DNA from: Sphingobacterium cavernae
GTDB lineage: Bacteria > Bacteroidota > Bacteroidia > Sphingobacteriales > Sphingobacteriaceae
Direction of reading: 5' to 3'
Length of the DNA: 64,000 nt
Assembly: GCF_008520265.1 (NCBI RefSeq)
Contig: NZ_VIQM01000054.1
Span: forward strand, 62,001 to 126,000
The translations under genes were made by a program, and so were the position numbers. This document shows positions 1 to 64,000 of the stretch, piece after piece (the stretch's first letter is position 1; each line of letters opens with the position of its first letter). The notes beneath the pieces were generated by a model, which made no database searches, was not told the origin of the DNA, and was given only the letters and a program-made list of their open reading frames with translations.

Positions 1-283
1 GTTCATATAAAATGAAAACAAATAGTAAAGCAAAACCTCGTAGCCAATCAGGAAAGTTCATTGAATCGCTGATTTGAGAAAATACAAAAATTAAGATCAT
101 AATAACACCAAAGTCAATGACACTAGATTGAATTCTGGTTAGCAAAGTGGGAAATTCGCATTCTTCTTGTATTTCTTCCATATATTTAGGTTTTATATTA
201 ATAAGATTTGTAAATCTAACATAGTAACTTTCTATTAAGTTAATGTATTTAATTTCATAGGTGGTGATAAATTTAAATAGCAT
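1..283 (-). CDS. RDD-family membrane protein (partial)
   Basis: The open frame runs off the left edge, so only the first 94 residues are present. After a polar N-terminal stretch the protein shows the typical RDD opening, LLTRIQSSVIDFGVIMILIF, with conserved Arg and Asp at the start of the first membrane helix, and a second hydrophobic segment begins near residue 80. RDD proteins are small integral membrane proteins of mostly unknown, possibly transport-related, function. I took the ATG at 283, which has a G-rich stretch a few bases upstream; an in-frame ATG at 181 (MEEIQEE) is an alternative start that would still keep the whole RDD region. It diverges from fabV across 65 bp. Confidence 0.7.
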   Translation of the reverse strand, partial: MLFKFITTYEIKYINLIESYYVRFTNLINIKPKYMEEIQEECEFPTLLTRIQSSVIDFGVIMILIFVFSQISDSMNFPDWLRGFALLFVFILYE

Positions 284-348
284 AATCCCCCAAAATTCCG
301 TTAATTTGTAGCTTCATTAATTTGTAAATAACCTTACAACAATATAAT

Positions 349-1551
349 ATGATTATTCAACCACGTGTAAGAGGTTTTATATGTTTGACGTCACATCCGG
401 AAGGAACGGCGCAAAATATCAAAAACCAAATCGAGTATGTAAAATCAAAAGGAAAAATTGCTAATGGACCTAAGAAAGTGCTAGTGATTGGCGCCTCTAC
501 AGGCTTCGGTTTGGCATCGCGTATTTCAGCGGCATTCGGATCTGATGCAGCGACAATTGGTGTATTTTTCGAAAAACCAGCTGCACCAGGCAAACCTGGT
601 ACTGCAGGATGGTACAATTCTGCTGCTTTCGAAAAGGAAGCGCATGCAGCAGGTCTTTATGCAAAAAGTATCAATGGTGACGCATTCTCAGACGATGTGA
701 AAGCGAAAACTATCGAATTGATAAAACAAGATTTAGGACAGGTGGATTTAGTTGTGTATTCATTAGCATCTCCACGTCGTACGCATCCTAAAACGGGTGT
801 GGCTCATGCTTCAGTTTTGAAGCCTATTGGTGTGCCATTTACGGATAAAACAGTAGATTTCCACTCGGGTGTTGTATCTGATATAACCATTAATCCAATT
901 GAGAATGATGAAGATATCGCGAATACAGTAGCTGTAATGGGTGGTGAAGACTGGAAATTCTGGATCGAAGAATTGAAAGCTGCTGGCGTATTAGCAGAAG
1001 GTGTTAAAACTGTTGCATATTCCTATATTGGCCCTGAATTGACATATCCAATCTACCGTAATGGTACGATTGGTCGTGCAAAAGATGATTTGGAAGGTAC
1101 TGTTCCTGCATTGAATGATCTTTTAGCTGATCTTAATGGTGTATCTTATGTTTCTGTTAACAAGGCATTGGTTACACAATCCTCATCCGCTATTCCAGTT
1201 GTTCCTTTGTATATTTCATTGTTGTATAAAGTGATGAAAGAAAAAGGTATTCACGAAGGTACAATCGAGCAAATGCAACGTTTGTTTGCGGAGCGCTTGT
1301 ACACTACGGATGGCGAAGTTGCTGTAGATGGAAAAGGCCGTATCCGCGTGGACGATTGGGAAATGCGCGAAGATGTACAAGAAGAAGTGGCTAAATTGTG
1401 GAAGCAGACAACTACCGAAAATCTAGAAGAAATTTCAGATATCAAAGGTTACCGTGATGAGTTTTTCCACTTGTTCGGTTTTAACTTCCCTGAAGTAAAC
1501 TACGAAGCAGATTCAAACGAAGTAGTTAACGTACCAAGTATCGAAGGATAA
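349..1551 (+). CDS. fabV: Enoyl-ACP reductase FabV (trans-2-enoyl-CoA reductase)
   Basis: This 400-residue protein is full length for FabV, the NADH-dependent enzyme that performs the last reduction of fatty acid elongation in the cytoplasm. The N-terminus MIIQPRVRGFICLTSHPEG is the family signature. The Rossmann glycine motif GASTGFG lies at residues 48-54, and the active-site pair is the extended Y-x8-K of FabV (Y236 and K245 in YRNGTIGRAK), longer than the Y-x6-K of FabI. FabV enzymes are known to resist triclosan, so this strain may too if no FabI is present; that is inference. It stands alone and is followed by a hairpin terminator at 1573. Confidence 0.96.
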   Translation: MIIQPRVRGFICLTSHPEGTAQNIKNQIEYVKSKGKIANGPKKVLVIGASTGFGLASRISAAFGSDAATIGVFFEKPAAPGKPGTAGWYNSAAFEKEAHAAGLYAKSINGDAFSDDVKAKTIELIKQDLGQVDLVVYSLASPRRTHPKTGVAHASVLKPIGVPFTDKTVDFHSGVVSDITINPIENDEDIANTVAVMGGEDWKFWIEELKAAGVLAEGVKTVAYSYIGPELTYPIYRNGTIGRAKDDLEGTVPALNDLLADLNGVSYVSVNKALVTQSSSAIPVVPLYISLLYKVMKEKGIHEGTIEQMQRLFAERLYTTDGEVAVDGKGRIRVDDWEMREDVQEEVAKLWKQTTTENLEEISDIKGYRDEFFHLFGFNFPEVNYEADSNEVVNVPSIEG

Positions 1552-1572
1552 TTTCGATAATAAATTATTTGC

Positions 1573-1612
1573 AAAAGGTCAGTAACATATTGTTATTGAC
1601 CTTTTGTGTTTT
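1573..1612 (+). terminator. Rho-independent terminator after fabV
   Basis: AAAAGGTCA at 1573-1581 pairs with TGACCTTTT at 1597-1605. The stem extends inward through GTAACA/TGTTAT to about 15 bp, and a GTGTTTT tail follows. It lies 21 bp after the fabV stop codon. Confidence 0.75.
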
Positions 1613-1702
1613 AATATGTTAACATGCTGTTAAATACCTTGTATGATTAGTGTTACTGGAAAAATTTCTCCTTATATTTAATATACTAATCAATTTTATA
1701 TT

Positions 1703-4237
1703 ATGAGAAAACTTCTGTTACTCGTATTTGTGTTTTTAAGTCATCAAATAAATGCGCAAATTCCAAAAGATTTACAAGGATATTGGCAATTCAAAGTGGA
1801 TAAACCAGGTGATTGGAATGGGTTTGAAATTGGGGAAGATTATATTGAAAGTTTCTATCAAATCTATAAAGTAAGATCAGTAGAAAAGATTGATGGTAAG
1901 ATTTTATTGGCATTGGATGCTCCAAATAATATCGTCTATGAGTTTCTAGAAAATGCTGGTCCACAACGGAACGTGAAAATTAGTACACGTAAAGATACCA
2001 TTTTATGTACTCAGTTTGATCGCGATCCAGATATAGACTATATAAAGATTGAAGAATCATCCCTTACAAGAAACAATTGGTTGAACAGCAAAGATCTTAA
2101 ACAGAAACTGGTTTTTGATAGTAACTCTTTGCAAATAGGAAGCGATATATGGAATATAAGATGGTTTGGTAAATATAAACTCAATAATGAATACCGCACA
2201 TTGGTGGAGCACAATGGTATTAAGCGATTATTATACCTATCTCCAAACAAGAATTCGTTAAAAATGGTGTACGATATGAAACCCCATTTTTATTCAAAAG
2301 AAGGACCATTTCCTGCAGTATATGATTTCATCGGCAATTACTATGACTCCAAGTCTAATGATTGGAAATACGGATTTTTTGAAGAATTTGCATTGATAGA
2401 AGGGCAAACAGCTTTTTATAATACTGTTGAAAAAAGGGCAGATGGTTTTAAAGTAACTTTCTTTGATAAGAAGAAATATAAACCAATACATATAAAAGTT
2501 ATAGATAAGAAAATTATAATCGACAAAGTAACTTATACTAAAGTCGACAAATTCCTGCCAAGTTATTCAGGAAAAGATACATCTTCTTTCTATGACTCAA
2601 AGTTTTCAAAATTAGATACGGCTATCATTTCTGGATATATCCGTAATAATAATTCAACAGATCCATTTTCAGTTGGCGTGAATAATTGGTTAAATGGTGA
2701 GGCTGAAAATTTTTATGGCGATGTAGATGAGTACGGCTTTTTTACAGTTAAGGTTCCATTGTATAATACTTCACAAGTATTTATCGATTGGAGAAGGTCA
2801 AATATTACAGATGTTTTAACTCCTGGCGAAAAATACTTTTTATACAAAGATTTGTCTACAGGTGAGACTATTTTTCAAGGAAAGAATGCACGTTTTCATA
2901 ATGAGTTAGTAAAACATAAGAATTACACATCTGGAAACAATATTTACCCAAAGACAACTCAAGCTTGGCAAGCTAAAAATAATTATGAACGATCACTGAA
3001 AGATACCTCATATTTGTATCTGAAATTAGCACAATTGGATAGTTTAAGAAAGATAAATTTAGATTTTTTGAATCAAAATAATTTGTCTAATCGTTCGAAG
3101 TACTTTATCAATAAGGAAACCGATTATACTATAGCTAGAGATTTAATGCAGAAAAAGTTTCAATTGAATTATCAGACCAAAGAAAAATTTTCTGAAAAAT
3201 ACATAAATACAGTCAAAAACAATTTCTTCGATCACAATGTTGTGCCAATAAGTCTTATACGCGATAATCAGATTTTTTTAAGAGATTATTTGGATTATCA
3301 GAGCAGATTTTTGGATATAGGTAATGACGTTCTTTATCATGATGAAATTGTTGTAAAATTAATCAATAACGGCGATATAGAAGCTAATGCAGAATTGAAG
3401 AAATATGCAGCTCTCAATCTGAGAAAAATTTTAAAAACGATATCTGATCAAGACTCCATTGAGTTTAGTAATTTTATTAAGCAAGACTCATCTATTGTAA
3501 AGAGATATTCTAGTTTGGTTGCCGAATCTAGTGAATTAATTGACAATGCAATTTCACAAGAATTTCAAGTTGTGCGTCATATAGAAGCATATGAAAATAT
3601 TGCGCCGGAAGTTGTTAAGAATCTATTTTTGTCAGAAAATATACTAAGTTTATTCAAAAATAGACCAATTCCATTATCAGATAAAAATTTGAAAGACTTG
3701 ACCAAATCTATCAGTAATCAATTTTTAAAATCACAAATTGTTCTCGAGAACGAAAAATTGAAAAAAATAGCTTCTGGTGAACTTAAATATGCAGATAATC
3801 TCAAAAATACAGATCATCTGAAAGAAGCAAAAGATGCGGACAAGATAATTGCAGAGATCTTGGCTCCCCACAAAGGTAAAGTGGTGTATATGGATTTCTG
3901 GGGTACTTGGTGTGGTCCTTGTGTGGCAGAAATGGAATATGCTCCAGCAGCGAAAATGGCTGTGGCGGATAAGGATGTCGTATTTATCTATATGGCAAAT
4001 AGTACACCGAAGGCAGCATGGGAAAATTTTATTAAAGCCAAAAATCTTGAAGGTGCAAATGTTATACATTATAATCTGCCATCGGAACAACAGTCTATGG
4101 TTGAAAGAAGATTAGAGATTAATGGATTTCCAACTTATATGATATTCGACAAAGAAGGAGGTTTGGTAAATAATCAAGCTCCGAGACCTAGCAATTTAAA
4201 CGCTTTAGTAAAGGAAATAGAAAAATTGTTAGAATAA
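1703..4237 (+). CDS. Large secreted protein with C-terminal TlpA-like thioredoxin domain
   Basis: An 844-residue exported protein. It has a signal peptide (residues 1-18, ending in the NAQ area) and about 680 residues without a clear assignment. A beta-rich segment around residues 300-400 resembles the DUF4369 region often fused to Bacteroidota thioredoxins. The C-terminal thioredoxin fold starts near residue 720 and carries the redox motif WCGPC at 736-740 and the cis-proline segment GFPTYMIF. Proteins of this layout are periplasmic, membrane-associated thiol-disulfide reductases. The length is unusual, since most TlpA/DUF4369 proteins have 350-450 residues. Residues about 20-110 and 200-290 both look like small beta-barrel repeats, which suggests internal duplication. 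No operon partner is visible; the substrate is unknown. Confidence 0.8.
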   Translation: MRKLLLLVFVFLSHQINAQIPKDLQGYWQFKVDKPGDWNGFEIGEDYIESFYQIYKVRSVEKIDGKILLALDAPNNIVYEFLENAGPQRNVKISTRKDTILCTQFDRDPDIDYIKIEESSLTRNNWLNSKDLKQKLVFDSNSLQIGSDIWNIRWFGKYKLNNEYRTLVEHNGIKRLLYLSPNKNSLKMVYDMKPHFYSKEGPFPAVYDFIGNYYDSKSNDWKYGFFEEFALIEGQTAFYNTVEKRADGFKVTFFDKKKYKPIHIKVIDKKIIIDKVTYTKVDKFLPSYSGKDTSSFYDSKFSKLDTAIISGYIRNNNSTDPFSVGVNNWLNGEAENFYGDVDEYGFFTVKVPLYNTSQVFIDWRRSNITDVLTPGEKYFLYKDLSTGETIFQGKNARFHNELVKHKNYTSGNNIYPKTTQAWQAKNNYERSLKDTSYLYLKLAQLDSLRKINLDFLNQNNLSNRSKYFINKETDYTIARDLMQKKFQLNYQTKEKFSEKYINTVKNNFFDHNVVPISLIRDNQIFLRDYLDYQSRFLDIGNDVLYHDEIVVKLINNGDIEANAELKKYAALNLRKILKTISDQDSIEFSNFIKQDSSIVKRYSSLVAESSELIDNAISQEFQVVRHIEAYENIAPEVVKNLFLSENILSLFKNRPIPLSDKNLKDLTKSISNQFLKSQIVLENEKLKKIASGELKYADNLKNTDHLKEAKDADKIIAEILAPHKGKVVYMDFWGTWCGPCVAEMEYAPAAKMAVADKDVVFIYMANSTPKAAWENFIKAKNLEGANVIHYNLPSEQQSMVERRLEINGFPTYMIFDKEGGLVNNQAPRPSNLNALVKEIEKLLE

Positions 4238-4241
4238 GACT

Positions 4242-4592
4242 TTATAATCCTTGCCCAAAAGTGAGTAAGGTGTAGTCCGGGTCAAGCAATGAAAATTCAA
4301 TTTGTCCCCATGGTTTTGTTTCTAGATGACCATTGGGATGAATTGGTATTTGATCCCCTAACAATGCTTGATAGAAATTTTGAATTTCGTTAGTACGGAT
4401 ATAGACTTGACCATAATTGTTCAATGGATCTAGATCTTTGAATAAAAAGAAATGTATTTCTATACTGTCTTTCTTCAATATTATATAATCTCCATAATCA
4501 GCAATTTCCGTAAACCCTAATTTCACAATATAGAATTCTTTTGTAGCCTCTTTGTTCCGCATGGGTAACTTTGGGTTAATAGCAGTCAACAT
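4242..4592 (-). CDS. VOC / glyoxalase-bleomycin resistance family protein
   Basis: A 116-residue protein with one vicinal-oxygen-chelate fold unit. It starts LTAINPKLPMRNKEATKEFY and ends with the typical strand IEFSLLDPDYTLLTFGQ. The sequence resembles the bleomycin-binding (BRP) branch, in which small dimeric proteins sequester the drug, more than the metal-dependent glyoxalases, because the usual metal-binding His/Glu set is not evident. The true ligand cannot be read from sequence. It is convergent with the TlpA-like gene, with four bases between the two stop codons. Confidence 0.8.
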   Translation of the reverse strand: MLTAINPKLPMRNKEATKEFYIVKLGFTEIADYGDYIILKKDSIEIHFFLFKDLDPLNNYGQVYIRTNEIQNFYQALLGDQIPIHPNGHLETKPWGQIEFSLLDPDYTLLTFGQGL

Positions 4593-4686
4593 ACTATTCT
4601 TTTTAAAACGTTACTATAATCACTTTAGTAATTAAATATATAAAAATCTACCTTATAGTTTTTAAATAAAAATTATGATGGAATTT

Positions 4687-4710
4687 GAGTTTTGTTTCTA
4701 ACAAAACCTC
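4687..4710. promoter_or_regulatory. Inverted repeat upstream of the GH130 gene
   Basis: GAGTTTTGTT pairs with AACAAAACCTC around a TCT loop (one bulged C), 37 bp before the GH130 start. No T-run follows, so it is not an obvious terminator. It could be an operator or a 5'-leader hairpin. Confidence 0.35.
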
Positions 4711-4746
4711 ATTTTGAATGTTATAAAAAAATGAAAAATAGTAATT

Positions 4747-6216
4747 ATGGGGATTAGATTAATACGCAAGAATATTTACTTTAGGCCAGACTCTAGTCGT
4801 GTACTCGCAAGGTATTTTAATATCAATGATGAACGTAAAGTTAAGGTAATAAAACGTGTGCTTTCGCTGACTAAATCAGAGACTGACATCGCATTAAATC
4901 AGCTTCTGCGAAATTTCTCGAGTCGACATCGTAGTGTTGTTGATATTTGGGAACGCAATTTTAAGCGTTGTATGGAATCGCCATTGGGGGATGAAATACT
5001 AAATTATTCGTATAGCCATCGGCAAAAATTGCTTATAGGCGCATATTTTACGATGGAATATTCCATAGAATCCGCTGCATTTTTCAATCCTTCTATCGTT
5101 GAGTCTCCTGACCAAACGCAATTGGAGGCTGGTCAAAAGCGAATAATACTAAGTTTTAGAGCTACAGGAGAAGGACATGTGTCTTCGTTGGTTTTTCGGT
5201 CGGGGATAATTGATGAAAACTTAGATATTCATTTGGATGAGGTTGGACGTTTACTCGAAAAGCCAAAGCAATTCAAAAATCACGAATATTTTAAAAAGGA
5301 TTTTTTCGAAAAGTTGTCCAATATAGATGCTGTAGATGAAGAATTTCACAATATTGTGCTTCAAAATTTCCCGGAGAAATTCGTTTATGAGGAGTTAAGA
5401 CGGTTTATTCGAGAACTGATGGCAGAATATGGGGATAATGCGATTTATAATCAATTCTTAAATCACATTCTTTGGTTGGCTTCATCCCATTATCAAATCA
5501 CTTATTCCTTGGACACATCCATTTCAGAAAGAGTAATTTTTCCAATTTCAGATACCGAGAAAAATGGGATAGAGGATGCGCGATTTTTGAAGTTTGATCA
5601 CAAAAATGGGAATTCCACCTATTTTGCCACTTATACGGCTTACGATGGATTGAGTATTATGCCAAAATTGTTATCGACGAAAGATTTCATCACCTTCAAA
5701 GTGCAGCCCATTAATGGCAAAATCGCAAATAAGGGAGCCGCAGTCTTCCCAAGGAAGATTAATGGGAAGTATGCAATGCTATGCCGTGTAGATGGGGAGA
5801 ACAATTACATTGCTTTTTCCGAAGACATGATTAACTGGCACAATGAAGTTTTTCTATTGCGGGAACCACAATACCATTGGGAGTTTATTCAGATAGGCAA
5901 TTGTGGTTCACCGATTGAAACGAAATATGGTTGGCTCGTGTTGACACATAGTGTAGGTCCGATGAGACAATACAGTATTGGTGTGAGTTTGCTGGATTTG
6001 GAAGATCCTACGAAGATAATTGGTAGGTTACATGAGCCATTATTGTACCCGAATCAAGAAGAAAGAGAAGGTTATGTGCCGAATGTAGTTTATTCATGTG
6101 GTCAAATAGTACATAACGGACATTTAATTATCCCTTATGCGATGTCCGATCATTCTTCGACCTATGCTACTATTAATTTGGATGATCTTTTAGAGGAATT
6201 ATTGCGCAATCCATAA
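4747..6216 (+). CDS. GH130-family glycoside phosphorylase/hydrolase
   Basis: This 489-residue cytoplasmic-type protein has no signal peptide and belongs to glycoside hydrolase family 130, whose members act on beta-mannosides by phosphorolysis or hydrolysis. Family features include FFNPSIVESPD near residue 118, the SFRATGEGHVSS segment near 137, EDARFLKFD near 279, and five-bladed propeller strands continuing to the C-terminus (IGNCGSPIET, GYVPNVVYSCG). About 110 N-terminal residues precede the propeller, as in the longer GH130 members, and a helical insertion lies at about 165-250. Which subfamily and which reaction cannot be decided here. It has no carbohydrate neighbours except the DUF1080 gene, which faces it. 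Confidence 0.85.
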   Translation: MGIRLIRKNIYFRPDSSRVLARYFNINDERKVKVIKRVLSLTKSETDIALNQLLRNFSSRHRSVVDIWERNFKRCMESPLGDEILNYSYSHRQKLLIGAYFTMEYSIESAAFFNPSIVESPDQTQLEAGQKRIILSFRATGEGHVSSLVFRSGIIDENLDIHLDEVGRLLEKPKQFKNHEYFKKDFFEKLSNIDAVDEEFHNIVLQNFPEKFVYEELRRFIRELMAEYGDNAIYNQFLNHILWLASSHYQITYSLDTSISERVIFPISDTEKNGIEDARFLKFDHKNGNSTYFATYTAYDGLSIMPKLLSTKDFITFKVQPINGKIANKGAAVFPRKINGKYAMLCRVDGENNYIAFSEDMINWHNEVFLLREPQYHWEFIQIGNCGSPIETKYGWLVLTHSVGPMRQYSIGVSLLDLEDPTKIIGRLHEPLLYPNQEEREGYVPNVVYSCGQIVHNGHLIIPYAMSDHSSTYATINLDDLLEELLRNP

Positions 6217-6226
6217 TATTTGGATA

Positions 6227-6264
6227 AAACATATAGCGGAAGCATAATTCTCCGCTATATGTTT
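6227..6264. terminator. Bidirectional terminator between the GH130 and DUF1080 genes
   Basis: A perfect 14-bp stem (AAACATATAGCGGA with TCCGCTATATGTTT) around a 10-base loop, placed between two convergent genes and overlapping the DUF1080 stop codon. The leftward strand continues with TTTT. Confidence 0.8.
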
Positions 6265-6970
6265 ATAATTCTTTTAGCTTGATACTTCGAAAAGAAACAC
6301 CACGTGACCAATCTTGAAGTGAGATATGACCTTTTGTATATTTTCCGAAATGCGGGTAATCTTTAAAATTGGATTTTGAAACTATTGTTTTCCATTCTTG
6401 CGTGTTGAAATCCATTTTGGCAGTTTGTTGTCCATTCAAATAAAATTCTATTTTGCCATCTTTTTGTACAATACGAGATTCGTTCCAATTTCCTTGGATT
6501 TTAGTACGTGCGGAGTTTAATTGTGGCGTAAAATTATATAAACAGCCAGATTTCTTAAGTGGAAGGTCAAAATCCATATGCGAATCTTCCAAAAGCTGAT
6601 ATTCAGGTCCAGAGAAATAAGTTTGTGCAATTGATGTGTCTTCTTTTACGTTAATAAATACACCACTATTACCTTCTTTCTCTAATTTCCATTCAAACTT
6701 TAATTCGTAGTTTTCATATTCTTCATTCGTAACCAAATCAATTCTATCCGCTTCACTATTAGGGTCACAATAGATGTATCCATTTGCGACAACCCAAGGT
6801 GATGTTGGTATACGATTATTATACAAATGCCAACCTTCTAAATTTTTTCCATTAAACAAAAGTTTCCATCCTTCTTTTTGTTCTTCTTCGGACAGAGTAT
6901 TTGGTTCCGTCTGCGATGAGCAACTGTAAAAAATCGCTGAAAAGAGCAGCAGGTAGGTGATGTATTTCAT
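6263..6970 (-). CDS. DUF1080 (3-keto-disaccharide hydrolase-like) lipoprotein
   Basis: A 235-residue protein with a lipoprotein signal (Cys17 in SAIFYSC) and one DUF1080 domain. Its lectin-like sandwich begins EGWKLLFNGKNLEGWHLY and contains GNSGVFINV and the late W-x-x-I strand pair. Members of this fold are now known to include 3-keto-disaccharide hydrolases, but most are uncharacterised. It is the last gene of the leftward run polX-dehydrogenase-DUF1080, 18 bp behind the dehydrogenase stop, and is probably surface- or periplasm-anchored. Linkage to a DNA repair gene looks positional rather than functional. Confidence 0.85.
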   Translation of the reverse strand: MKYITYLLLFSAIFYSCSSQTEPNTLSEEEQKEGWKLLFNGKNLEGWHLYNNRIPTSPWVVANGYIYCDPNSEADRIDLVTNEEYENYELKFEWKLEKEGNSGVFINVKEDTSIAQTYFSGPEYQLLEDSHMDFDLPLKKSGCLYNFTPQLNSARTKIQGNWNESRIVQKDGKIEFYLNGQQTAKMDFNTQEWKTIVSKSNFKDYPHFGKYTKGHISLQDWSRGVSFRSIKLKEL

Positions 6971-6988
6971 AAAGTTTAAGATTGTGTC

Positions 6989-7963
6989 TTATGAATATAC
7001 TTCTTTATTCACAATTTGCATCATCTTATTTCCATTTTTAGCAGCGATAAGATTGTTGGCAGCCATAATAGCCATTTGCGTACGTGTCTCTATTGTTGCA
7101 GAGCCAATATGCGGTAGGGCACAGACATTCGGCAATTGCAATAGCGGATTGTTTGGTGACATCGGCTCGGGATCAGTGACATCTAGTCCTGCACCCCAAA
7201 TTTCGCCTTGTTGTAAAGCTTCTAATAAGTCCTGTTCTTGATGTACTTTTCCGCGCGCTGTATTAATAAAGATTGCTGTTTTTTTCATGCGTTGAAAAGC
7301 ATCTTTATTAAAGCGATATTGCGTCTCTGCAGAAAGATTGGTATGCGCAGAAATCACATCAGACTGCGTCAGTAAATCATCAAAGTTCACATATTTGGCA
7401 TCCACAGTTTGTTCTGCGTCTAAGTTTCGGCTGCGGTTGTAATAAATAATATTCATATTGTAGGCCGCTTTTGCTTTCTTAGCTAATTCTAACCCAATTC
7501 GTCCTAAACCATAAATTCCTAATGTTTTTCCATTTAGCTCGACTCCCAAATCTTGCATAAATTCAAAATCTTTCCATTTTCCTTCACGCACTTCATTCGC
7601 GCGATAAAATGCTTTTCTGGATACGGCTAACATCAATAAAAATGCAACATCAGCAGTTGCTCCGCTCAATACATCGGGGGTATTGGAAACCGGAATTTCC
7701 AGTGCTGTTGCCGTTTCTAAATCCACATGGTCGTAACCTACACTTACCAATGCAATTCCTTTCAAGTGTTTGCATGATTCTAAAAAATATTTATCTAAGT
7801 TAGCGTGGCCAACGTTTAATAGCAAATCGACACTTTGGCAAGCATCAATTAGCTCTTGTTGCGTAATCTTCTTGTTTTCTGAGTTAATCGCAACTTCAAG
7901 ACCATATTCTTTCAAAACTTCAATCGCATCCGATGGAATATTACGTGATATATATACTTTCAT
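6989..7963 (-). CDS. D-2-hydroxyacid dehydrogenase (glyoxylate/hydroxypyruvate reductase type)
   Basis: A 324-residue cytoplasmic enzyme of the D-isomer-specific 2-hydroxyacid dehydrogenase family, close in length and order to GhrB/GyaR-type reductases. The NAD(P)-binding motif YGLGRIG sits near residue 151. The catalytic set is complete: Arg in NTARGKV, Glu in DPEPMSPNNPL and His in LPHIGSAT. It reduces a 2-oxo acid such as glyoxylate or hydroxypyruvate; the precise substrate is not readable. It lies 9 bp after polX and 18 bp before the DUF1080 gene, so the three are probably one transcript. Confidence 0.9.
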   Translation of the reverse strand: MKVYISRNIPSDAIEVLKEYGLEVAINSENKKITQQELIDACQSVDLLLNVGHANLDKYFLESCKHLKGIALVSVGYDHVDLETATALEIPVSNTPDVLSGATADVAFLLMLAVSRKAFYRANEVREGKWKDFEFMQDLGVELNGKTLGIYGLGRIGLELAKKAKAAYNMNIIYYNRSRNLDAEQTVDAKYVNFDDLLTQSDVISAHTNLSAETQYRFNKDAFQRMKKTAIFINTARGKVHQEQDLLEALQQGEIWGAGLDVTDPEPMSPNNPLLQLPNVCALPHIGSATIETRTQMAIMAANNLIAAKNGNKMMQIVNKEVYS

Positions 7964-7972
7964 GATCTTATG

Positions 7973-9634
7973 TTATTTTTTACTATTGAAATATGCGGTT
8001 ATTTGCTCTAACGAAAATGCATTCAAACATTTATCTGCGGATAGTCCACCTTTGCGTCCTACAAATACACCATAATGCATATCTAAAAGACCTTCTGTAC
8101 GGTGCGCATCTGGATTAATTGATAATAATACACCTTTTTCTACAGCGTAACGATGCCATCTCCAATCCAAATCCAAACGTAAAGGATTTGCATTAATCTC
8201 AATTACGACGTTATTTGCTGCACAAGCATCTATGATTTTTTTGAAATCCAATGGATAACCAGCTCTCGAAAGCAATAATCTTCCGGTTGGGTGTCCTAAA
8301 ATAGTCGTATAGGGATTTTCAATAGCTTTTAGCAAACGTGCTGTAGCTTTTGCTTCGTCCATTTTCAAATTGCTGTGAACAGAAGCAACCACAAAGTCAA
8401 ATTTTGCTAATATTTCGTCCGAATAATCTAAAGATCCATCGGATAAAATATCTGACTCAATACCTTTAAATATTTTGAACGGAGCCATTTTTTGATTTAA
8501 CGCATCTATTTCAGCCCACTGCTGTTCCAAACGTTCTACTGGCAAACCATTGGCATACACTGCTGTTTTGGAGTGATCACAAATTCCCAAATATTCCAAG
8601 CCCAACTCTTCTTTGCAATAGCGCGCCATCTCAGCTAAAGTATGTACACCATCGGAATAGGTAGAGTGATTGTGCAATGTCCCTTTCAGATCATCAAAAG
8701 TAATAAGTTGAGGTAAAGTATTCGACTTTGCTAACGATACCTCATCTAATCCTTCACGAAGATCAGGTTCGATATACGCCAAACCCAAGCGTTCATAAAT
8801 GGATTTTTCATCAGCCCCGTTTGGTATTTCTGAAGCAATCTCTTTTAGAAGTGAGATATGCTCAGGGGAGCCTGTCTTTAAAAGTAATTCTTGCGCGAAG
8901 TTATCATCTGCGGAAAACACTAAAAATGGGCAAGCATTTTCATCCACAAAAGAAATGGTATTGTCTTTGATTTCAATCTGTGATTCAAATTTTAAATCTA
9001 TAATGGCTTTTTCCAGAGTAGACAGAGGTGCATTTGTGATTAATTCAACACGTTGCAAAACTTCACATTTTCGACGGAACTCACCTGTAAAACTCAAATC
9101 AAATCCCGACAAACTTGCTTTTAGCGAAGCGAAAGTTTTCTCTGCAAAAGGTAAGGTTTTAGCATACAAGAACCATCCTTGATTGTCCATCGCAAATTCT
9201 ATGGATTTTTTAATATCTTCTTGTGTTTTTAACCCAAATCCTTTGGCTTCGATCAATCTGTTTTCATTGCACGCATAATACAATTCACCAACAGATTCAA
9301 TTTCTAAATCATTCCAAATAATTTGAATTTTCTTGGGTCCAAGACCTTTAATTTTAAGCATTTCCAATATGCCTGCTGGCGTTTTGGAAATGAGCTCATC
9401 TAACTCTGGAAAAGATTCCGAAGTAATGACTTGCTTGATTTTTTCAGCTGTGCTTTTCCCAATTCCTTGTTGCGTACTCAGTTCTTCAAGCGAAGCTGTA
9501 GCCGCAGAGAAGGGGAGTTTATCTATTTTGAACGAAGCACTAGCCATTGCTTTTGTCCGAAATGGATTTGCGTTATAAAGTTCCATCAATTGTCCACAAA
9601 GTTTGAATGCGCGTGCGATCGTTTTATTATCCAT
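7973..9634 (-). CDS. polX: PolX-type protein with degenerate polymerase domain and intact PHP exonuclease domain
   Basis: From the ATG at 9634 the protein has 553 residues. Frame remains open further upstream, but the promoter at 9655-9662 excludes the longer version. Residues 1-150 carry the helical 8-kDa and helix-hairpin-helix regions (TQQGIGKSTAEKIK, IKGLGPKKIQ). The palm follows with TGEFRR at 183-188, yet the DxD pair expected in GDID is replaced by RVE (QRVELI, 194-199), and the later DLR strand reads FLV, so all three catalytic aspartates appear lost. The C-terminal PHP domain is complete: LHNHSTYSDG (320-329), GICDHSK, GIESDI, VASVHSN, LGHPTGR, NPDAHR. Expected role: DNA repair nuclease (3'-5' exonuclease or AP endonuclease), not polymerase. 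Confidence 0.88.
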   Translation of the reverse strand: MDNKTIARAFKLCGQLMELYNANPFRTKAMASASFKIDKLPFSAATASLEELSTQQGIGKSTAEKIKQVITSESFPELDELISKTPAGILEMLKIKGLGPKKIQIIWNDLEIESVGELYYACNENRLIEAKGFGLKTQEDIKKSIEFAMDNQGWFLYAKTLPFAEKTFASLKASLSGFDLSFTGEFRRKCEVLQRVELITNAPLSTLEKAIIDLKFESQIEIKDNTISFVDENACPFLVFSADDNFAQELLLKTGSPEHISLLKEIASEIPNGADEKSIYERLGLAYIEPDLREGLDEVSLAKSNTLPQLITFDDLKGTLHNHSTYSDGVHTLAEMARYCKEELGLEYLGICDHSKTAVYANGLPVERLEQQWAEIDALNQKMAPFKIFKGIESDILSDGSLDYSDEILAKFDFVVASVHSNLKMDEAKATARLLKAIENPYTTILGHPTGRLLLSRAGYPLDFKKIIDACAANNVVIEINANPLRLDLDWRWHRYAVEKGVLLSINPDAHRTEGLLDMHYGVFVGRKGGLSADKCLNAFSLEQITAYFNSKK

Positions 9635-9654
9635 AGTAAGTATTGTTTTATTAT

Positions 9655-9684
9655 CAAAAGTACTAAATAAAAAAATGTCGGCAA
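9655..9684 (-). promoter_or_regulatory. Promoter of polX
   Basis: On the minus strand TACTTTTG (9655-9662) matches the Bacteroidota -7 box TAnnTTTG. A TTG (9682-9684) stands exactly 19 bp upstream as -33 element. The predicted leader is about 17 bases. The -33 element lies inside the ndh terminator hairpin. Confidence 0.65.
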
Positions 9685-9703
9685 TTTTCATTACCGACAT
9701 TTG
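9668..9703 (-). terminator. Terminator of ndh
   Basis: AATGTCGG and CCGACATT form the main stem with an inner AAT/ATT pairing and a short loop. Reading leftward the hairpin is followed by a run of T (9668-9674). It lies 33 bp after the ndh stop. Confidence 0.8.
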
Positions 9704-9735
9704 TACTTATTGTTTGATTTAATATAGGGTCAAAA

Positions 9736-11046
9736 TTACGCTTGTATCTGCGCTTTTTCTTTATCTGCAGGTCTTTCGTATTTATCTACGATAAGACGTA
9801 CACCAGAGTTTTTAGTCATAAACTTAATTGTCCAGTTTACAAATGTAACTAGTTTATTTCGGAATCCGAATATAGACATTAAGTGTACAAACATCCACGT
9901 CATCCAAGCAATAAAGCCATTCATGTGTAATTTACCTAAATCAACAACAGCTCTGTTACGACCAATAGTCGCCATCGAACCTTTGTCAAAATATTTGAAA
10001 TCTTCTGTATTTGGTTTATTCGAAAGAATGTTGATGATATGTTTGGCTACATATGTACCTTGTTGCTGCGCTGCTGGAGCTACACCAGGAAGCCCTCGTG
10101 GCGTTTCATCAGTAATCATAGCCGCTACGTCACCAATAGCATACACGCCATCCATGTTTTCTACCTGACATTGACCATTTGTACGGATGCGGTTACCTCT
10201 TTCGATGATCGAAGCATCAATACCGCCTGGAAATTGACCTTTCACACCAGCACCCCAAATCACGGTTTTTGTAGTGATACTTTGTCCATTATTAAATGTA
10301 ATCGTATCTCCATCGTAACCCGTAACTTGCGTGTCAGTCAATACAGTCACACCCAATTCTTTCAAATATCTCTCTGAATCTCGAGATGATTTTTCCGAAA
10401 GGGCACCTAATATTTTACTTGTGCCTTCAACCAAATAAACTTTCATTTCGTTTACTGATAATTCAGGATAATCTTTTTTCAACACGTGAAGTTGAATTTC
10501 AGCGATAGCACCAGATAATTCCACACCTGTTGGACCACCACCTACAATCACAAAATTCAAATATGGAGCACGATCTGAAGCGTTTTTCAACAGTACTGCT
10601 TTTTCTAGGTTTTGCAACACATAGCTTCTGATATTCAAAGCTTCTTGAATACTTTTCATTGGAAGTGAGTTTTTCTCTACTTCTTGGTTGCCAAAAAAGT
10701 TACTTGTTGCTCCTGAAGCGATTACTAAATAGTCGTAATCATATGTTCCTACAGATGTATGAACTTCCTTCTTGTCTTTATCAATGTGCAATACATCCGC
10801 TAGGCGAAATTTAAAATTCTCTTGGTTTTTAAACATCTTGCGAATAGGGAAGGAGATGGAATCCGCTGCAAGTGTACCTGTTGCGACTTGGTACATCAAA
10901 GGTTGGAACGTATGGAAGTTGTTACGATCGATTAATAAAACTTCTACTTCTTTATCTTTTAATTTTCTTGCTACTTCGACACCACCAAATCCACCACCAA
11001 TTATGATAATGCGCGGGAAAGAACGTTCAGAACGATTTAATAACAT
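9736..11046 (-). CDS. ndh: Type II NADH:quinone dehydrogenase
   Basis: A 436-residue flavoprotein of the NDH-2 family. It oxidises NADH and reduces menaquinone without pumping protons, on the inner face of the cytoplasmic membrane. The FAD motif IIIGGGFGGVEVARKL is at residues 14-29, and the NADH motif VIVGGGPTGVELSG follows near 165. The second FAD-binding segment AIGDVAAM and the quinone-side AAQQQGTYVA segment are both present. The C-terminal hydrophobic stretch (GFIAWMTWMFVHLMSIFGF) fits the membrane anchor of this family. It is monocistronic: it has its own promoter at 11085 and terminator at 9668. Confidence 0.93.
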   Translation of the reverse strand: MLLNRSERSFPRIIIIGGGFGGVEVARKLKDKEVEVLLIDRNNFHTFQPLMYQVATGTLAADSISFPIRKMFKNQENFKFRLADVLHIDKDKKEVHTSVGTYDYDYLVIASGATSNFFGNQEVEKNSLPMKSIQEALNIRSYVLQNLEKAVLLKNASDRAPYLNFVIVGGGPTGVELSGAIAEIQLHVLKKDYPELSVNEMKVYLVEGTSKILGALSEKSSRDSERYLKELGVTVLTDTQVTGYDGDTITFNNGQSITTKTVIWGAGVKGQFPGGIDASIIERGNRIRTNGQCQVENMDGVYAIGDVAAMITDETPRGLPGVAPAAQQQGTYVAKHIINILSNKPNTEDFKYFDKGSMATIGRNRAVVDLGKLHMNGFIAWMTWMFVHLMSIFGFRNKLVTFVNWTIKFMTKNSGVRLIVDKYERPADKEKAQIQA

Positions 11047-11084
11047 ATCGCTAGTTTGTTTGTTTTTCTGTAAAATTTGAAATA

Positions 11085-11114
11085 CAAATATCCTAAAAAA
11101 ATAATATATTTCAA
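11085..11114 (-). promoter_or_regulatory. Promoter of ndh
   Basis: On the minus strand GATATTTG (11085-11092, 7 of 8 positions of TAnnTTTG with first base G) is preceded by TTG at 11112-11114, spacing 19 bp. It leaves a leader of about 35 bases. Confidence 0.5.
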
Positions 11115-11336
11115 TATTATTTTATTAATAGTTTGCGGTATAAATTATGTAAAATGCACTATAATAGCATTATAAAGCCGTTTTTGGTTGTATATACAAT
11201 GTTATCTTAGTGTAATTTATACACATTTTATATTAGGACGTGGTAAATCTTCAATAGTTTAACCGTTGAATTCTATATTTATTGTAATTTATTTATTTTT
11301 TACGCTTGTGTTGAAGTGCTTTGGAAGTTGTAACAA

Positions 11337-11366
11337 AATAAAAAACGCTCTATAGCTAGAGCGTTT
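11337..11366 (-). terminator. Terminator of the acyl-ACP desaturase gene
   Basis: AAACGCTCTA pairs with TAGAGCGTTT around a short TAGC loop. In the leftward direction the stem is followed by TTTTT. It lies 24 bp after the desaturase stop. Confidence 0.85.
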
Positions 11367-11389
11367 CAATATCCTTTAGAAATTCAATT

Positions 11390-12382
11390 TTAGTAAATCC
11401 ATTTGAATTTGTATTCCAGTTCAGGAACTTTGATTCTGTCAGCTAAACGAAGCAAACGATCTGGCAGTTTCATGAGATAATCACGTGCTTTTTCGCCTTG
11501 TTCATTAAGTCCCGATACTTGATCAATTTTCCATTCAGCGATTAATTCTTTCAAAATATCGACATAGTCAATAGCCGTATACACATTCAAACGTTGCGCA
11601 GCATCTGAGAAATGGGCAAAAGTACCACCTTTTGCTTCGCCAGATTGTCTCAAAAAGTGAGCTGGCATAACAATTTTCTTACGCATCATATCTTCAAAAG
11701 CCAACATTACTTCACTAGGGTCGACTTCAAATGCTTTTGAGATAAATGACATGTATGCTTTGGCGTGACGAGCCTCATCTGCAGCGATAACACCACACAT
11801 TTTTGCTAATAATTTATCGCCACTTTTTTTGGAAATACCTGCAACACGTCTATGCGAAACGTTTGTAGCAATCTCTTGGAAAGAAGTGTAAATAAAATTA
11901 CGGTAGGGATCTGCTCCCGTGCCAATATCAAAACCATCAGCGATCAAATGTTGCGTACTCATTTCGAATTCACGCATATTGATTCTACCCGATAAATAAA
12001 GATATTTGTTCAATAAATCTCCGTGTCTGTTTTCTTCTGCAGTCCATGCACGTACCCACTTCATCCATCCACCTTGTTCGTTTTTATCAACATCTTCTAC
12101 CATAGTCAACCAAGACTCATAGGTAGGCAATGCTTCTTCTGTAATCGTGTCACCAATTAAAACTGCGACTAAATCATAGGGAAGCTCTTTTGCACTTTCT
12201 TGTAAATCTCGAACTTCTTCGAAGAAAGTACTTCTAGATGAATCTGGAAGAAAATCAGCTGGTTGCCACATTTCTTCGACAGGCTTTAAGTATTCACTCA
12301 TTTCGTTGAGCATGAATGGCTCCAAATAAGTCATTACTTCTTTCCTAGATCCCTCTGGAATATTTAATGGTTGTTCTTGCAT
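11390..12382 (-). CDS. Acyl-ACP desaturase (soluble di-iron type)
   Basis: A 330-residue cytoplasmic enzyme of the stearoyl-ACP desaturase family, which inserts a double bond into acyl chains on acyl carrier protein using O2 and ferredoxin. Both di-iron half-sites are complete: EENRH at 116-120 and DEARH at 202-206, with a further Glu in FEEVRDLQE as in the plant enzymes. The frame is open seven codons further upstream, but that start (12403) lies upstream of the -7 box TACCTTTG (12391-12398), so the ATG at 12382 is chosen. It presumably produces monounsaturated fatty acids; the double-bond position is unknown. Transcribed alone, divergent from sufS. Confidence 0.92.
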   Translation of the reverse strand: MQEQPLNIPEGSRKEVMTYLEPFMLNEMSEYLKPVEEMWQPADFLPDSSRSTFFEEVRDLQESAKELPYDLVAVLIGDTITEEALPTYESWLTMVEDVDKNEQGGWMKWVRAWTAEENRHGDLLNKYLYLSGRINMREFEMSTQHLIADGFDIGTGADPYRNFIYTSFQEIATNVSHRRVAGISKKSGDKLLAKMCGVIAADEARHAKAYMSFISKAFEVDPSEVMLAFEDMMRKKIVMPAHFLRQSGEAKGGTFAHFSDAAQRLNVYTAIDYVDILKELIAEWKIDQVSGLNEQGEKARDYLMKLPDRLLRLADRIKVPELEYKFKWIY

Positions 12383-12390
12383 AATTACTA

Positions 12391-12398
12391 CAAAGGTA
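12391..12398 (-). promoter_or_regulatory. -7 promoter box of the desaturase gene
   Basis: TACCTTTG on the minus strand, an exact TAnnTTTG match, ending eight bases before the chosen ATG. It implies a very short leader. No good -33 TTG stands at the usual distance. Confidence 0.55.
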
Positions 12399-12528
12399 GG
12401 CATAAAATTAAAATAGTGTTTGGAAATTAATAAAAAATTCAGGCGTATAGTTGCACATTAACATCATTTTATCCGCATCTTTTACTAAAAGAATACATTT
12501 AAACCACGTGTTTTGCTTCGATATGTAT

Positions 12529-12536
12529 TACCTTTG
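12529..12536 (+). promoter_or_regulatory. -7 promoter box of sufSE
   Basis: TACCTTTG, an exact TAnnTTTG match, 22 bases upstream of the TTG start at 12559. It argues against the upstream in-frame ATG at 12523 as start of SufS. Confidence 0.5.
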
Positions 12537-12558
12537 TAACGAAAATTTGGATTATAAA

Positions 12559-13782
12559 TTGGAAAATTTCGATATACAAAAGATACGTGCTGATTTTCCT
12601 CTTCTGAAAAGAGAGGTGAATGGTAAACCATTGGTTTACTTGGATAACGGTGCAACCACGCAAAAGCCAAAAGTTGTCATTGATGCTATCACGAATTATT
12701 ATTCGGATATGAATTCGAATGTGCATCGTGGTGTACATTATTTGAGTCAGATTTCTACTGATGCGTTTGAGTTGACACGTCGCAAGGTGCAAGAGTTTAT
12801 CAATGCGAAAGAAGATTTTGAAATAATTATCACAAAAGGAACAACCGATAGTATCAATTTGGTAGCTTCTTGTTATGGTAAAGCTTTCATTCATGAAGGT
12901 GACGAAATCATCATTTCAGCGATGGAGCATCACTCAAATATAGTGCCTTGGCAAATGCTATGCGAAGAAAAAGGTGCAGTGCTCCGTGTCATTCCGATGA
13001 ATGAAAAGGGTGAGTTGAATATGGAGGATTACAAAAATTTATTATCAGACAAGACGAAGTTAGTTTCTGTAACGTATGTCTCGAATTCTCTTGGTACGAT
13101 CAACCCTATCAAAGAAATTATTGAATTGGCGCACGCTAAAAATGTGCCTGTCTTTGTAGACGCAGCACAAGCAATTCAGCATATCGCGATCGATGTTCAA
13201 GAGTTGGATGTAGACTTTTTGGCTTTTTCGGGACACAAAATGTATGCGCCAACAGGCGTAGGTGTGCTTTATGGTAAAAAAGACTTGTTGAATGCAATGC
13301 CTCCATATCAAGGTGGTGGCGATATGATTAAGGATGTAACTTTTGAAAAGACGACTTATAACGAATTGCCTTTCAAATTTGAAGCAGGTACGCCAAATAT
13401 CGAAGCCGGTATTTGTTTAGCTGCCGCGATTGATTACATCAATGAATTAGGTATTGACAATATCAAAGCTTACGAAGACGATTTGTTGGCCTACGCCACT
13501 GCGAAAATCAAAGATATTTCAGGTGTAAGAATCATAGGTGAAGCCGCGAAGAAATCATCAGTGCTATCTTTTGTGGTGGATGGCGTGCATCCATACGACA
13601 TTGGTGTGATTTTGGATAAATTGGGAATAGCTGTGCGTACGGGACATCATTGTGCACAGCCTGTTATGGATCAATTTCAGATTCCAGGTACAGTACGTGC
13701 AAGTTTGGCGGTGTACAATACCAAAGAAGATGTGGATAATTTTATCGCGGGTTTGACACGCGCATTAAAAATGCTTTTATAA
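12559..13782 (+). CDS. sufS: SufS-type cysteine desulfurase
   Basis: A PLP-dependent enzyme that takes sulfur from cysteine for iron-sulfur cluster assembly. The TTG start at 12559 gives 407 residues, matching the usual length of about 406, and a family-typical N-terminus (MENFDIQKIRADFPLL). The frame is open upstream, but an upstream ATG at 12523 precedes the promoter box. PLP lysine K227 is in AFSGHKMYAP. The persulfide cysteine C365 in RTGHHCAQPVM lies in the short group II loop, which is the SufS rather than the IscS form. sufE follows after one base, so the pair is co-translated and SufE should receive the persulfide. Confidence 0.93.
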   Translation: MENFDIQKIRADFPLLKREVNGKPLVYLDNGATTQKPKVVIDAITNYYSDMNSNVHRGVHYLSQISTDAFELTRRKVQEFINAKEDFEIIITKGTTDSINLVASCYGKAFIHEGDEIIISAMEHHSNIVPWQMLCEEKGAVLRVIPMNEKGELNMEDYKNLLSDKTKLVSVTYVSNSLGTINPIKEIIELAHAKNVPVFVDAAQAIQHIAIDVQELDVDFLAFSGHKMYAPTGVGVLYGKKDLLNAMPPYQGGGDMIKDVTFEKTTYNELPFKFEAGTPNIEAGICLAAAIDYINELGIDNIKAYEDDLLAYATAKIKDISGVRIIGEAAKKSSVLSFVVDGVHPYDIGVILDKLGIAVRTGHHCAQPVMDQFQIPGTVRASLAVYNTKEDVDNFIAGLTRALKMLL

Positions 13783-13783
13783 A

Positions 13784-14200
13784 ATGACAATAAACGAAAT
13801 ACAAGACGAATTAATCGAAGATTTTGCTTTCTATGGCGATTGGATGGAGAAATACGAATACATCATCCAGTTGGGTAAGGAAGTGGATTTAATAGACGAG
13901 CAATACAAAACAGATCAATTCATAATCAAAGGTTGTCAATCCAAAGTATGGTTGTATCCAGAATTGGTTGATGGTAAAGTTATTTTTAAAGCCGATTCTG
14001 ATGCTATTATTACCAAAGGTTTGGTGAGTCTAATGGTAAAGGTCCTATCAGGTCACACACCTAAGGAAATAGCGGATGCAGATTTATACTTCATTGATCA
14101 AATAGGCTTGAAAGAGCATCTATCACCGACACGTGCTAATGGACTTTTGTCTATGGTTAAGCAAATGAAATTGTATGCAATAGCCTTGCAGAACAGATAA
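13784..14200 (+). CDS. sufE: SufE sulfur acceptor protein
   Basis: A 138-residue SufE protein that accepts persulfide sulfur from SufS and stimulates it. The acceptor cysteine is C51 in the family motif IKGCQSKVWL, and the rest (SDAIITKGLVSLMVKVLSG, LSPTRANGLLSMVKQMK) follows the fold throughout. It starts one base after the sufS stop. The rest of a suf operon (sufBCD) is not in the window. Its stop codon forms part of the terminator stem shared with murI. Confidence 0.95.
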   Translation: MTINEIQDELIEDFAFYGDWMEKYEYIIQLGKEVDLIDEQYKTDQFIIKGCQSKVWLYPELVDGKVIFKADSDAIITKGLVSLMVKVLSGHTPKEIADADLYFIDQIGLKEHLSPTRANGLLSMVKQMKLYAIALQNR

Positions 14201-14240
14201 AAAATAAAGCGATTCCACTGGAATCGCTTTATTTTTTATC
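14196..14240. terminator. Bidirectional terminator between sufE and murI
   Basis: A perfect 20-bp stem (14196-14215 with 14221-14240) around a five-base loop, with A-rich and T-rich flanks on both sides. It includes the stop codons of both convergent genes. Confidence 0.9.
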
Positions 14241-15053
14241 TACTTTGATATGTTTAGCTTCAAGATTTTTTCCGAAAAATATATATGCTTTATCTGAAAA
14301 ATCTTTCGGATTATCTGTTGTGTAAAATTCTAAATTCCCACCTTCACTGCATTTTTCTTTTACTTCAGGATGTCGATTTAAATAATCAACTAAACTATCA
14401 GCCACTAATTCACCTTGTGCTAATATTTGAATATGGTCTGGTGTGTATTTTCGAATGATTGGATACAGAATAGGGTAGTGCGTACAAGCCAATACTATAA
14501 TGTCAATATTTGTTGACTGACTTAATAATTCATTTACATCCTTTTGGATGAAATAATGTGCTCCTTCGCTATTAATTTCGTTATTTTCTACTAAGGGAAC
14601 CCAAAATGGACAAGCATGTTGATAAACTTGAATTTCAGGATGAAGCTTTTCGATTTCTATTAAATAGGATTGGGATAAGACAGTACCTTGCGTGGCTAAA
14701 ATACCAATGTTATTAGTGTTCGTGTATTCATGAATAGATTCGGTCGTAGGACGAATCACACCCAATACTTTTTTGCCTTCCGGCAAATCATTTTGTTGTA
14801 TACTTCGTAATGCTTTTGCAGAAGCAGTATTACAGGCAAGGATAACAAGGTTGCATTCTAAATCAAAAAGCTTAAAAACACATTCTTTGGTAAATTCATA
14901 AACTGTATCGAACGAACGTGTACCATAAGGCACGCGTGCGTTGTCGCCAAGATAGATATAGTCGTATTGTGGTAATTTATTGTGAATCTCTTTAAAAACG
15001 GTTAAGCCGCCATAGCCAGAATCAAAAATGCCAATCGGTCCTTGTGTTTGCAT
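14229..15053 (-). CDS. murI: Glutamate racemase
   Basis: A 274-residue cofactor-independent racemase that makes D-glutamate for peptidoglycan in the cytoplasm. The substrate-binding N-terminus IGIFDSGYGGLTVF is at residues 7-20, and the two catalytic cysteines are C74 in ACNTAS and C190 in ACTHYPIL. Length and motif order are standard. The last codons (DKK and stop) lie inside the terminator stem shared with sufE. Upstream is a 389-bp gap with a weak -7-like box (CATATTTG on the minus strand at 15094-15101). Confidence 0.96.
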   Translation of the reverse strand: MQTQGPIGIFDSGYGGLTVFKEIHNKLPQYDYIYLGDNARVPYGTRSFDTVYEFTKECVFKLFDLECNLVILACNTASAKALRSIQQNDLPEGKKVLGVIRPTTESIHEYTNTNNIGILATQGTVLSQSYLIEIEKLHPEIQVYQHACPFWVPLVENNEINSEGAHYFIQKDVNELLSQSTNIDIIVLACTHYPILYPIIRKYTPDHIQILAQGELVADSLVDYLNRHPEVKEKCSEGGNLEFYTTDNPKDFSDKAYIFFGKNLEAKHIKVDKK

Positions 15054-15442
15054 ATAAAATGATTATACGGATCAGATTCATTCAAATCTTTTACAAATAT
15101 GGCTTTTCTTTATGTGATTTTGATAAATATTTGCCAAATCGATTAAATATACACCTAGTTAGCATGCCTTATTATTCTGTGATTGTTAATTCCTCAGCAT
15201 CTAAGAAAATTTTTAATAGTTTTTAAATAATAGTATTTAGCTAACCGTTTTAGACGAAAATTATAAAAATTATTATTATTAAAATGAATGATTTACAATA
15301 ACATGTGTATGTTGTTTATCAATATATGTAATTTACATTGCAAATTTGGCATGAATTTAGCTTTCAAGTATAAATATTTCTTTTAAAATACATTATTGAA
15401 TCTATAATTATTGTATTTTATTGTATTTTTTTTATATTTGAT
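15054..15442. other. 389-bp gap between murI and the RemB-like gene
   Basis: A very AT-rich divergent promoter region. It carries the clear promoter of the RemB-like gene at its right end (15411-15440) and perhaps a weak murI promoter on the left. I found no credible small gene, RNA or strong hairpin between 15110 and 15400. Confidence 0.6.
15411..15440 (+). promoter_or_regulatory. Promoter of the RemB-like gene
   Basis: TTG at 15411-15413 and TATATTTG at 15433-15440 are spaced 19 bp, an ideal Bacteroidota pair. The ATG follows only two bases after the -7 box, so the transcript would be leaderless or nearly so. Confidence 0.6.
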
Positions 15443-17083
15443 ATGAGGTCTACTTTTTTTTATACCGTTTTAAAATATTTTTTTAGTTTAATTTTTATTT
15501 GTAACTCGCTGTTTTCTAGCGCTCAAGTTGTTGATCAAACCTATTCGTTTGATCAATCTCAAAAATACAATAATATATTGTATAACACAAATTCTAGATA
15601 TCATACTGCTTCTAAACCATTCTTGTTTAAAAACGAAATGTTGAATAGAAAGGATTCTTTAGAGAACGCGAATCAAACTTTATCATCAAATTGGATTATG
15701 CGTAAATTGTTTAATGAACATTTGGTAGATGTTGAAAAAGAGGATCACACATTTTATTTAGATTTCTTACCAGATTTTCAAATTGGTTCTGAAGTAGTAG
15801 ATCCAGAAAAGCGTACCACATGGATGAACACAAGAGGTTTGCAGGCGGGATTAACAATCAAAGATAAATTTACTTTTCATACTGCGATTTTTGAAAATCA
15901 GGCTGTATTTGCAAAATATCTTGATGAGTATATTGCAGAGACGGGTGTAGTACCTGGGCAATCGTCATCAAAAGACAGGAATAAGAAAATAAAAGATTGG
16001 ATGTATGCTACCGCTAGTTTAACGTATGACTTTAGTCCTTATTTTCAAGTAACTGCTGCATTTGATAAAAACCATATTGGTGATGGTTATCGATCATTAC
16101 TGTTATCGGATTTTTCATCTAATTACACACATTTAAAGTTTACAGGTGAAATAGGTAATGTGCAATACACTTCAATATGGGCTTATATGAATGACCCTAT
16201 GAATCCACGAATCGATTCCTTGAATTCAGGTGGAAGATTTGGAGATGGTATTAAATATGGGGCATTTCAATTTATTGATTATAATGCAACTAATAGATTG
16301 TCCGTTGGATTTTTTCAATCAGTTGTTTGGTCAAATCGCAATCAAGCTGGGCATAGAGGATTTGATTTTAATTATTTAAATCCTGGGGTGATCTTTAGAC
16401 CAGTAGAAAATAATAACCGTACTTCTCCAGATAAAATGTTTTTAGGTTTAAATGCTAAGTATAAGGTGCTTAATAACGTAACTGCTTATGGACAATTTTT
16501 GTTAGGTGAATTTACAGCAAAAGAGTTTTTTGCAGGAAATGGCTATGCGCATAATAAATGGGGGGCACAGTTTGGCGTAAGAGGATTTGATATATTTGGG
16601 GTTCGTAACTTACATTTCTTGACAGAATACAATTTAGTACGACCATATACATATCAACATTTTGCATCGATTTCAAATTACAGTAATAATGGAGAACCAT
16701 TAGCACATCCACGTGGTGCAAATTTTAAAGAGTTTGTAGGTACAGCTCATTATTCTTGGAATCGTTTTGAATTTTCTGGAAAAGGTATTGTTAGTACTTT
16801 TGGCACAGATCCAGATACTGAAACAAACATGGGGGGGGATATTTTCCAATCTTATAAAACAATACCTAATATGTATGGTAACTCAATTGGACAAGGAGTG
16901 AAGAACAATTTGTACTTTGCTGATTTAAGAGCGTCTTATGTATTAAATCCAAAGTATAATTTACGATTAGAGTTTGGCTATACACAGCGGTATAGAAAGA
17001 TTGAGGGCGATGCTACTCAAAAATCTGGAGTAATCAATTTTGGACTACGTTCGAGTTTCCGAAATTTTTATGGTGATATTTAA
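15443..17083 (+). CDS. RemB/Wzi-like outer-membrane beta-barrel protein
   Basis: A 546-residue exported protein with a signal peptide ending near SSAQ (residue 28). The rest is rich in aromatic-alternating strands typical of an outer-membrane barrel. The motif KNHIGDGYRSLLLSDFSSNY near residue 212 is characteristic of the capsule-assembly Wzi / gliding-motility RemB group of Bacteroidota. Members attach surface polysaccharide or support cell-surface motility adhesin systems; which applies here cannot be told. aroQ follows after 36 bp and may be co-transcribed. Function by family only. Confidence 0.7.
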   Translation: MRSTFFYTVLKYFFSLIFICNSLFSSAQVVDQTYSFDQSQKYNNILYNTNSRYHTASKPFLFKNEMLNRKDSLENANQTLSSNWIMRKLFNEHLVDVEKEDHTFYLDFLPDFQIGSEVVDPEKRTTWMNTRGLQAGLTIKDKFTFHTAIFENQAVFAKYLDEYIAETGVVPGQSSSKDRNKKIKDWMYATASLTYDFSPYFQVTAAFDKNHIGDGYRSLLLSDFSSNYTHLKFTGEIGNVQYTSIWAYMNDPMNPRIDSLNSGGRFGDGIKYGAFQFIDYNATNRLSVGFFQSVVWSNRNQAGHRGFDFNYLNPGVIFRPVENNNRTSPDKMFLGLNAKYKVLNNVTAYGQFLLGEFTAKEFFAGNGYAHNKWGAQFGVRGFDIFGVRNLHFLTEYNLVRPYTYQHFASISNYSNNGEPLAHPRGANFKEFVGTAHYSWNRFEFSGKGIVSTFGTDPDTETNMGGDIFQSYKTIPNMYGNSIGQGVKNNLYFADLRASYVLNPKYNLRLEFGYTQRYRKIEGDATQKSGVINFGLRSSFRNFYGDI

Positions 17084-17119
17084 AAACTGAATATCTATAT
17101 TTAATCATTAATCTATAAT

Positions 17120-17536
17120 ATGAAGAAAATATTGGTATTAAATGGTCCTAATTTAAATCTATTAGGTGTTCGTGAAAAAAGTATTTATGGTGATCAGTCA
17201 TTTGAAGAATATTTTAAGTCTTTGAAAGAACGCTTCGCTGATGTAGATTTGTCGTATTATCAAAGTAATTCAGAAGGCACTATTATCGATAAATTACATG
17301 AAGTGGGATTTGACTTTGATGGCATAGTATTGAATGCTGGTGCTTATACACATACTTCTATAGCGATTGGAGATGCTATTGCAGCGATTAAAACGCCTGT
17401 GGTGGAAGTACATATTTCAAATGTTCATCAGCGAGAAGCCTTTCGACATCATTCATATCTTTCGAAGAATTGTAAAGGCGTAATATTAGGCTTTGGCTTA
17501 GATAGTTACCGATTAGGAATCGAAAGTTTAAAATAA
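17120..17536 (+). CDS. aroQ: Type II 3-dehydroquinate dehydratase
   Basis: A 138-residue cytoplasmic enzyme of the shikimate pathway that converts 3-dehydroquinate to 3-dehydroshikimate; the type II enzymes are dodecamers. The N-terminus ILVLNGPNLNLLGVRE, the catalytic Tyr in SIYGDQSFE, LNAGAYTHTS, and the substrate-binding VEVHISNVHQREAFRHHS are all in place. Length is standard. It lies 36 bp after the RemB-like gene and ends at a terminator shared with the convergent Bcr/CflA exporter. Confidence 0.96.
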   Translation: MKKILVLNGPNLNLLGVREKSIYGDQSFEEYFKSLKERFADVDLSYYQSNSEGTIIDKLHEVGFDFDGIVLNAGAYTHTSIAIGDAIAAIKTPVVEVHISNVHQREAFRHHSYLSKNCKGVILGFGLDSYRLGIESLK

Positions 17537-17566
17537 AAAAGAGGCTTATAATAAGGCCTCTTTTTT
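17535..17566. terminator. Bidirectional terminator between aroQ and the MFS gene
   Basis: AAAAAAGAGGC pairs with GCCTCTTTTTT around a 10-base loop. The stem covers the end of both convergent genes and is followed by T-runs on both strands. Confidence 0.85.
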
Positions 17567-18748
17567 GTCGTCTTTTAAATTTCTTTTTACAATATGAAGT
17601 ACCAAAGATAGTACCGCACATATGCACATTGCTAGGAGCATCGGTTGTGGCGTATTATTATGAAATATACTTACCAACCCTGAACTCAGCGCACCCAAAC
17701 CCATTTGCAAAAATCCCAATAATGCGGAAGCACTTCCTGCACTTATTCTGAAAGGAGCCATTGCCATAGCAGAGGCATTGGGGAATATAAATCCTTGAAA
17801 CATTAAGTATCCAAATGTTAATCCCAATATAACAGGGAAAGTAATCATATCTGTCCATAAGCTTACCAGCATTAATAGTCCAACAAGAACTTGCCCGATA
17901 TTTGCCACAACACAGATTTGCTGCATAGACCATTTTTTCAAAAATACTCGATTCAACTGCGTGGATATGATTAGTGCTGAAGCCACAAAGGCAAAAGCCA
18001 ATCCATATTCCTTTTTGCTAAGACCATACAAGTCTTGCAATACGTAGGAAGATCCTGCTAAATACGCATAAAGTCCAGCTGAGGCTGTGGAAGCGACTAG
18101 ACAATAAAATATAAATGTTTGATTCGTAAATACCTGAAAATATTGCGAAACAATAGACTTTGGTGCTAAAGAAAAGTTTTTATTTCCAGCATAACTTTCT
18201 GGGAGCATGAATATGGTTGATATTAATATCACAAATCCAATGGCGAACAAAGCGATAAATATATAATGCCAATCGAAGTAGTCCAACAAAAAAGCACCAG
18301 CAGAAGGCGCGAGAATTGGCGAAATTGCGATAACCAACATCAACAGACTGAATACGCGCGCAGCTTCTTTTCCTTGGTAATAATCTTGCACCATAGCGCG
18401 TGAAGCAACCATGCCCGCACAAGATCCTAATGCTTGCGCGAAGCGTAATAAAATTAGGCTATCGACATCTGGAGTGAACACACAGAGAATAGATGTGACA
18501 ACGTAGATGCCTAATCCAACCATTAGCGGTTTCTTACGCCCGTATTTGTCCAACAATGGACCATAGATTAATTGACCTATTGCGATACCTATGAAGAAAG
18601 ATGTAAGTGATAATTGAACTTTCTCAATGTTTGTATTAAAATCTCCAGCGATCGTGTCAAAAGCCGGAAGATACATATCAATGGAAAATGGGCCGATAGC
18701 AGATAATAGCCCAAGGATGAGCAAAATAATTTTTCTATTTGTCTTCAT
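17546..18748 (-). CDS. Bcr/CflA-type multidrug MFS exporter
   Basis: A 400-residue inner-membrane proton antiporter of the DHA1 group with about 12 membrane helices. The loop motif LIYGPLLDKYGRKKPLMVG after helix 2 is the MFS signature A, and the opening LGLLSAIGPFSIDMYLPAF is diagnostic for Bcr/CflA. Homologues export bicyclomycin, chloramphenicol or sulfonamides; the real substrate here is unknown. It starts just after the lgt terminator and so should have its own promoter. Confidence 0.9.
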   Translation of the reverse strand: MKTNRKIILLILGLLSAIGPFSIDMYLPAFDTIAGDFNTNIEKVQLSLTSFFIGIAIGQLIYGPLLDKYGRKKPLMVGLGIYVVTSILCVFTPDVDSLILLRFAQALGSCAGMVASRAMVQDYYQGKEAARVFSLLMLVIAISPILAPSAGAFLLDYFDWHYIFIALFAIGFVILISTIFMLPESYAGNKNFSLAPKSIVSQYFQVFTNQTFIFYCLVASTASAGLYAYLAGSSYVLQDLYGLSKKEYGLAFAFVASALIISTQLNRVFLKKWSMQQICVVANIGQVLVGLLMLVSLWTDMITFPVILGLTFGYLMFQGFIFPNASAMAMAPFRISAGSASALLGFLQMGLGALSSGLVSIFHNNTPQPMLLAMCICAVLSLVLHIVKRNLKDDKKEALL

Positions 18749-18754
18749 AAGAAT

Positions 18755-18785
18755 TTAAAAAGCCTCTTATTTATTTAAGAGGCTT
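18755..18785 (-). terminator. Terminator of lgt
   Basis: AAGCCTCTTA pairs with TAAGAGGCTT around TTTATT, and the leftward strand continues as TTTTT. It sits 11 bp after the lgt stop. Confidence 0.8.
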
Positions 18786-18796
18786 CGTATGCTGTG

Positions 18797-19633
18797 TTAT
18801 TTTTTACTTTTTGCAGTGGTGGCTGGTCTAAATATTAAATAAAGTCCAGCGAGTATAAATGGTATGCTCAGCAATTGCCCCATATTAATGAACATACTAT
18901 CCTCGAATGCTTCTTGATTCTCTTTGAAAAACTCAACAAAGAATCGGATACTAAACAAACATACAAGGAATATGCCAAATAACAATCCTTGCTTTGGGTT
19001 CTGGTTTTTCTTGTATATCGCCCAAAGAATGAAAAATAAGATTATATAGCCTACAGCTTCATAAAGTTGACCTGGGTGACGTGGTACAGTGTCTATCTGT
19101 GTAAATACAACTGCCCAAGGAAGACTTGCGTCAGCTGCTTTACCAATGATTTCTGAATTGAAGAAATTTCCGATACGAATAAAAGCTCCCGCAATAGGGA
19201 CAACTAATACCAATCTGTCGGCTATCCATACAAAATTGGTTTTCGTTTTCTTAGCGTATAAATATAGTGCAGTCAAAATACCGATTGCTCCTCCGTGCGA
19301 AGCTAATCCTGCAAATCCTGTAAACTCCCAGCTTCCTGAACGTTTACTGAATGGTAAAAGTATTTCCAAAGGATTTTGGCTATAATAATCAAATTCATAG
19401 AATAGACAATGACCAATTCTAGCGCCTAAAATTGTACCTAAAAATATATAAATTGTTAGTTTATCTAAGTCATCCTGTGTTTTGCCTTCTTTCTTAAAAA
19501 CTTGCAACATCAAGATGTAGGAAACAACAAATGCCAGCAACCAGCACATCGAATAATAACGGATTCCAAAAGATCCAATAGTGAAAATATTTTCAGCACC
19601 AGACCAATGAATAACATTATAAATAAAATCCAT
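18797..19633 (-). CDS. lgt: Prolipoprotein diacylglyceryl transferase
   Basis: A 278-residue inner-membrane enzyme with about seven helices. It transfers diacylglycerol from phosphatidylglycerol to the lipobox cysteine of prolipoproteins. The signature VVPIAGAFIRIGNFFNSEIIG (residues about 144-164) contains the essential Arg and Asn, and the N-terminal GSFGIRYYSMCWLLAF and the late HPGQLYEA segment are typical. Many lipoproteins encoded in this window (SusD, TIG/NHL, DUF1735, DUF5689 and others) need this enzyme. Confidence 0.96.
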   Translation of the reverse strand: MDFIYNVIHWSGAENIFTIGSFGIRYYSMCWLLAFVVSYILMLQVFKKEGKTQDDLDKLTIYIFLGTILGARIGHCLFYEFDYYSQNPLEILLPFSKRSGSWEFTGFAGLASHGGAIGILTALYLYAKKTKTNFVWIADRLVLVVPIAGAFIRIGNFFNSEIIGKAADASLPWAVVFTQIDTVPRHPGQLYEAVGYIILFFILWAIYKKNQNPKQGLLFGIFLVCLFSIRFFVEFFKENQEAFEDSMFINMGQLLSIPFILAGLYLIFRPATTAKSKK

Positions 19634-19759
19634 AAATGATTGTTTAAAGCTGTAAATATAAAACTAAAAATCATTTAAATGTTATTGTCAAATAAGAATC
19701 TGTTTATTTTTTGGAATAGAATAATTATTTTTTATTTTGTACGAAAACAAATAGTAGAC

Positions 19760-20875
19760 ATGGCAAAGAAGAGTAGTAAAGAAGTAAAACATCAACCTGT
19801 TGTAACCAAAGAGTCGGTAAAATTCTTTGAAAAATATATAAATAATCCCTCGCCAACGGGATTTGAATGGGAAGGTCAACGCCTTTGGTTGGATTATTTG
19901 AAACCTTTTGTGGATGAAACATATATTGATAACTATGGTACTGCAGTAGGGATAATCAATCCAAAAGCAAAATATAAAGTTGTTATCGAAGCGCATGCCG
20001 ATGAGATTTCTTGGTTTGTAAATTACATCACAAAAGATGGTCTTATCTACGTGATTCGTAATGGTGGCTCTGACCATCAAATAGCACCTTCTAAGCGTGT
20101 AAATATACATACGGATAATGGTATGGTGAAAGCTGTTTTCGGATGGCCAGCAATACATACACGTTCAGGTGAGAAAGAAGAATCACCGAATCTAAAGAAT
20201 ATCTTTTTGGACTGTGGGTGTACATCGAAAGAAGAGGTAGAAGCTCTAGGAATTCACGTAGGTTCTGTAGTGACGTATGAAGACGAATTCATGATTTTGA
20301 ATGATCGTTATTATGTAGGTCGTGCTTTGGACAATCGCGCAGGTGGATTTATGATTGCTGAGGTCGCACGTTTATTAAAAGAGAATAAGCAGAAGTTACC
20401 TTTCGGCTTGTACATTGTGAATTCTGTACAAGAAGAAATTGGGCTTCGAGGTGCTGAAATGATTGCGGATTGGATAAAACCTAATGTAGCTATCGTAACG
20501 GATGTAACGCACGATACGCAAACACCGATGATCAACAAGATTACTCAAGGAGATTTAGCTTGTGGTAAAGGTCCTGTAGTATCTTATGCACCAGCTGTAC
20601 AAATCAACTTGAATCGTCAATTGATAGACGTAGCACAAAAGAACGATATCCCATTCCAACGTCAAGCTTCCTCAAGATTTACGGGGACAGATACCGATGC
20701 ATTTGCTTATTCAAATGGGGGAGTACCTTCTGCATTGATTTCATTACCTTTGCGTTATATGCATACCACGGTAGAAATGGTACATAAAGAAGATGTAGAT
20801 AATGTGATTCGTTTGATCTACGAGACATTGTTGACAATCGAAGATGGACAAGATTTTAGAAGTTTTACGAAATAA
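19760..20875 (+). CDS. M42-family metallo-aminopeptidase
   Basis: A 371-residue protein from the ATG at 19760 (MAKKSSKEVK). The frame is open upstream from 19679, but that extension is hydrophobic and AT-rich and does not belong to the family. It is a cytoplasmic dimetal aminopeptidase of the M42 (glutamyl aminopeptidase/endoglucanase-like) family. Metal and catalytic residues are visible in EAHADEISW (H79, D81), GRALDNRAGG, VNSVQEEIGLRGAE (catalytic Glu pair), VTDVTHD, and the C-terminal MHTTVEMVHKED. The family trims N-terminal residues of short peptides. A DUF3467 gene follows after 24 bp. Confidence 0.92.
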   Translation: MAKKSSKEVKHQPVVTKESVKFFEKYINNPSPTGFEWEGQRLWLDYLKPFVDETYIDNYGTAVGIINPKAKYKVVIEAHADEISWFVNYITKDGLIYVIRNGGSDHQIAPSKRVNIHTDNGMVKAVFGWPAIHTRSGEKEESPNLKNIFLDCGCTSKEEVEALGIHVGSVVTYEDEFMILNDRYYVGRALDNRAGGFMIAEVARLLKENKQKLPFGLYIVNSVQEEIGLRGAEMIADWIKPNVAIVTDVTHDTQTPMINKITQGDLACGKGPVVSYAPAVQINLNRQLIDVAQKNDIPFQRQASSRFTGTDTDAFAYSNGGVPSALISLPLRYMHTTVEMVHKEDVDNVIRLIYETLLTIEDGQDFRSFTK

Positions 20876-20899
20876 AAAAGATTTAAAAATAGAATAGAG

Positions 20900-21241
20900 A
20901 TGAGTGATAAAAATCAAAACAATCCAGAAAACAACGAATTAAGTATAGAATTATCAGAAGAAACAGCTGAAGGAATTTATTCTAACTTAGCGATTATTAC
21001 ACATTCTAATACAGAATTTGTATTAGATTTTATTCGTGTGATGCCAGGTGTTCCTAAGGCAAAAGTGAAGTCTAGAATTATCTTAACACCAGAACACGCT
21101 GCACGTTTGTTAGGTGCTTTGCAAGATAATTTGGTGCGTTTCGAAGCGCAGTTGAAAGCTGCAGCTCAAAATCAACAAGTAGAGCCCGTGTCTAAAGATT
21201 TTCCTTATCCATTGGATTTGCATCCTAAAGGCGAAGCATAA
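20900..21241 (+). CDS. DUF3467 protein
   Basis: A 113-residue cytoplasmic protein consisting of one DUF3467 domain. Typical strands are GIYSNLAIITHSNTEFVLDF, IRVMPGVPKAKVKSRIILTP and EHAARLLGALQDNL. Small proteins of this family are widespread in Bacteroidota, and no function is known. It follows the M42 peptidase by 24 bp and shares its terminator at 21249, so the two are likely co-transcribed. Confidence 0.88.
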   Translation: MSDKNQNNPENNELSIELSEETAEGIYSNLAIITHSNTEFVLDFIRVMPGVPKAKVKSRIILTPEHAARLLGALQDNLVRFEAQLKAAAQNQQVEPVSKDFPYPLDLHPKGEA

Positions 21242-21248
21242 AAAATTT

Positions 21249-21278
21249 AAGCCCTATCAAAATTTTTGATAGGGCTTT
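21249..21278. terminator. Bidirectional terminator between the DUF3467 gene and the PUL operon
   Basis: AAGCCCTATCAAAA pairs with TTTTGATAGGGCTT, a 14-bp perfect stem with a two-base loop, flanked by A- and T-rich sequence. It serves the DUF3467 gene and probably the end of the leftward SusCD operon. Confidence 0.85.
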
Positions 21279-21311
21279 CTTATTAAATCAACATACTAAA
21301 CTTTTAAAGCT

Positions 21312-22295
21312 TTACCATTGGATGGCTTGATCCTCATCTGGAATCTGTGTATTCAAAACACGTTGAAGACTTAATGTACCTTTTACAACATATTGAATGT
21401 TAATATTAGGTATCATCGTGTAGTCCGTGAAATTGTAATCAATATTATTAATTGTAATAGTTTTTCTTAATAAATAGGGATAGTTTGGCTCAATCATTTG
21501 ACTAACCGTATAACTCAAATCCTTATTAACTCTAAGGTTTAACAGTGGATTATCAGCATATAATTCTACACCGCCACTATCATTGAAGCGTGCATATATT
21601 TTATAATTTTGTCTGTCTTGTCTTTCTTCATCAATAGCTCCCGCATAAAAGAAAATTGTATTTTCATCAACAACGTAACTCTTAATTTCACTCTTCACAA
21701 TCGAAGTTTCATTTTCCGCTCCATCCATAAAAGTTCTCAATGCTGTACCTCCATATGTACCAGAGAAATTGTTAAATGGATTAATCCTTAACAATGCTTT
21801 TTTATAATGCTTGCGCGGATGTGGGATATAGGAAGACGAACCTTCGACAATAGTAAGTGGTAGTACCCACTTTTCAACTAAATTTATATTTTTCAACGTA
21901 AAATCAATATTTAAAAGCCCAACATCTTCACCTGATTTAATATCAAGTGTCTGATTGAAACTGAAATATTCATTTGGCAACATTCTGTAGTAGAAATCAG
22001 TTCTATTCTGAAATCTCTCATAATTAAGAATGTCCAAACTATCGCGATCGACATCAATTTTAACAGAAATATTCTGTGAGTTTGTATTAGATCCACTAAC
22101 TATTACAGGCAGTTTAAAACTTGTTTTTTCGTTATCACGATAGCGCACATAAATGTCTGACACACCACTTTGCGTGCTCAGAGGTGCTTTGAATGAAATG
22201 AAATTTTCGTATTGTTCATCCTTCCATTCATCATTGCATGAAGTATTAGCAAACAATAATGCCATTACTAGATATTTTATATAATTCTTTTTCAT
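21312..22295 (-). CDS. DUF1735/DUF4973 surface lipoprotein of the PUL
   Basis: A 327-residue lipoprotein (Cys20 in LLFANTSC). A DUF1735-like beta domain (about 30-170: FISFKAPLSTQSGVSDIYVR, NEYFSFNQTLDIKSGE, KWVLPLTIVEGSSSYI) is followed by a C-terminal DUF4973-like domain (FNNFSGTYGG to YVVKGTLSLQR). Proteins of this type are encoded next to SusD and are thought to be surface glycan-binding proteins, since they have no catalytic motif. It is the last gene of the four-gene operon, 11 bp after susD. Confidence 0.8.
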   Translation of the reverse strand: MKKNYIKYLVMALLFANTSCNDEWKDEQYENFISFKAPLSTQSGVSDIYVRYRDNEKTSFKLPVIVSGSNTNSQNISVKIDVDRDSLDILNYERFQNRTDFYYRMLPNEYFSFNQTLDIKSGEDVGLLNIDFTLKNINLVEKWVLPLTIVEGSSSYIPHPRKHYKKALLRINPFNNFSGTYGGTALRTFMDGAENETSIVKSEIKSYVVDENTIFFYAGAIDEERQDRQNYKIYARFNDSGGVELYADNPLLNLRVNKDLSYTVSQMIEPNYPYLLRKTITINNIDYNFTDYTMIPNINIQYVVKGTLSLQRVLNTQIPDEDQAIQW

Positions 22296-22306
22296 GAGAT
22301 ATACTT

Positions 22307-24358
22307 CTAATCGTTATACGTCCAGCCTGGATTTTGAGTAAGTTTTTTGTTTCTCTTCAACTCCGAATGCTTAATTGGCCAAAACCACATCTTATCCGCA
22401 AAAGTATTTTTTAAGACCCATGTAGCTACAGGCGTATGAAATAAATCTCTATTTCCTGCATTCATCAATATATTGCAACCATATACTGGTAATGATTCTT
22501 CTTCTGCAGCATCTAACCAACGACGCAAATCGTAATAACGTTGACCTTCTGCTACTAATTCAATAAATCTTTCTCTTTTCAATTTTTTTCTTAATTCATC
22601 TTTGTTTGAATAAATTGCAGACGCGTAATCCGGTACTCCCGCACGAATGCGTACCGGATGAATACCTTTCTGCATTTCAGAGATATCCCGAGATAAGGAA
22701 TAAGTCGTACCTTTCCATGATGGAATAGTATGCGACCCGTCTAATTCGTTCAATGCTTCGGCATACATCAATAGAATATCTGCATAACGGATAGCTGGTT
22801 CTGTTTTATTAATTATGCGATCTGCGTTTCCGCCCTCGTAAGTATCACTGGGATGCACATATTTTTTAATCCCAAAACCAGTCCGTAACCAATAAGCGTT
22901 TGAAGAGTTGAATCCATTTCCTCTGTTATCTTCACGATAATAAAACACTTGCTGATTGCGATTACGCTCTTGTGACTCATTTAATAGTGTCCAGAAACTG
23001 CCATTAAACGCTACCGAAGCATAGAATCGAGGTTCTCTATTTGCATATTGTAAGGAAACTCCCGCGAGTAGAGGACGATAACGTTGCGCTGAAACATCAT
23101 CCGCACTGACGTAACCTGTTAGGCGGTTAGAGCCATTACCACGGCCAATTTCTTTATCCTTCCCAGGAATATCGGAACCGTCATTCATAGAATAGGCGTC
23201 TACTAATTTTTGCGTAAGACCATGCGTATTCCAACCGGTAGCAGACCTCGGTAGGGAATGCGCTACCATTGCTCTTATATCTTCAGAACCTTGATTGTTT
23301 CCTCTTGTAAATATTATTTCGGGATTACCAGATGCGACGAGTGTACCATCGAACACCTGCGCATAGGATTTCGCAGGGTCTATATTTGCCCAGCCCAAAG
23401 GCCAATTTTTAGTTGCGAAATTGCCATCATTTGGTGGAACTATAGTTGCATCATTGCCAGTCAACTGCACAGGTACAGTATACAAGTTATAAACACCAAG
23501 TTCCATTACGTCACGCGCGGCCGCAGCAGCTTTAGCCCACTTTGCTTCTTGATAATCAGCTGACAATAATCTCTTTCCGTTGTGATCTATTAGTTTTGCC
23601 GCAAAAGCAGTGTTATTACCATTAGCCATAGGACTTGCTGCATATAATAATGCTTTGGCACGTGTTGCTAATGCTGCACCGACTGTAGGACGTGCAGAAG
23701 CATCTTGTCCTCGTCCGACACCTAATTTTTCCATTTCTTTTGCTGCTTGTAGCATTTCAGTACTGATGTATTCCGCACATTCTTCGTAAGTACTTCTAGG
23801 TGTTGCCAAGTCATCATAGCTGTCTGTATAATCTAGCCCATCATCAGGAAGTAAAGGAATAGGTCCATATTTGCGAAGCAGCAACCAATATAGATATGCT
23901 CGCGCAAATCTCGCTTGTCCCCGATAGTCTTCGATTTCATCTGCAGACATTTCTTTATTTACATGAATATTATGAATAAACGTGGTGGCATTTCTTATGC
24001 CGCGATACGATTGTGTCCAAGTTCCTTGCTTGTCATTTTCTGAATATTGTCCCATTTTGAACATATTGTACGATAGTTCATTTTTAGATGGATCATAATC
24101 TCTGTCCCTATCACCATAGTACATATCATCCGAAAAATTGTGCGGCGTCAAACCTTTACTTGCAACATCGGCATTGATACCTTTGAATTCTTCGAATATG
24201 TGGGCTAGCCATTCTTCAGAATAATTTTTACTTTCAAAGACTTTTTCCATCGTCATTCTATCTTTGAATAGAGCGTCAGATTCTAAATAGCCTTTTCGAC
24301 AAGAACTAATACCGACTAATACGACCAGTATTGGCAAATAATATATATATTTTCGCAT
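22307..24358 (-). CDS. SusD/RagB-family glycan-binding lipoprotein
   Basis: A 683-residue SusD-type outer-membrane lipoprotein (Cys20 in LVVLVGISSC) that caps the SusC channel and captures ligand. The N-terminal TPR part is seen in GQARFARAYLYWLLLRKYGPIPLLPDD, and the C-terminal RagB/SusD signature in ERFIELVAEGQRYYDLRRWLD and WFWPIKHSELKRN. The length is at the upper end of the family, indicating large ligand-binding loops. It sits 11 bp after susC and 11 bp before the DUF1735/DUF4973 gene. Confidence 0.95.
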   Translation of the reverse strand: MRKYIYYLPILVVLVGISSCRKGYLESDALFKDRMTMEKVFESKNYSEEWLAHIFEEFKGINADVASKGLTPHNFSDDMYYGDRDRDYDPSKNELSYNMFKMGQYSENDKQGTWTQSYRGIRNATTFIHNIHVNKEMSADEIEDYRGQARFARAYLYWLLLRKYGPIPLLPDDGLDYTDSYDDLATPRSTYEECAEYISTEMLQAAKEMEKLGVGRGQDASARPTVGAALATRAKALLYAASPMANGNNTAFAAKLIDHNGKRLLSADYQEAKWAKAAAAARDVMELGVYNLYTVPVQLTGNDATIVPPNDGNFATKNWPLGWANIDPAKSYAQVFDGTLVASGNPEIIFTRGNNQGSEDIRAMVAHSLPRSATGWNTHGLTQKLVDAYSMNDGSDIPGKDKEIGRGNGSNRLTGYVSADDVSAQRYRPLLAGVSLQYANREPRFYASVAFNGSFWTLLNESQERNRNQQVFYYREDNRGNGFNSSNAYWLRTGFGIKKYVHPSDTYEGGNADRIINKTEPAIRYADILLMYAEALNELDGSHTIPSWKGTTYSLSRDISEMQKGIHPVRIRAGVPDYASAIYSNKDELRKKLKRERFIELVAEGQRYYDLRRWLDAAEEESLPVYGCNILMNAGNRDLFHTPVATWVLKNTFADKMWFWPIKHSELKRNKKLTQNPGWTYND

Positions 24359-24369
24359 TGCTTTTACTT

Positions 24370-27300
24370 TTACAGATTAATATTAATACCGAAAGTCACA
24401 GATTTAGGTAGGGGATAATCCTCACCTCGTGGTGTTGCTAATTCTGGATCCCAAAGTTTGAAATTAGACCAAGTCATCAAATTGTGGCCAGCTAAGAACA
24501 ATCTAATGTTATTGGTCTTGATTCTATTTGTAAAACTCTTAGGTAAAGAAAAGCCAATATCAATATTTTTAAGCCTTAAGTATTGACCATTTCTTAACCA
24601 AAATGTAGATTCTCTAAAATTGTTTGGGAATGCTCCAAAGCTCAATCTTGGGTAGGAAGCATTAGGATCCTCTGTGGATGGATCTCCAGAAATATCTGCC
24701 GAAATCCAACGATTATCTCCCATGACACCTTTCATCACTTGACCCCATTCTCCTTCGCTAAATGCATAAACTGTTTTACCATACGTAGAAAACGTAGATT
24801 TTCCAGCTCCTTGGATATGCATATTAATGTCTATTCCTTTCCATTGGAAGGAAGAGCCCAATCCGTAGATTAGATTTGGTCTTCTGGTAGCGCCAATCGC
24901 TACGATATCACCATTGTCAATAATACCATCTCCATTTACATCTTTGTATTTTATATCTCCAGGTTGATATGCCCCAAAAGTCTGTGTAGGACTATTTCTG
25001 ATATCGTCGTAATCCTTAAATAATCCCAATGCAATTAAACCTTTGGCTTGATCCACGCGAAAACCTTCTGAATTTTGGTAGGGATAGACATTGTTCTCTT
25101 CGTCTCTTTCTAATATTTTGTTTTTGCTGTAGGTAATATTCCCTCTAGCGGTAACATTTACTTCACCTATTTTTTGTTTATAACTAAATCTTCCTTCAAA
25201 TCCTTTTGAACTCACCGCTCCAACGTTTGCCCTAGGTATACTTTCCAATCCTACAATTTCTGGAAGAAAGTTTCTAGGCATATAAATGCCAGTTCGTTCT
25301 TCATCAAATAGTTCTATGGAGCTTTCGAATTTATTGTTAAATAAGTTGATGTCGAATCCAAGATTTTGCTTCAATGAGACTTCCCATGATACATAAGGTG
25401 AAGCCACTTGAGAATACCGCAATCCTCCAAAACTTCTGGTTGAACCAAAATCTGCCCATTGGTAGCCTCCAGCTCCTCCGATATCGTATAGATATGGAAA
25501 ACGTTCTCTATTCATTAATTGGTCATTTCCTGTTTTACCATATGAAAATCTTACTTTAAGCAAATTCATCCATTCAGCGTTTTCTTTGAATATTTTTTCT
25601 TCCGAAATATTCCATGCAAAAGAAACGGCAGGAAAGAAACCATATTGATTGCCTCTAGCAAAGTTTTCAGAACCCGTGTATCCAAAATTGAAATCTGTGA
25701 AATAGCGGTTTCGATAATTGTATGTCACTCGACCAGCTAACGCTTCATTTTTACGTGCTAAACCATTCTTAATGTCATTACTATAATTCCTGTTTACGAC
25801 CACCCCATTTTCTAACACACTTTCATAATTTACTGTCTCTACAAGTGCATCGCGTGTAAATCTTGCAACAGCACCGATATTGTGTCCATTAAAAACACGA
25901 TCATAGTTAAACATAAAGTCTAAAAATTCTCTTCTATTGCCATATCCAGAGCCTAATTGTGTCATTTCCCTTGGATCAGATACTTTATAATAAATGATTT
26001 CTCCATTGTTGACATTACGTGCTCTATCTGCACGCCATTGCTCAGGCCATTTGATTCTTCTTATATTATTATTGTTATGTGTATCGTATCCAAAAATTCC
26101 ACGACCGCGTAATCCTTGTGTGATAAAATCTAAATTTTGTTCAGCAGTTACATTAATCTGGATATTATTCGTCCAGTTTTCATTATAGCCCGTTTGTGTA
26201 GCCATTACCCATGGATTTGTTCTATTACCTTCACCAACTGCTGGTATACGTCCATTGGAATACGTAATAGGCATACTAATAGGAGAGTATCCGAATAGCG
26301 AACCCCAAAAATCAATGTCACCAATACCAGGACTATTGCGCAAGCCTAATGATCCTGCAACTCCGACTTTTAGAATTGTCGAGCTCGTGACATTCATATC
26401 CGTATTTAGTCGGTAGTTCCATCGTTTGTAATTGGCATTGGTATTGTAATCTTTTTTCAAACTTTCATCGATTTTATACATACCACCTTCGTCGACGTAG
26501 CTTCCTGACACAAAGTAGCGTGCTGTTGAGCCACCACCACTCATATTTAAATTTGCACGGTGTGTCATAGCACCATCATTCAAAAGCTTAGCTTGCCAAT
26601 CAACATTTGGATAGAGGTCAGGATCGAGACCTAATCGTAATATTTCTAATTCTTCTGGCTGATACACAGGTTCGAAATTTCGTGTGATTCTTGCCTCATT
26701 CAAAAGGTTAGCATAGGTAAACCCATCCTCAAATTCTGGGGTAATTGTCCTTGTATTATAAATTGTTTCGTTTTTGAAATTGATGTTTATTTTACCTTCT
26801 TTCCCACGCTTTGTAGTAATTAAGATAACACCATTTGCGCCTCTTGAACCGTATATAGCAGTTACAGCAGCATCTTTCAAAACGGAGAACGATTCAATAT
26901 CTTCTATATTGATGTCATTGATATTACGTTCGATATTGTCTACTAGTACTAATGCGGATGAACCACCTCCAAACGTAGAAATACCACGAATCCAGAATTC
27001 AGAAATATTTCTACCCGGTTGACCTGACTGCATCATAGCCATGACACCAGCGACATTACCTGCTAAAGCATTAGAAAGACTGGATGTAGGATTTGATTTT
27101 AAATCATCTACGTTCACTGTAGTCACCGCACCGGTGAGCGTAAGTTTCGTTTGATTGCCTGTACCCGTAACTACAACTTCCTCTAATACGCTGGACTCTT
27201 TTTCTACTAATGTTATATTCAGTGTTAAATCTTCTTTGATAACTACTTCTTGAGTCTGAAATCCTACAGATCTAAAAACTAATTTCTTATAACGTTCGGC

Positions 27301-27492
27301 TTTAATTTTATAGACACCTTTATTATCTGTGATCGTACCAAGACCAGGAGCGTCTAATACATGGACACTTATACCTGGTAATGGATTTTTCTGTGCATCG
27401 AGTACAATACCCGTTACTTCAACTATTTCCTGCGCTAGCGACGAATTGATGACGCTAAGAAGTAAAATACAGGTTAGTAAGAATTTATTCAT
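24370..27492 (-). CDS. SusC/RagA-type TonB-dependent transporter of the PUL
   Basis: A 1040-residue outer-membrane importer driven by TonB. It has a signal peptide (to about residue 20, SSLAQ), then a carboxypeptidase-regulatory-like domain (VTGIVLDAQKNPLPGISVHV to about 95), a TonB box region near EEVVVTGTG, a plug with the SusC signature DAAVTAIYGSRGANGVI, and a 22-strand barrel ending at PKSVTFGININL. There is no N-terminal STN domain, so it does not signal to an anti-sigma factor; regulation is by the two-component system further right. It is 60 bp after the TIG/NHL gene and should import oligosaccharides. Confidence 0.96.
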   Translation of the reverse strand: MNKFLLTCILLLSVINSSLAQEIVEVTGIVLDAQKNPLPGISVHVLDAPGLGTITDNKGVYKIKAERYKKLVFRSVGFQTQEVVIKEDLTLNITLVEKESSVLEEVVVTGTGNQTKLTLTGAVTTVNVDDLKSNPTSSLSNALAGNVAGVMAMMQSGQPGRNISEFWIRGISTFGGGSSALVLVDNIERNINDINIEDIESFSVLKDAAVTAIYGSRGANGVILITTKRGKEGKININFKNETIYNTRTITPEFEDGFTYANLLNEARITRNFEPVYQPEELEILRLGLDPDLYPNVDWQAKLLNDGAMTHRANLNMSGGGSTARYFVSGSYVDEGGMYKIDESLKKDYNTNANYKRWNYRLNTDMNVTSSTILKVGVAGSLGLRNSPGIGDIDFWGSLFGYSPISMPITYSNGRIPAVGEGNRTNPWVMATQTGYNENWTNNIQINVTAEQNLDFITQGLRGRGIFGYDTHNNNNIRRIKWPEQWRADRARNVNNGEIIYYKVSDPREMTQLGSGYGNRREFLDFMFNYDRVFNGHNIGAVARFTRDALVETVNYESVLENGVVVNRNYSNDIKNGLARKNEALAGRVTYNYRNRYFTDFNFGYTGSENFARGNQYGFFPAVSFAWNISEEKIFKENAEWMNLLKVRFSYGKTGNDQLMNRERFPYLYDIGGAGGYQWADFGSTRSFGGLRYSQVASPYVSWEVSLKQNLGFDINLFNNKFESSIELFDEERTGIYMPRNFLPEIVGLESIPRANVGAVSSKGFEGRFSYKQKIGEVNVTARGNITYSKNKILERDEENNVYPYQNSEGFRVDQAKGLIALGLFKDYDDIRNSPTQTFGAYQPGDIKYKDVNGDGIIDNGDIVAIGATRRPNLIYGLGSSFQWKGIDINMHIQGAGKSTFSTYGKTVYAFSEGEWGQVMKGVMGDNRWISADISGDPSTEDPNASYPRLSFGAFPNNFRESTFWLRNGQYLRLKNIDIGFSLPKSFTNRIKTNNIRLFLAGHNLMTWSNFKLWDPELATPRGEDYPLPKSVTFGININL

Positions 27493-27552
27493 AATTCCAT
27501 TCTATTACTAAGGTTGTGATTTTGTTGATTATTACAATACTATTTGGTTAGA

Positions 27553-28998
27553 CTAATTATCACCTTCCAAAGCAATCTTTCTGAAGCGTCTGTTCGCACG
27601 ATCACCAATATAAAATGCTTTTTCAGTTTCATTGTATGCGATTCCGGTAGGTCTGTCAAAACGCGCCTCTAATCTTAAGTCTCCATCGACATAGCCCCAA
27701 GGGTTAGCATTCAGGCTTGAACTTCCTCGACCAGCAAAAGTAGACACTATACCTTCTGGTGTTAGCTTACGAATAGCGTGATTCATCTGATCTGTAAAAT
27801 AGAAATCGTATTCATCCGGCTTGCCCACTGCAGCGTAGTCTTCATTTTTAACGAAAACACCTTGATATGGTTCATTAAGTCTTACAGTAGCACCAATACC
27901 GTCATTATAGCCTGCAGCTCTTAATTGTCCACAGACTAAATAAGGCTGATTAAATTGTTTCTTTTCCCAATTGTAATCTATACGCAGGATGTAATGTTGA
28001 TTAATAACAACGATATAAGCATAGTTACCTGTAGGATGTATAAATGTTTTAAATTCCCACTGCGGATCATGCACAAAAAATAATGTTTCATAGTCTTTTT
28101 GTTCCAATCCTTGAGAAAAATATTTATTCATATCAAATCTGAAAAATTGACCTTTTTCATAACTGTTAAAATACATTTCTCCATTAATGGGATGTACAGT
28201 AGCACCGTTGCATTGACGATAACGCGTTAATATTTCAGTATCCAAGAAATTTCTAGCACGAGATAATAGTGTAGTAGCCCCATCATTTTCTCCCCCTCGG
28301 TCTTCTGAAATAATCATGTGATCCCCTTCAGCCGTGAAATCTATACTACGTGGTCTGTTAAAATTGGACCTTATTTTAGTAACTACGCTATCCTGAAAAT
28401 TGAGCAGGTATAACCCATTATTATTATCAAAAGTAACATACAAATGTTTTGGATTTTTAGGATCAAATTTCATGTGTGAGGGTTCCCAGAATCCACTCGC
28501 CATTTTATTTTGGTCTGGATCTTTGAATTTTCCATCCCTCCACGGCTCGTCTCCACGTTCATTTCTATACCCTACAACGGTAGACACAATCATTTTTCGC
28601 TGATAAAGAAATTTTTCATTTGCCTTTCCGATAATTGGCAATTGTTCTTCACCAACACGAACTTCTATATCTCCTTCGTAGGCTTTTGTAGGCACTAAAC
28701 AATAGATGGATTCTCCTTGAGCACTGATAACAATAGCAGATTGACCGCCAATTATTACAGAAATGATAGATGGGTCATTCCCAAAATTTTTTCCATAAAT
28801 AACCAGACGTTGACCAGCTCCTCCAGTCTTAGGTTGAAAATCCGAAACAACTACGGGGTGTTTTGGATCAAAAGGCAAAGCGGAATCTATTGTTTTTTCA
28901 TCCGATTTACACGACCATATTCCTAAAAATATTGCTGGAATCATCCATAACAAATACTGTAGGCGTAGGTTTGAACTTAATGTAAGTTTATTTCTCAT
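27553..28998 (-). CDS. IPT/TIG and NHL-propeller surface lipoprotein
   Basis: A 481-residue lipoprotein (Cys30 in IFLGIWSC). One IPT/TIG immunoglobulin-like domain spans about 48-125 (VVSDFQPKTGGAGQRLVIYG, GKNFGND). It is followed by a beta-propeller of NHL type (MKFDPKNPKHLYVTFDNNNG, DFYFTDQMNHAIRKLTPEGI, GIAYNETEKAFYIGDRANRR). In Bacteroidota PULs such proteins sit at the cell surface and probably bind glycan. It is the first gene of the leftward operon and has a long leader of about 195 bases downstream of the regulated promoter at 29199. Confidence 0.85.
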   Translation of the reverse strand: MRNKLTLSSNLRLQYLLWMIPAIFLGIWSCKSDEKTIDSALPFDPKHPVVVSDFQPKTGGAGQRLVIYGKNFGNDPSIISVIIGGQSAIVISAQGESIYCLVPTKAYEGDIEVRVGEEQLPIIGKANEKFLYQRKMIVSTVVGYRNERGDEPWRDGKFKDPDQNKMASGFWEPSHMKFDPKNPKHLYVTFDNNNGLYLLNFQDSVVTKIRSNFNRPRSIDFTAEGDHMIISEDRGGENDGATTLLSRARNFLDTEILTRYRQCNGATVHPINGEMYFNSYEKGQFFRFDMNKYFSQGLEQKDYETLFFVHDPQWEFKTFIHPTGNYAYIVVINQHYILRIDYNWEKKQFNQPYLVCGQLRAAGYNDGIGATVRLNEPYQGVFVKNEDYAAVGKPDEYDFYFTDQMNHAIRKLTPEGIVSTFAGRGSSSLNANPWGYVDGDLRLEARFDRPTGIAYNETEKAFYIGDRANRRFRKIALEGDN

Positions 28999-29198
28999 AA
29001 GCGATTAGTTGGCTGTTAATATTATTTTAGGCAGATGTTATCTTTTGCTTATAGCAACTTTTAATGCATATATGATCAAAATAATCTATATGCTTCTAGC
29101 ATCTAATTTCACCTTATTATTGTACTATTTAAATTTGATGAATATTGCTAAAACGATTTCCTAAATGTTGCGAATGATTTATTTTATAATTGATTACT

Positions 29199-29206
29199 CA
29201 AAGTTA
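29199..29206 (-). promoter_or_regulatory. -7 promoter box of the TIG/NHL-susC-susD operon
   Basis: TAACTTTG on the minus strand matches TAnnTTTG exactly. No TTG is present at the -33 position, as expected for an activator-dependent promoter. The nearest operator half-site ends 24 bp upstream. Confidence 0.65.
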
Positions 29207-29230
29207 GTTGATAAAAAAATCCATCGGATG

Positions 29231-29265
29231 TCAATTTATCTCATTAAATATTCAATTTGTCTCAT
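29231..29265 (-). promoter_or_regulatory. Direct-repeat operator of the PUL (SusC operon side)
   Basis: On the minus strand ATGAGACAAATTGA (29252-29265) and ATGAGATAAATTGA (29231-29244) are repeated at a 21-bp period, two helical turns, as used by AraC-type dimers. The same arrangement is found before the GH127 gene. Confidence 0.7.
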
Positions 29266-29377
29266 ATATTTTACAATAGCGGTTTTAATTTATAACTTTC
29301 AAAAAGCTTGGATAATAGCCACTTATTATTTAAGTCGAGACCTGTGAATTTTAAAAGCTAATTATATATAGACTAAA

Positions 29378-30814
29378 ATGAAAATTTTCCAATTCCGTTA
29401 TTTATCGTACGCGTGTTTTTTTGTTGTTATAGCATGTAGCACAATATGTATGCATGTAAATGCATCTGCTATTTCGAGAAATATTCATAAAGTAGCGAGC
29501 GAAGATGTACAAAGGAGCATGAATTTAATTGATAATGCGATGAAATATTACTTTACCCCAGATTCTTCTACTATGTATAGATTCTATAATCCATATACAA
29601 TGAATCGAACTGATGAAAAGGCTAGTGTTTGGATGTATTCTGCTGCTATAGAGTCTGTTAATGCAGTTTTAAAATCGCTTAAGCACGTTAAACAACAGGA
29701 TATCCAAGCTATAAAGAAGTATGAAAAGTTATTAGAAAAATTGTACGACAATGCCGATTATTATTTAGGAACTTTTGAACTTACATCATTCACTCAAACC
29801 AAAACATGGAGTGTATATGCTGTCGATAGAGTAAATAAAAAAGGTGAGGCAAGAGTAACAGGAATTTATAATGTTTATGACGATCAGATGTGGTTAGTTC
29901 GTGAGTTATTAGACTCTTATCATTTGACAAAAAATGATAAATACTTGGAGAAAGCTGAATACTTGACAGCCTATGTATTAGACGGATGGGATGCTACATT
30001 TGATGCAAATGGAAATGAACATGGCGGTATACCTTGGGGACCAGGATATGTTACAAAGCATGCGTGTAGTAATGGACCTATGGTGAGTCCATTAGTGTGG
30101 CTTCATGAAATTTATAAAGGCAAAAAAGATAAAATCACGCATAATTATATAGATATAAAAGATCAAAAAACGCGCAAGTCAAAATTAGTAGCCAAGGAGA
30201 ATTATTATCTGGATTTTGCGAGGAAAGTTTATGATTGGCAAAAACGCAATCTATTAAATTCAAGGGGAGTATATGACGACATGATGGGAGATTGTACACC
30301 AGATTGTTCTATTGTGTATGAAGAAATAAATGGTGTAAAATACAGAGCACATACTAAATTATTAAAACCTATAGGTAGATCCTATACTTATAATTCGGGT
30401 ACAATGCTCTCTGGTGCAGCGGATTTATATCGTGTCACCAAACGTAAAGATTATATAGAAGATGCAAAAAAACTGGCTATAGCTAGTTTTTCTTCATTCG
30501 CTAAACTAGATGAACAAGTACAGAATTATTATACATTTCCATATGATGGCTTTAGTAATTGGTTCAATACAGTTCTTTTAAGAGGTTATATGGATTACGC
30601 ACGTGTTGATACATCAGCTCATCAATATATTAAGTCATTTAGAAATAATCTGGAATACGCGCATTCAAATTTCCTTTATAATGGATTGCTACCAACGGAT
30701 TTATTAGGTGGATGGAACACAGACAAAACAAAAAATAATATTGAAGGAATGTTTGTTTTTTCATTTGCTACACAGTGGGCATTATTTGATCACATGATTC
30801 ACCAAAAAAATTAA
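29378..30814 (+). CDS. GH76-family alpha-mannanase-like enzyme
   Basis: A 478-residue exported protein of glycoside hydrolase family 76, whose known members are endo-alpha-1,6-mannanases with an (alpha/alpha)6 barrel. The catalytic Asp pair is D168-D169 in YNVYDDQMWLV. Other family segments are HGGIPWGPG, ACSNGPMVSPLVWLHEIY, YTYNSGTMLSGAADLYRVT and FSFATQWALFDHM. The N-terminus has a hydrophobic signal whose VIAC (Cys20) may be a lipobox; signal peptidase I cleavage near ASA (residue 31) is the alternative. It stands alone between the SusC operon and the regulator genes, and points to an alpha-1,6-mannose backbone in the target glycan. Confidence 0.85.
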   Translation: MKIFQFRYLSYACFFVVIACSTICMHVNASAISRNIHKVASEDVQRSMNLIDNAMKYYFTPDSSTMYRFYNPYTMNRTDEKASVWMYSAAIESVNAVLKSLKHVKQQDIQAIKKYEKLLEKLYDNADYYLGTFELTSFTQTKTWSVYAVDRVNKKGEARVTGIYNVYDDQMWLVRELLDSYHLTKNDKYLEKAEYLTAYVLDGWDATFDANGNEHGGIPWGPGYVTKHACSNGPMVSPLVWLHEIYKGKKDKITHNYIDIKDQKTRKSKLVAKENYYLDFARKVYDWQKRNLLNSRGVYDDMMGDCTPDCSIVYEEINGVKYRAHTKLLKPIGRSYTYNSGTMLSGAADLYRVTKRKDYIEDAKKLAIASFSSFAKLDEQVQNYYTFPYDGFSNWFNTVLLRGYMDYARVDTSAHQYIKSFRNNLEYAHSNFLYNGLLPTDLLGGWNTDKTKNNIEGMFVFSFATQWALFDHMIHQKN

Positions 30815-30830
30815 ATTCAATAAGGATATC

Positions 30831-31616
30831 TTAGATGTCTGGGATGTCCTTGTTATTTTGTTTATTTTGAAATTCACTTGGACTTATCCCAAATTGTTTT
30901 TGAAAGTTTCGTGAAAAATGTTGTGCAGAGCTGTAACCTAGGAGATTCGAAATCTCATATATTTTAAGTTTTCCTTGAGCTAATAGTTCAGCTGATCGAC
31001 GCAACCTTGTTAAATTAATCAGTTCATTGGGTGATAGACTTGACACCATATTTATTTTTCTATACAGTGTTGGTCTACTCATACACAGGATGTCTGCCAT
31101 TTTATCTACATTAAACTGTGGATTGTCAATATTTTGAATAATTATTTCTTCTATTTTTATCAGAAACTCCTTATCGCTTTGGTTCTGCCCAATTTGTTGT
31201 ATTTGTGAGGTTGGATTTTTAAAAAAGAATTCCCGTACTCGTGTTCTATTGTTGAGCAAACTTGTTATTTGTGCCCGTAAAAAAGCTAACGAAAATGGTT
31301 TTTCAACATAAGCATCGGCACCATATTCAAGGCCTTTTATTTTGGATTCAATTGTATTTTTAGCTGTCAAAAGAATAATAGGAATGTGTGCTAAATTTAT
31401 ATTTCCTTTGACCTTCGCGCAAAACTCGAATCCATCCATATCAGGCATCATAATATCGCTAATAATGAGATCAAAATTTTCTTGCTCAAATAATGCATAC
31501 GCTTCCAAACCATTAGTGGCTTTGGTGATATGGTAGACCTCCATCAAATCATCTGCTATGAATTCAAGCAATTCAGCATGATCGTCAATGAGTAATAGGT
31601 TAGCTTTAGCATTCAT
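30831..31616 (-). CDS. Response regulator with receiver and AraC-type DNA-binding domain
   Basis: A 261-residue cytoplasmic regulator. The receiver domain (residues 5-120) has the acidic pair D11-D12, phospho-acceptor D54 in IISDIMMPDMDG, and the Lys in EKPFSLAFL. The AraC/XylS double helix-turn-helix occupies about 158-252 (DKMADILCMSRPTLYRKI, YEISNLLGYSSAQHFSRNFQ, KQFGISPSEF). It starts three bases after the stop of the sensor kinase, in the same reading frame, so together the two genes equal one hybrid two-component regulator. It is the likely binder of the direct repeats at 29231 and 34881. Confidence 0.93.
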   Translation of the reverse strand: MNAKANLLLIDDHAELLEFIADDLMEVYHITKATNGLEAYALFEQENFDLIISDIMMPDMDGFEFCAKVKGNINLAHIPIILLTAKNTIESKIKGLEYGADAYVEKPFSLAFLRAQITSLLNNRTRVREFFFKNPTSQIQQIGQNQSDKEFLIKIEEIIIQNIDNPQFNVDKMADILCMSRPTLYRKINMVSSLSPNELINLTRLRRSAELLAQGKLKIYEISNLLGYSSAQHFSRNFQKQFGISPSEFQNKQNNKDIPDI

Positions 31617-31619
31617 AAA

Positions 31620-34600
31620 CTAAGTTTGGTTTAAAGGTAGTCGCAAGGTAAAGGTATTAAGATTTTCGTTATCTATAGTATAACTGATGATGCCATTTAG
31701 TTTGATGGCGAGCGATTGCGCCAATGATAGCCCAAGCCCGCTACCTGGAATGCTCTTGCTGTGTTTCAGTCGGTTAAAAGGTTCAAATATATATTCTCTA
31801 TCTACTTCCTTGATCAGAATACCATCATTTTTAATAGAAAGTATTAATGCACTATTAACAGAATCTTTTTGTAAATTCACTTTAATTGTTTTGTAAGAAT
31901 ACTTTAATGCGTTGTTCAGTAGGTTGTTGCATATAATCTCATAGGCTTCGAGATCAATATCACACGTAATATTAGGCTCTATATTACTACTTAATTTCTT
32001 ATGTTGTGAGTCTAAAGTCACCTTGTAATTATCTACATATTCCTGTGTAGACGCACTGATGTCCTTCAATTCAAAATGAAATTTGAATCCTTTGGTTTCT
32101 ACTTTTCTGAAATCTAAAAGTTGATTGCTCAACGAAATAAGACGTTCAGTATTGTTTTGAATATTCTTTAGCAGTTTATCTGTAATTGGGTTTGATGGAA
32201 TTTTATCAATCAATTTTTCCAAAGGAGCTTTAATAAGAGTCAATGGGGTACGAATCTCATGAACCACATCTGTATAAAAATCTATTTTAGATTGATAAAG
32301 TTCTTGTTCGCGGAGATTTTGTATGGTCAATAGATGTTCTTTATTCTTTTGTTTTATACGCTCATTGAAATGATAAGCTATAAACAATATGAGACAAACA
32401 ATAATAACGCAATATAAGACAAATGCGGGTATACTCGCCCATATTGGCGGTAAGATTTTAATTCTTAGTTTGCGTTCACTTGAGAAAGGTATTCCATTTG
32501 GATCTTCTGCTTTGACGATGAAATCATAATTACCAGGTAGGAGTTTGGTAAAATGTGCGCTCGTGGAGCCATTAGTTGTTACCCAGTCCTTATTAACACC
32601 GTGCAATTTATAGCTATATTTAATTGCATTTGGGGAATCATATAGTAGCGCTGTGAAGTCCAAATTAAAAGAGGACTCATTGTATTTGAGAATTATTTCA
32701 TCTGTAAATAGGATGGATTTTTTCAAAACGGAATCTGCGTCGTTTTGATTTATTTCTTTATTATTAACAGTTAATCTGGTGATATAAATAGGCGTATTAG
32801 AATTGTATTTTATCTGATTTAGCTTTTCGGGTTCAAATCGAATCATTCCATTGATAGTTCCAAAATAGAACTTTCCTGCTCCATCATCATACGATGAATT
32901 GTAATTGAATTGAATTGATGGCAATCCAGACTCTATATTGAATAACCGTGTGTTATTCGTACCTTGATTATATCGAATTAAACCTTTAGAAGTTGTAATC
33001 CAAATATTTTTATGCTTATCCTCTAAAACGGCAAATACAATCTTACTAGGCAGTTTAATATCAGGATTCTGAAAATCAAATTCAATATTCTTATTCAGAA
33101 TAATTTTTCCCAACCCGCCTTCTGTTGCTATCCATATTTTTCCATTTGAATCTTCAAATATGGAGTTTACTTTGTTATTCGGGAGTGAATTCGGGTTATT
33201 AGGTTCGTGAGCAAAATGCTTTATAATATTTTTACTTGGATGATACATGTACAATCCGTTTCTCCAAGTACCTAACCAGATGTAACCTTTGCTATCTTCT
33301 AAAAGGGTAGTGTATGACATTTCTGTGGGCACCTTAGTGATAGGACTGAATGATTTGTTTGTAATATCAAACGTATAATGCCCTCGTGTAGTAGCAATTA
33401 AAATTTCACCAGATTTACTTTTTTTAATGTCGTATAGAAAGTTGCTTTTTAGCGAGGAAGCTGAATTAGCATCGTATTCTGTGTGATAGATAACTTTTTT
33501 GGATTGGGTATTAAAAATATCCATGCCGTATACAAATGCTCCAAGAAGTATATTTTCTTCATACGGAAGAAGTCCGTGGATATTGTTGTCGGAGAGACCT
33601 GCATTTTCAATATTATAATTTTCGATATGACGAGTGATTGGATTTAGTTTACTAAGACCTCCATTCTCGGTTCCTAACCAAATATTTCCGTTCTTATCTT
33701 TATTGATACCACGGACGACAGTGCCTAATAAATTGCCGCCTTGAGTTTTTGACATAAACTTTTCGATAAGATTATTATTCTTATGATAATAGTTTATCCC
33801 CCCAAAATAGGTGCCTAACCAAATCCCTCCATCTTTATCCTTCAATATATTATAAATAGCATTATCCGAAATTCCCCAAGGATTATTTTCTGCTTTCTTG
33901 ATATTTATGAAGTTTTTGGTTTCTATATTGTATATAAATAAACCTGATTCAGTCGCGAACCAATATTCTTGCTCATTCATCTGAAGAATATCCCGTACAT
34001 ACAGATATTGTTTTAGCTGTTTAATGCCTAATAACCACGTGACGGTATTATCTTTTGAGACGGAACCAACTCCAGCTTTCGAAGTTCCAAATATTAAATT
34101 ACCCTTTTCATTTTTAATAATTTTTTGAATAACAAACCAATCTTTAGGCCCATGTTTTTGTTCTAAATCGATAAGTGTGGTTGAACGGAATTTTTCAACT
34201 AGACAGATTTTTCCATTGAATGTGCCATAATATAATTTATCCTCCTTCGAACAGAATAATGCGGAGATATTATTTTCATCTACATTTATTTTTGTCGTAT
34301 TTTTTTTTGAATAATTATAAAAATATAGACTTTGGTTAGCTATAAACCAGATATTATTTTTTGAATCTTTTTTGATTACGGGTACATCAGCATTGGCAAA
34401 CTCTTCACTTAAAAGAGCGAATGTTTCGTGTATTGGATTATATATATAGATTCCCTGATCAGTACCTATCCATATTTTTTTTTCATTATCTTCTATTAGT
34501 GATATGATATTATTTGCAACAGTATTGAGGACGTGATTTCGAATATCAAAATGTTTGAAATTATTTCCATCAAACCTATCCAATCCATCTTTAGTTCCAA

Positions 34601-34760
34601 GCCACAAAAACCCAAAACTATCTTGCATGTTGCAAATGACAGTATTGTTGGAAAGTCCATCGTTTATTTGATAATGATTGAAATAATAAGGCTGCGCATA
34701 TTGCTGTGTGGGCAATACGAAAAATAACATAAGGATTAGCCAAGAATCTATTTTATTCAT
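31620..34760 (-). CDS. Sensor histidine kinase with two-propeller periplasmic domain (split hybrid system)
   Basis: A 1046-residue inner-membrane sensor. After a signal peptide (MNKIDSWLILMLFFVLPTQQ region), about 14 Reg_prop blades such as LWLGTKDGLDRF, IWLGTENGGLSKL and IWIATEGGLGKI form two seven-bladed propellers, followed by a Y_Y_Y domain (about 690-765). One membrane helix spans about 776-796. The kinase core has the phospho-acceptor H834 in VVHEIRTPL, the N box NNLLNNALKYS, and the ATP lid PGSGLGLSLAQ. This matches the first part of a Bacteroidota hybrid two-component sensor, which binds an oligosaccharide of its PUL. The receiver and AraC parts are encoded as a separate gene immediately downstream. 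Confidence 0.94.
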   Translation of the reverse strand: MNKIDSWLILMLFFVLPTQQYAQPYYFNHYQINDGLSNNTVICNMQDSFGFLWLGTKDGLDRFDGNNFKHFDIRNHVLNTVANNIISLIEDNEKKIWIGTDQGIYIYNPIHETFALLSEEFANADVPVIKKDSKNNIWFIANQSLYFYNYSKKNTTKINVDENNISALFCSKEDKLYYGTFNGKICLVEKFRSTTLIDLEQKHGPKDWFVIQKIIKNEKGNLIFGTSKAGVGSVSKDNTVTWLLGIKQLKQYLYVRDILQMNEQEYWFATESGLFIYNIETKNFINIKKAENNPWGISDNAIYNILKDKDGGIWLGTYFGGINYYHKNNNLIEKFMSKTQGGNLLGTVVRGINKDKNGNIWLGTENGGLSKLNPITRHIENYNIENAGLSDNNIHGLLPYEENILLGAFVYGMDIFNTQSKKVIYHTEYDANSASSLKSNFLYDIKKSKSGEILIATTRGHYTFDITNKSFSPITKVPTEMSYTTLLEDSKGYIWLGTWRNGLYMYHPSKNIIKHFAHEPNNPNSLPNNKVNSIFEDSNGKIWIATEGGLGKIILNKNIEFDFQNPDIKLPSKIVFAVLEDKHKNIWITTSKGLIRYNQGTNNTRLFNIESGLPSIQFNYNSSYDDGAGKFYFGTINGMIRFEPEKLNQIKYNSNTPIYITRLTVNNKEINQNDADSVLKKSILFTDEIILKYNESSFNLDFTALLYDSPNAIKYSYKLHGVNKDWVTTNGSTSAHFTKLLPGNYDFIVKAEDPNGIPFSSERKLRIKILPPIWASIPAFVLYCVIIVCLILFIAYHFNERIKQKNKEHLLTIQNLREQELYQSKIDFYTDVVHEIRTPLTLIKAPLEKLIDKIPSNPITDKLLKNIQNNTERLISLSNQLLDFRKVETKGFKFHFELKDISASTQEYVDNYKVTLDSQHKKLSSNIEPNITCDIDLEAYEIICNNLLNNALKYSYKTIKVNLQKDSVNSALILSIKNDGILIKEVDREYIFEPFNRLKHSKSIPGSGLGLSLAQSLAIKLNGIISYTIDNENLNTFTLRLPLNQT

Positions 34761-34806
34761 GAACTTACGAGCCTTGTTGGTTTATATTGGTAGAATGTTA
34801 TACTTT

Positions 34807-34814
34807 CAAATATA
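34807..34814 (-). promoter_or_regulatory. -7 promoter box of the sensor kinase operon
   Basis: TATATTTG on the minus strand, an exact TAnnTTTG match, 46 bp before the kinase start. A weak copy (9 of 14 bases) of the PUL half-site lies exactly 24 bp upstream, at 34839-34852. Confidence 0.5.
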
Positions 34815-34880
34815 ACCTATTGCCCTAAAAATAGATAAACATTTTATCTTTCACTATCTTACCATTAGATAATCAAAGGA

Positions 34881-34915
34881 ATGATACAAAAAGATATGAT
34901 TTTGAGATAATTTGA
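34881..34915 (+). promoter_or_regulatory. Direct-repeat operator of the PUL (GH127 operon side)
   Basis: ATGATACAAAAAGA (34881-34894) and TTGAGATAATTTGA (34902-34915) are spaced 21 bp. They match the two half-sites of the SusC operon at 11 and 12 of 14 positions (counting the C/T position as either base), in the same orientation relative to transcription. Confidence 0.65.
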
Positions 34916-34939
34916 AGTTTTGTTTAAAAGTAAGCGTTC

Positions 34940-34947
34940 TATATTTG
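34940..34947 (+). promoter_or_regulatory. -7 promoter box of the GH127 operon
   Basis: TATATTTG, an exact TAnnTTTG match, 39 bp before the GH127 start and exactly 24 bp after the operator. The -33 position is poor (a TTG 17 bp upstream at best), which fits activation by a bound regulator. Confidence 0.65.
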
Positions 34948-34986
34948 GGATAATCAATTATTAATAAATTAAAATCTATCTACACC

Positions 34987-37032
34987 ATGACAAAGCATTT
35001 ATTTCTTGCACTCATATTAGGTTTTGGATTGAGCAAAGTATCTGCACAGCGAGAGACGATTACGAGTGTTCAAGAATTGCCTGTAGGCTCCAAGAATGCT
35101 TATTATATAAACAATAGATTGCCATTAAAACAGAATTTATTACTCAAACTACCGGTAGGTAACATACGTCCCGGAGGTTGGTTGGGACGATATTTGGAAC
35201 TACAAAAGGATGGTTTGACGGGTAATTTGGGAGAAATAAGTGCCTGGTTATCCAAAAAGAATAACGCTTGGTTGAGTAAAGATGGAACTGGGGATCATGG
35301 ATGGGAAGAGGTGCCCTATTGGCTTAAGGGATATGCCCACTTGGGATATATATTAAAAGACCCAAAAATCATTGAGGAGTCTAAAATCTGGTTGGAAGCA
35401 GCGATTCAAAGTCAACGATCAGATGGATACTTCGGTCCATTGATATTAAGAAATAATAAGCCTGACCTTTGGGGAAATATGATTATGCTGTGGTGTCTTC
35501 AATCTTACTACGAACACAGCGGCGACGAAAGAGTATTGACATTAATGACCAATTATTTTAGATGGCAACAGAAGCTTCCAGATAGTTTTTTACTAAAAGA
35601 TTATTGGGAACATCCGCGCGGAGGTGACAATTTACTATCAATCTTTTGGTTGTATAATCGTACAGAAGGTAATGAATGGCTGATGGAATTGGCTGATAAA
35701 ATTCACCGCAATACGGCTGATTGGACAAAGCATAGAGATTTACCGAATTGGCATAATGTGAATGTGGCGCAGAGTTTTAGAGAGCCAGCGACATATTATC
35801 TGAAAAGTCATGATATCAAGCATTTAAAAGCGACATATGATAATTTTCATTTTGTACGTGAGGTATTCGGTCAAGTACCAGGAGGTATGTTTGGTGCTGA
35901 TGAAAACGCACGCCCTGGATATACCGATCCACGACAAGGCGTAGAAACCTGTGGAATGGTGGAGCAGATGGCTTCAAATGAAATTTTATTAGGTATCACT
36001 GGCGATCCTTTTTGGGCTGATCATGCTGAAGAAGTGGCTTTCAATACATATCCTGCTGCTGTAACAGCTGATTTCAGGGCTTTGCGTTATATTACTAGTC
36101 CTAACATGACTGTTAGCGACAGCAAAAATCATGCGCCAGGTATTGATAATAGTGGTCCATTCTTGATGATGAATCCATTCAGTTCTAGGTGTTGTCAGCA
36201 TAACCATAGTCAAGGTTGGCCTTATTATGCAGAGCATTTGTATATGGCTACCAATGACAATGGTGTCGCTGCGGTATTGTATGCAGCTTCAGTCGCTGAT
36301 GTGAAAGTCGGAAACAAAGGCGAGGTAAGCATTAAACAAACTTCCAACTACCCTTTTGAGGAAGCTATTGCTTTTGAAATTAATACCAAACATAAGAATA
36401 TAAAATTTCCATTTTACTTACGTATACCTGAATGGGCTAATCAAGCGGAAGTAATAGTGAATGGCAAAAAATACAATGTTGCACGTGGAGCTAAATATTT
36501 CAAGATAGATCGTCAGTGGAATAGTGGAGACAAAGTTGAGTTAATATTACCGATGGCCGTACGCGTGAAAGTATGGGAAGAGAATAAAAATGCGGTTAGT
36601 ATCATGCGTGGACCGCTCACGTATTCCTTAAAAATTAAGGAAGAATATATAGAGAAAGATAGTAAGGCTTCAGCTATTGGTGATTCAAAGTGGCAAGAGG
36701 ATGCTGATCCCTCAAAATGGCCTTCGTATGAAATATTGCCTGCTAGCGATTGGAATTATGGTGTCGTAAAAAGTGAATTAGAACGTCCAGAAAATTTAAA
36801 AGTAATTAAGAAAGACTGGCCGAAAGATTCTTTTCCATTCGAGGCGAATGCAGTGCCTATATCTATTACGATAAAAGCCAAACAGCTAAAAGAATGGTTG
36901 ATTGATCGGCATGGGCTTACTGGAGTTCTTCCTTTAAGTCCGCTTGTTGTAGATACCAAGGAACAAGTTGTTGAGCTTATACCAATGGGGGCGGCACGTT
37001 TGCGTATTTCCGCATTTCCTGTAGTAAATTAA
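34987..37032 (+). CDS. GH127-family (DUF1680) beta-L-arabinofuranosidase-like enzyme
   Basis: A 681-residue exported enzyme with signal peptide (cleavage near VSAQ, residue 20). The (alpha/alpha)6 barrel is of the DUF1680/GH127 type. In the characterised GH127 enzyme a zinc-bound cysteine is the nucleophile. Here the equivalent residues are visible as E306 (GADENA), E320 and C322 (VETC), and the pair C402-C403 (SRCCQHN), with comparable spacing. A beta-sandwich domain follows (FPFYLRIPEWANQAEVIVNG). Known activities include beta-L-arabinofuranosidase and related sugars, so the exact substrate is open. It is the first gene of a three-gene operon behind the regulated promoter. Confidence 0.87.
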   Translation: MTKHLFLALILGFGLSKVSAQRETITSVQELPVGSKNAYYINNRLPLKQNLLLKLPVGNIRPGGWLGRYLELQKDGLTGNLGEISAWLSKKNNAWLSKDGTGDHGWEEVPYWLKGYAHLGYILKDPKIIEESKIWLEAAIQSQRSDGYFGPLILRNNKPDLWGNMIMLWCLQSYYEHSGDERVLTLMTNYFRWQQKLPDSFLLKDYWEHPRGGDNLLSIFWLYNRTEGNEWLMELADKIHRNTADWTKHRDLPNWHNVNVAQSFREPATYYLKSHDIKHLKATYDNFHFVREVFGQVPGGMFGADENARPGYTDPRQGVETCGMVEQMASNEILLGITGDPFWADHAEEVAFNTYPAAVTADFRALRYITSPNMTVSDSKNHAPGIDNSGPFLMMNPFSSRCCQHNHSQGWPYYAEHLYMATNDNGVAAVLYAASVADVKVGNKGEVSIKQTSNYPFEEAIAFEINTKHKNIKFPFYLRIPEWANQAEVIVNGKKYNVARGAKYFKIDRQWNSGDKVELILPMAVRVKVWEENKNAVSIMRGPLTYSLKIKEEYIEKDSKASAIGDSKWQEDADPSKWPSYEILPASDWNYGVVKSELERPENLKVIKKDWPKDSFPFEANAVPISITIKAKQLKEWLIDRHGLTGVLPLSPLVVDTKEQVVELIPMGAARLRISAFPVVN

Positions 37033-37061
37033 AATATAATAAACCTAATAATATTTATTTG

Positions 37062-38894
37062 ATGAAAAGAAAGATTTTTATAGCATGTCTCATGCTGGCT
37101 AGCCAGCTTAATTTTGCCCAAGATTGGAAACCTGCTGGTTCTAAAATTTTAACTCCTTGGGGAGAAAAAGTTACGGCACAACAGCCACACCCAGAATATC
37201 CACGTCCTATGTTGGTCCGTGAAAATAATTGGCAAAATCTTAATGGTTTGTGGAATTATGCCATTACAGCAGCAGATAGAAAAGATTTTCCTGAAACTTG
37301 GGAAGGTCAGATTCTAGTGCCATTTGCTGTGGAATCCGCATTATCTGGTGTTGGAAAAGAGGTAGGTAAAGATAAAGCATTGTGGTATCAAAGAACAATC
37401 TCAATTGATAAAAATGTAAATAAGGATAATATTCTATTGCATTTTGGTGCGGTGGATTGGCAATGTGACGTTTATGTCAACAATAGTTTGGTTGGAAGAC
37501 ACGAAGGTGGATTTAATTCCTTCTCTATGGACATCACCAAATTTGTGAAAAAAGGCGCTAAGCAAGATGTTGTTATTCGTGTATGGGATCCAACGGATGA
37601 TGGGCCGCAGCCTCGTGGAAAGCAAATAAAAAATCCACACGGTATTTGGTATACACCTGTTACAGGTATTTGGCAGACAGTTTGGTTAGAAAGTGTTCCT
37701 CGCACATATATCGCTAATACTAAACAGACACCACAATTTGATGTAGGCAAACTGACTTTCGAAGCGAATGTAGAGGGTAGTCAAGCAGGTGATCAAATAA
37801 AGGTGGCCGTATTGGATGGTAAAAAACAAATCAAGGCACAAGTATTGGATGCAAATACTACGGTGGATATTCATGTTCCAAACCTCGAAGCTTGGTCTCC
37901 TTCTAATCCAAAATTGTATGACTTGGATATACAATTGATTCGCAATGGTAAAGTAATAGACAAAACGAAGAGCTATTTTGCGATGCGCAAAATTTCAATG
38001 GAAAAAGACAAAAATGGAATTCAACGTATGATGTTGAATAACAAGTTCGTGTTTCAATATGGGCCATTGGATCAAGGTTGGTGGCCGGATGGATTACACA
38101 CAGCGCCATCAGATGAAGCGCTGAAATTTGATGTAATTAAGACAAAAGAAATGGGCTTTAACATGATTCGTAAACATATTAAAGTAGAGCCAGCACGTTG
38201 GTACCGCCACTGTGATAGTATCGGAATGCTTGTATGGCAAGATATGCCTAGTGGTGATTTAGGTGGGAATAGTTGGGACATGCAACCTGGTAAAATTTCT
38301 GGTGATCTAAGAGACAAAAATCGTTCAGCTGAGTCGGAAGGGTATTTCCGCAAAGAATGGAAAACGATTATGGAAACATTACACAATTATCCAAGTATCG
38401 TCGTATGGGTGCCTTTCAATGAAGCGTGGGGGCAATTTAAAACAAAAGAAATAACCGAATGGACAATGGCTTTTGATGATTCTAGACTAACAAATAGTGC
38501 AAGTGGAGGTAACTTCATGTATACTGGACATATTTTGGATATACACAACTATCCTGACGCAGCGAGTCCAGACCCCGCAGTTTTTGGTTCAGAATTTATA
38601 TTAGCTCTAGGTGAATTTGGAGGATTAGGATTACCCGTTGATGGCCATACTTGGCAGCAAAAAGACAATTGGGGTTATCAAAGCTTTAAAAGTAAGGAAG
38701 AGTTACTTAAAAGATATCAAGAACTGATCTACAAATTAGATAAACTGATTCCTATGGGGTTGTCGGCAGCTGTATACACACAAACTACGGATGTAGAGGT
38801 AGAAACTAATGGATTGATGACATATGATCGTAAAGTAATTAAGATTTCTGAAGCTGAGTTAGATAAGGTACATCGTAAATTGTATTCACACTAA
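37062..38894 (+). CDS. GH2-family exo-glycosidase
   Basis: A 610-residue exported enzyme; the ATG at 37062 is preferred over the TTG codon before it. A signal peptide ends near residue 19 (NFAQ). The order is the sugar-binding jelly roll (ENNWQNLNGLWNYAI, LVPFAVESALSGVG, GRHEGGFNSFSMDI), an immunoglobulin-like domain, and a TIM barrel with acid/base E454 in PFNEAWGQF and nucleophile E518 in ALGEFGGLG. GH2 covers beta-galactosidase, beta-glucuronidase, beta-mannosidase and others, and specificity cannot be assigned. It follows GH127 by 29 bp. Confidence 0.9.
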   Translation: MKRKIFIACLMLASQLNFAQDWKPAGSKILTPWGEKVTAQQPHPEYPRPMLVRENNWQNLNGLWNYAITAADRKDFPETWEGQILVPFAVESALSGVGKEVGKDKALWYQRTISIDKNVNKDNILLHFGAVDWQCDVYVNNSLVGRHEGGFNSFSMDITKFVKKGAKQDVVIRVWDPTDDGPQPRGKQIKNPHGIWYTPVTGIWQTVWLESVPRTYIANTKQTPQFDVGKLTFEANVEGSQAGDQIKVAVLDGKKQIKAQVLDANTTVDIHVPNLEAWSPSNPKLYDLDIQLIRNGKVIDKTKSYFAMRKISMEKDKNGIQRMMLNNKFVFQYGPLDQGWWPDGLHTAPSDEALKFDVIKTKEMGFNMIRKHIKVEPARWYRHCDSIGMLVWQDMPSGDLGGNSWDMQPGKISGDLRDKNRSAESEGYFRKEWKTIMETLHNYPSIVVWVPFNEAWGQFKTKEITEWTMAFDDSRLTNSASGGNFMYTGHILDIHNYPDAASPDPAVFGSEFILALGEFGGLGLPVDGHTWQQKDNWGYQSFKSKEELLKRYQELIYKLDKLIPMGLSAAVYTQTTDVEVETNGLMTYDRKVIKISEAELDKVHRKLYSH

Positions 38895-38930
38895 TTCTAT
38901 AAATAAAGTGTTTTAATATCTACACACACT

Positions 38931-41411
38931 ATGAAATTAAAAAGTAAAATTACTTTTTTCGCCTTGTTGATTTGTTGTGCTACCAATCTGATAGCACAAC
39001 AATCACAGGTTAAAAATGATTTGCGCGCACCAGCATTTCCATTGATCACTATAGATCCTAATACAAGTGCTTGGTCATATACTGATAATTTGTATGATGA
39101 TGCGGTTCGCCATTGGACGGACAAAGCTTTTCCACTTTTAGGAGTAATTAAAGTAGATGGGGTAGCTTACCGTTTTCTGGGAAAAGAAGAAATAGAACTC
39201 GAGCCAATAGCAAAAATGGCTGAACATGAATCATGGTCTGCAAAATATACTTTTACAGAACCTTCTAAAGATTGGACACAAATCAATTTTTCGGACACGA
39301 ATTGGAAATTAGGTGCTGCACCATACGGTACTTTAGATACTGAACCTAATTCAAAAACTGATTGGCAAGAGCCTAAGATTTGGGTAAGACGTGAAGTAAT
39401 TTTGAAGGAAGACTTGAATGGGAAGCCCGTCTATATCGAATTTACGCATGACGATGATGCAATCATGTATGTGAATGGGATTGAAGTGGCCAATACTGGA
39501 CAAGCAACGGGTAAAAATCGTAGAGTTAAGTTGCCTGAGGAAGTCGTTAAAACTTTAAAAAAAGGTAAGAATATAATTGCTGGTTATTGTTACAATAGAG
39601 TAGCTAATGGTTATTTTGATTTCGGAATGTTTACAGAACGTAAAAATACTATCTCTTTTACAAATGCAGCAAGGCAAAAATCTGTTGATGTACAAGCTAC
39701 ACAAACACATTATCAATTTGAATGTGGTCCAATAGATTTGAAGCTCTCTTTCATTGCACCTTTATTGTTGACGGACTTAGAACTTGTTTCAAGACCGGTA
39801 AACTATATCAGCTACGAAATTATGTCGCGAGATGGTAGAAAACATGATGTACAATTATATTTTGAAGCATCTTCTAATTGGGCGCTTGACTCGCCATTGC
39901 AGGAATCATTAAGCTCGCATTACAAATCTGGCAATTTGCAGTATGTAAAAACTGGTAGCAAAAGCCAAGACGTATTAGGCAAAAAAGGAGATCATATCCG
40001 AATTGATTGGGGATATTTCTATATGGCAGCAGATGCTAACAAGACTAAATCCGCTATAGGAAACGGAGCCAATCTGCGCGAACAATTTCTGAAAGGTACT
40101 TCAATTCAATCTGCACAAAATGGAAGCCAATTAGTACTCACCCAAAACTTTTCGGGGTCAGACAAGTATGCAGATAAAATTATGCTAGGTTATGATGATA
40201 TTTATTCCATCCAATATTTTGGTAAAAACCTGCGTCCATATTGGAATCGTAATGAAAACAGTACTATAGAAAAGCAATTTGAATTAGCAGACAAACAGTT
40301 TTCAAAACTAAAATCAGCTTGTGATAAGTTTGATGCTGAATTGTGGGATACTGCATTACGCACTGGAGGTAGTGAATATGCTGCTTTGTCTGCATTAGCT
40401 TATCGTCAGTCAATTGCAGCACATAAGTTGGTACAAGCTCCTAATGGCGATTTGTTATTGCTTTCGAAAGAAAATGACAGTAACGGGTCAATAGGAACTG
40501 TGGATGTAACTTATCCTTCAGCTCCTTTATATTTGTATTATAATCCCGAATTAGCTAAAGGATTGTTGAATCATATCTTTTACTACAGCGAAAGTAAACG
40601 TTGGACCAAGCCATTTGCCGCGCACGATATAGGCACCTATCCGATTGGTAATGGTCAAACATATGGTGGCGATATGCCTGTAGAAGAATCTGGAAATATG
40701 TTGATTTTGACCTATGCTATTGCTTGCATGGAGAAGAATGCTAATTACGCAGCAAGGCATTGGGATGTGCTCACGACTTGGACGGATTATCTAGTGGAGC
40801 ACGGATTAGATCCAGACAATCAATTGTGTACGGACGACTTCGCTGGGCATTTTGCACATAATGCGAACTTATCTGTTAAAGCAATTGTAGCTATTGCGTC
40901 ATACGGCTATTTGGCAGAAATGCTTGGAAAGTCTGATGTTGCTAAAAAGTATATTGGAATAGCAAGAGACATGGCTTCGCAATGGAAAAACATGGCTGCT
41001 GATGGCGATCATTACAAGTTGACTTTTGATAAATCCGGCACATGGAGTCAAAAATACAATTTGGTATGGGATAAGTTATTAGACATGAATATTTTTGACA
41101 AATCCATATTCAAAACAGAAGTAAACTATTATTTGACCAAACAAAATCAATATGGTTTGCCACTCGACAATAGAAGAACCTATACAAAGACAGATTGGAT
41201 AGTGTGGTCTGCTACTTTAGCTGACGACAAAGCAACATTTCAAGAATTTATTTCTCCAGTATACAAATTTATGCATGAAACCACGGATCGTGTTCCTATG
41301 TCAGATTGGGTATATACTGACAAACCCACACGCTCTGGATTCAAAGCTAGATCAGTAGTTGGTGGATACTTTATCAAAATGCTAGAAGAAAAAATCAATA
41401 AGTTGAAATAA
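38931..41411 (+). CDS. DUF4964-DUF5127-DUF4965-DUF1793 (glutaminase A-like) protein
   Basis: An 826-residue exported protein with signal peptide (cleavage near IAQ, residue 23). It starts with DUF4964 (RAPAFPLITIDPNTSAWSYT). A galactose-binding-like insert follows at about 95-215 (WKLGAAPYGTLD, FTHDDDAIMYVNGIEV), then DUF5127, DUF4965 (EYAALSALAYRQSIAAHKLV, GTVDVTYPSAPLYLYYNPEL) and DUF1793 (LCTDDFAGHFAHNANLSVK, GLPLDNRRTYTKTDWIVW). Fungal relatives are called glutaminase A. In Bacteroidota the family is common inside PULs, which makes a glycosidase role more likely here; that is inference. Last gene of the GH127-GH2 operon, followed by a terminator. Confidence 0.85.
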   Translation: MKLKSKITFFALLICCATNLIAQQSQVKNDLRAPAFPLITIDPNTSAWSYTDNLYDDAVRHWTDKAFPLLGVIKVDGVAYRFLGKEEIELEPIAKMAEHESWSAKYTFTEPSKDWTQINFSDTNWKLGAAPYGTLDTEPNSKTDWQEPKIWVRREVILKEDLNGKPVYIEFTHDDDAIMYVNGIEVANTGQATGKNRRVKLPEEVVKTLKKGKNIIAGYCYNRVANGYFDFGMFTERKNTISFTNAARQKSVDVQATQTHYQFECGPIDLKLSFIAPLLLTDLELVSRPVNYISYEIMSRDGRKHDVQLYFEASSNWALDSPLQESLSSHYKSGNLQYVKTGSKSQDVLGKKGDHIRIDWGYFYMAADANKTKSAIGNGANLREQFLKGTSIQSAQNGSQLVLTQNFSGSDKYADKIMLGYDDIYSIQYFGKNLRPYWNRNENSTIEKQFELADKQFSKLKSACDKFDAELWDTALRTGGSEYAALSALAYRQSIAAHKLVQAPNGDLLLLSKENDSNGSIGTVDVTYPSAPLYLYYNPELAKGLLNHIFYYSESKRWTKPFAAHDIGTYPIGNGQTYGGDMPVEESGNMLILTYAIACMEKNANYAARHWDVLTTWTDYLVEHGLDPDNQLCTDDFAGHFAHNANLSVKAIVAIASYGYLAEMLGKSDVAKKYIGIARDMASQWKNMAADGDHYKLTFDKSGTWSQKYNLVWDKLLDMNIFDKSIFKTEVNYYLTKQNQYGLPLDNRRTYTKTDWIVWSATLADDKATFQEFISPVYKFMHETTDRVPMSDWVYTDKPTRSGFKARSVVGGYFIKMLEEKINKLK

Positions 41412-41436
41412 TTACATAATAACAATTAAAATAGAC

Positions 41437-41467
41437 AGCCTTATCAAAAGTTTGATAGGGCTTTTTT
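41437..41467 (+). terminator. Terminator of the GH127 operon
   Basis: AGCCTTATCAAA pairs with TTTGATAGGGCT around a two-base loop, followed by TTTTTT. The stem sequence is nearly the same as in the terminator at 21249. Confidence 0.85.
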
Positions 41468-41533
41468 GATGACTGTACTGATTATTATGGTATCAGATTT
41501 GCGTATATTTAATAGACTTAAAGCTGAAATTTT

Positions 41534-43042
41534 ATGGATATTAAAGTTAGGTTGCTTTCGAAGAAAGATTATTCGGATTTGAAAAAATCTATGACCGAGG
41601 CGTATCAAGGCCAAGGAGACATATGGACACGTGAAAATATTGTGGATCTGATTGATGTGTTTCCAGAGGGACAATTGTGTGTAGAAGTAAATGGACATGT
41701 GGTGGCATGTGCATTATCTATCATTCTTCATTCAAAAAAAAATAACATATACGATTCCTACTATGAAATCATCGATGACGGAAAGTTTTCGAAACACGAT
41801 TATGAAGGTGATACCTTATATGGTATAGAAGTTTTCGTACATCCTGAATACCGTTCATTGCGTCTTGGGCGACGCTTGTACGATTCGCGTAAGGAATTGT
41901 GCGAACAAATGAATTTAAAGAGTATTGTCGCTGGTGGAAGAATTCCGAATTATTATAACTATGCGCAGGACATGAGTCCGCGTGTATATATTGAAAAGGT
42001 AAAGCGTAAAGAGATATTTGATCCCACCTTGACTTTTCAACTTTCAAATGATTTCCATGTCAAGAAAATTCTGAAAAATTACTTGCCAGAAGATGCAGAA
42101 TCTATGGAATTTGCCACGCTGTTGGAATGGAATAATATTTATTATGAACCTGATGCCCGTTCCAATTCTGCTTCCAAACAAACCATTCGTTTGGGATTAG
42201 TGCAATGGCAAATGCGATCATTCAAAAATTTGCAAGAATTCTATGATCAGGTAGAATTTTTCGTGGATTCAGTTTCAGATTATGGAGCTGATTTTGTGAT
42301 GTTTCCGGAGTTTTTTAATTCTCCGTTGATGAGTCCTTATAATGATATGCCAGAACGGATGGCAATGGAAAAGTTGGCGGAACATACCAAGGAAATTAAG
42401 CAGAAGCTAACACAATTTGCGGTATCGTACAATGTCAATATTATTGCAGGTTCAATGCCGTTGTACGAACGTGGAAAATTGTATAATGTAAGTTATTTGT
42501 GTCACCGCAATGGACATACAGATCAATACCGGAAGGTGCACATCACACCTAACGAATTCAAATATTATGGTATGGTAGGTGGGAGTGAGGTCAAAGTTTT
42601 TGATACGGATTGTGGTAAGATTGGGATGTTGATTTGTTATGATGTAGAATTTCCAGAATTGAGCCGAATATTAGCGGATCAAGGCATGCAGATTTTGTTC
42701 GTTCCCTTTATGACTGATACACAAAATGGATATATTCGGGTACGTCATTGTGCGCAAGCTCGAGCCATTGAGAATGAATGTTACGTCGCTATTGCTGGTT
42801 CGGTGGGCAATTTGCCACGGGTAAATAATATGGATATTCAATATTCGCAATCTGCGGTGTTTACACCTTCGGATTTTGCTTTTCCTAATAATGCTATTAA
42901 AGCGGAAGCCACGCCAAATACCGAAATGGTATTAATAGCTGACGTAGATTTATATGCTTTACGTGATCTGCACGAATATGGTACCGTGAAGATTTTGAAA
43001 GATAGAAGGAAAGATTTGTATGAAGTGAATTTATTGAAATAA
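41534..43042 (+). CDS. GNAT acetyltransferase fused to carbon-nitrogen hydrolase (nitrilase family)
   Basis: A 502-residue cytoplasmic fusion. Residues 1-170 form a GNAT acetyltransferase domain with an acetyl-CoA loop of the type RSLRLGRRLYDSRKELCE (107-124). Residues 215-500 form a nitrilase-superfamily domain with the catalytic triad E259 (MFPEFF), K334 (QYRKVHITP) and C368 (LICYDVEFPE). This domain pair is a known recurring fusion in bacteria; its combined substrate is not established. The chain is continuous with no frameshift. It stands alone, with a terminator shared with asnA. Confidence 0.9.
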   Translation: MDIKVRLLSKKDYSDLKKSMTEAYQGQGDIWTRENIVDLIDVFPEGQLCVEVNGHVVACALSIILHSKKNNIYDSYYEIIDDGKFSKHDYEGDTLYGIEVFVHPEYRSLRLGRRLYDSRKELCEQMNLKSIVAGGRIPNYYNYAQDMSPRVYIEKVKRKEIFDPTLTFQLSNDFHVKKILKNYLPEDAESMEFATLLEWNNIYYEPDARSNSASKQTIRLGLVQWQMRSFKNLQEFYDQVEFFVDSVSDYGADFVMFPEFFNSPLMSPYNDMPERMAMEKLAEHTKEIKQKLTQFAVSYNVNIIAGSMPLYERGKLYNVSYLCHRNGHTDQYRKVHITPNEFKYYGMVGGSEVKVFDTDCGKIGMLICYDVEFPELSRILADQGMQILFVPFMTDTQNGYIRVRHCAQARAIENECYVAIAGSVGNLPRVNNMDIQYSQSAVFTPSDFAFPNNAIKAEATPNTEMVLIADVDLYALRDLHEYGTVKILKDRRKDLYEVNLLK

Positions 43043-43070
43043 GAAAGAGCTGGAAAACCAGCTCTTTCTT
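43041..43070. terminator. Bidirectional terminator between the GNAT-nitrilase gene and asnA
   Basis: AAGAAAGAGCTGG pairs with CCAGCTCTTTCTT around a short AAAA loop, between two convergent genes. Confidence 0.85.
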
Positions 43071-43071
43071 G

Positions 43072-44076
43072 TTATAATAAACTTATATTTTCTTCTGCTA
43101 AAATTTGCTTTTTGTGGTCATCCCAAATACTAACTTGGACTTCGCCAATGTGGGATAATTTAAGCATGAACATACATACTCGAGATTGACCAATTCCGCC
43201 ACCAATGGATTCTGTTAATTGATTGTTCAACAACATTTGGTGAAAGGACAATTGTGCTCTATCTGTACAATGTCTTATTTCTAATTGTCTTTGTAACGCA
43301 TCTTTATTTACGCGAATACCCATAGAAGACAATTCAAAAGCGCTATTCAATATTGGATTCCAAATCAAAATATCGCCATTCAAGCCTTGGTAACCATCTT
43401 CGTTGTCGGTACTCCAATCATCATAATCCGCCGCTCTGCCATCGTGTGCGAAACCATTTGACAATACACCACCAATTCCATACAAGAATACCGCACCAAA
43501 TTCTTTAGCGATTGCATTTTCTCTTTCTTTTGGTGTAAAATCTGGGTATTTTTTTAATAATTCTTCGGATGAAATAAAAGTTATTTCTTGCGGAAGAATA
43601 GCTTTAAGATGTGGGTATTTTGCCTCGACTTGTTTTTCTGTTTGAACCATCGAATTGTAAATCGCATTTACGGTCTGCTTTAGAAAGGCTAAATTTCTAT
43701 TTTCAGGAAGGATAACTTTTTCCCAATCCCATTGATCTACATAAATAGAATGAATCGGTGAATAATCTTCGTCTGGACGTAATGCACGCATATCCGTAAT
43801 AATACCTTCGCCAGCTTCTAATTCAAGTTCTTTTAAACGAACACGTTTCCATTTTGCTAAGGAATGTACCACCACGGCGCGTTGCTCATTCAGAGATTTG
43901 ATCGGAAAAGAAACAGGTCTTTCAATCCCGTTTAAGTCGTCATTGATTCCAGTACCGTCAAGTACGATCAAAGGTGAAGAAATGGGTGTTAGGTTTAATG
44001 CTTGTTTTAGATATGTTGAAAAGGTATCCTTTACAAACGTAATAGCTTGTTCGCGTTGTAATAATTCTCTGCCCAT
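43072..44076 (-). CDS. asnA: Aspartate--ammonia ligase (AsnA)
   Basis: A 334-residue cytoplasmic enzyme that makes asparagine from aspartate, ammonia and ATP. It has the class II aminoacyl-tRNA-synthetase-like fold. The start at 44076 (MGRELLQREQAITFVKDTF) gives the usual length of about 330; the open frame reaching to 44262 is not family sequence and runs through the terminator at 44181. Conserved stretches are LNLTPISSPLIV, GINDDLNGIERPVSF, SIYVDQWDWEKVI, and the C-terminal ESIGGGIGQSRVCMFML that binds ATP. It is monocistronic, behind the A-type carrier gene. Confidence 0.96.
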   Translation of the reverse strand: MGRELLQREQAITFVKDTFSTYLKQALNLTPISSPLIVLDGTGINDDLNGIERPVSFPIKSLNEQRAVVVHSLAKWKRVRLKELELEAGEGIITDMRALRPDEDYSPIHSIYVDQWDWEKVILPENRNLAFLKQTVNAIYNSMVQTEKQVEAKYPHLKAILPQEITFISSEELLKKYPDFTPKERENAIAKEFGAVFLYGIGGVLSNGFAHDGRAADYDDWSTDNEDGYQGLNGDILIWNPILNSAFELSSMGIRVNKDALQRQLEIRHCTDRAQLSFHQMLLNNQLTESIGGGIGQSRVCMFMLKLSHIGEVQVSIWDDHKKQILAEENISLL

Positions 44077-44180
44077 TAATTGTATATATAACTGGTTATT
44101 ATTCTGTGATAAATGTAATGAAATGTACACATTTTCATTAAAATAATAACATATAAAAGTTTTTTTTAATAATATTATAA

Positions 44181-44212
44181 TACAAAAGAGCTGCATGTGC
44201 AGCTCTTTTGTA
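44181..44212 (-). terminator. Terminator of the A-type Fe-S carrier gene
   Basis: TACAAAAGAGCTGCA pairs perfectly with TGCAGCTCTTTTGTA around a two-base loop, 20 bp after the carrier gene stop. The tail is not a clean T-run, so termination strength is uncertain. Confidence 0.7.
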
Positions 44213-44231
44213 TTTTCAAGTAGATCACTGC

Positions 44232-44558
44232 TTAAACGGAGAAACTTTCGCCACATGCACAAGTTCTGGATGCATTGGGATTGTGGAATTCAAATCCTTT
44301 TCCGTCTAAACCATCTGAATAGTCTAATTCTGTTCCTGCTAGATATAAGTATGATTTGATATCTAAACAGATTTTAACACCATTGTCTTCAAAAAATTGG
44401 TCGCCTTTTTTTTCCTCGTTATCAAACTTCAAATCGTAAGAAAGACCCGAACAGCCACCGCTAACTACAGCCACACGTACGAAATAGTTTTCGTCGTAGT
44501 TTTCGTCTGTCATTATTTTTTGAATTCGCTCTTTCGCTTTCTCTGTAACCGTTACCAT
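44232..44558 (-). CDS. A-type iron-sulfur carrier (HesB/IscA/SufA/ErpA family)
   Basis: A 108-residue cytoplasmic protein from the ATG at 44558 (MVTVTEKAKERIQ); a longer open frame to 44609 has no family similarity. It carries Fe-S clusters to apoproteins using three conserved cysteines, seen here as C36 (SGGCSGLSY) and the C-terminal C100-x-C102 (RTCACGESF). Which subtype (IscA, SufA or ErpA) cannot be decided. It lies 84 bp downstream of an IscS/NifS-type desulfurase gene in the same direction, so the two may act together in cluster assembly. Confidence 0.94.
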   Translation of the reverse strand: MVTVTEKAKERIQKIMTDENYDENYFVRVAVVSGGCSGLSYDLKFDNEEKKGDQFFEDNGVKICLDIKSYLYLAGTELDYSDGLDGKGFEFHNPNASRTCACGESFSV

Positions 44559-44642
44559 AATTGTTAATCTTTTAAGATTAGGACAAAGTTCGTAAATAAA
44601 TTGCAACACACAACTACAAAAAGTATGAATTTTGTCACAATA

Positions 44643-45812
44643 TTAGAGCAAATTTGCTTTATACATCTGCCAAATAGGAGATTCGTTGCGAATCTTTGCT
44701 ACAGCGGATTTTAATTCAACTATTGTGCTGTCTAAATCCTCTTTTGTTGTATATTTTGAAAGTGAAAAACGGATGCTACAAAGTGCGTCTTCTGCTGAAA
44801 TACCCATAGCGGTCAATACATGTGATGGATCGCGATCCCCCGAAACGCAGGCAGAACCTGATGATACAGCTATATTAGTTAATTTTGGCATTAGCTCAGC
44901 ACTTTTCACGTGTTTGAAAACAATATTACTGGTGTTATTTAGACGAGTTGCTTGCTTTGCATGGATTGCAATGTCTTCGATTTCATTATATATTCTATCT
45001 TCGAAATAATCTCGAAGAGTGCCTAAATCTTCTAAATCTTGAGGATTTGCGATTTCAAAAGCTTTTCCCATACCAGCAATTGCTGCGGTATTGTAAGTTC
45101 CACCTCTAAAACTATTTTCTTGTTTACCACCTGTGATAAGTGGCTCGATTTGTATTGGACGAGATTTTCGACACACATAGAGTGCGCCTATTCCTTTTGG
45201 ACCATGTAATTTATGCGCGCTAAAACAGCAAATATCTACACCAGACTTTTCATAATTGGTATGTATCTTTCCGATGGCCTGCGTAGTATCACTAAAGAGC
45301 AACACATTTTTTTTAGTTGCTATTTCAGCGATGTCTTCAATTGGATGTACGACTCCAGTCTCATTATTAGCGTGCATGAGACATATTAAAATCGTATCTG
45401 TTCGGATTACTTCTTCTAAATCATCTAAATTGATGTTTCCGTTATGATCTATTGGTAAGTAAGTAATTTCTGCACCGTTCTTCTCTAATATTTCCAGTGT
45501 AGAAAGTACAGCTTTATGTTCTGTCTTGGCCGAAATTATGTGTTTTCCAATACGTTGATAACGTGCGAATACACCTCGAAGTACTGTGTTAATTGCTTCT
45601 GTAGCTCCTGATGTGAAGAAAATTTCTTTTGGATTAGCACCGATTGATTTTGCAATACTTTGTCGTGATTTTTCAATGGCTTGATGTGCAGTTCTACCCA
45701 TTTTGTGCTGAAGACTAGAGGCATTTCCATATTCTTCTCTGAGAAAAGGTAGCATCGTATTCAGAACTTCATCATCAATTCTTGTGGTAGCGTTATTATC
45801 CAAATAAATCAT
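44643..45812 (-). CDS. IscS/NifS-type cysteine desulfurase
   Basis: A 389-residue PLP enzyme of the group I desulfurases. PLP-lysine K201 is in FSAHKLHGPKGIG, and the persulfide cysteine C322 is in the long flexible loop SSGSACVSGDRDPSHVL, which distinguishes it from the SufS at 12559. The N-terminus MIYLDNNATTRIDDEV is typical. It supplies sulfur for Fe-S clusters or tRNA thiolation. The window thus encodes both desulfurase classes. The A-type carrier follows after 84 bp. Confidence 0.93.
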   Translation of the reverse strand: MIYLDNNATTRIDDEVLNTMLPFLREEYGNASSLQHKMGRTAHQAIEKSRQSIAKSIGANPKEIFFTSGATEAINTVLRGVFARYQRIGKHIISAKTEHKAVLSTLEILEKNGAEITYLPIDHNGNINLDDLEEVIRTDTILICLMHANNETGVVHPIEDIAEIATKKNVLLFSDTTQAIGKIHTNYEKSGVDICCFSAHKLHGPKGIGALYVCRKSRPIQIEPLITGGKQENSFRGGTYNTAAIAGMGKAFEIANPQDLEDLGTLRDYFEDRIYNEIEDIAIHAKQATRLNNTSNIVFKHVKSAELMPKLTNIAVSSGSACVSGDRDPSHVLTAMGISAEDALCSIRFSLSKYTTKEDLDSTIVELKSAVAKIRNESPIWQMYKANLL

Positions 45813-45897
45813 AGGCTAAAGTTATCTAAAAACTAAAGATATATCATTTGAAAAGTTGGATATTTTGTAGATATTGTGACTTAAAAATTGAAATTAT

Positions 45898-46716
45898 ATG
45901 GAAAACTTTGAGGGAAGAATTGAAAAATTAATAGATGTTTTGGTATTAAAAGTACCTGATGTAATAGCAGCTATTTTAATCTTAATCGTTGGCCGCTATG
46001 CAATAAAGTTAATTTTACGCATAATCAACTCCAGATTTGAAAAACGTAATATTGATATTTCAATAAGAGGATTTGTCGCAAGTTTATTAAAATTTGTTCT
46101 ATATGCTTTACTCATATTAACCGTTGCCAGTACAGTAGGAATTCAAACAACTTCTTTCATAGCTGCATTATCGGCCTTTGGTTTGGCAGTGGGTATGGCT
46201 TTACAAGGAAGTTTATCGAATTTTGCTGGAGGCGTACTAATCCTTTTGTTCAGACCTTTTGAAGTGGGGGATGCTATTAATAGTGCCAATGGTTCGAGTG
46301 GCACAGTAGAAAAAATTGACCTTCTGTATACGACATTAATTGATGATGATGGTATACGTATATTCAGTCCAAATGGTACTTTGGCGAATTCAGTAATCAA
46401 GAATTTTACTAAAATTACAAATAGAAGAGTTGCGTTCACACTTTTGGTATCGTACGACGCGAATGTCAAAATAGCAAGAGAGACAATTTTAAAAGTAATT
46501 TCATCCGATGAACGTATAGCAAATAATCCCGCTCCTGTGGTACAAATTGGTGATTTGAAAGATGGTGGTATTGAATTGTTGATACATGTTTGGACGCCAA
46601 GAGGAAGTTTTTGGGCTGTGAAAACTGATTTAGCGGAAAGACTGCAGGAGGTATTCGATGGTGAGAATGTAGTATTTCCAACAAATAGCTTGAAAATAAT
46701 TAATAGTGAGAACTAA
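45898..46716 (+). CDS. mscS: Small-conductance mechanosensitive channel (MscS family)
   Basis: A 272-residue inner-membrane channel, close to the E. coli MscS length. It has three membrane helices (about 18-40, 60-80, 88-110), of which the last is the Gly/Ala-rich pore helix (SAFGLAVGMALQGSLSNFAGG). It continues into the MscS beta domain (RPFEVGDAINSANGSSGTVE) and the C-terminal alpha/beta region. It protects cells from osmotic downshock. Divergent from the desulfurase gene. Its last four bases overlap the stop end of the small gene on the opposite strand. Confidence 0.94.
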   Translation: MENFEGRIEKLIDVLVLKVPDVIAAILILIVGRYAIKLILRIINSRFEKRNIDISIRGFVASLLKFVLYALLILTVASTVGIQTTSFIAALSAFGLAVGMALQGSLSNFAGGVLILLFRPFEVGDAINSANGSSGTVEKIDLLYTTLIDDDGIRIFSPNGTLANSVIKNFTKITNRRVAFTLLVSYDANVKIARETILKVISSDERIANNPAPVVQIGDLKDGGIELLIHVWTPRGSFWAVKTDLAERLQEVFDGENVVFPTNSLKIINSEN

Positions 46717-46859
46717 TCCAGCGAATTGGTAAGCACATAGTAGCGATAGGCTAAAATTGCTTGTTGAAATTTAGTCAATTTGGAAGGATCAAGTTTACTG
46801 TACTTTGGCAGAATGGACTTGTTGATGTTGTTTAATATTTTAAAAAACTGCTTTTTCAT
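46713..46859 (-). CDS. Small basic protein (48 residues), Bacteroidota family sometimes labelled SsrA-binding protein
   Basis: A short frame of 48 codons beginning MKKQFFKILNNINKSILPKY and ending AYRYYVLTNSLD. The composition is basic in the first half, with an aromatic YRYY near the end. I recognise the layout from a small conserved family in Sphingobacteria and Flavobacteria; some annotations call it SsrA-binding protein, without the SmpB fold being present, so I assign no function. It is convergent with mscS, overlapping its stop codon by four bases. Confidence 0.7.
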   Translation of the reverse strand: MKKQFFKILNNINKSILPKYSKLDPSKLTKFQQAILAYRYYVLTNSLD

Positions 46860-46887
46860 CCTTTTTTAAATTATTGCCTACACTAAA

Positions 46888-46925
46888 ATAACAAAAAGTC
46901 TTGTGAATCGTTCACAAGACTTTTT
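46888..46925 (-). terminator. Terminator of the GDPD-glpT unit
   Basis: A perfect 15-bp stem, AAAAAGTCTTGTGAA with TTCACAAGACTTTTT, around TCG, 22 bp after the glpT stop. Confidence 0.9.
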
Positions 46926-46947
46926 GGTTTAGGGTTTAATTCAGCTA

Positions 46948-48288
46948 TTATCTTCCGCTAAGGAAAGTTTTTTCTTGTTTCCAGGTGAATGCTGTAAATA
47001 TAATAGCCAACACGCATGCCGCTAGAATAAGTTCAAAAGCGCCGTTCCAACCACCGAAATCAACAACAGCTCCTAGAGCAGCGTTTGCTAATAAATCGCC
47101 GATAAAATAACCAAATAAACCAGTTAATCCCGCAGCAGTACCCGCAGCTTTTTTAGGTACTAAATCCAATGCTTGCACTCCGATAAGCATTACTGGTCCA
47201 TAGATCAAAAATCCAATTGCCCATAATGCAATATTAACTACCCATTGGCTGTCGCCAGGCGCTAGCCAGTACACCAATACGGCGATAAATGTAAAGAACA
47301 TATAAATGATAGTCACTGGAGCACGACGACCACCAAACAGTTTGTCACTCATTACGCCACACAAAATTGTTCCTGGAATAGCAGCCAATTCATAGAAAGA
47401 TGCTGACCAAGTAGCCTCAGATGCTGTAAAATTCTTCGCTTCTTGTAAAAATGTAGGTGCCCAATTTACAATACCATTTCGTACCAAATAAACAAAAGCA
47501 TTAGCGATAGCAATAAACCACAACAATTTATTGTTGAAGACATATTTGAAAAAGATTTCTTTAGCAGTGAATTCTTTCTCTTGACTTGCTTCGTAAGTTT
47601 TTGGGTAGTCATTCTTGTATTCTTCGATAGGAGGAAGACCACAGGATTGTGGTGTATCTCTAACCAATAAGATTGATAATAAAGCAACAGCCAACGCTGC
47701 AAGACCTGGGAAATATAATCTTGCTTCCCAATCTAGGAATAATTCGACACCTAAAATTGTCAAGGGACCAACTAAAAATCCTCCAACATTGTGTGCTAAA
47801 TTCCAAATTGACATTGTAGTACCTCTTTCTTTTATCGAGAACCAATGCACCACTACGCGTCCACATGCTGGCCAACCCATTCCTTGTACCCATCCATTGA
47901 TAAAGAGTAAGGCAAACATAATTCCCACAGAAGATGTCGCCAAAGGAGAGAATCCCATAAAAATCATCGTCAATGAGGATAAGATAAGTCCTGCTGCTAA
48001 GAAATAACGGGCATTGGATCTATCTGAAACATTTCCCATCAAAAACTTGCTTAGTCCATATGCAATGGAAATTGCAGACATCGCTATACCTAATTCAGCC
48101 TTCGAATACCCAAGCACATCTTGTAAATCTTTGACCGCGAAGGAGAAGTTCTTACGTACAAAATAATAGGCTGCGTATCCAAAGAATATACCTGTGAAAA
48201 CTTGAATTCTTAATTTTTTGTATTCAGGATCGATGCGGCTTTCCGGTAGTGGGTTTTTATGGGCAGCGGGTTTGAAAATATTAAACAT
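46948..48288 (-). CDS. glpT: Glycerol-3-phosphate transporter (GlpT, OPA family MFS)
   Basis: A 446-residue inner-membrane antiporter with 12 helices, of the organophosphate:phosphate antiporter group. It imports glycerol 3-phosphate in exchange for phosphate. N-terminal FGYAAYYFVRKNFSFAVKDL carries the substrate-binding Arg of helix 1. The loops MGNVSDRSNARYFLAAG and GWVQGMGWPACGRVVVHWF are family hallmarks. The start is two bases after the stop of the phosphodiesterase gene, so the two are translated together and the transporter takes up the product of that enzyme. Confidence 0.94.
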   Translation of the reverse strand: MFNIFKPAAHKNPLPESRIDPEYKKLRIQVFTGIFFGYAAYYFVRKNFSFAVKDLQDVLGYSKAELGIAMSAISIAYGLSKFLMGNVSDRSNARYFLAAGLILSSLTMIFMGFSPLATSSVGIMFALLFINGWVQGMGWPACGRVVVHWFSIKERGTTMSIWNLAHNVGGFLVGPLTILGVELFLDWEARLYFPGLAALAVALLSILLVRDTPQSCGLPPIEEYKNDYPKTYEASQEKEFTAKEIFFKYVFNNKLLWFIAIANAFVYLVRNGIVNWAPTFLQEAKNFTASEATWSASFYELAAIPGTILCGVMSDKLFGGRRAPVTIIYMFFTFIAVLVYWLAPGDSQWVVNIALWAIGFLIYGPVMLIGVQALDLVPKKAAGTAAGLTGLFGYFIGDLLANAALGAVVDFGGWNGAFELILAACVLAIIFTAFTWKQEKTFLSGR

Positions 48289-48290
48289 AT

Positions 48291-49199
48291 CTAGAATAAA
48301 TTAGGATAATCAGAAATAATTCCATCAACTTTCAAAGCTTTTAGCGCTTCGATCTCTTCTTTTGTATTCACTGTCCAAGGGATAATTTTGATTCCTAACT
48401 GGTGTGCCTGAGTCACAAAATCTGTAGTCACAATTTTATAATTAGGACTGATGATAAAAGGTTTAAAACCCAAATCCTCAACCAATTCTTCTGGCGTTTT
48501 GGTATTTTTTGCATCTACCAAATATGACGTACGAATAGTTGGGTATTGCTTATTAATATATTGAATCGTACGCTTATCAAAAGATTGGATTACCGTGCGA
48601 GACGCAATTCCTTTGTCTAAAACTATTTTTACCAATAAGTCAGAAAATTCTTTTGGCTCTGGGTGAGCTTTATTATCTTTTTTTTCGTTACTCTTCGTTT
48701 CGATGTTATAAAACATCTTTCTGCCTTTAGAGTTAGCATATTTTTCAGACTCATCGATTAAATCCGATAATAAGTCAATTTTTGTTGCTGTTTTTTTCTG
48801 TTGTGGGAAATCTACATTACCTTTTAAACCTATGTCAAATTGTTGTAATTGGTCGTAGGTATAATCGTAAATCAGTCCTTTATTATCTTTTCCAGTAAGC
48901 TCTTTACCATCAGCATACGTGACGAATTTTGGATTTAAGTAATCATCATGATAAACCACAACTTTTTTATCTTTCGTGATATGGCAATCCATTTCTAAAG
49001 TAGTCACTATTGGCAAATCAATAGCAATTTTCATTGCTCCTGTAGAGTTTTCAGGATATAATCCGCGCGCACCTCTGTGCCCTTCGTAGGCGAAAGTAGG
49101 GAAGGAGGGTTCTATATTAATTGATTTCTTCAACGCACATGAATGATTAAGTACAAATGCCGCTATAACTGCCAATGATAATTTACAAGTTTTATGCAT
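48291..49199 (-). CDS. Glycerophosphodiester phosphodiesterase
   Basis: A 302-residue exported enzyme of the GlpQ/UgpQ family that releases glycerol 3-phosphate from glycerophosphodiesters. It starts at the ATG at 49199; an upstream TTG is part of the -7 box. The signal has a possible lipobox (VLNHSC, Cys21), so it is probably periplasmic or membrane-anchored. TIM-barrel motifs are the catalytic His and Glu in YEGHRGARGLYPENSTGA, His in VVYHDDYLNP, Glu in YNIETK, and the final IIPWTVNTKEE strand. It is encoded two bases before glpT and downstream of a calcineurin-like phosphoesterase. Confidence 0.92.
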   Translation of the reverse strand: MHKTCKLSLAVIAAFVLNHSCALKKSINIEPSFPTFAYEGHRGARGLYPENSTGAMKIAIDLPIVTTLEMDCHITKDKKVVVYHDDYLNPKFVTYADGKELTGKDNKGLIYDYTYDQLQQFDIGLKGNVDFPQQKKTATKIDLLSDLIDESEKYANSKGRKMFYNIETKSNEKKDNKAHPEPKEFSDLLVKIVLDKGIASRTVIQSFDKRTIQYINKQYPTIRTSYLVDAKNTKTPEELVEDLGFKPFIISPNYKIVTTDFVTQAHQLGIKIIPWTVNTKEEIEALKALKVDGIISDYPNLF

Positions 49200-49211
49200 A
49201 AAATATAATTT

Positions 49212-49219
49212 CAAAAATA
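49212..49219 (-). promoter_or_regulatory. -7 promoter box before the phosphodiesterase gene
   Basis: TATTTTTG on the minus strand, an exact TAnnTTTG match, 12 bases before the ATG, in the 44-bp gap after the phosphoesterase gene. It suggests a second, internal transcript for the phosphodiesterase and glpT. Confidence 0.45.
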
Positions 49220-49243
49220 ATGAATTATTGAATGTTTAATTTT

Positions 49244-51205
49244 TCATCTCATTGATGTTGAAAAGATTTTTGGTCTGATCATAGTTTCTTTATAAATGTT
49301 ACCAAAATCATCTTCAACAGTTATTTCTAAAGTAGAAGTAGGAGATGATGCCTTAGTCATAAACATATGTGAAGTATTGAAAGTGACAAATGATGAAGTC
49401 GGATTTGCATTTACATTCAGTCTTTTCATAGGATATGAAATGATATGTAGCGGATCATATTTCATCACACGATTTATAACCAAATCCTTATTATTTTCTT
49501 TGATCGTGATTTTCCAATTTGGGTTATATCCCCAGATATTCAATAAGACTTCATTTGCCGTATTCGATTTTGTATATTCTCTCGCATATTCAGGTACTTT
49601 GGCTTTAAAGCTATCATTGGCATGTTGAGTATATTTTTCAGATGTAATATGAACATTATTTAGATCATAGGTTCGGAATTGGTATTCTTTTGCAAAACCT
49701 ATGCTTTTGTAATAGAATTTTTGATTTTTACCTGAATTCTCTAAAACGCCATATCCACCTGGGCTTCCATCTTTACAAATATGGTTGTCCGCATATCCAT
49801 CTTTCCCTGTCCACCACCATGTTGCACTAACAGAAGCAATATTATATTCGTTTATTTTATTATTCTCATTTACTATTGTCGAATTGATATGAGTGTGTCC
49901 AGACATTATTTTAACATTAGTAAACTCTGCCATGATGCTCTCAAATTCTGCTGCATTAGTTAATTTGGTTGAAAACTTATTTTCTGAATCAGGGATTGAA
50001 TAATAAGGTATATGCATAGCAACTACTACTGGTGTGGATTTATCTTCGATCATTGCCAAATCCTCTTTCAGCCATTTCATTTGGTTCTGAGTTAACGTGG
50101 ATTTGTAGTTTCTATCACCTATCACACCAGTATTTGCGCCAGCATTCACCCATACATTATTATCTAATACTATATAGTGAATATTTCCAATATTAAAAGA
50201 GTAATATGTGGGACCAAGTGTATTTCTATATTTATTTTCTGCAAGAAAATCATTTGAAATATATGGGTCATTGTCATGATTTCCCATCACATGGAATATT
50301 GGGAAATCAAAATCTTTAATTTGATTTTTGAATTCTTGAAGACCAAAATTATTTTCATACCAATATATATCCCATGTCTGATCTCCTAATGTCATGGCAT
50401 AGAATTTTTTGTTTTGTGCATGTGTTTCTTTTGCTAGCTTATTTATATCAACTCTAAATCCTTTGTTGAATTGTGAAATATCGTTATTACGATTGGCTAG
50501 ATGCATATCTGCTAAAAATGCCATAACATGATCAGCATTGTTTGTCGCTGATAATTCGAAATCAATTAGCTCTGTGACGTGATTGTTATTCGAAACGTAT
50601 TTGAAAAATTGAGGAAACGAATTATTGACAGATACTTCGTAATTCGATGGTATAGACACAAAGACATATCCGTTTCTTTTGTTTGATGGTAAGTAATAAA
50701 TGCCGTTTTCATCAGTTTTTGTAACGGTTTCACCATCAGAAACAACTACACTGGACAAGCCTTTTGTATCGCAAAATACAGTACCTTTTATTGTCATACC
50801 TGCTTTTTCGGGTATACTAGCATTAAAAGCTTTTAATATGTTAGTTTCACCAAGTAGTTTACTAGAATTATTTCTTTTAACAAAGATTTCATATTTACCA
50901 GCAATAATAACTTTAGGGATTAAAATCTTTATTGTTGAAGTATTCAAAATTGTGATTTCACAATTTATATCTTCTGCTATTATCTTATTCCTCAGTATTA
51001 TGCTATCAGATGATTTAAATCCTTGACCAGTAAAGGTAATTAATCTATTATTGTCAAAATAATAGATAGGTGACAAAGTAAATTCTTTTATTTGGATGTC
51101 GCTTCCTATAGAGGTGTTGATATCTTTCTTGTCAGGTAACTGGCTTTTACATCCTAATGAGAATATATGAATGAGAAAGAAAGCTATAATAGTATAAATT
51201 TTCAA
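49244..51205 (-). CDS. Calcineurin-like metallophosphoesterase lipoprotein
   Basis: A 653-residue lipoprotein (Cys19 in IFSLGC). The order is a TIG-like beta domain at about 40-120, a calcineurin_N module (MTIKGTVFCDTKGLSSVVVS, 137-156), the metallophosphoesterase core, and a calcineurin_C-type C-terminal domain (about 480-650). All five dimetal motifs are present: FLADMHLAN, GDQTWDIYW, MGNHDND, AMHIPYY and SGHTHINS. It should hydrolyse a phosphomonoester or phosphodiester outside the cytoplasm. It lies between the DUF5689 gene (78 bp, with a terminator in the gap) and the phosphodiesterase gene. Confidence 0.88.
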   Translation of the reverse strand: MKIYTIIAFFLIHIFSLGCKSQLPDKKDINTSIGSDIQIKEFTLSPIYYFDNNRLITFTGQGFKSSDSIILRNKIIAEDINCEITILNTSTIKILIPKVIIAGKYEIFVKRNNSSKLLGETNILKAFNASIPEKAGMTIKGTVFCDTKGLSSVVVSDGETVTKTDENGIYYLPSNKRNGYVFVSIPSNYEVSVNNSFPQFFKYVSNNNHVTELIDFELSATNNADHVMAFLADMHLANRNNDISQFNKGFRVDINKLAKETHAQNKKFYAMTLGDQTWDIYWYENNFGLQEFKNQIKDFDFPIFHVMGNHDNDPYISNDFLAENKYRNTLGPTYYSFNIGNIHYIVLDNNVWVNAGANTGVIGDRNYKSTLTQNQMKWLKEDLAMIEDKSTPVVVAMHIPYYSIPDSENKFSTKLTNAAEFESIMAEFTNVKIMSGHTHINSTIVNENNKINEYNIASVSATWWWTGKDGYADNHICKDGSPGGYGVLENSGKNQKFYYKSIGFAKEYQFRTYDLNNVHITSEKYTQHANDSFKAKVPEYAREYTKSNTANEVLLNIWGYNPNWKITIKENNKDLVINRVMKYDPLHIISYPMKRLNVNANPTSSFVTFNTSHMFMTKASSPTSTLEITVEDDFGNIYKETMIRPKIFSTSMR

Positions 51206-51239
51206 AGTAGAATAGAGTTATTTAGAGGTTTAAGTAAAT

Positions 51240-51274
51240 ATAAAACAGCAGTTGAAATCAATTCAACTGCTGTT
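51240..51274 (-). terminator. Terminator-like hairpin after the DUF5689 gene
   Basis: AACAGCAGTTGAA pairs with TTCAACTGCTGTT around a five-base loop. The leftward strand continues TTTTAT. It lies 10 bp behind the DUF5689 stop and should reduce readthrough into the phosphoesterase gene. Confidence 0.75.
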
Positions 51275-51283
51275 GATGTATTA

Positions 51284-52849
51284 TTAATCTTCTTGAGTAG
51301 TAACACCTTCACCTGTTTCAATTTCAGATAATTCTGAAGACTTAGTTAGTGTTGTAAAAGTATATCCTCTTGGAGTTGTCCATTGACGTGTAGTTGTATT
51401 AAATACTCCGCCTAATTTTACAAAAGCACCAATATCTGTCGGAGTAATATGTGGTATTCTGTACATATTAGTTCCCATTGAGAAGAATGGTTGTAATGAA
51501 CTGTCATCAGGATTTGTGATTTTGTAATGATCATTATTACTAATACGATAGCCCTTTTCATTCTCGACATCGATAATTGTTGCAGTACCATTACCTCCAA
51601 ACCAGACTACATCAATAGGTACTGATTTTTCAGTAACGTTTACTCCGATAAACACAGCCATACCACCAGCGTTACCAGAGTTTGGAAGCAAACCTGAACT
51701 TGCATTACCTAATCCATCACCAGGTGTATTGGAGTACTGAATATATCTAGCCCAATTTGCACTTGATATAGATGTTGAATTTGGTCCATTGATACGACGT
51801 TGATGCCCACCTACATAGAAGTAATCTCCTTTTTTTACGGACCCTTCAGTTATATTAAATTTATAGGTTCGTCCACCACCTGTAGCCCATCCTGCACCTG
51901 GGGCAGCTCCTGGATTTGGTTGAGCAGCGCCTGCATTGGTGCTTAATACAAGAGAAAATGGAACCTCATTAAAATTAATATCAACATTAGCTTTTAATTG
52001 AATGTATTCATAATTACCATCTCCACCACTTGGATCATTCATATAACCTGTAATTATCACTGGATTTGCGCCTATATATTCTGGTACCTCTGGATCGGAA
52101 ATATCTTCAATATCTCTTAAGTGTCTAGGGAATATGTCAAATTTATTCATATCACTTTTTGTACCGAGCGGAATACCTGTCACATTAATATTTCTAGGTA
52201 AAATTTCATTGGCAAAATTTGCTGATGAAAGCGTAACAATATTTACGGTGTCTGCACCATTAATCATTACTTTACTACCACTCAAAGTTTCTTGTGCAGC
52301 AGGTCTTGGATACATTTCACCACCAATGATTTTGATGACTGTACTTTCGAAATCATTTGGTTGTTGGTTAAGTGTACCAGCATTAGTATTTCTAACAGTG
52401 AATCTGTGACCACTTGAGACTTTTTCAATATCAGTTTCAGATATACCATCTAGATACAAGAAACCATCTTTATTAAGTGATTTATCTTGAATGTTGATCA
52501 CCAGTGAATCTCCAGGAACAAAAATTGCAGCATTTGACATTTTAAAAGCGATACCTCGTGTTCGATTTCTTTTGTCTTGTTGGATAATAACAATATCATC
52601 TGGTAAATTACTATCAGAGTGATCTGAGACTACTACACCGTATATTTTTTTTGCATAGCTAATTTTATCACTCGTCAATTTGACTTCGCTTCCTCTATAT
52701 AATGCTCTAATATCTTCAATAGCGATATATGGACTAAATTCACCGATATAGTTATCCTCTTTATTATCACAAGAAGAAAAAAGGGCTATACTGGCCATGA
52801 TGCCAAAAAGAGCTTTTTTTATGTTGATTATATTCATTATGCTTTTCAT
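51284..52849 (-). CDS. DUF5689 surface lipoprotein
   Basis: A 521-residue lipoprotein with a typical lipobox (Cys27 in SIALFSSC); an internal Met at residue 5 is an alternative start. The N-terminal half has the DUF5689 fold (AIEDIRALYRGSEVKLTSDK, KKIYGVVVSDHSDSNLPDDI, FKMSNAAIFVPGDSLVINI). The C-terminal part is Gly/Asn-rich beta sequence. Proteins of this family are regularly encoded behind SusCD pairs that travel with calcineurin-like phosphoesterases; they have no catalytic motif and probably bind ligand at the surface. It is 10 bp downstream of susD. Confidence 0.85.
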   Translation of the reverse strand: MKSIMNIINIKKALFGIMASIALFSSCDNKEDNYIGEFSPYIAIEDIRALYRGSEVKLTSDKISYAKKIYGVVVSDHSDSNLPDDIVIIQQDKRNRTRGIAFKMSNAAIFVPGDSLVINIQDKSLNKDGFLYLDGISETDIEKVSSGHRFTVRNTNAGTLNQQPNDFESTVIKIIGGEMYPRPAAQETLSGSKVMINGADTVNIVTLSSANFANEILPRNINVTGIPLGTKSDMNKFDIFPRHLRDIEDISDPEVPEYIGANPVIITGYMNDPSGGDGNYEYIQLKANVDINFNEVPFSLVLSTNAGAAQPNPGAAPGAGWATGGGRTYKFNITEGSVKKGDYFYVGGHQRRINGPNSTSISSANWARYIQYSNTPGDGLGNASSGLLPNSGNAGGMAVFIGVNVTEKSVPIDVVWFGGNGTATIIDVENEKGYRISNNDHYKITNPDDSSLQPFFSMGTNMYRIPHITPTDIGAFVKLGGVFNTTTRQWTTPRGYTFTTLTKSSELSEIETGEGVTTQED

Positions 52850-52859
52850 AATCTAGAAT

Positions 52860-54293
52860 TTATGGTTTTTGCCACCAAACTAAAGTGTTGATATCATCTT
52901 GTCCTTGACGTTGTACTGCAATATTGTAGTTTTCTTTATTTGCGGACTGTACATATACCGGATAATTTAGTCGAGCAGGCATTTTTCTATCATTTAAATG
53001 GCCTGATAATATTGGTAATTCAGGTAATCCTGTACGTCTATATTCAAACCAAGATTGTAAATCTGTGAAGAAAAGTGCATAATACTTTTGTTGGTGTATT
53101 AATTTCATTTTTGTGGAAAGATCAGCTTCCTCATTCCAGATTATATGTTCTCCAGTTAGATAATTGTCTGATAGAGTAAACCCCCACATTTCAATTGCAC
53201 TTTTTATTCCTCTTTCATAATACGTTTGTGCAGATTTGCTGGTATAACCTTTTGCTGCCGCTTCGGCGAGAATAAATTGTAATTCGGCGTAATTCAAAAT
53301 ATTTCCTAATAATGGTTCACTCATGAGTGTAGTAGGGAAGGCTGATTTACCTTGAGGGTTACTACCAATCGGATACCCACTAGGTACTCCAGCATACTCG
53401 CCATCCCAAAGTGAAGCCCACTTTTGAATTCGTGGGTCAGACCATTCATTCAAATTGTCAACAAAGAAGGTTGATAGTTTAGGGCCATACCAGTCGCCTG
53501 GTCGCCAAGTTGCGAAAGGGGAAACATATGGTGACACACCTGTCCATCTTAAAATCGCCGATTCTTCAGTACTATTTATCAATGGATAATTAGTAGACAA
53601 TTCATCTACCATCTGTTTGATTTTATTTTTCGCATTTAATTCAGATTTATGAGCTACTCTTAATAATAATCGTAAGTGTAGCGAATTACCAAATTTACGC
53701 CATGATGCTACATTTCCTTGATAGATAGGATCACTCGAGCTTGGTATATTTGTTGCACCTTGCAAATAAACATTCGCAGTGTCCAAAGCTTTTGATATAC
53801 CTATATATACATCCATTTGAGGATCAAATGTTGGTGTAACATTGTTTTGTTTACCTTGTAAAGCATCTGTAAATGGAATATCTCCATATGTATCTGTCAA
53901 TATAGAAAACAACCAAGCTTGACAAATCAATGAAATGCCCATAAAGGATTTATCTCCTTGTTGTTCAGCTAGGTTATATATGTCTCTAAAATTATTTAGT
54001 TGCACATAAGCATTATTCCACATATAATCTGCTACGTTAGCACGAATGTCATATCTGAAAATTTTACCATCACTGTCACCCATGTTTACAGTAACTTGCA
54101 TTAATTCGTTGGTTACAGCTTGGCTTCTGTTCATACTGTATTCCACAGATTTCTTTAATGCCGGAGCCAATAAATTGCTTGGCGTAACTTCTGACAATCC
54201 ATTTGGATTAGTATTTATTTCTTCAAAGTTTTTATTACAAGACGAAAATCCAAGTAATAAAACAAATGATAAGATTATATTTACTTTTTTCAT
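52860..54293 (-). CDS. SusD/RagB-like nutrient-binding lipoprotein of the glycerophosphate locus
   Basis: A 477-residue lipoprotein (Cys19 in LLLGFSSC) of the shorter SusD-like_2 type. NPNGLSEVTPSNLLAPAL opens the domain. TPR-like helices with QAWLFSILTDTYGDIPFTDA and the late LHQQKYYALFFTDLQSWFEYRR are characteristic. It forms the lid of the adjacent SusC. It is 17 bp behind susC and 10 bp before the DUF5689 gene. The short form differs clearly from the 683-residue SusD of the other locus, so the two systems are not recent duplicates. Confidence 0.93.
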   Translation of the reverse strand: MKKVNIILSFVLLLGFSSCNKNFEEINTNPNGLSEVTPSNLLAPALKKSVEYSMNRSQAVTNELMQVTVNMGDSDGKIFRYDIRANVADYMWNNAYVQLNNFRDIYNLAEQQGDKSFMGISLICQAWLFSILTDTYGDIPFTDALQGKQNNVTPTFDPQMDVYIGISKALDTANVYLQGATNIPSSSDPIYQGNVASWRKFGNSLHLRLLLRVAHKSELNAKNKIKQMVDELSTNYPLINSTEESAILRWTGVSPYVSPFATWRPGDWYGPKLSTFFVDNLNEWSDPRIQKWASLWDGEYAGVPSGYPIGSNPQGKSAFPTTLMSEPLLGNILNYAELQFILAEAAAKGYTSKSAQTYYERGIKSAIEMWGFTLSDNYLTGEHIIWNEEADLSTKMKLIHQQKYYALFFTDLQSWFEYRRTGLPELPILSGHLNDRKMPARLNYPVYVQSANKENYNIAVQRQGQDDINTLVWWQKP

Positions 54294-54310
54294 GTTTTTC
54301 CTTTCTTCAA

Positions 54311-57300
54311 TTAAATACCAATAACTATGTTTAGACCAAATGTACGTGTAGAAGGCATTTGCCCTAATTCAAATCCTTTATTGATATCCGAAGCACCTAA
54401 GGTTCCGAATTCTGGATCAAATACTGGCCAAGCTGTCCACATGAACAGATCTCTTCCAAAGACACCTACTGTTGCTCTAGTTAAACCAATTTTGCTCAAC
54501 TGTTTTGGTGATAAAGAATAGTCAAGACGCGCTTCACGTAATTTTAAGAAATCGGTTGAATAACTTGTACCTTCGACATTGTCATTGCCTAGGTGTGCGT
54601 TGTAATAGTCCCAAATATTTTCAGCTATATAGTCATTTGGTCTGAATGTACCATCTCCATTATCAATTACACCTTTGCCGATAATACCATTGTAACGACC
54701 AGGAAGCGTATTTTTAGTTTTACCTTGGTTTGCAAGATTTGCAGCTGTTAGAGAATATGCAACCGCGCCTACTTGTGCATCAAACAAGAAACTAGCTCTA
54801 AATTGTTTGTAGCGGAATTCATTGTTGATACTTGCCCTCCATTCAGGATTTGTATTGCCTATATATTGCATTTCCGCACCTAATTGAGGAATACCATTTT
54901 CGTAAATAATGTCACCATTTGGTGAGCGTAAATAACCTCTACCATACAAGTCACCCATGCTACCACCTACATAAGCAATTATAGCTCCTCTACTACCTGG
55001 ACCATTTTGTAGAATAATATTTGGTAATATATCCGTCAACTCGATCACTTTGTTGCGGTTGGCTGAATATGTACCATTTATTTTCCATTGAAAATCCTTT
55101 TTTTGCAATGCTGTTGCCGCAGCTTCTATTTCGATACCACTATTACGGATTTGACCTGCATTCAATAATATTGTGCTATAACCTGACGCTCTGTCTGTCG
55201 TAGCTTGTAAGTGTTGATTATACGTGTTGCCTTGGTAATAAGTGAATCCTAATGTAAATCTGTTTTTCAACAACCTCATATCTGTACCAATTTCAAAACT
55301 GTTAGTGCGCAATGGCTCTAATTTTGTATTTGGAATTGAAGTAGGATTAGAAGCACCACCGGGGAATGTGATTTCTGGATTATATGTGTATGAAGTCAAG
55401 TAAGCTTTCATACCACCACTACCTACACTAGCAATGGAAGAGCGTAATTTCCAAAATGAGATGGCTTTAGGTAATTCGAACATTTCATTAAGGATTAAAC
55501 TCAAGTTGGCAGAAGGATAGAAGAAGGATGAGTTACCTTTTCTTAATGGTGTTGCCAATGCACTATTCCAGTCATTTCTAGCCGAAACATCCACAAATAC
55601 ATAATCTCTGAATGAGAAAGTTCCGATACCAAACCAGCTATTCAATACTAAGCGGTCCTCTAAAGGCGAAGTTACAACTAATCCAGCGGCATTCGCTAAA
55701 GTATAGTTGCCTGGAACTGCTAGTGAATCGGCATAATTTCTTTGCTGATTTCTTTCATTACGAATAGTACTAGTTCCTACTGAAAAACTAGTTTTAATAT
55801 CTTTATTTAAATCTTTGTTGTAATTAATCATTAAGTCCGCACCAGACTCTTGATTAAAGATAGACTGCGTTCTATACATACCTTTTTTGAATTTCTCTGT
55901 ATCAAAAGGACGTTGCTGTGAACGTCTTTCCATTCCTAAATCCAAATTGGTACGAGCCATAATGTTCAAGTTTTTCGAAAACTCATACGTCACCTCTACA
56001 TTACCTGTTATGCCATGCCTATTGTTTTTGTTTAGCATTTCATAGGAGATTAAGTAAGGATTATCAGGGTAAGAACTGAAAGGGTAATTTTGTAATTCAT
56101 TTTCTTGTCCATTCATCCAATAATTCTTCAACCAATCCAAAGGTGCATTAGGCATCCAGAAGATATTCCAATACATCAAAGATTGATTATTGTATCCTGT
56201 TGAAGGTAAATTATCACTTTTGTTTTGTTTATAATTAATACGCGTTTGAATTTTCAATTTATCAGTTACTTTATGACTAGCATTGACAGATACAGTATTT
56301 CTATCGTAACCTGTGTTTGGTATTATCCATTTGTTATTCAGGTTAGTATACGAAAAGCGCATGTTCGTTTTATCGTTACCACCATCTAAAGTGACAGAAT
56401 TTGTAAATGTTCTTCCTGTATCGAAAAATTCTTTTCTAGCATTAGGATAAGGTACCCATGGGGTTCTTTCCGTACCTCTTGTTTGTGTAACTGGATCAAA
56501 TTGGTAATACATTTGACCATCAAATTTCGGTCCCCAAGCTGAACTAGTGCTTCTGGTACTCGCACCATCAGGTGATGCATTATAAGAGTAGTAATTTGCG
56601 CCTTCAACACCTTGACCATATTCATATTGATAATCTGGCCATCTAGAGATAGATTCGATAGTTGAATTGGAAGTCACAGTGACACCAACTCCTTTTCTGT
56701 TTTTTCCTGATTTTGTGGTGATGATAATCGCACCATTTGCACCACGCTGTCCATATAGTGCGGTTGCATTCGGTCCTTTTAATACCGTAATATTTTCTAT
56801 ATCTTCCGGGTTTATGTCGGATAATCCCGATCCATAATCCGCAGGTGAATCTCCAGAAAGATAAGCTCCATGGCCAGTTCCAGTCATTTGAGCTGAACTT
56901 GAACTTACTACGATTCCATCTACTACGATTAACGCGTTGTTGTCACCCGTCAAGTTATTTTCACCGCGCAAAATGATTTTGTTCGACCCAGCAGGTCCAC
57001 CACCTGAACGTACTAGATTAACTCCGGCAACTTTTCCAGATAATGCATCTGTCCAGTTATTTGAAATCGCATCTGTTAATTGTTCACCTTTTAATTCAGT
57101 AGCAGCGTATCCAAGTGCTTTCTGTTCTCTTTTAATACCTAGAGCAGTTACAATTACTTCTTCGATGCCAGTGGATGATTCTGTTAGTCTTACTGTAATA
57201 TTATCTGCTGCAGAGTTGAATTTTTGAACATTAGATTCGTAACCAATCAAGTTAAATCTAACGTCTGCTCCAACAGGAATATCCAATGCAAATGACCCAT

Positions 57301-57544
57301 CCACTTTTGTAGACGTTGCTGCCTTGCCATTCACTTGGATAGATACATTGGATAAAGGTTGATTGTCATTTGCATCTATTACCTTTCCTGTCACTTTTAT
57401 GGTTTGTTGTACCATAAAGGCTTTTTCTGCATTGAATGCTGAAGCATGAATGGTTCCAACAAATGGACTAGAAAGTAGTGCAAGCCAAATAAGTTTGGTC
57501 TGAAATGGTTTGTGCCCATTTCTCCATTTAATTTTATTTAACAT
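54311..57544 (-). CDS. SusC/RagA-type TonB-dependent transporter of the glycerophosphate locus
   Basis: A 1077-residue outer-membrane TonB-dependent importer. After a signal peptide (to about HASA) come a carboxypeptidase-regulatory-like domain (IKVTGKVIDANDNQPLSNVS), a TonB-box region (IEEVIVTALGIKREQKALGY), a plug with the SusC signature GPNATALYGQRGANGAII, and the barrel, ending TRTFGLNIVIGI. There is no STN domain. It lies 123 bp downstream of glpF in the same direction, with no hairpin in the gap, so it can be expressed with the glp genes. Import of a glycerophosphate-containing ligand is my inference from context. Confidence 0.95.
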   Translation of the reverse strand: MLNKIKWRNGHKPFQTKLIWLALLSSPFVGTIHASAFNAEKAFMVQQTIKVTGKVIDANDNQPLSNVSIQVNGKAATSTKVDGSFALDIPVGADVRFNLIGYESNVQKFNSAADNITVRLTESSTGIEEVIVTALGIKREQKALGYAATELKGEQLTDAISNNWTDALSGKVAGVNLVRSGGGPAGSNKIILRGENNLTGDNNALIVVDGIVVSSSSAQMTGTGHGAYLSGDSPADYGSGLSDINPEDIENITVLKGPNATALYGQRGANGAIIITTKSGKNRKGVGVTVTSNSTIESISRWPDYQYEYGQGVEGANYYSYNASPDGASTRSTSSAWGPKFDGQMYYQFDPVTQTRGTERTPWVPYPNARKEFFDTGRTFTNSVTLDGGNDKTNMRFSYTNLNNKWIIPNTGYDRNTVSVNASHKVTDKLKIQTRINYKQNKSDNLPSTGYNNQSLMYWNIFWMPNAPLDWLKNYWMNGQENELQNYPFSSYPDNPYLISYEMLNKNNRHGITGNVEVTYEFSKNLNIMARTNLDLGMERRSQQRPFDTEKFKKGMYRTQSIFNQESGADLMINYNKDLNKDIKTSFSVGTSTIRNERNQQRNYADSLAVPGNYTLANAAGLVVTSPLEDRLVLNSWFGIGTFSFRDYVFVDVSARNDWNSALATPLRKGNSSFFYPSANLSLILNEMFELPKAISFWKLRSSIASVGSGGMKAYLTSYTYNPEITFPGGASNPTSIPNTKLEPLRTNSFEIGTDMRLLKNRFTLGFTYYQGNTYNQHLQATTDRASGYSTILLNAGQIRNSGIEIEAAATALQKKDFQWKINGTYSANRNKVIELTDILPNIILQNGPGSRGAIIAYVGGSMGDLYGRGYLRSPNGDIIYENGIPQLGAEMQYIGNTNPEWRASINNEFRYKQFRASFLFDAQVGAVAYSLTAANLANQGKTKNTLPGRYNGIIGKGVIDNGDGTFRPNDYIAENIWDYYNAHLGNDNVEGTSYSTDFLKLREARLDYSLSPKQLSKIGLTRATVGVFGRDLFMWTAWPVFDPEFGTLGASDINKGFELGQMPSTRTFGLNIVIGI

Positions 57545-57667
57545 AGGTGTGTGATTTTTCGTTGCTAAATTGCAGAGCTAATATTAAGTCAATGTTAACT
57601 CAATATTAAACTCATAATAATCATATGTTTTTAATAGGTTTTTGTGGTTTTATTTCACTTTTTGTTT

Positions 57668-58393
57668 TTAATAAATTAAAATATACAATACTGACGCAAG
57701 AGCAGATCCTATGAATGGACCTAGCACTGGAACCCAAGCATATTCTAAATTAAAAGTTGCTTTATTCTTAATAGGTAGAAGAGCATGAATAATACGGGGA
57801 CCTAAATCTCTTGCAGGATTGATCGCATAGCCAGTAGTTCCGCCTAACGAAAGTCCAATTGCCCATACTAAAAATGCAACAGGAAGTGCCCCAATTGATC
57901 CTAAACCAATAGGAGTAGTGGTATCTAATGTAGCATCCTGAAAATGTAAAATGGTAAAAATAAGTACAAAAGTACCTACGATTTCACTCAATAAATTTCT
58001 CGGAAGATTTTTGATCGCAGGTGCTGTGCAAAAAACAGCTTGTTTTGCGCCGGCATCTTCAGTGACATCAAAATGATCTTTATACACTGACCAAACAACA
58101 AAAGCACCCAACATGGCTCCAACCAGTTGTGCCGCCATATAACTCAATGCCGTACCAAAACTAAGTTCGCCCATCAATAATACAGAAAGGGTAACTGCAC
58201 AATTGAGGTGCGCACCACTATAAGGTCCAGCGATAGTCACACCAACAAATACAGCGACTGCCCAAGCTGTTGTAATTACAATCCAGCCCGAATTGTTGCC
58301 TTTTGTTTTATTTAAAACGACATTGGCAACAACTCCTCCCCCCAAGAGGATCATCACTGCAGTACCAATGAATTCAGCTAAAATAGGTTCCAT
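57668..58393 (-). CDS. glpF: Glycerol facilitator (aquaglyceroporin)
   Basis: A 241-residue MIP-family channel with six helices that lets glycerol cross the inner membrane. The second pore motif is normal and of glycerol-channel type (INPARDLGPR, N192-P193-A194, with D196). The first motif, however, reads NCA (N64-C65-A66 in SGAHLNCAVT) where nearly all homologues have NPA. It is 26 bp downstream of glpK in the glpD-glpK-glpF unit. Confidence 0.93.
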   Translation of the reverse strand: MEPILAEFIGTAVMILLGGGVVANVVLNKTKGNNSGWIVITTAWAVAVFVGVTIAGPYSGAHLNCAVTLSVLLMGELSFGTALSYMAAQLVGAMLGAFVVWSVYKDHFDVTEDAGAKQAVFCTAPAIKNLPRNLLSEIVGTFVLIFTILHFQDATLDTTTPIGLGSIGALPVAFLVWAIGLSLGGTTGYAINPARDLGPRIIHALLPIKNKATFNLEYAWVPVLGPFIGSALASVLYILIY

Positions 58394-58419
58394 AATTTTA
58401 GAGTTTTAATAAGAAGGTC

Positions 58420-59922
58420 TTAATCGTTATAATTTGCCCAGAATTTCGCTGTTTCAGTAGCTCTTTTCCATTCTTTCAGTAACGTTTCATTTTTAGCTGA
58501 ATTTTCTGTGTATTCAAAAACTTTGTCTTCTTTCCACAACGACTTTAATTCATCTAAATCTTTCCAAAATCCTACTGCTAAACCAGCTAAAAATGCGGCG
58601 CCCATTGCTGTTGTTTCGGTAACTGCCGGACGAATTACTTTTGTCTGTACAATATCTGCTTGAAATTGCATTAAAAAATTATTGTTCGTCGCACCGCCGT
58701 CTACACGAAGCTCTTGAATCTTGTTTTGGGAATCATTTTCCATAGCTTTTAAGATATCATGAGTTTGATAAGCTATACTTTCCAGCGAGGCACGAGCTAT
58801 ATGAGCATCTTTTGAACCACGTGATAATCCCACGATAGTTCCTCGCGCATTAGCATTCCAATGAGGAGCACCTAAGCCTGAAAAGGCGGGAACTAGATAT
58901 ACACCATTCGTATCGGGAACACTTGTTGCTAATGCTTCTACGTCGGAAGATTTTTTGATAATACCTAATTCATCACGAAGCCATTGTACTACTGCGCCTC
59001 CGATGAAAATACTTCCTTCCAAGGCATATTTTACATCGTCCCCAATCTTCCAACCCACAGTAGTAACCAGTTTATTTTTTGAAATTACTGGCTTATTTCC
59101 AATATTCATTAGAAGGAAACAACCTGTGCCGTACGTGTTTTTCACCATGCCTTCTTCTGTACACAATTGACCAAAAAGTGCAGCTTGTTGGTCACCAGCA
59201 ATACCTGCAATCGGAATATTCACATTTCCAATTTCCAAGGAGGTATGGCCAAATAGTTCAGAACTACTTGCGACTTGTGGCAACATTGATTTTGGAATTT
59301 CAAATATGTCCAAAAGCTCTTGATCCCATTCTAATGTATTTATATTTAGAAGTAAAGTGCGTGATGCATTCGATACATCCGTGACGTGTTTTTCGCCATT
59401 TGTCAGATTATAAACTAACCAAGAATCAATTGTTCCAAATGCTAAATCGCCATTTTCAGCCATTGTTCGAGCTCCATCTACGTTTTCAAGAATCCAGTTA
59501 ATTTTGGAAGCTGAAAAATAAGAGTCGATTAATAAGCCCGTTTTTTCTTGAATTAATGTGGCCAAGCCTTTTTCTGCGATGGATTTGCAATATTCGGCCG
59601 TGCGTCTGTCTTGCCATACTATGGCATTGCAAATTGGTTTTCCAGTTTTGCGGTGCCAGACAACCGTTGTTTCTCGCTGATTAGTAATGCCAATACCTTT
59701 TATAGAGTCCAGCTTTACATTCGCTTTGGCAATAACTTCGGTCATGACAGCAAGCTGCGTAGACCAAATTTCTTGCGCATCATGCTCCACCCAACCCGAT
59801 TTCGGATAAATTTGTTTAAACTCTTTTTGAGCTACTTCCACAATCTCCCCATTGTGGTTGAATAAGATAGCTCTTGAGCTCGTTGTACCCTGATCCAAGG
59901 AAAGAATAAATTCCTTTTTCAT
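58420..59922 (-). CDS. glpK: Glycerol kinase
   Basis: A 500-residue cytoplasmic FGGY-family kinase that phosphorylates glycerol to sn-glycerol 3-phosphate. It is full length. The N-terminal phosphate loop [15 protein letters not shown], the glycerol-binding [24 protein letters not shown] region, [15 protein letters not shown], the FGGY signature stretch [15 protein letters not shown], and [18 protein letters not shown] are all typical. It sits between glpD (32 bp) and glpF (26 bp). Confidence 0.97.
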
Positions 59923-59954
59923 ATCAAATTTAGTTTATAGAGTTACAATTTTAT

Positions 59955-61520
59955 TTATAGTGTGTAGCTTTTCACGAGTGCACTATACATTTCTAGCTGT
60001 GACTTAATCCAATTTTCATCCTTATGCAGCTCAGCAGCCATCAATGCAGCTACTCGTGGAGCAGCTTGTAATGATGCTTTTGCATCCAATAAAAGAAAAC
60101 GTATTCTTCGTGCTAAAAAATCTTCAATATTATAGATCATCTCATTTCTGCTAGCCCAGACTACTTCGGCTTCAATGAAATCAAAATTTGGATGAAGCTT
60201 ATTTCCTAATGAGGAATCAGTTTTTACTAATTTTTGAATCTCCTCTGTATCAGAACCATAAACTTGCCAATGACCATCGCGTCTTTCTGTTGAATAACCA
60301 TGAATCTGTAGGGTCGTAGTAGCACATATCTTTGGTTGCAAACCGCCCACAGAGATAGCCATATCTACAGTCTCTTCAGCCATTTTACGGTATGTAGTCC
60401 ATTTTCCACCAGTAATCGTTACAAGACCTGAAGTACTTTTGATTAATTTATGATCACGTGAAATTTCTTTCGTGCTGTTGCTATCTTTGTCTGTAGGTGC
60501 AGCCAATGGTCTCAATCCAGCGAAAACACTCAAGACATCGTTGCGTGTTGGCGCATTGTCCAAATAGGCATTAGCGGTATTTAATATAAACTCAATTTCT
60601 TCTTCCAATGGACGAGGTTCGATCTGATGCTCATTTAATGGTGTGTCTGTCGTTCCTAATAAAACTTTGCCATGCCAAGGCACACCAAATAATACACGAC
60701 CATCACTTGTTTCAGGAATCATCAATGCATCGACATTTCCTAAGAATTTTTTGTCAATAACGATATGTGCACCTTGACTCGGTCTCACTAAGTTTTTGTG
60801 TGCAGCAACATCAAGCTTCAAAATGTCATCAACGAAAATACCTGTAGCATTAATTACAGATTTGGATTTGATGCTGTATTTTTTATTTGATTCTCTTTCA
60901 ATAAATTCGATACCTGTCACTTTTCCCTGAGCATCTTTGGTAATAGCAGATGCTTCGGCATAATTCAATACTACAGCGCCGTTTTCAAATGCTGTTTGGC
61001 CAAGATTTAGCGCTAGGCGCGCATCATCAAATTGGCCATCATAATATTGAATACCACCGATAAGATTTTTCTGTTTTACTTTTGGCAATTTTTCGATAAC
61101 CTCTGCCTTGCTCAATAATGTGGATTTTCCAATGCGAAGTTTTCCGGCCAACCAATCGTATAATTTTAATCCTATCAAAAACTTCATTTTGCCAAAGAAA
61201 TTGTAGGAAGGAATTACGAAGCTTTGAACAAAAGAAACATGAGGTGCATTTTTAAAAATTAATCCTCTCTCTTTTAGCGCAGACATAACCAACTTCACGT
61301 CGCCATTCGATAAGTAGCGAACACCACCATGTACTAATTTTGTGCTTTTGCTGGAAGTACCTTTTGCAAAATCGTACTTTTCAATAAGTAAAGTTTTATA
61401 ACCTCTGGATGCGGCATCGACTGCTATACCAAGGCCTGTAGCACCACCACCGATTATAGTAATGTCCCATTCTTGAGTGCTCGCAATGCTTCTTATAGCT
61501 TCGTTTCTGGTGAATTTCAT
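59955..61520 (-). CDS. glpD: Glycerol-3-phosphate dehydrogenase, FAD-dependent
   Basis: A 521-residue flavoenzyme at the cytoplasmic membrane that oxidises glycerol 3-phosphate to dihydroxyacetone phosphate and passes electrons to quinone. The FAD motif DITIIGGGATGLGIAVDAA is near residue 20. KGTSSKSTKLVHGGVRYL and GGKWTTYRKMAE are family signatures, as is LLGTTDTPL. It is the first gene of the leftward glpDKF run. A 127-bp gap with a long palindrome separates it from the divergent glpR. Confidence 0.96.
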   Translation of the reverse strand: MKFTRNEAIRSIASTQEWDITIIGGGATGLGIAVDAASRGYKTLLIEKYDFAKGTSSKSTKLVHGGVRYLSNGDVKLVMSALKERGLIFKNAPHVSFVQSFVIPSYNFFGKMKFLIGLKLYDWLAGKLRIGKSTLLSKAEVIEKLPKVKQKNLIGGIQYYDGQFDDARLALNLGQTAFENGAVVLNYAEASAITKDAQGKVTGIEFIERESNKKYSIKSKSVINATGIFVDDILKLDVAAHKNLVRPSQGAHIVIDKKFLGNVDALMIPETSDGRVLFGVPWHGKVLLGTTDTPLNEHQIEPRPLEEEIEFILNTANAYLDNAPTRNDVLSVFAGLRPLAAPTDKDSNSTKEISRDHKLIKSTSGLVTITGGKWTTYRKMAEETVDMAISVGGLQPKICATTTLQIHGYSTERRDGHWQVYGSDTEEIQKLVKTDSSLGNKLHPNFDFIEAEVVWASRNEMIYNIEDFLARRIRFLLLDAKASLQAAPRVAALMAAELHKDENWIKSQLEMYSALVKSYTL

Positions 61521-61577
61521 TTTGAATAGATGTAAAAATGTTTTGGTTATCGCGTAAAATTACTAAAAAACGTAAAT

Positions 61578-61620
61578 AAACGAAAGAAAAGGAAAAATAT
61601 TTTTTCTTTTGCTTTCGTTT
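61578..61620. promoter_or_regulatory. Palindrome in the glpD-glpR gap, candidate GlpR operator
   Basis: AAACGAAAG (61578-61586) and CTTTCGTTT (61612-61620) are arms of a near-continuous inverted repeat centred on 61599 (GAAAGAAAAGGAAA against TTTCTTTTGCTTTC). A further AAACG(T)AA copy lies 10 bp to the left. TTTCGTTT-like arms are usual for DeoR-family repressors. Confidence 0.6.
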
Positions 61621-61647
61621 TGAAATAAATTGATAATTTAGATTATT

Positions 61648-62409
61648 ATGAATAACGTCGAACGTCATCAGCACATTATCAAGGAAGTAAATAAAAAGGG
61701 GCACGTCTCTGTGGTAGAACTATGCGAAACCTTAAGTGTGTCATCCGTAACAATACGAAAGGATTTGCAATTCTTGGAAGATTCAGGTCTGGTGTATCGT
61801 ACGCACGGAGGCGTAACAAAACAAAACCCCTATCAGACCGATAGGTCTGTCATTGAAAAAGAAAAAATACACGAAAATGAAAAACGTAGTATTGCAAAAG
61901 CTGCAGCAAATTTCATTACCCCCAATGATTCTATAATCATTGGTTCGGGTACGACTACGCAATTTTTTGCACGAGAAATAGTTCCACACGGTCATTTAAC
62001 AGTGGTCACATCTGCATTAAACGTTACTTTCGAATTAATAAAACATACCAATGTAGAGGTTATCCAATTGGGAGGGACGGTCAGACATACTTCATCGTCA
62101 GTGACTGGACAATATGCGATGCATACATTGGAACAGTTTTTTTGTTCCAAATTATTTTTAGGTGTGGATGGTATTGATTTGGAATATGGGATTTCGACGA
62201 CAAGTGCGCAAGAAGCTTTATTGAATCAAAAAATGATAGCCGTGGCGCAACAAGTAATTGTGCTAGCTGATTCAAGCAAATTCAGCCGAAAAAGCTTTGG
62301 TAAGATTGCAGATTTTTCTAATATCGATGTGATAATTAGTAATGAGATTCCCCCATCTTTTCAAGAATTATTTGACTCTTTAGGAATACAAACAATTGTT
62401 GCTAAATAA
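61648..62409 (+). CDS. glpR: DeoR-family transcriptional repressor (GlpR-like)
   Basis: A 253-residue cytoplasmic regulator. The N-terminal DeoR winged helix spans residues 6-58 (HVSVVELCETLSVSSVTIRK, DSGLVYRTHGGV). The DeoR C-terminal sugar-phosphate sensor domain follows (IIGSGTTTQFFAREI, KLFLGVDGID, VIVLADSSKFSRKSFGKI). The assignment to glycerol 3-phosphate sensing rests on its divergent position next to glpD. The likely operator is the palindrome at 61578 between the two genes. An exporter gene follows after 45 bp. Confidence 0.88.
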   Translation: MNNVERHQHIIKEVNKKGHVSVVELCETLSVSSVTIRKDLQFLEDSGLVYRTHGGVTKQNPYQTDRSVIEKEKIHENEKRSIAKAAANFITPNDSIIIGSGTTTQFFAREIVPHGHLTVVTSALNVTFELIKHTNVEVIQLGGTVRHTSSSVTGQYAMHTLEQFFCSKLFLGVDGIDLEYGISTTSAQEALLNQKMIAVAQQVIVLADSSKFSRKSFGKIADFSNIDVIISNEIPPSFQELFDSLGIQTIVAK

Positions 62410-62454
62410 TATATAGCGTAAACAAATGCAAAAACTTATTGTTATAACTATCGT

Positions 62455-64000
62455 ATGACAATAAGTGCATTATACCGAAATATTCTTCCGTTTGTTAAAC
62501 CATACAAACACCTTATTTTTCTAACTTTAGGATTGACAGTGGTCGGATCTTTTGCTGCTCAGATCAATGCCTTTGTATTAAAATTCACTGTAGACAAAAT
62601 TAGTGATCTTCTCGTCTCACAAACACCATTGCGCGAGGGGATGCATATTATAGGTATCATTTCGATCATTCTTCTAGGGAAGGAAATAATCTATTCATTG
62701 GTGCAATTTGGTCAAAAATTCTATGGCGAAAAATTGAAAATAATGATAGCGCGTGATATTTCACAAACTATAGTTGAAAAAATATTGACCTATAGAATGG
62801 CGTTTTACACGGCAGAAAATAATGAGTCTGGAAAATTGCAAACACGGATTGACGCTGGAATTAGTTCTCTAACACGTTTGGTTCAGAATTTCTTTATAGA
62901 TATTCTACCGTTATTTACAACGGCAATTGTGGCATTGGTTTTTATGTTTCTTGCAAACTTCTATGTAGGATTGATCGGGTTGATTACAGTGCCTATTTAT
63001 TTCTATATTTCACAATTGCAAGCTTCAAAACTTTCGGGATTTCGAAGAAATATGCGTTTCTATAGAGAAAATAAAAGCAATCAAATCATAAATCTTATCG
63101 ATTCTATTACGGTTATTAAGTCATTTGTACGTGAAGGTGAAGAGGCGAAGCGTCACCAAAAAATCCAGTATGACATGACCGAAAATCAAATGTCTACGCG
63201 TAAAACAAGTTATATTTTCGACAGTTTCAAAAGCTTTATTGAGCAGATAGGTATTGTTTTAGTTATCATTCTTACGGCATATTTTGTTCTTAATGAGCAA
63301 ATGACTTTAGGTGCTATTATGTTTCATATTATGTTGTTTAATAATGTTTCTGCACCAATTCGTCAATTGCATCGTATCTACGATGAGGTAAATGATGCGT
63401 TAATTTATTCCGAAAGCTTTTTTGATATTTTAAAAGCAGATGATCAAAAAGAATTATCAGGAAACTATCGTCCAACAAAAATTGTCGGGGCTATCGAAAT
63501 GCGAAACGTGAATTTTGACTATCCAAATGGAACTTCAGCATTACATAATGTGTCGATGCGTATAGAACCAAATCAAATAACTGCTTTGGTAGGTCTTAGC
63601 GGTGCCGGAAAAAGTACAGTTATTAATGTATTAGACAAATTTTATTACCCTTCCTCAGGCGCTATTTTCTTGGATGGAGTAGAATTAAGAGAATACGATA
63701 CGAAGTTTTTGAGAGACAATATTGGATTGGTCTTACAAAAGAATCATATTTTTAAAGGATCTATAGCAGATAATATCCGTTATGGAAAGATTTCAGCGTC
63801 ACTTGAAGAAGTTGTTGAAGCAGCGAAAAAAGCATATATACACGAGCAGATCCTAGAATTGCCAAAAGGCTATGATTCTGAAGCGCATTTATTGTCTGGA
63901 GGTCAGCAACAGCGAATTGCAATAGCGCGAATGTTTCTAAAAAATCCTCCAATAATATTTTTGGACGAACCAACAGCGAATTTGGATGCAATCGCAACCG
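62455..64000 (+). CDS. ABC exporter, fused permease and ATP-binding domains (partial)
   Basis: The gene begins at the ATG at 62455 (MTISALYRNILPFVKPYKHL) and is cut by the right edge after about 515 codons. It is a type IV (MsbA-like) half transporter: six membrane helices over residues 18-310 and then the nucleotide-binding domain. It has Walker A (VGLSGAGKST, about 379-388), the Q-loop NIGLVLQKNHIFKGS, the ABC signature LSGGQQQRIAIARM and Walker B IIFLDEPTANLD. It acts as a dimer exporting lipids, drugs or peptides; the substrate is not readable. It is 45 bp behind glpR without visible functional link. Confidence 0.93.
   Translation, partial: MTISALYRNILPFVKPYKHLIFLTLGLTVVGSFAAQINAFVLKFTVDKISDLLVSQTPLREGMHIIGIISIILLGKEIIYSLVQFGQKFYGEKLKIMIARDISQTIVEKILTYRMAFYTAENNESGKLQTRIDAGISSLTRLVQNFFIDILPLFTTAIVALVFMFLANFYVGLIGLITVPIYFYISQLQASKLSGFRRNMRFYRENKSNQIINLIDSITVIKSFVREGEEAKRHQKIQYDMTENQMSTRKTSYIFDSFKSFIEQIGIVLVIILTAYFVLNEQMTLGAIMFHIMLFNNVSAPIRQLHRIYDEVNDALIYSESFFDILKADDQKELSGNYRPTKIVGAIEMRNVNFDYPNGTSALHNVSMRIEPNQITALVGLSGAGKSTVINVLDKFYYPSSGAIFLDGVELREYDTKFLRDNIGLVLQKNHIFKGSIADNIRYGKISASLEEVVEAAKKAYIHEQILELPKGYDSEAHLLSGGQQQRIAIARMFLKNPPIIFLDEPTANLDAIAT

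Follow-up and report, generated by a model that had tools for sequence, protein, structure and literature searches.

A tandem operator shared by two promoters of a Sphingobacterium PUL and its likely recognition by a split HTCS-derived regulator

How two operons on opposite strands of one PUL might be brought under common control is the question raised by this locus, which lies within a 64,000-nucleotide stretch of Sphingobacterium cavernae DNA (the window). The first-pass annotation had described, at both promoters, two 14-mers with a 21-bp period followed after 24 bp by an exact TAnnTTTG box, and direct reading of the sequence reproduced every element of that description. Operator A (minus strand, 29265-29231) has the layout ATGAGACAAATTGA-atattta-ATGAGATAAATTGA, 24 bp, then TAACTTTG; operator B (plus strand, 34881-34915) has the layout ATGATACAAAAAGA-tatgatt-TTGAGATAATTTGA, 24 bp, then TATATTTG. 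A GH76 gene and a kinase/response-regulator pair sit between the two operators. On the best-supported reading of the sequence, A and B are copies of one tandem operator that serves the AraC-type response regulator whose gene lies between them.

Two operators of one layout

The features on which the analysis draws are as follows.

21312-28998, minus: target operon A, encoding a TIG-domain protein, SusC-like and SusD-like proteins, and a BT_3987/BT_3044-like lipoprotein
29186-29196, minus: TAATCAATTAT, just past the -7 box of promoter A
29199-29206, minus: -7 box TAACTTTG of the TIG/susC/susD operon, 24 bp past operator A (read directly)
29231-29244, minus: operator A, proximal half-site ATGAGATAAATTGA, 21 bp from the distal half (read directly; kept in the nearest relative, L081)
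29252-29265, minus: operator A, distal half-site ATGAGACAAATTGA (read directly; kept in L081)
30831-31616, minus: response regulator, 261 aa, REC and AraC-type domains; presumed operator binder
31620-34760, minus: sensor kinase, 1046 aa, Reg_prop propeller, Y_Y_Y, HisKA and HATPase_c domains (Pfam); separate from the regulator
34807-34814, minus: candidate -7 box TATATTTG of the kinase-regulator operon
34881-34894, plus: operator B, distal half-site ATGATACAAAAAGA (read directly; orthologous site in L081, TTGATACAAAACGA)
34902-34915, plus: operator B, proximal half-site TTGAGATAATTTGA (read directly; orthologous site in L081, TTGAGATAAATTGT)
34940-34947, plus: -7 box TATATTTG of the GH127/GH2/GtaA-like operon, 24 bp past operator B
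34951-34961, plus: TAATCAATTAT, just past the -7 box of promoter B
34987-41411, plus: target operon B, encoding GH127, GH2 and a GtaA-like (DUF4964/DUF5127) protein

To place the two repeats in context, the upstream 14-mers of all 99 TAnnTTTG boxes in the window (both strands) were compared at the geometry of A and B. The halves of operator A agree at 13/14 positions, the next best pair in this comparison reaching 9/14. Those of operator B are degenerate, and its internal repeat is unremarkable when taken alone because the halves agree at only 8/14, a score equalled at two other boxes. Operator B is convincing only through its match to operator A, with which it is identical at 23/28 positions, and through its conservation. 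In 300 random windows built to first order, i.e., with the nearest-neighbour composition of the window, the best match to A per window was 18-21 positions.

No TAnnTTTG-like box was present upstream (29207-29377) of the GH76 gene, which starts at 29378 on the plus strand and diverges from the TIG/susC operon. Likewise, the operator pair was absent at the 24-bp position from the candidate box of the kinase-regulator promoter.

Rarity, conservation and spacing to the -7 box

A genome-wide search for the pair, suggested in the first-pass annotation, was run on the 4.07-Mb host genome and did not place it at many unrelated genes. With two or fewer mismatches to the paired pattern, A and B were the sole matches; at three mismatches, 10 further places were found, as compared to 5 for a reversed-pattern control. 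The next, weaker match was the susC promoter of a paralogous split HTCS (L099, contig C98).

Comparison of orthologous PUL promoters, likewise suggested beforehand, found the operator pair conserved. In the nearest relative, L081, whose regulator is 92% identical, the gene order, both operators and both boxes are kept, as are both 24-bp spacers, in length more than in sequence; in an alignment of intergenic region A, the main conserved island consists of the operator halves, the box and the TAATCAATTAT that comes next. In another 12 genomes, where regulator identity is 72-77%, GH127 or susC is preceded by the pair with TAnnTTTG 24 bp away. Pair, 24 bp and TAnnTTTG thus occur in all PULs with 72-92% identical regulators (L081-L093), 13 orthologous PULs whose sites are not fully independent observations. 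Most of the 12 relatives possess an extra pair ahead of a mutarotase-like gene that lies between the kinase and the operon after it, with a degenerate box, GA(C/T)TTTAG, at the same 24 bp. Examples of this extra pair are found in L083 (13672-13706), L082, L089 and L093.

The distance to the box was measured on operator pairs taken from non-coding DNA of the loci by half-site cores only, ignoring the promoter; pairs were kept if an ORF lay downstream within 700 bp, and near-copies were removed (n=33). Exact TAnnTTTG stood at +24 in 11/33 of these non-redundant pairs and nowhere else between +10 and +39 (binomial P ~4e-25 from the box frequency in non-coding DNA, uncorrected for kinship between sites), and a relaxed box,.A..TTT(A/G), stood at +24 in 20/33. 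Many operators of relatives have weak boxes at +24 (GATTTTAG, GAATTTTA) instead of exact TAnnTTTG, indicating that the -7 box is often degenerate. Column information was high in the half-sites and in the box but did not exceed 0.34 bit per column between them; there is thus no conserved -33 element. A consensus of TAnnTTTG at -7 and TTTG near -33 has been described in B. fragilis, and the latter element was not found in F. johnsoniae (PMC7366714). The assertion that neither promoter of the window has a proper -33 TTG held for A; in B, a TTTTG ends 17 bp ahead of the box, rather close to it, and is not kept in L081. The proximal half-site, at a fixed 24 bp and abutting the promoter core, is placed as in class II-like activation.

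A split HTCS-derived regulator as the presumed binder

Pfam confirmed that the gene between the operators encodes an AraC-type regulator, as had been proposed, with matches to Response_reg (1.9e-24) and HTH_18 (3.5e-19). By Pfam, the locus encodes a propeller/Y_Y_Y sensor together with kinase, REC and AraC-type domains, as in an HTCS, on two ORFs rather than as a single polypeptide; the ORFs are separate in relatives too. The regulator also matches, over its length, a solved hybrid two-component system protein (PDB 12aw). In a quick likelihood tree, 27 split and two fused regulators formed one group (SH-aLRT 100, the one support measure used) nested among the fused HTCSs; this group, in Sphingobacteriaceae, includes Pedobacter, Olivibacter and Sphingobacterium. 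Given the two ORFs and the nesting of their clade in fused HTCSs, the pair is termed here a split HTCS-derived two-component system. The single split group suggests that the split is probably old, with one main origin within the group. A recent split of an HTCS by a stop codon was rejected: the ORFs are separate in close relatives, the junctions vary and the split regulators essentially make up a single clade. Tandem repeats of 21-22 bp are also used by LytTR-type regulators; a regulator of this type was ruled out, as the encoded protein bears an AraC-type domain.

Like the fused HTCSs (BT4124, BT4663 and others; PMC11253607; PDB 12aw), the window encodes propeller/Y_Y_Y, HisKA, HATPase_c, REC and AraC-type domains in the same DNA order. 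In contrast, kinase and regulator are two proteins here, and the clade of the window has AHIP where most have an S/CHIP-type motif in REC, a motif linked in fused HTCSs to inhibition of DNA binding (PMC11253607). AHIP is common to nearly all close orthologues and is found mainly in the clade of the window and in one other group. Loss of S/CHIP as a result of the split was not supported, as most split regulators keep SHIP or CHIP.

HTCS operators have been predicted in Bacteroides as direct repeats averaging 21 bp, with half-sites of 12-16 bp, located ahead of susCD-type operons in the vicinity of the HTCS gene (Ravcheev et al. 2013, PMC3878776). The suggestion that a 21-bp period suits tandem binding by an AraC-type protein agrees with these published motifs. 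Operators A and B likewise have half-sites spaced by ~21 bp, lie upstream of co-located operons and are conserved in orthologous loci; here, as in that paper, the motif is common to several operons of one PUL and an AraC-type domain is the presumed binder. Differences from the operators described there are the core, WTGAKAC-RA, the separate regulator, and a rigid, measured 24 bp to the -7 box; a fixed spacing rule was not found stated in the available portion of PMC3878776. In the literature searched, mostly outside subscription journals, no earlier report of the 24-bp spacing or of a split HTCS was found. New here are the motif, the split regulator and the measured fixed spacing, direct-repeat HTCS operators of 21 bp having already been predicted in 2013.

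The motif follows the regulator clade. WTGANAC pairs at period 21 numbered 28 in 37 split-regulator loci, with 0-2 at each of the other tested periods, as compared to 4 in 42 fused loci. Three of these four (L123-L125) come from loci whose fused regulators are neighbors of the split group, and TAnnTTTG again stands exactly 24 bp away, as it does for a WTGANAC pair of Olivibacter (L001). Across 41 genomes of the genus, the pair pattern gave ~175 matches, as compared to 18 for the reversed control, and several of the distal matches that were examined precede susC-type operons.

Conservation of the motif at orthologous PULs, its rarity elsewhere and its presence in loci of the same regulator clade favor the shared-operator reading: A and B are very probably operators of the intervening split HTCS, the putative activator of both operons. 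In E. coli, AraC at araI1-araI2 occupies two direct-repeat half-sites two helical turns apart and activates in a class II-like manner. Promoters A and B are reminiscent of this arrangement in that the proximal half-site adjoins the promoter core; in contrast to AraC, the primary sigma and the promoter code (TAnnTTTG) differ, and phosphorylation rather than arabinose is the proposed control. The sensor kinase (31620-34760) would detect a breakdown product of the glycan of the PUL and phosphorylate the separate response regulator (30831-31616), which would then bind as a head-to-tail dimer, each subunit on its own 14-bp half-site and the two half-sites spaced by two turns of DNA. The promoter-proximal subunit, ending a fixed 24 bp before TAnnTTTG, may contact RNA polymerase in the manner of AraC at araI1-araI2; this contact would make up for the missing -33 element, so that the susCD and GH127 operons would be switched on together. 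We infer binding, phosphorylation and activation from the family (PMC11253607) and by analogy with AraC.

Three other explanations were weighed. The main binder of the pairs might be a different AraC-family regulator, such as the C98 paralogue, or both regulators might bind them as a shared regulon. The host genome has 28 HTH_18 matches, and the C98 regulator, 50% identical to that of the window, has at its own susC promoter ATGAAACAAATTAA-7-ATGAAACAATATGG with GATTTTTG 24 bp on. However, both window operators flank the kinase-regulator operon and accompany it in orthologous PULs across the genus, and the C98 half-sites have GAAAC where those of the window have GAGAC, GATAC or GAGAT, making this an improbable explanation. 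The C98 operator (G000:C98:53446-53478, L099) is near-identical to those of the window, with its box GATTTTTG at 24 bp. Since a paralogous PUL has so similar an operator, cross-regulation between the two PULs is possible. A regulator acting at these operators as a repressor or anti-activator is less probable still and would come as a surprise: the operator is close to the promoter and position by itself is no proof of activation, but the operator lies upstream of the promoter core and not over it, the lack of a conserved -33 element and the many weak -7 boxes suggest promoters needing help, and susCD promoters are treated as HTCS targets, with DNA binding released by phosphorylation (PMC11253607). 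Chance similarity of AT-rich promoter DNA, to which the AT-rich motif and the weakness of site B alone (8/14) might point, can be dismissed almost entirely, as the random windows, genome-wide rarity, conservation in 13 orthologous PULs and an unvarying 24-bp distance contradict it and uphold the initial judgement that identical spacing was unlikely by chance.

Spacing beyond the clade and the post-box element

In fused-HTCS loci of the genus, where half-sites are unrelated (e.g., TGTCAATTTTTAAA), period 21 was found in 19 regions and other periods in 0-8. Seven non-redundant fused-locus susC promoters with an exact box exhibited a peak of identity at period 21, with 23-24 bp between the end of the proximal repeat and the box; period 22 was raised too. 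A box-anchored test of unselected HTCS loci from many Bacteroidota yielded an excess at period 21 and no clear distance peak, since motifs not known beforehand have an arbitrary register and low-complexity DNA contributes noise. Repeated on Bacteroides, Phocaeicola and Alistipes, this test was only weakly positive (period 21 in 12 regions, period 22 in 9), as it was on Dysgonomonas (7 regions with period 21, tied with period 35). A general spacing rule is therefore supported within the genus, and its signal is weak in Bacteroidales.

There is about an even chance that a broader statement holds, namely that HTCS promoters of the family consist of a 21-bp tandem operator, 24 bp, a -7 box and no -33 element, often with TAATCAATTAT at the start site; that, for the Bacteroidota primary sigma, the operator takes the place of the -33 element whatever its half-site sequence; and that HTCS fission kept motif and geometry. 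Such indifference to half-site sequence would make HTCS regulons readable from sequence. HTCS activation of the unusual Bacteroidota promoter has had little experimental footing so far, and a fixed 24 bp ahead of a -33-less promoter offers a sharp model that can be put to the test, as well as a rule by which to search for HTCS regulons. Because the split lineage retains the same kind of site and the same geometry, this natural split of an HTCS also allows one to ask whether fusion of kinase and regulator matters for signalling.

TAATCAATTAT begins 2-3 bases past the -7 box in both window promoters and probably overlaps the start site. ATCA.TTA past the box was present in 9/17 operator-bearing promoters of related loci, as compared to 1/254 others, the lone case being the susC promoter of a fused HTCS of the host (contig C77). 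The element was noted at locus L240 as well. An Rfam family search of 28800-35200, the TIG leader included, returned no match. The leader ahead of the TIG gene (28999-29198) is ~200 nt and that of GH127 ~40 nt; in L161 and its kin, the leader exceeds 500 nt.
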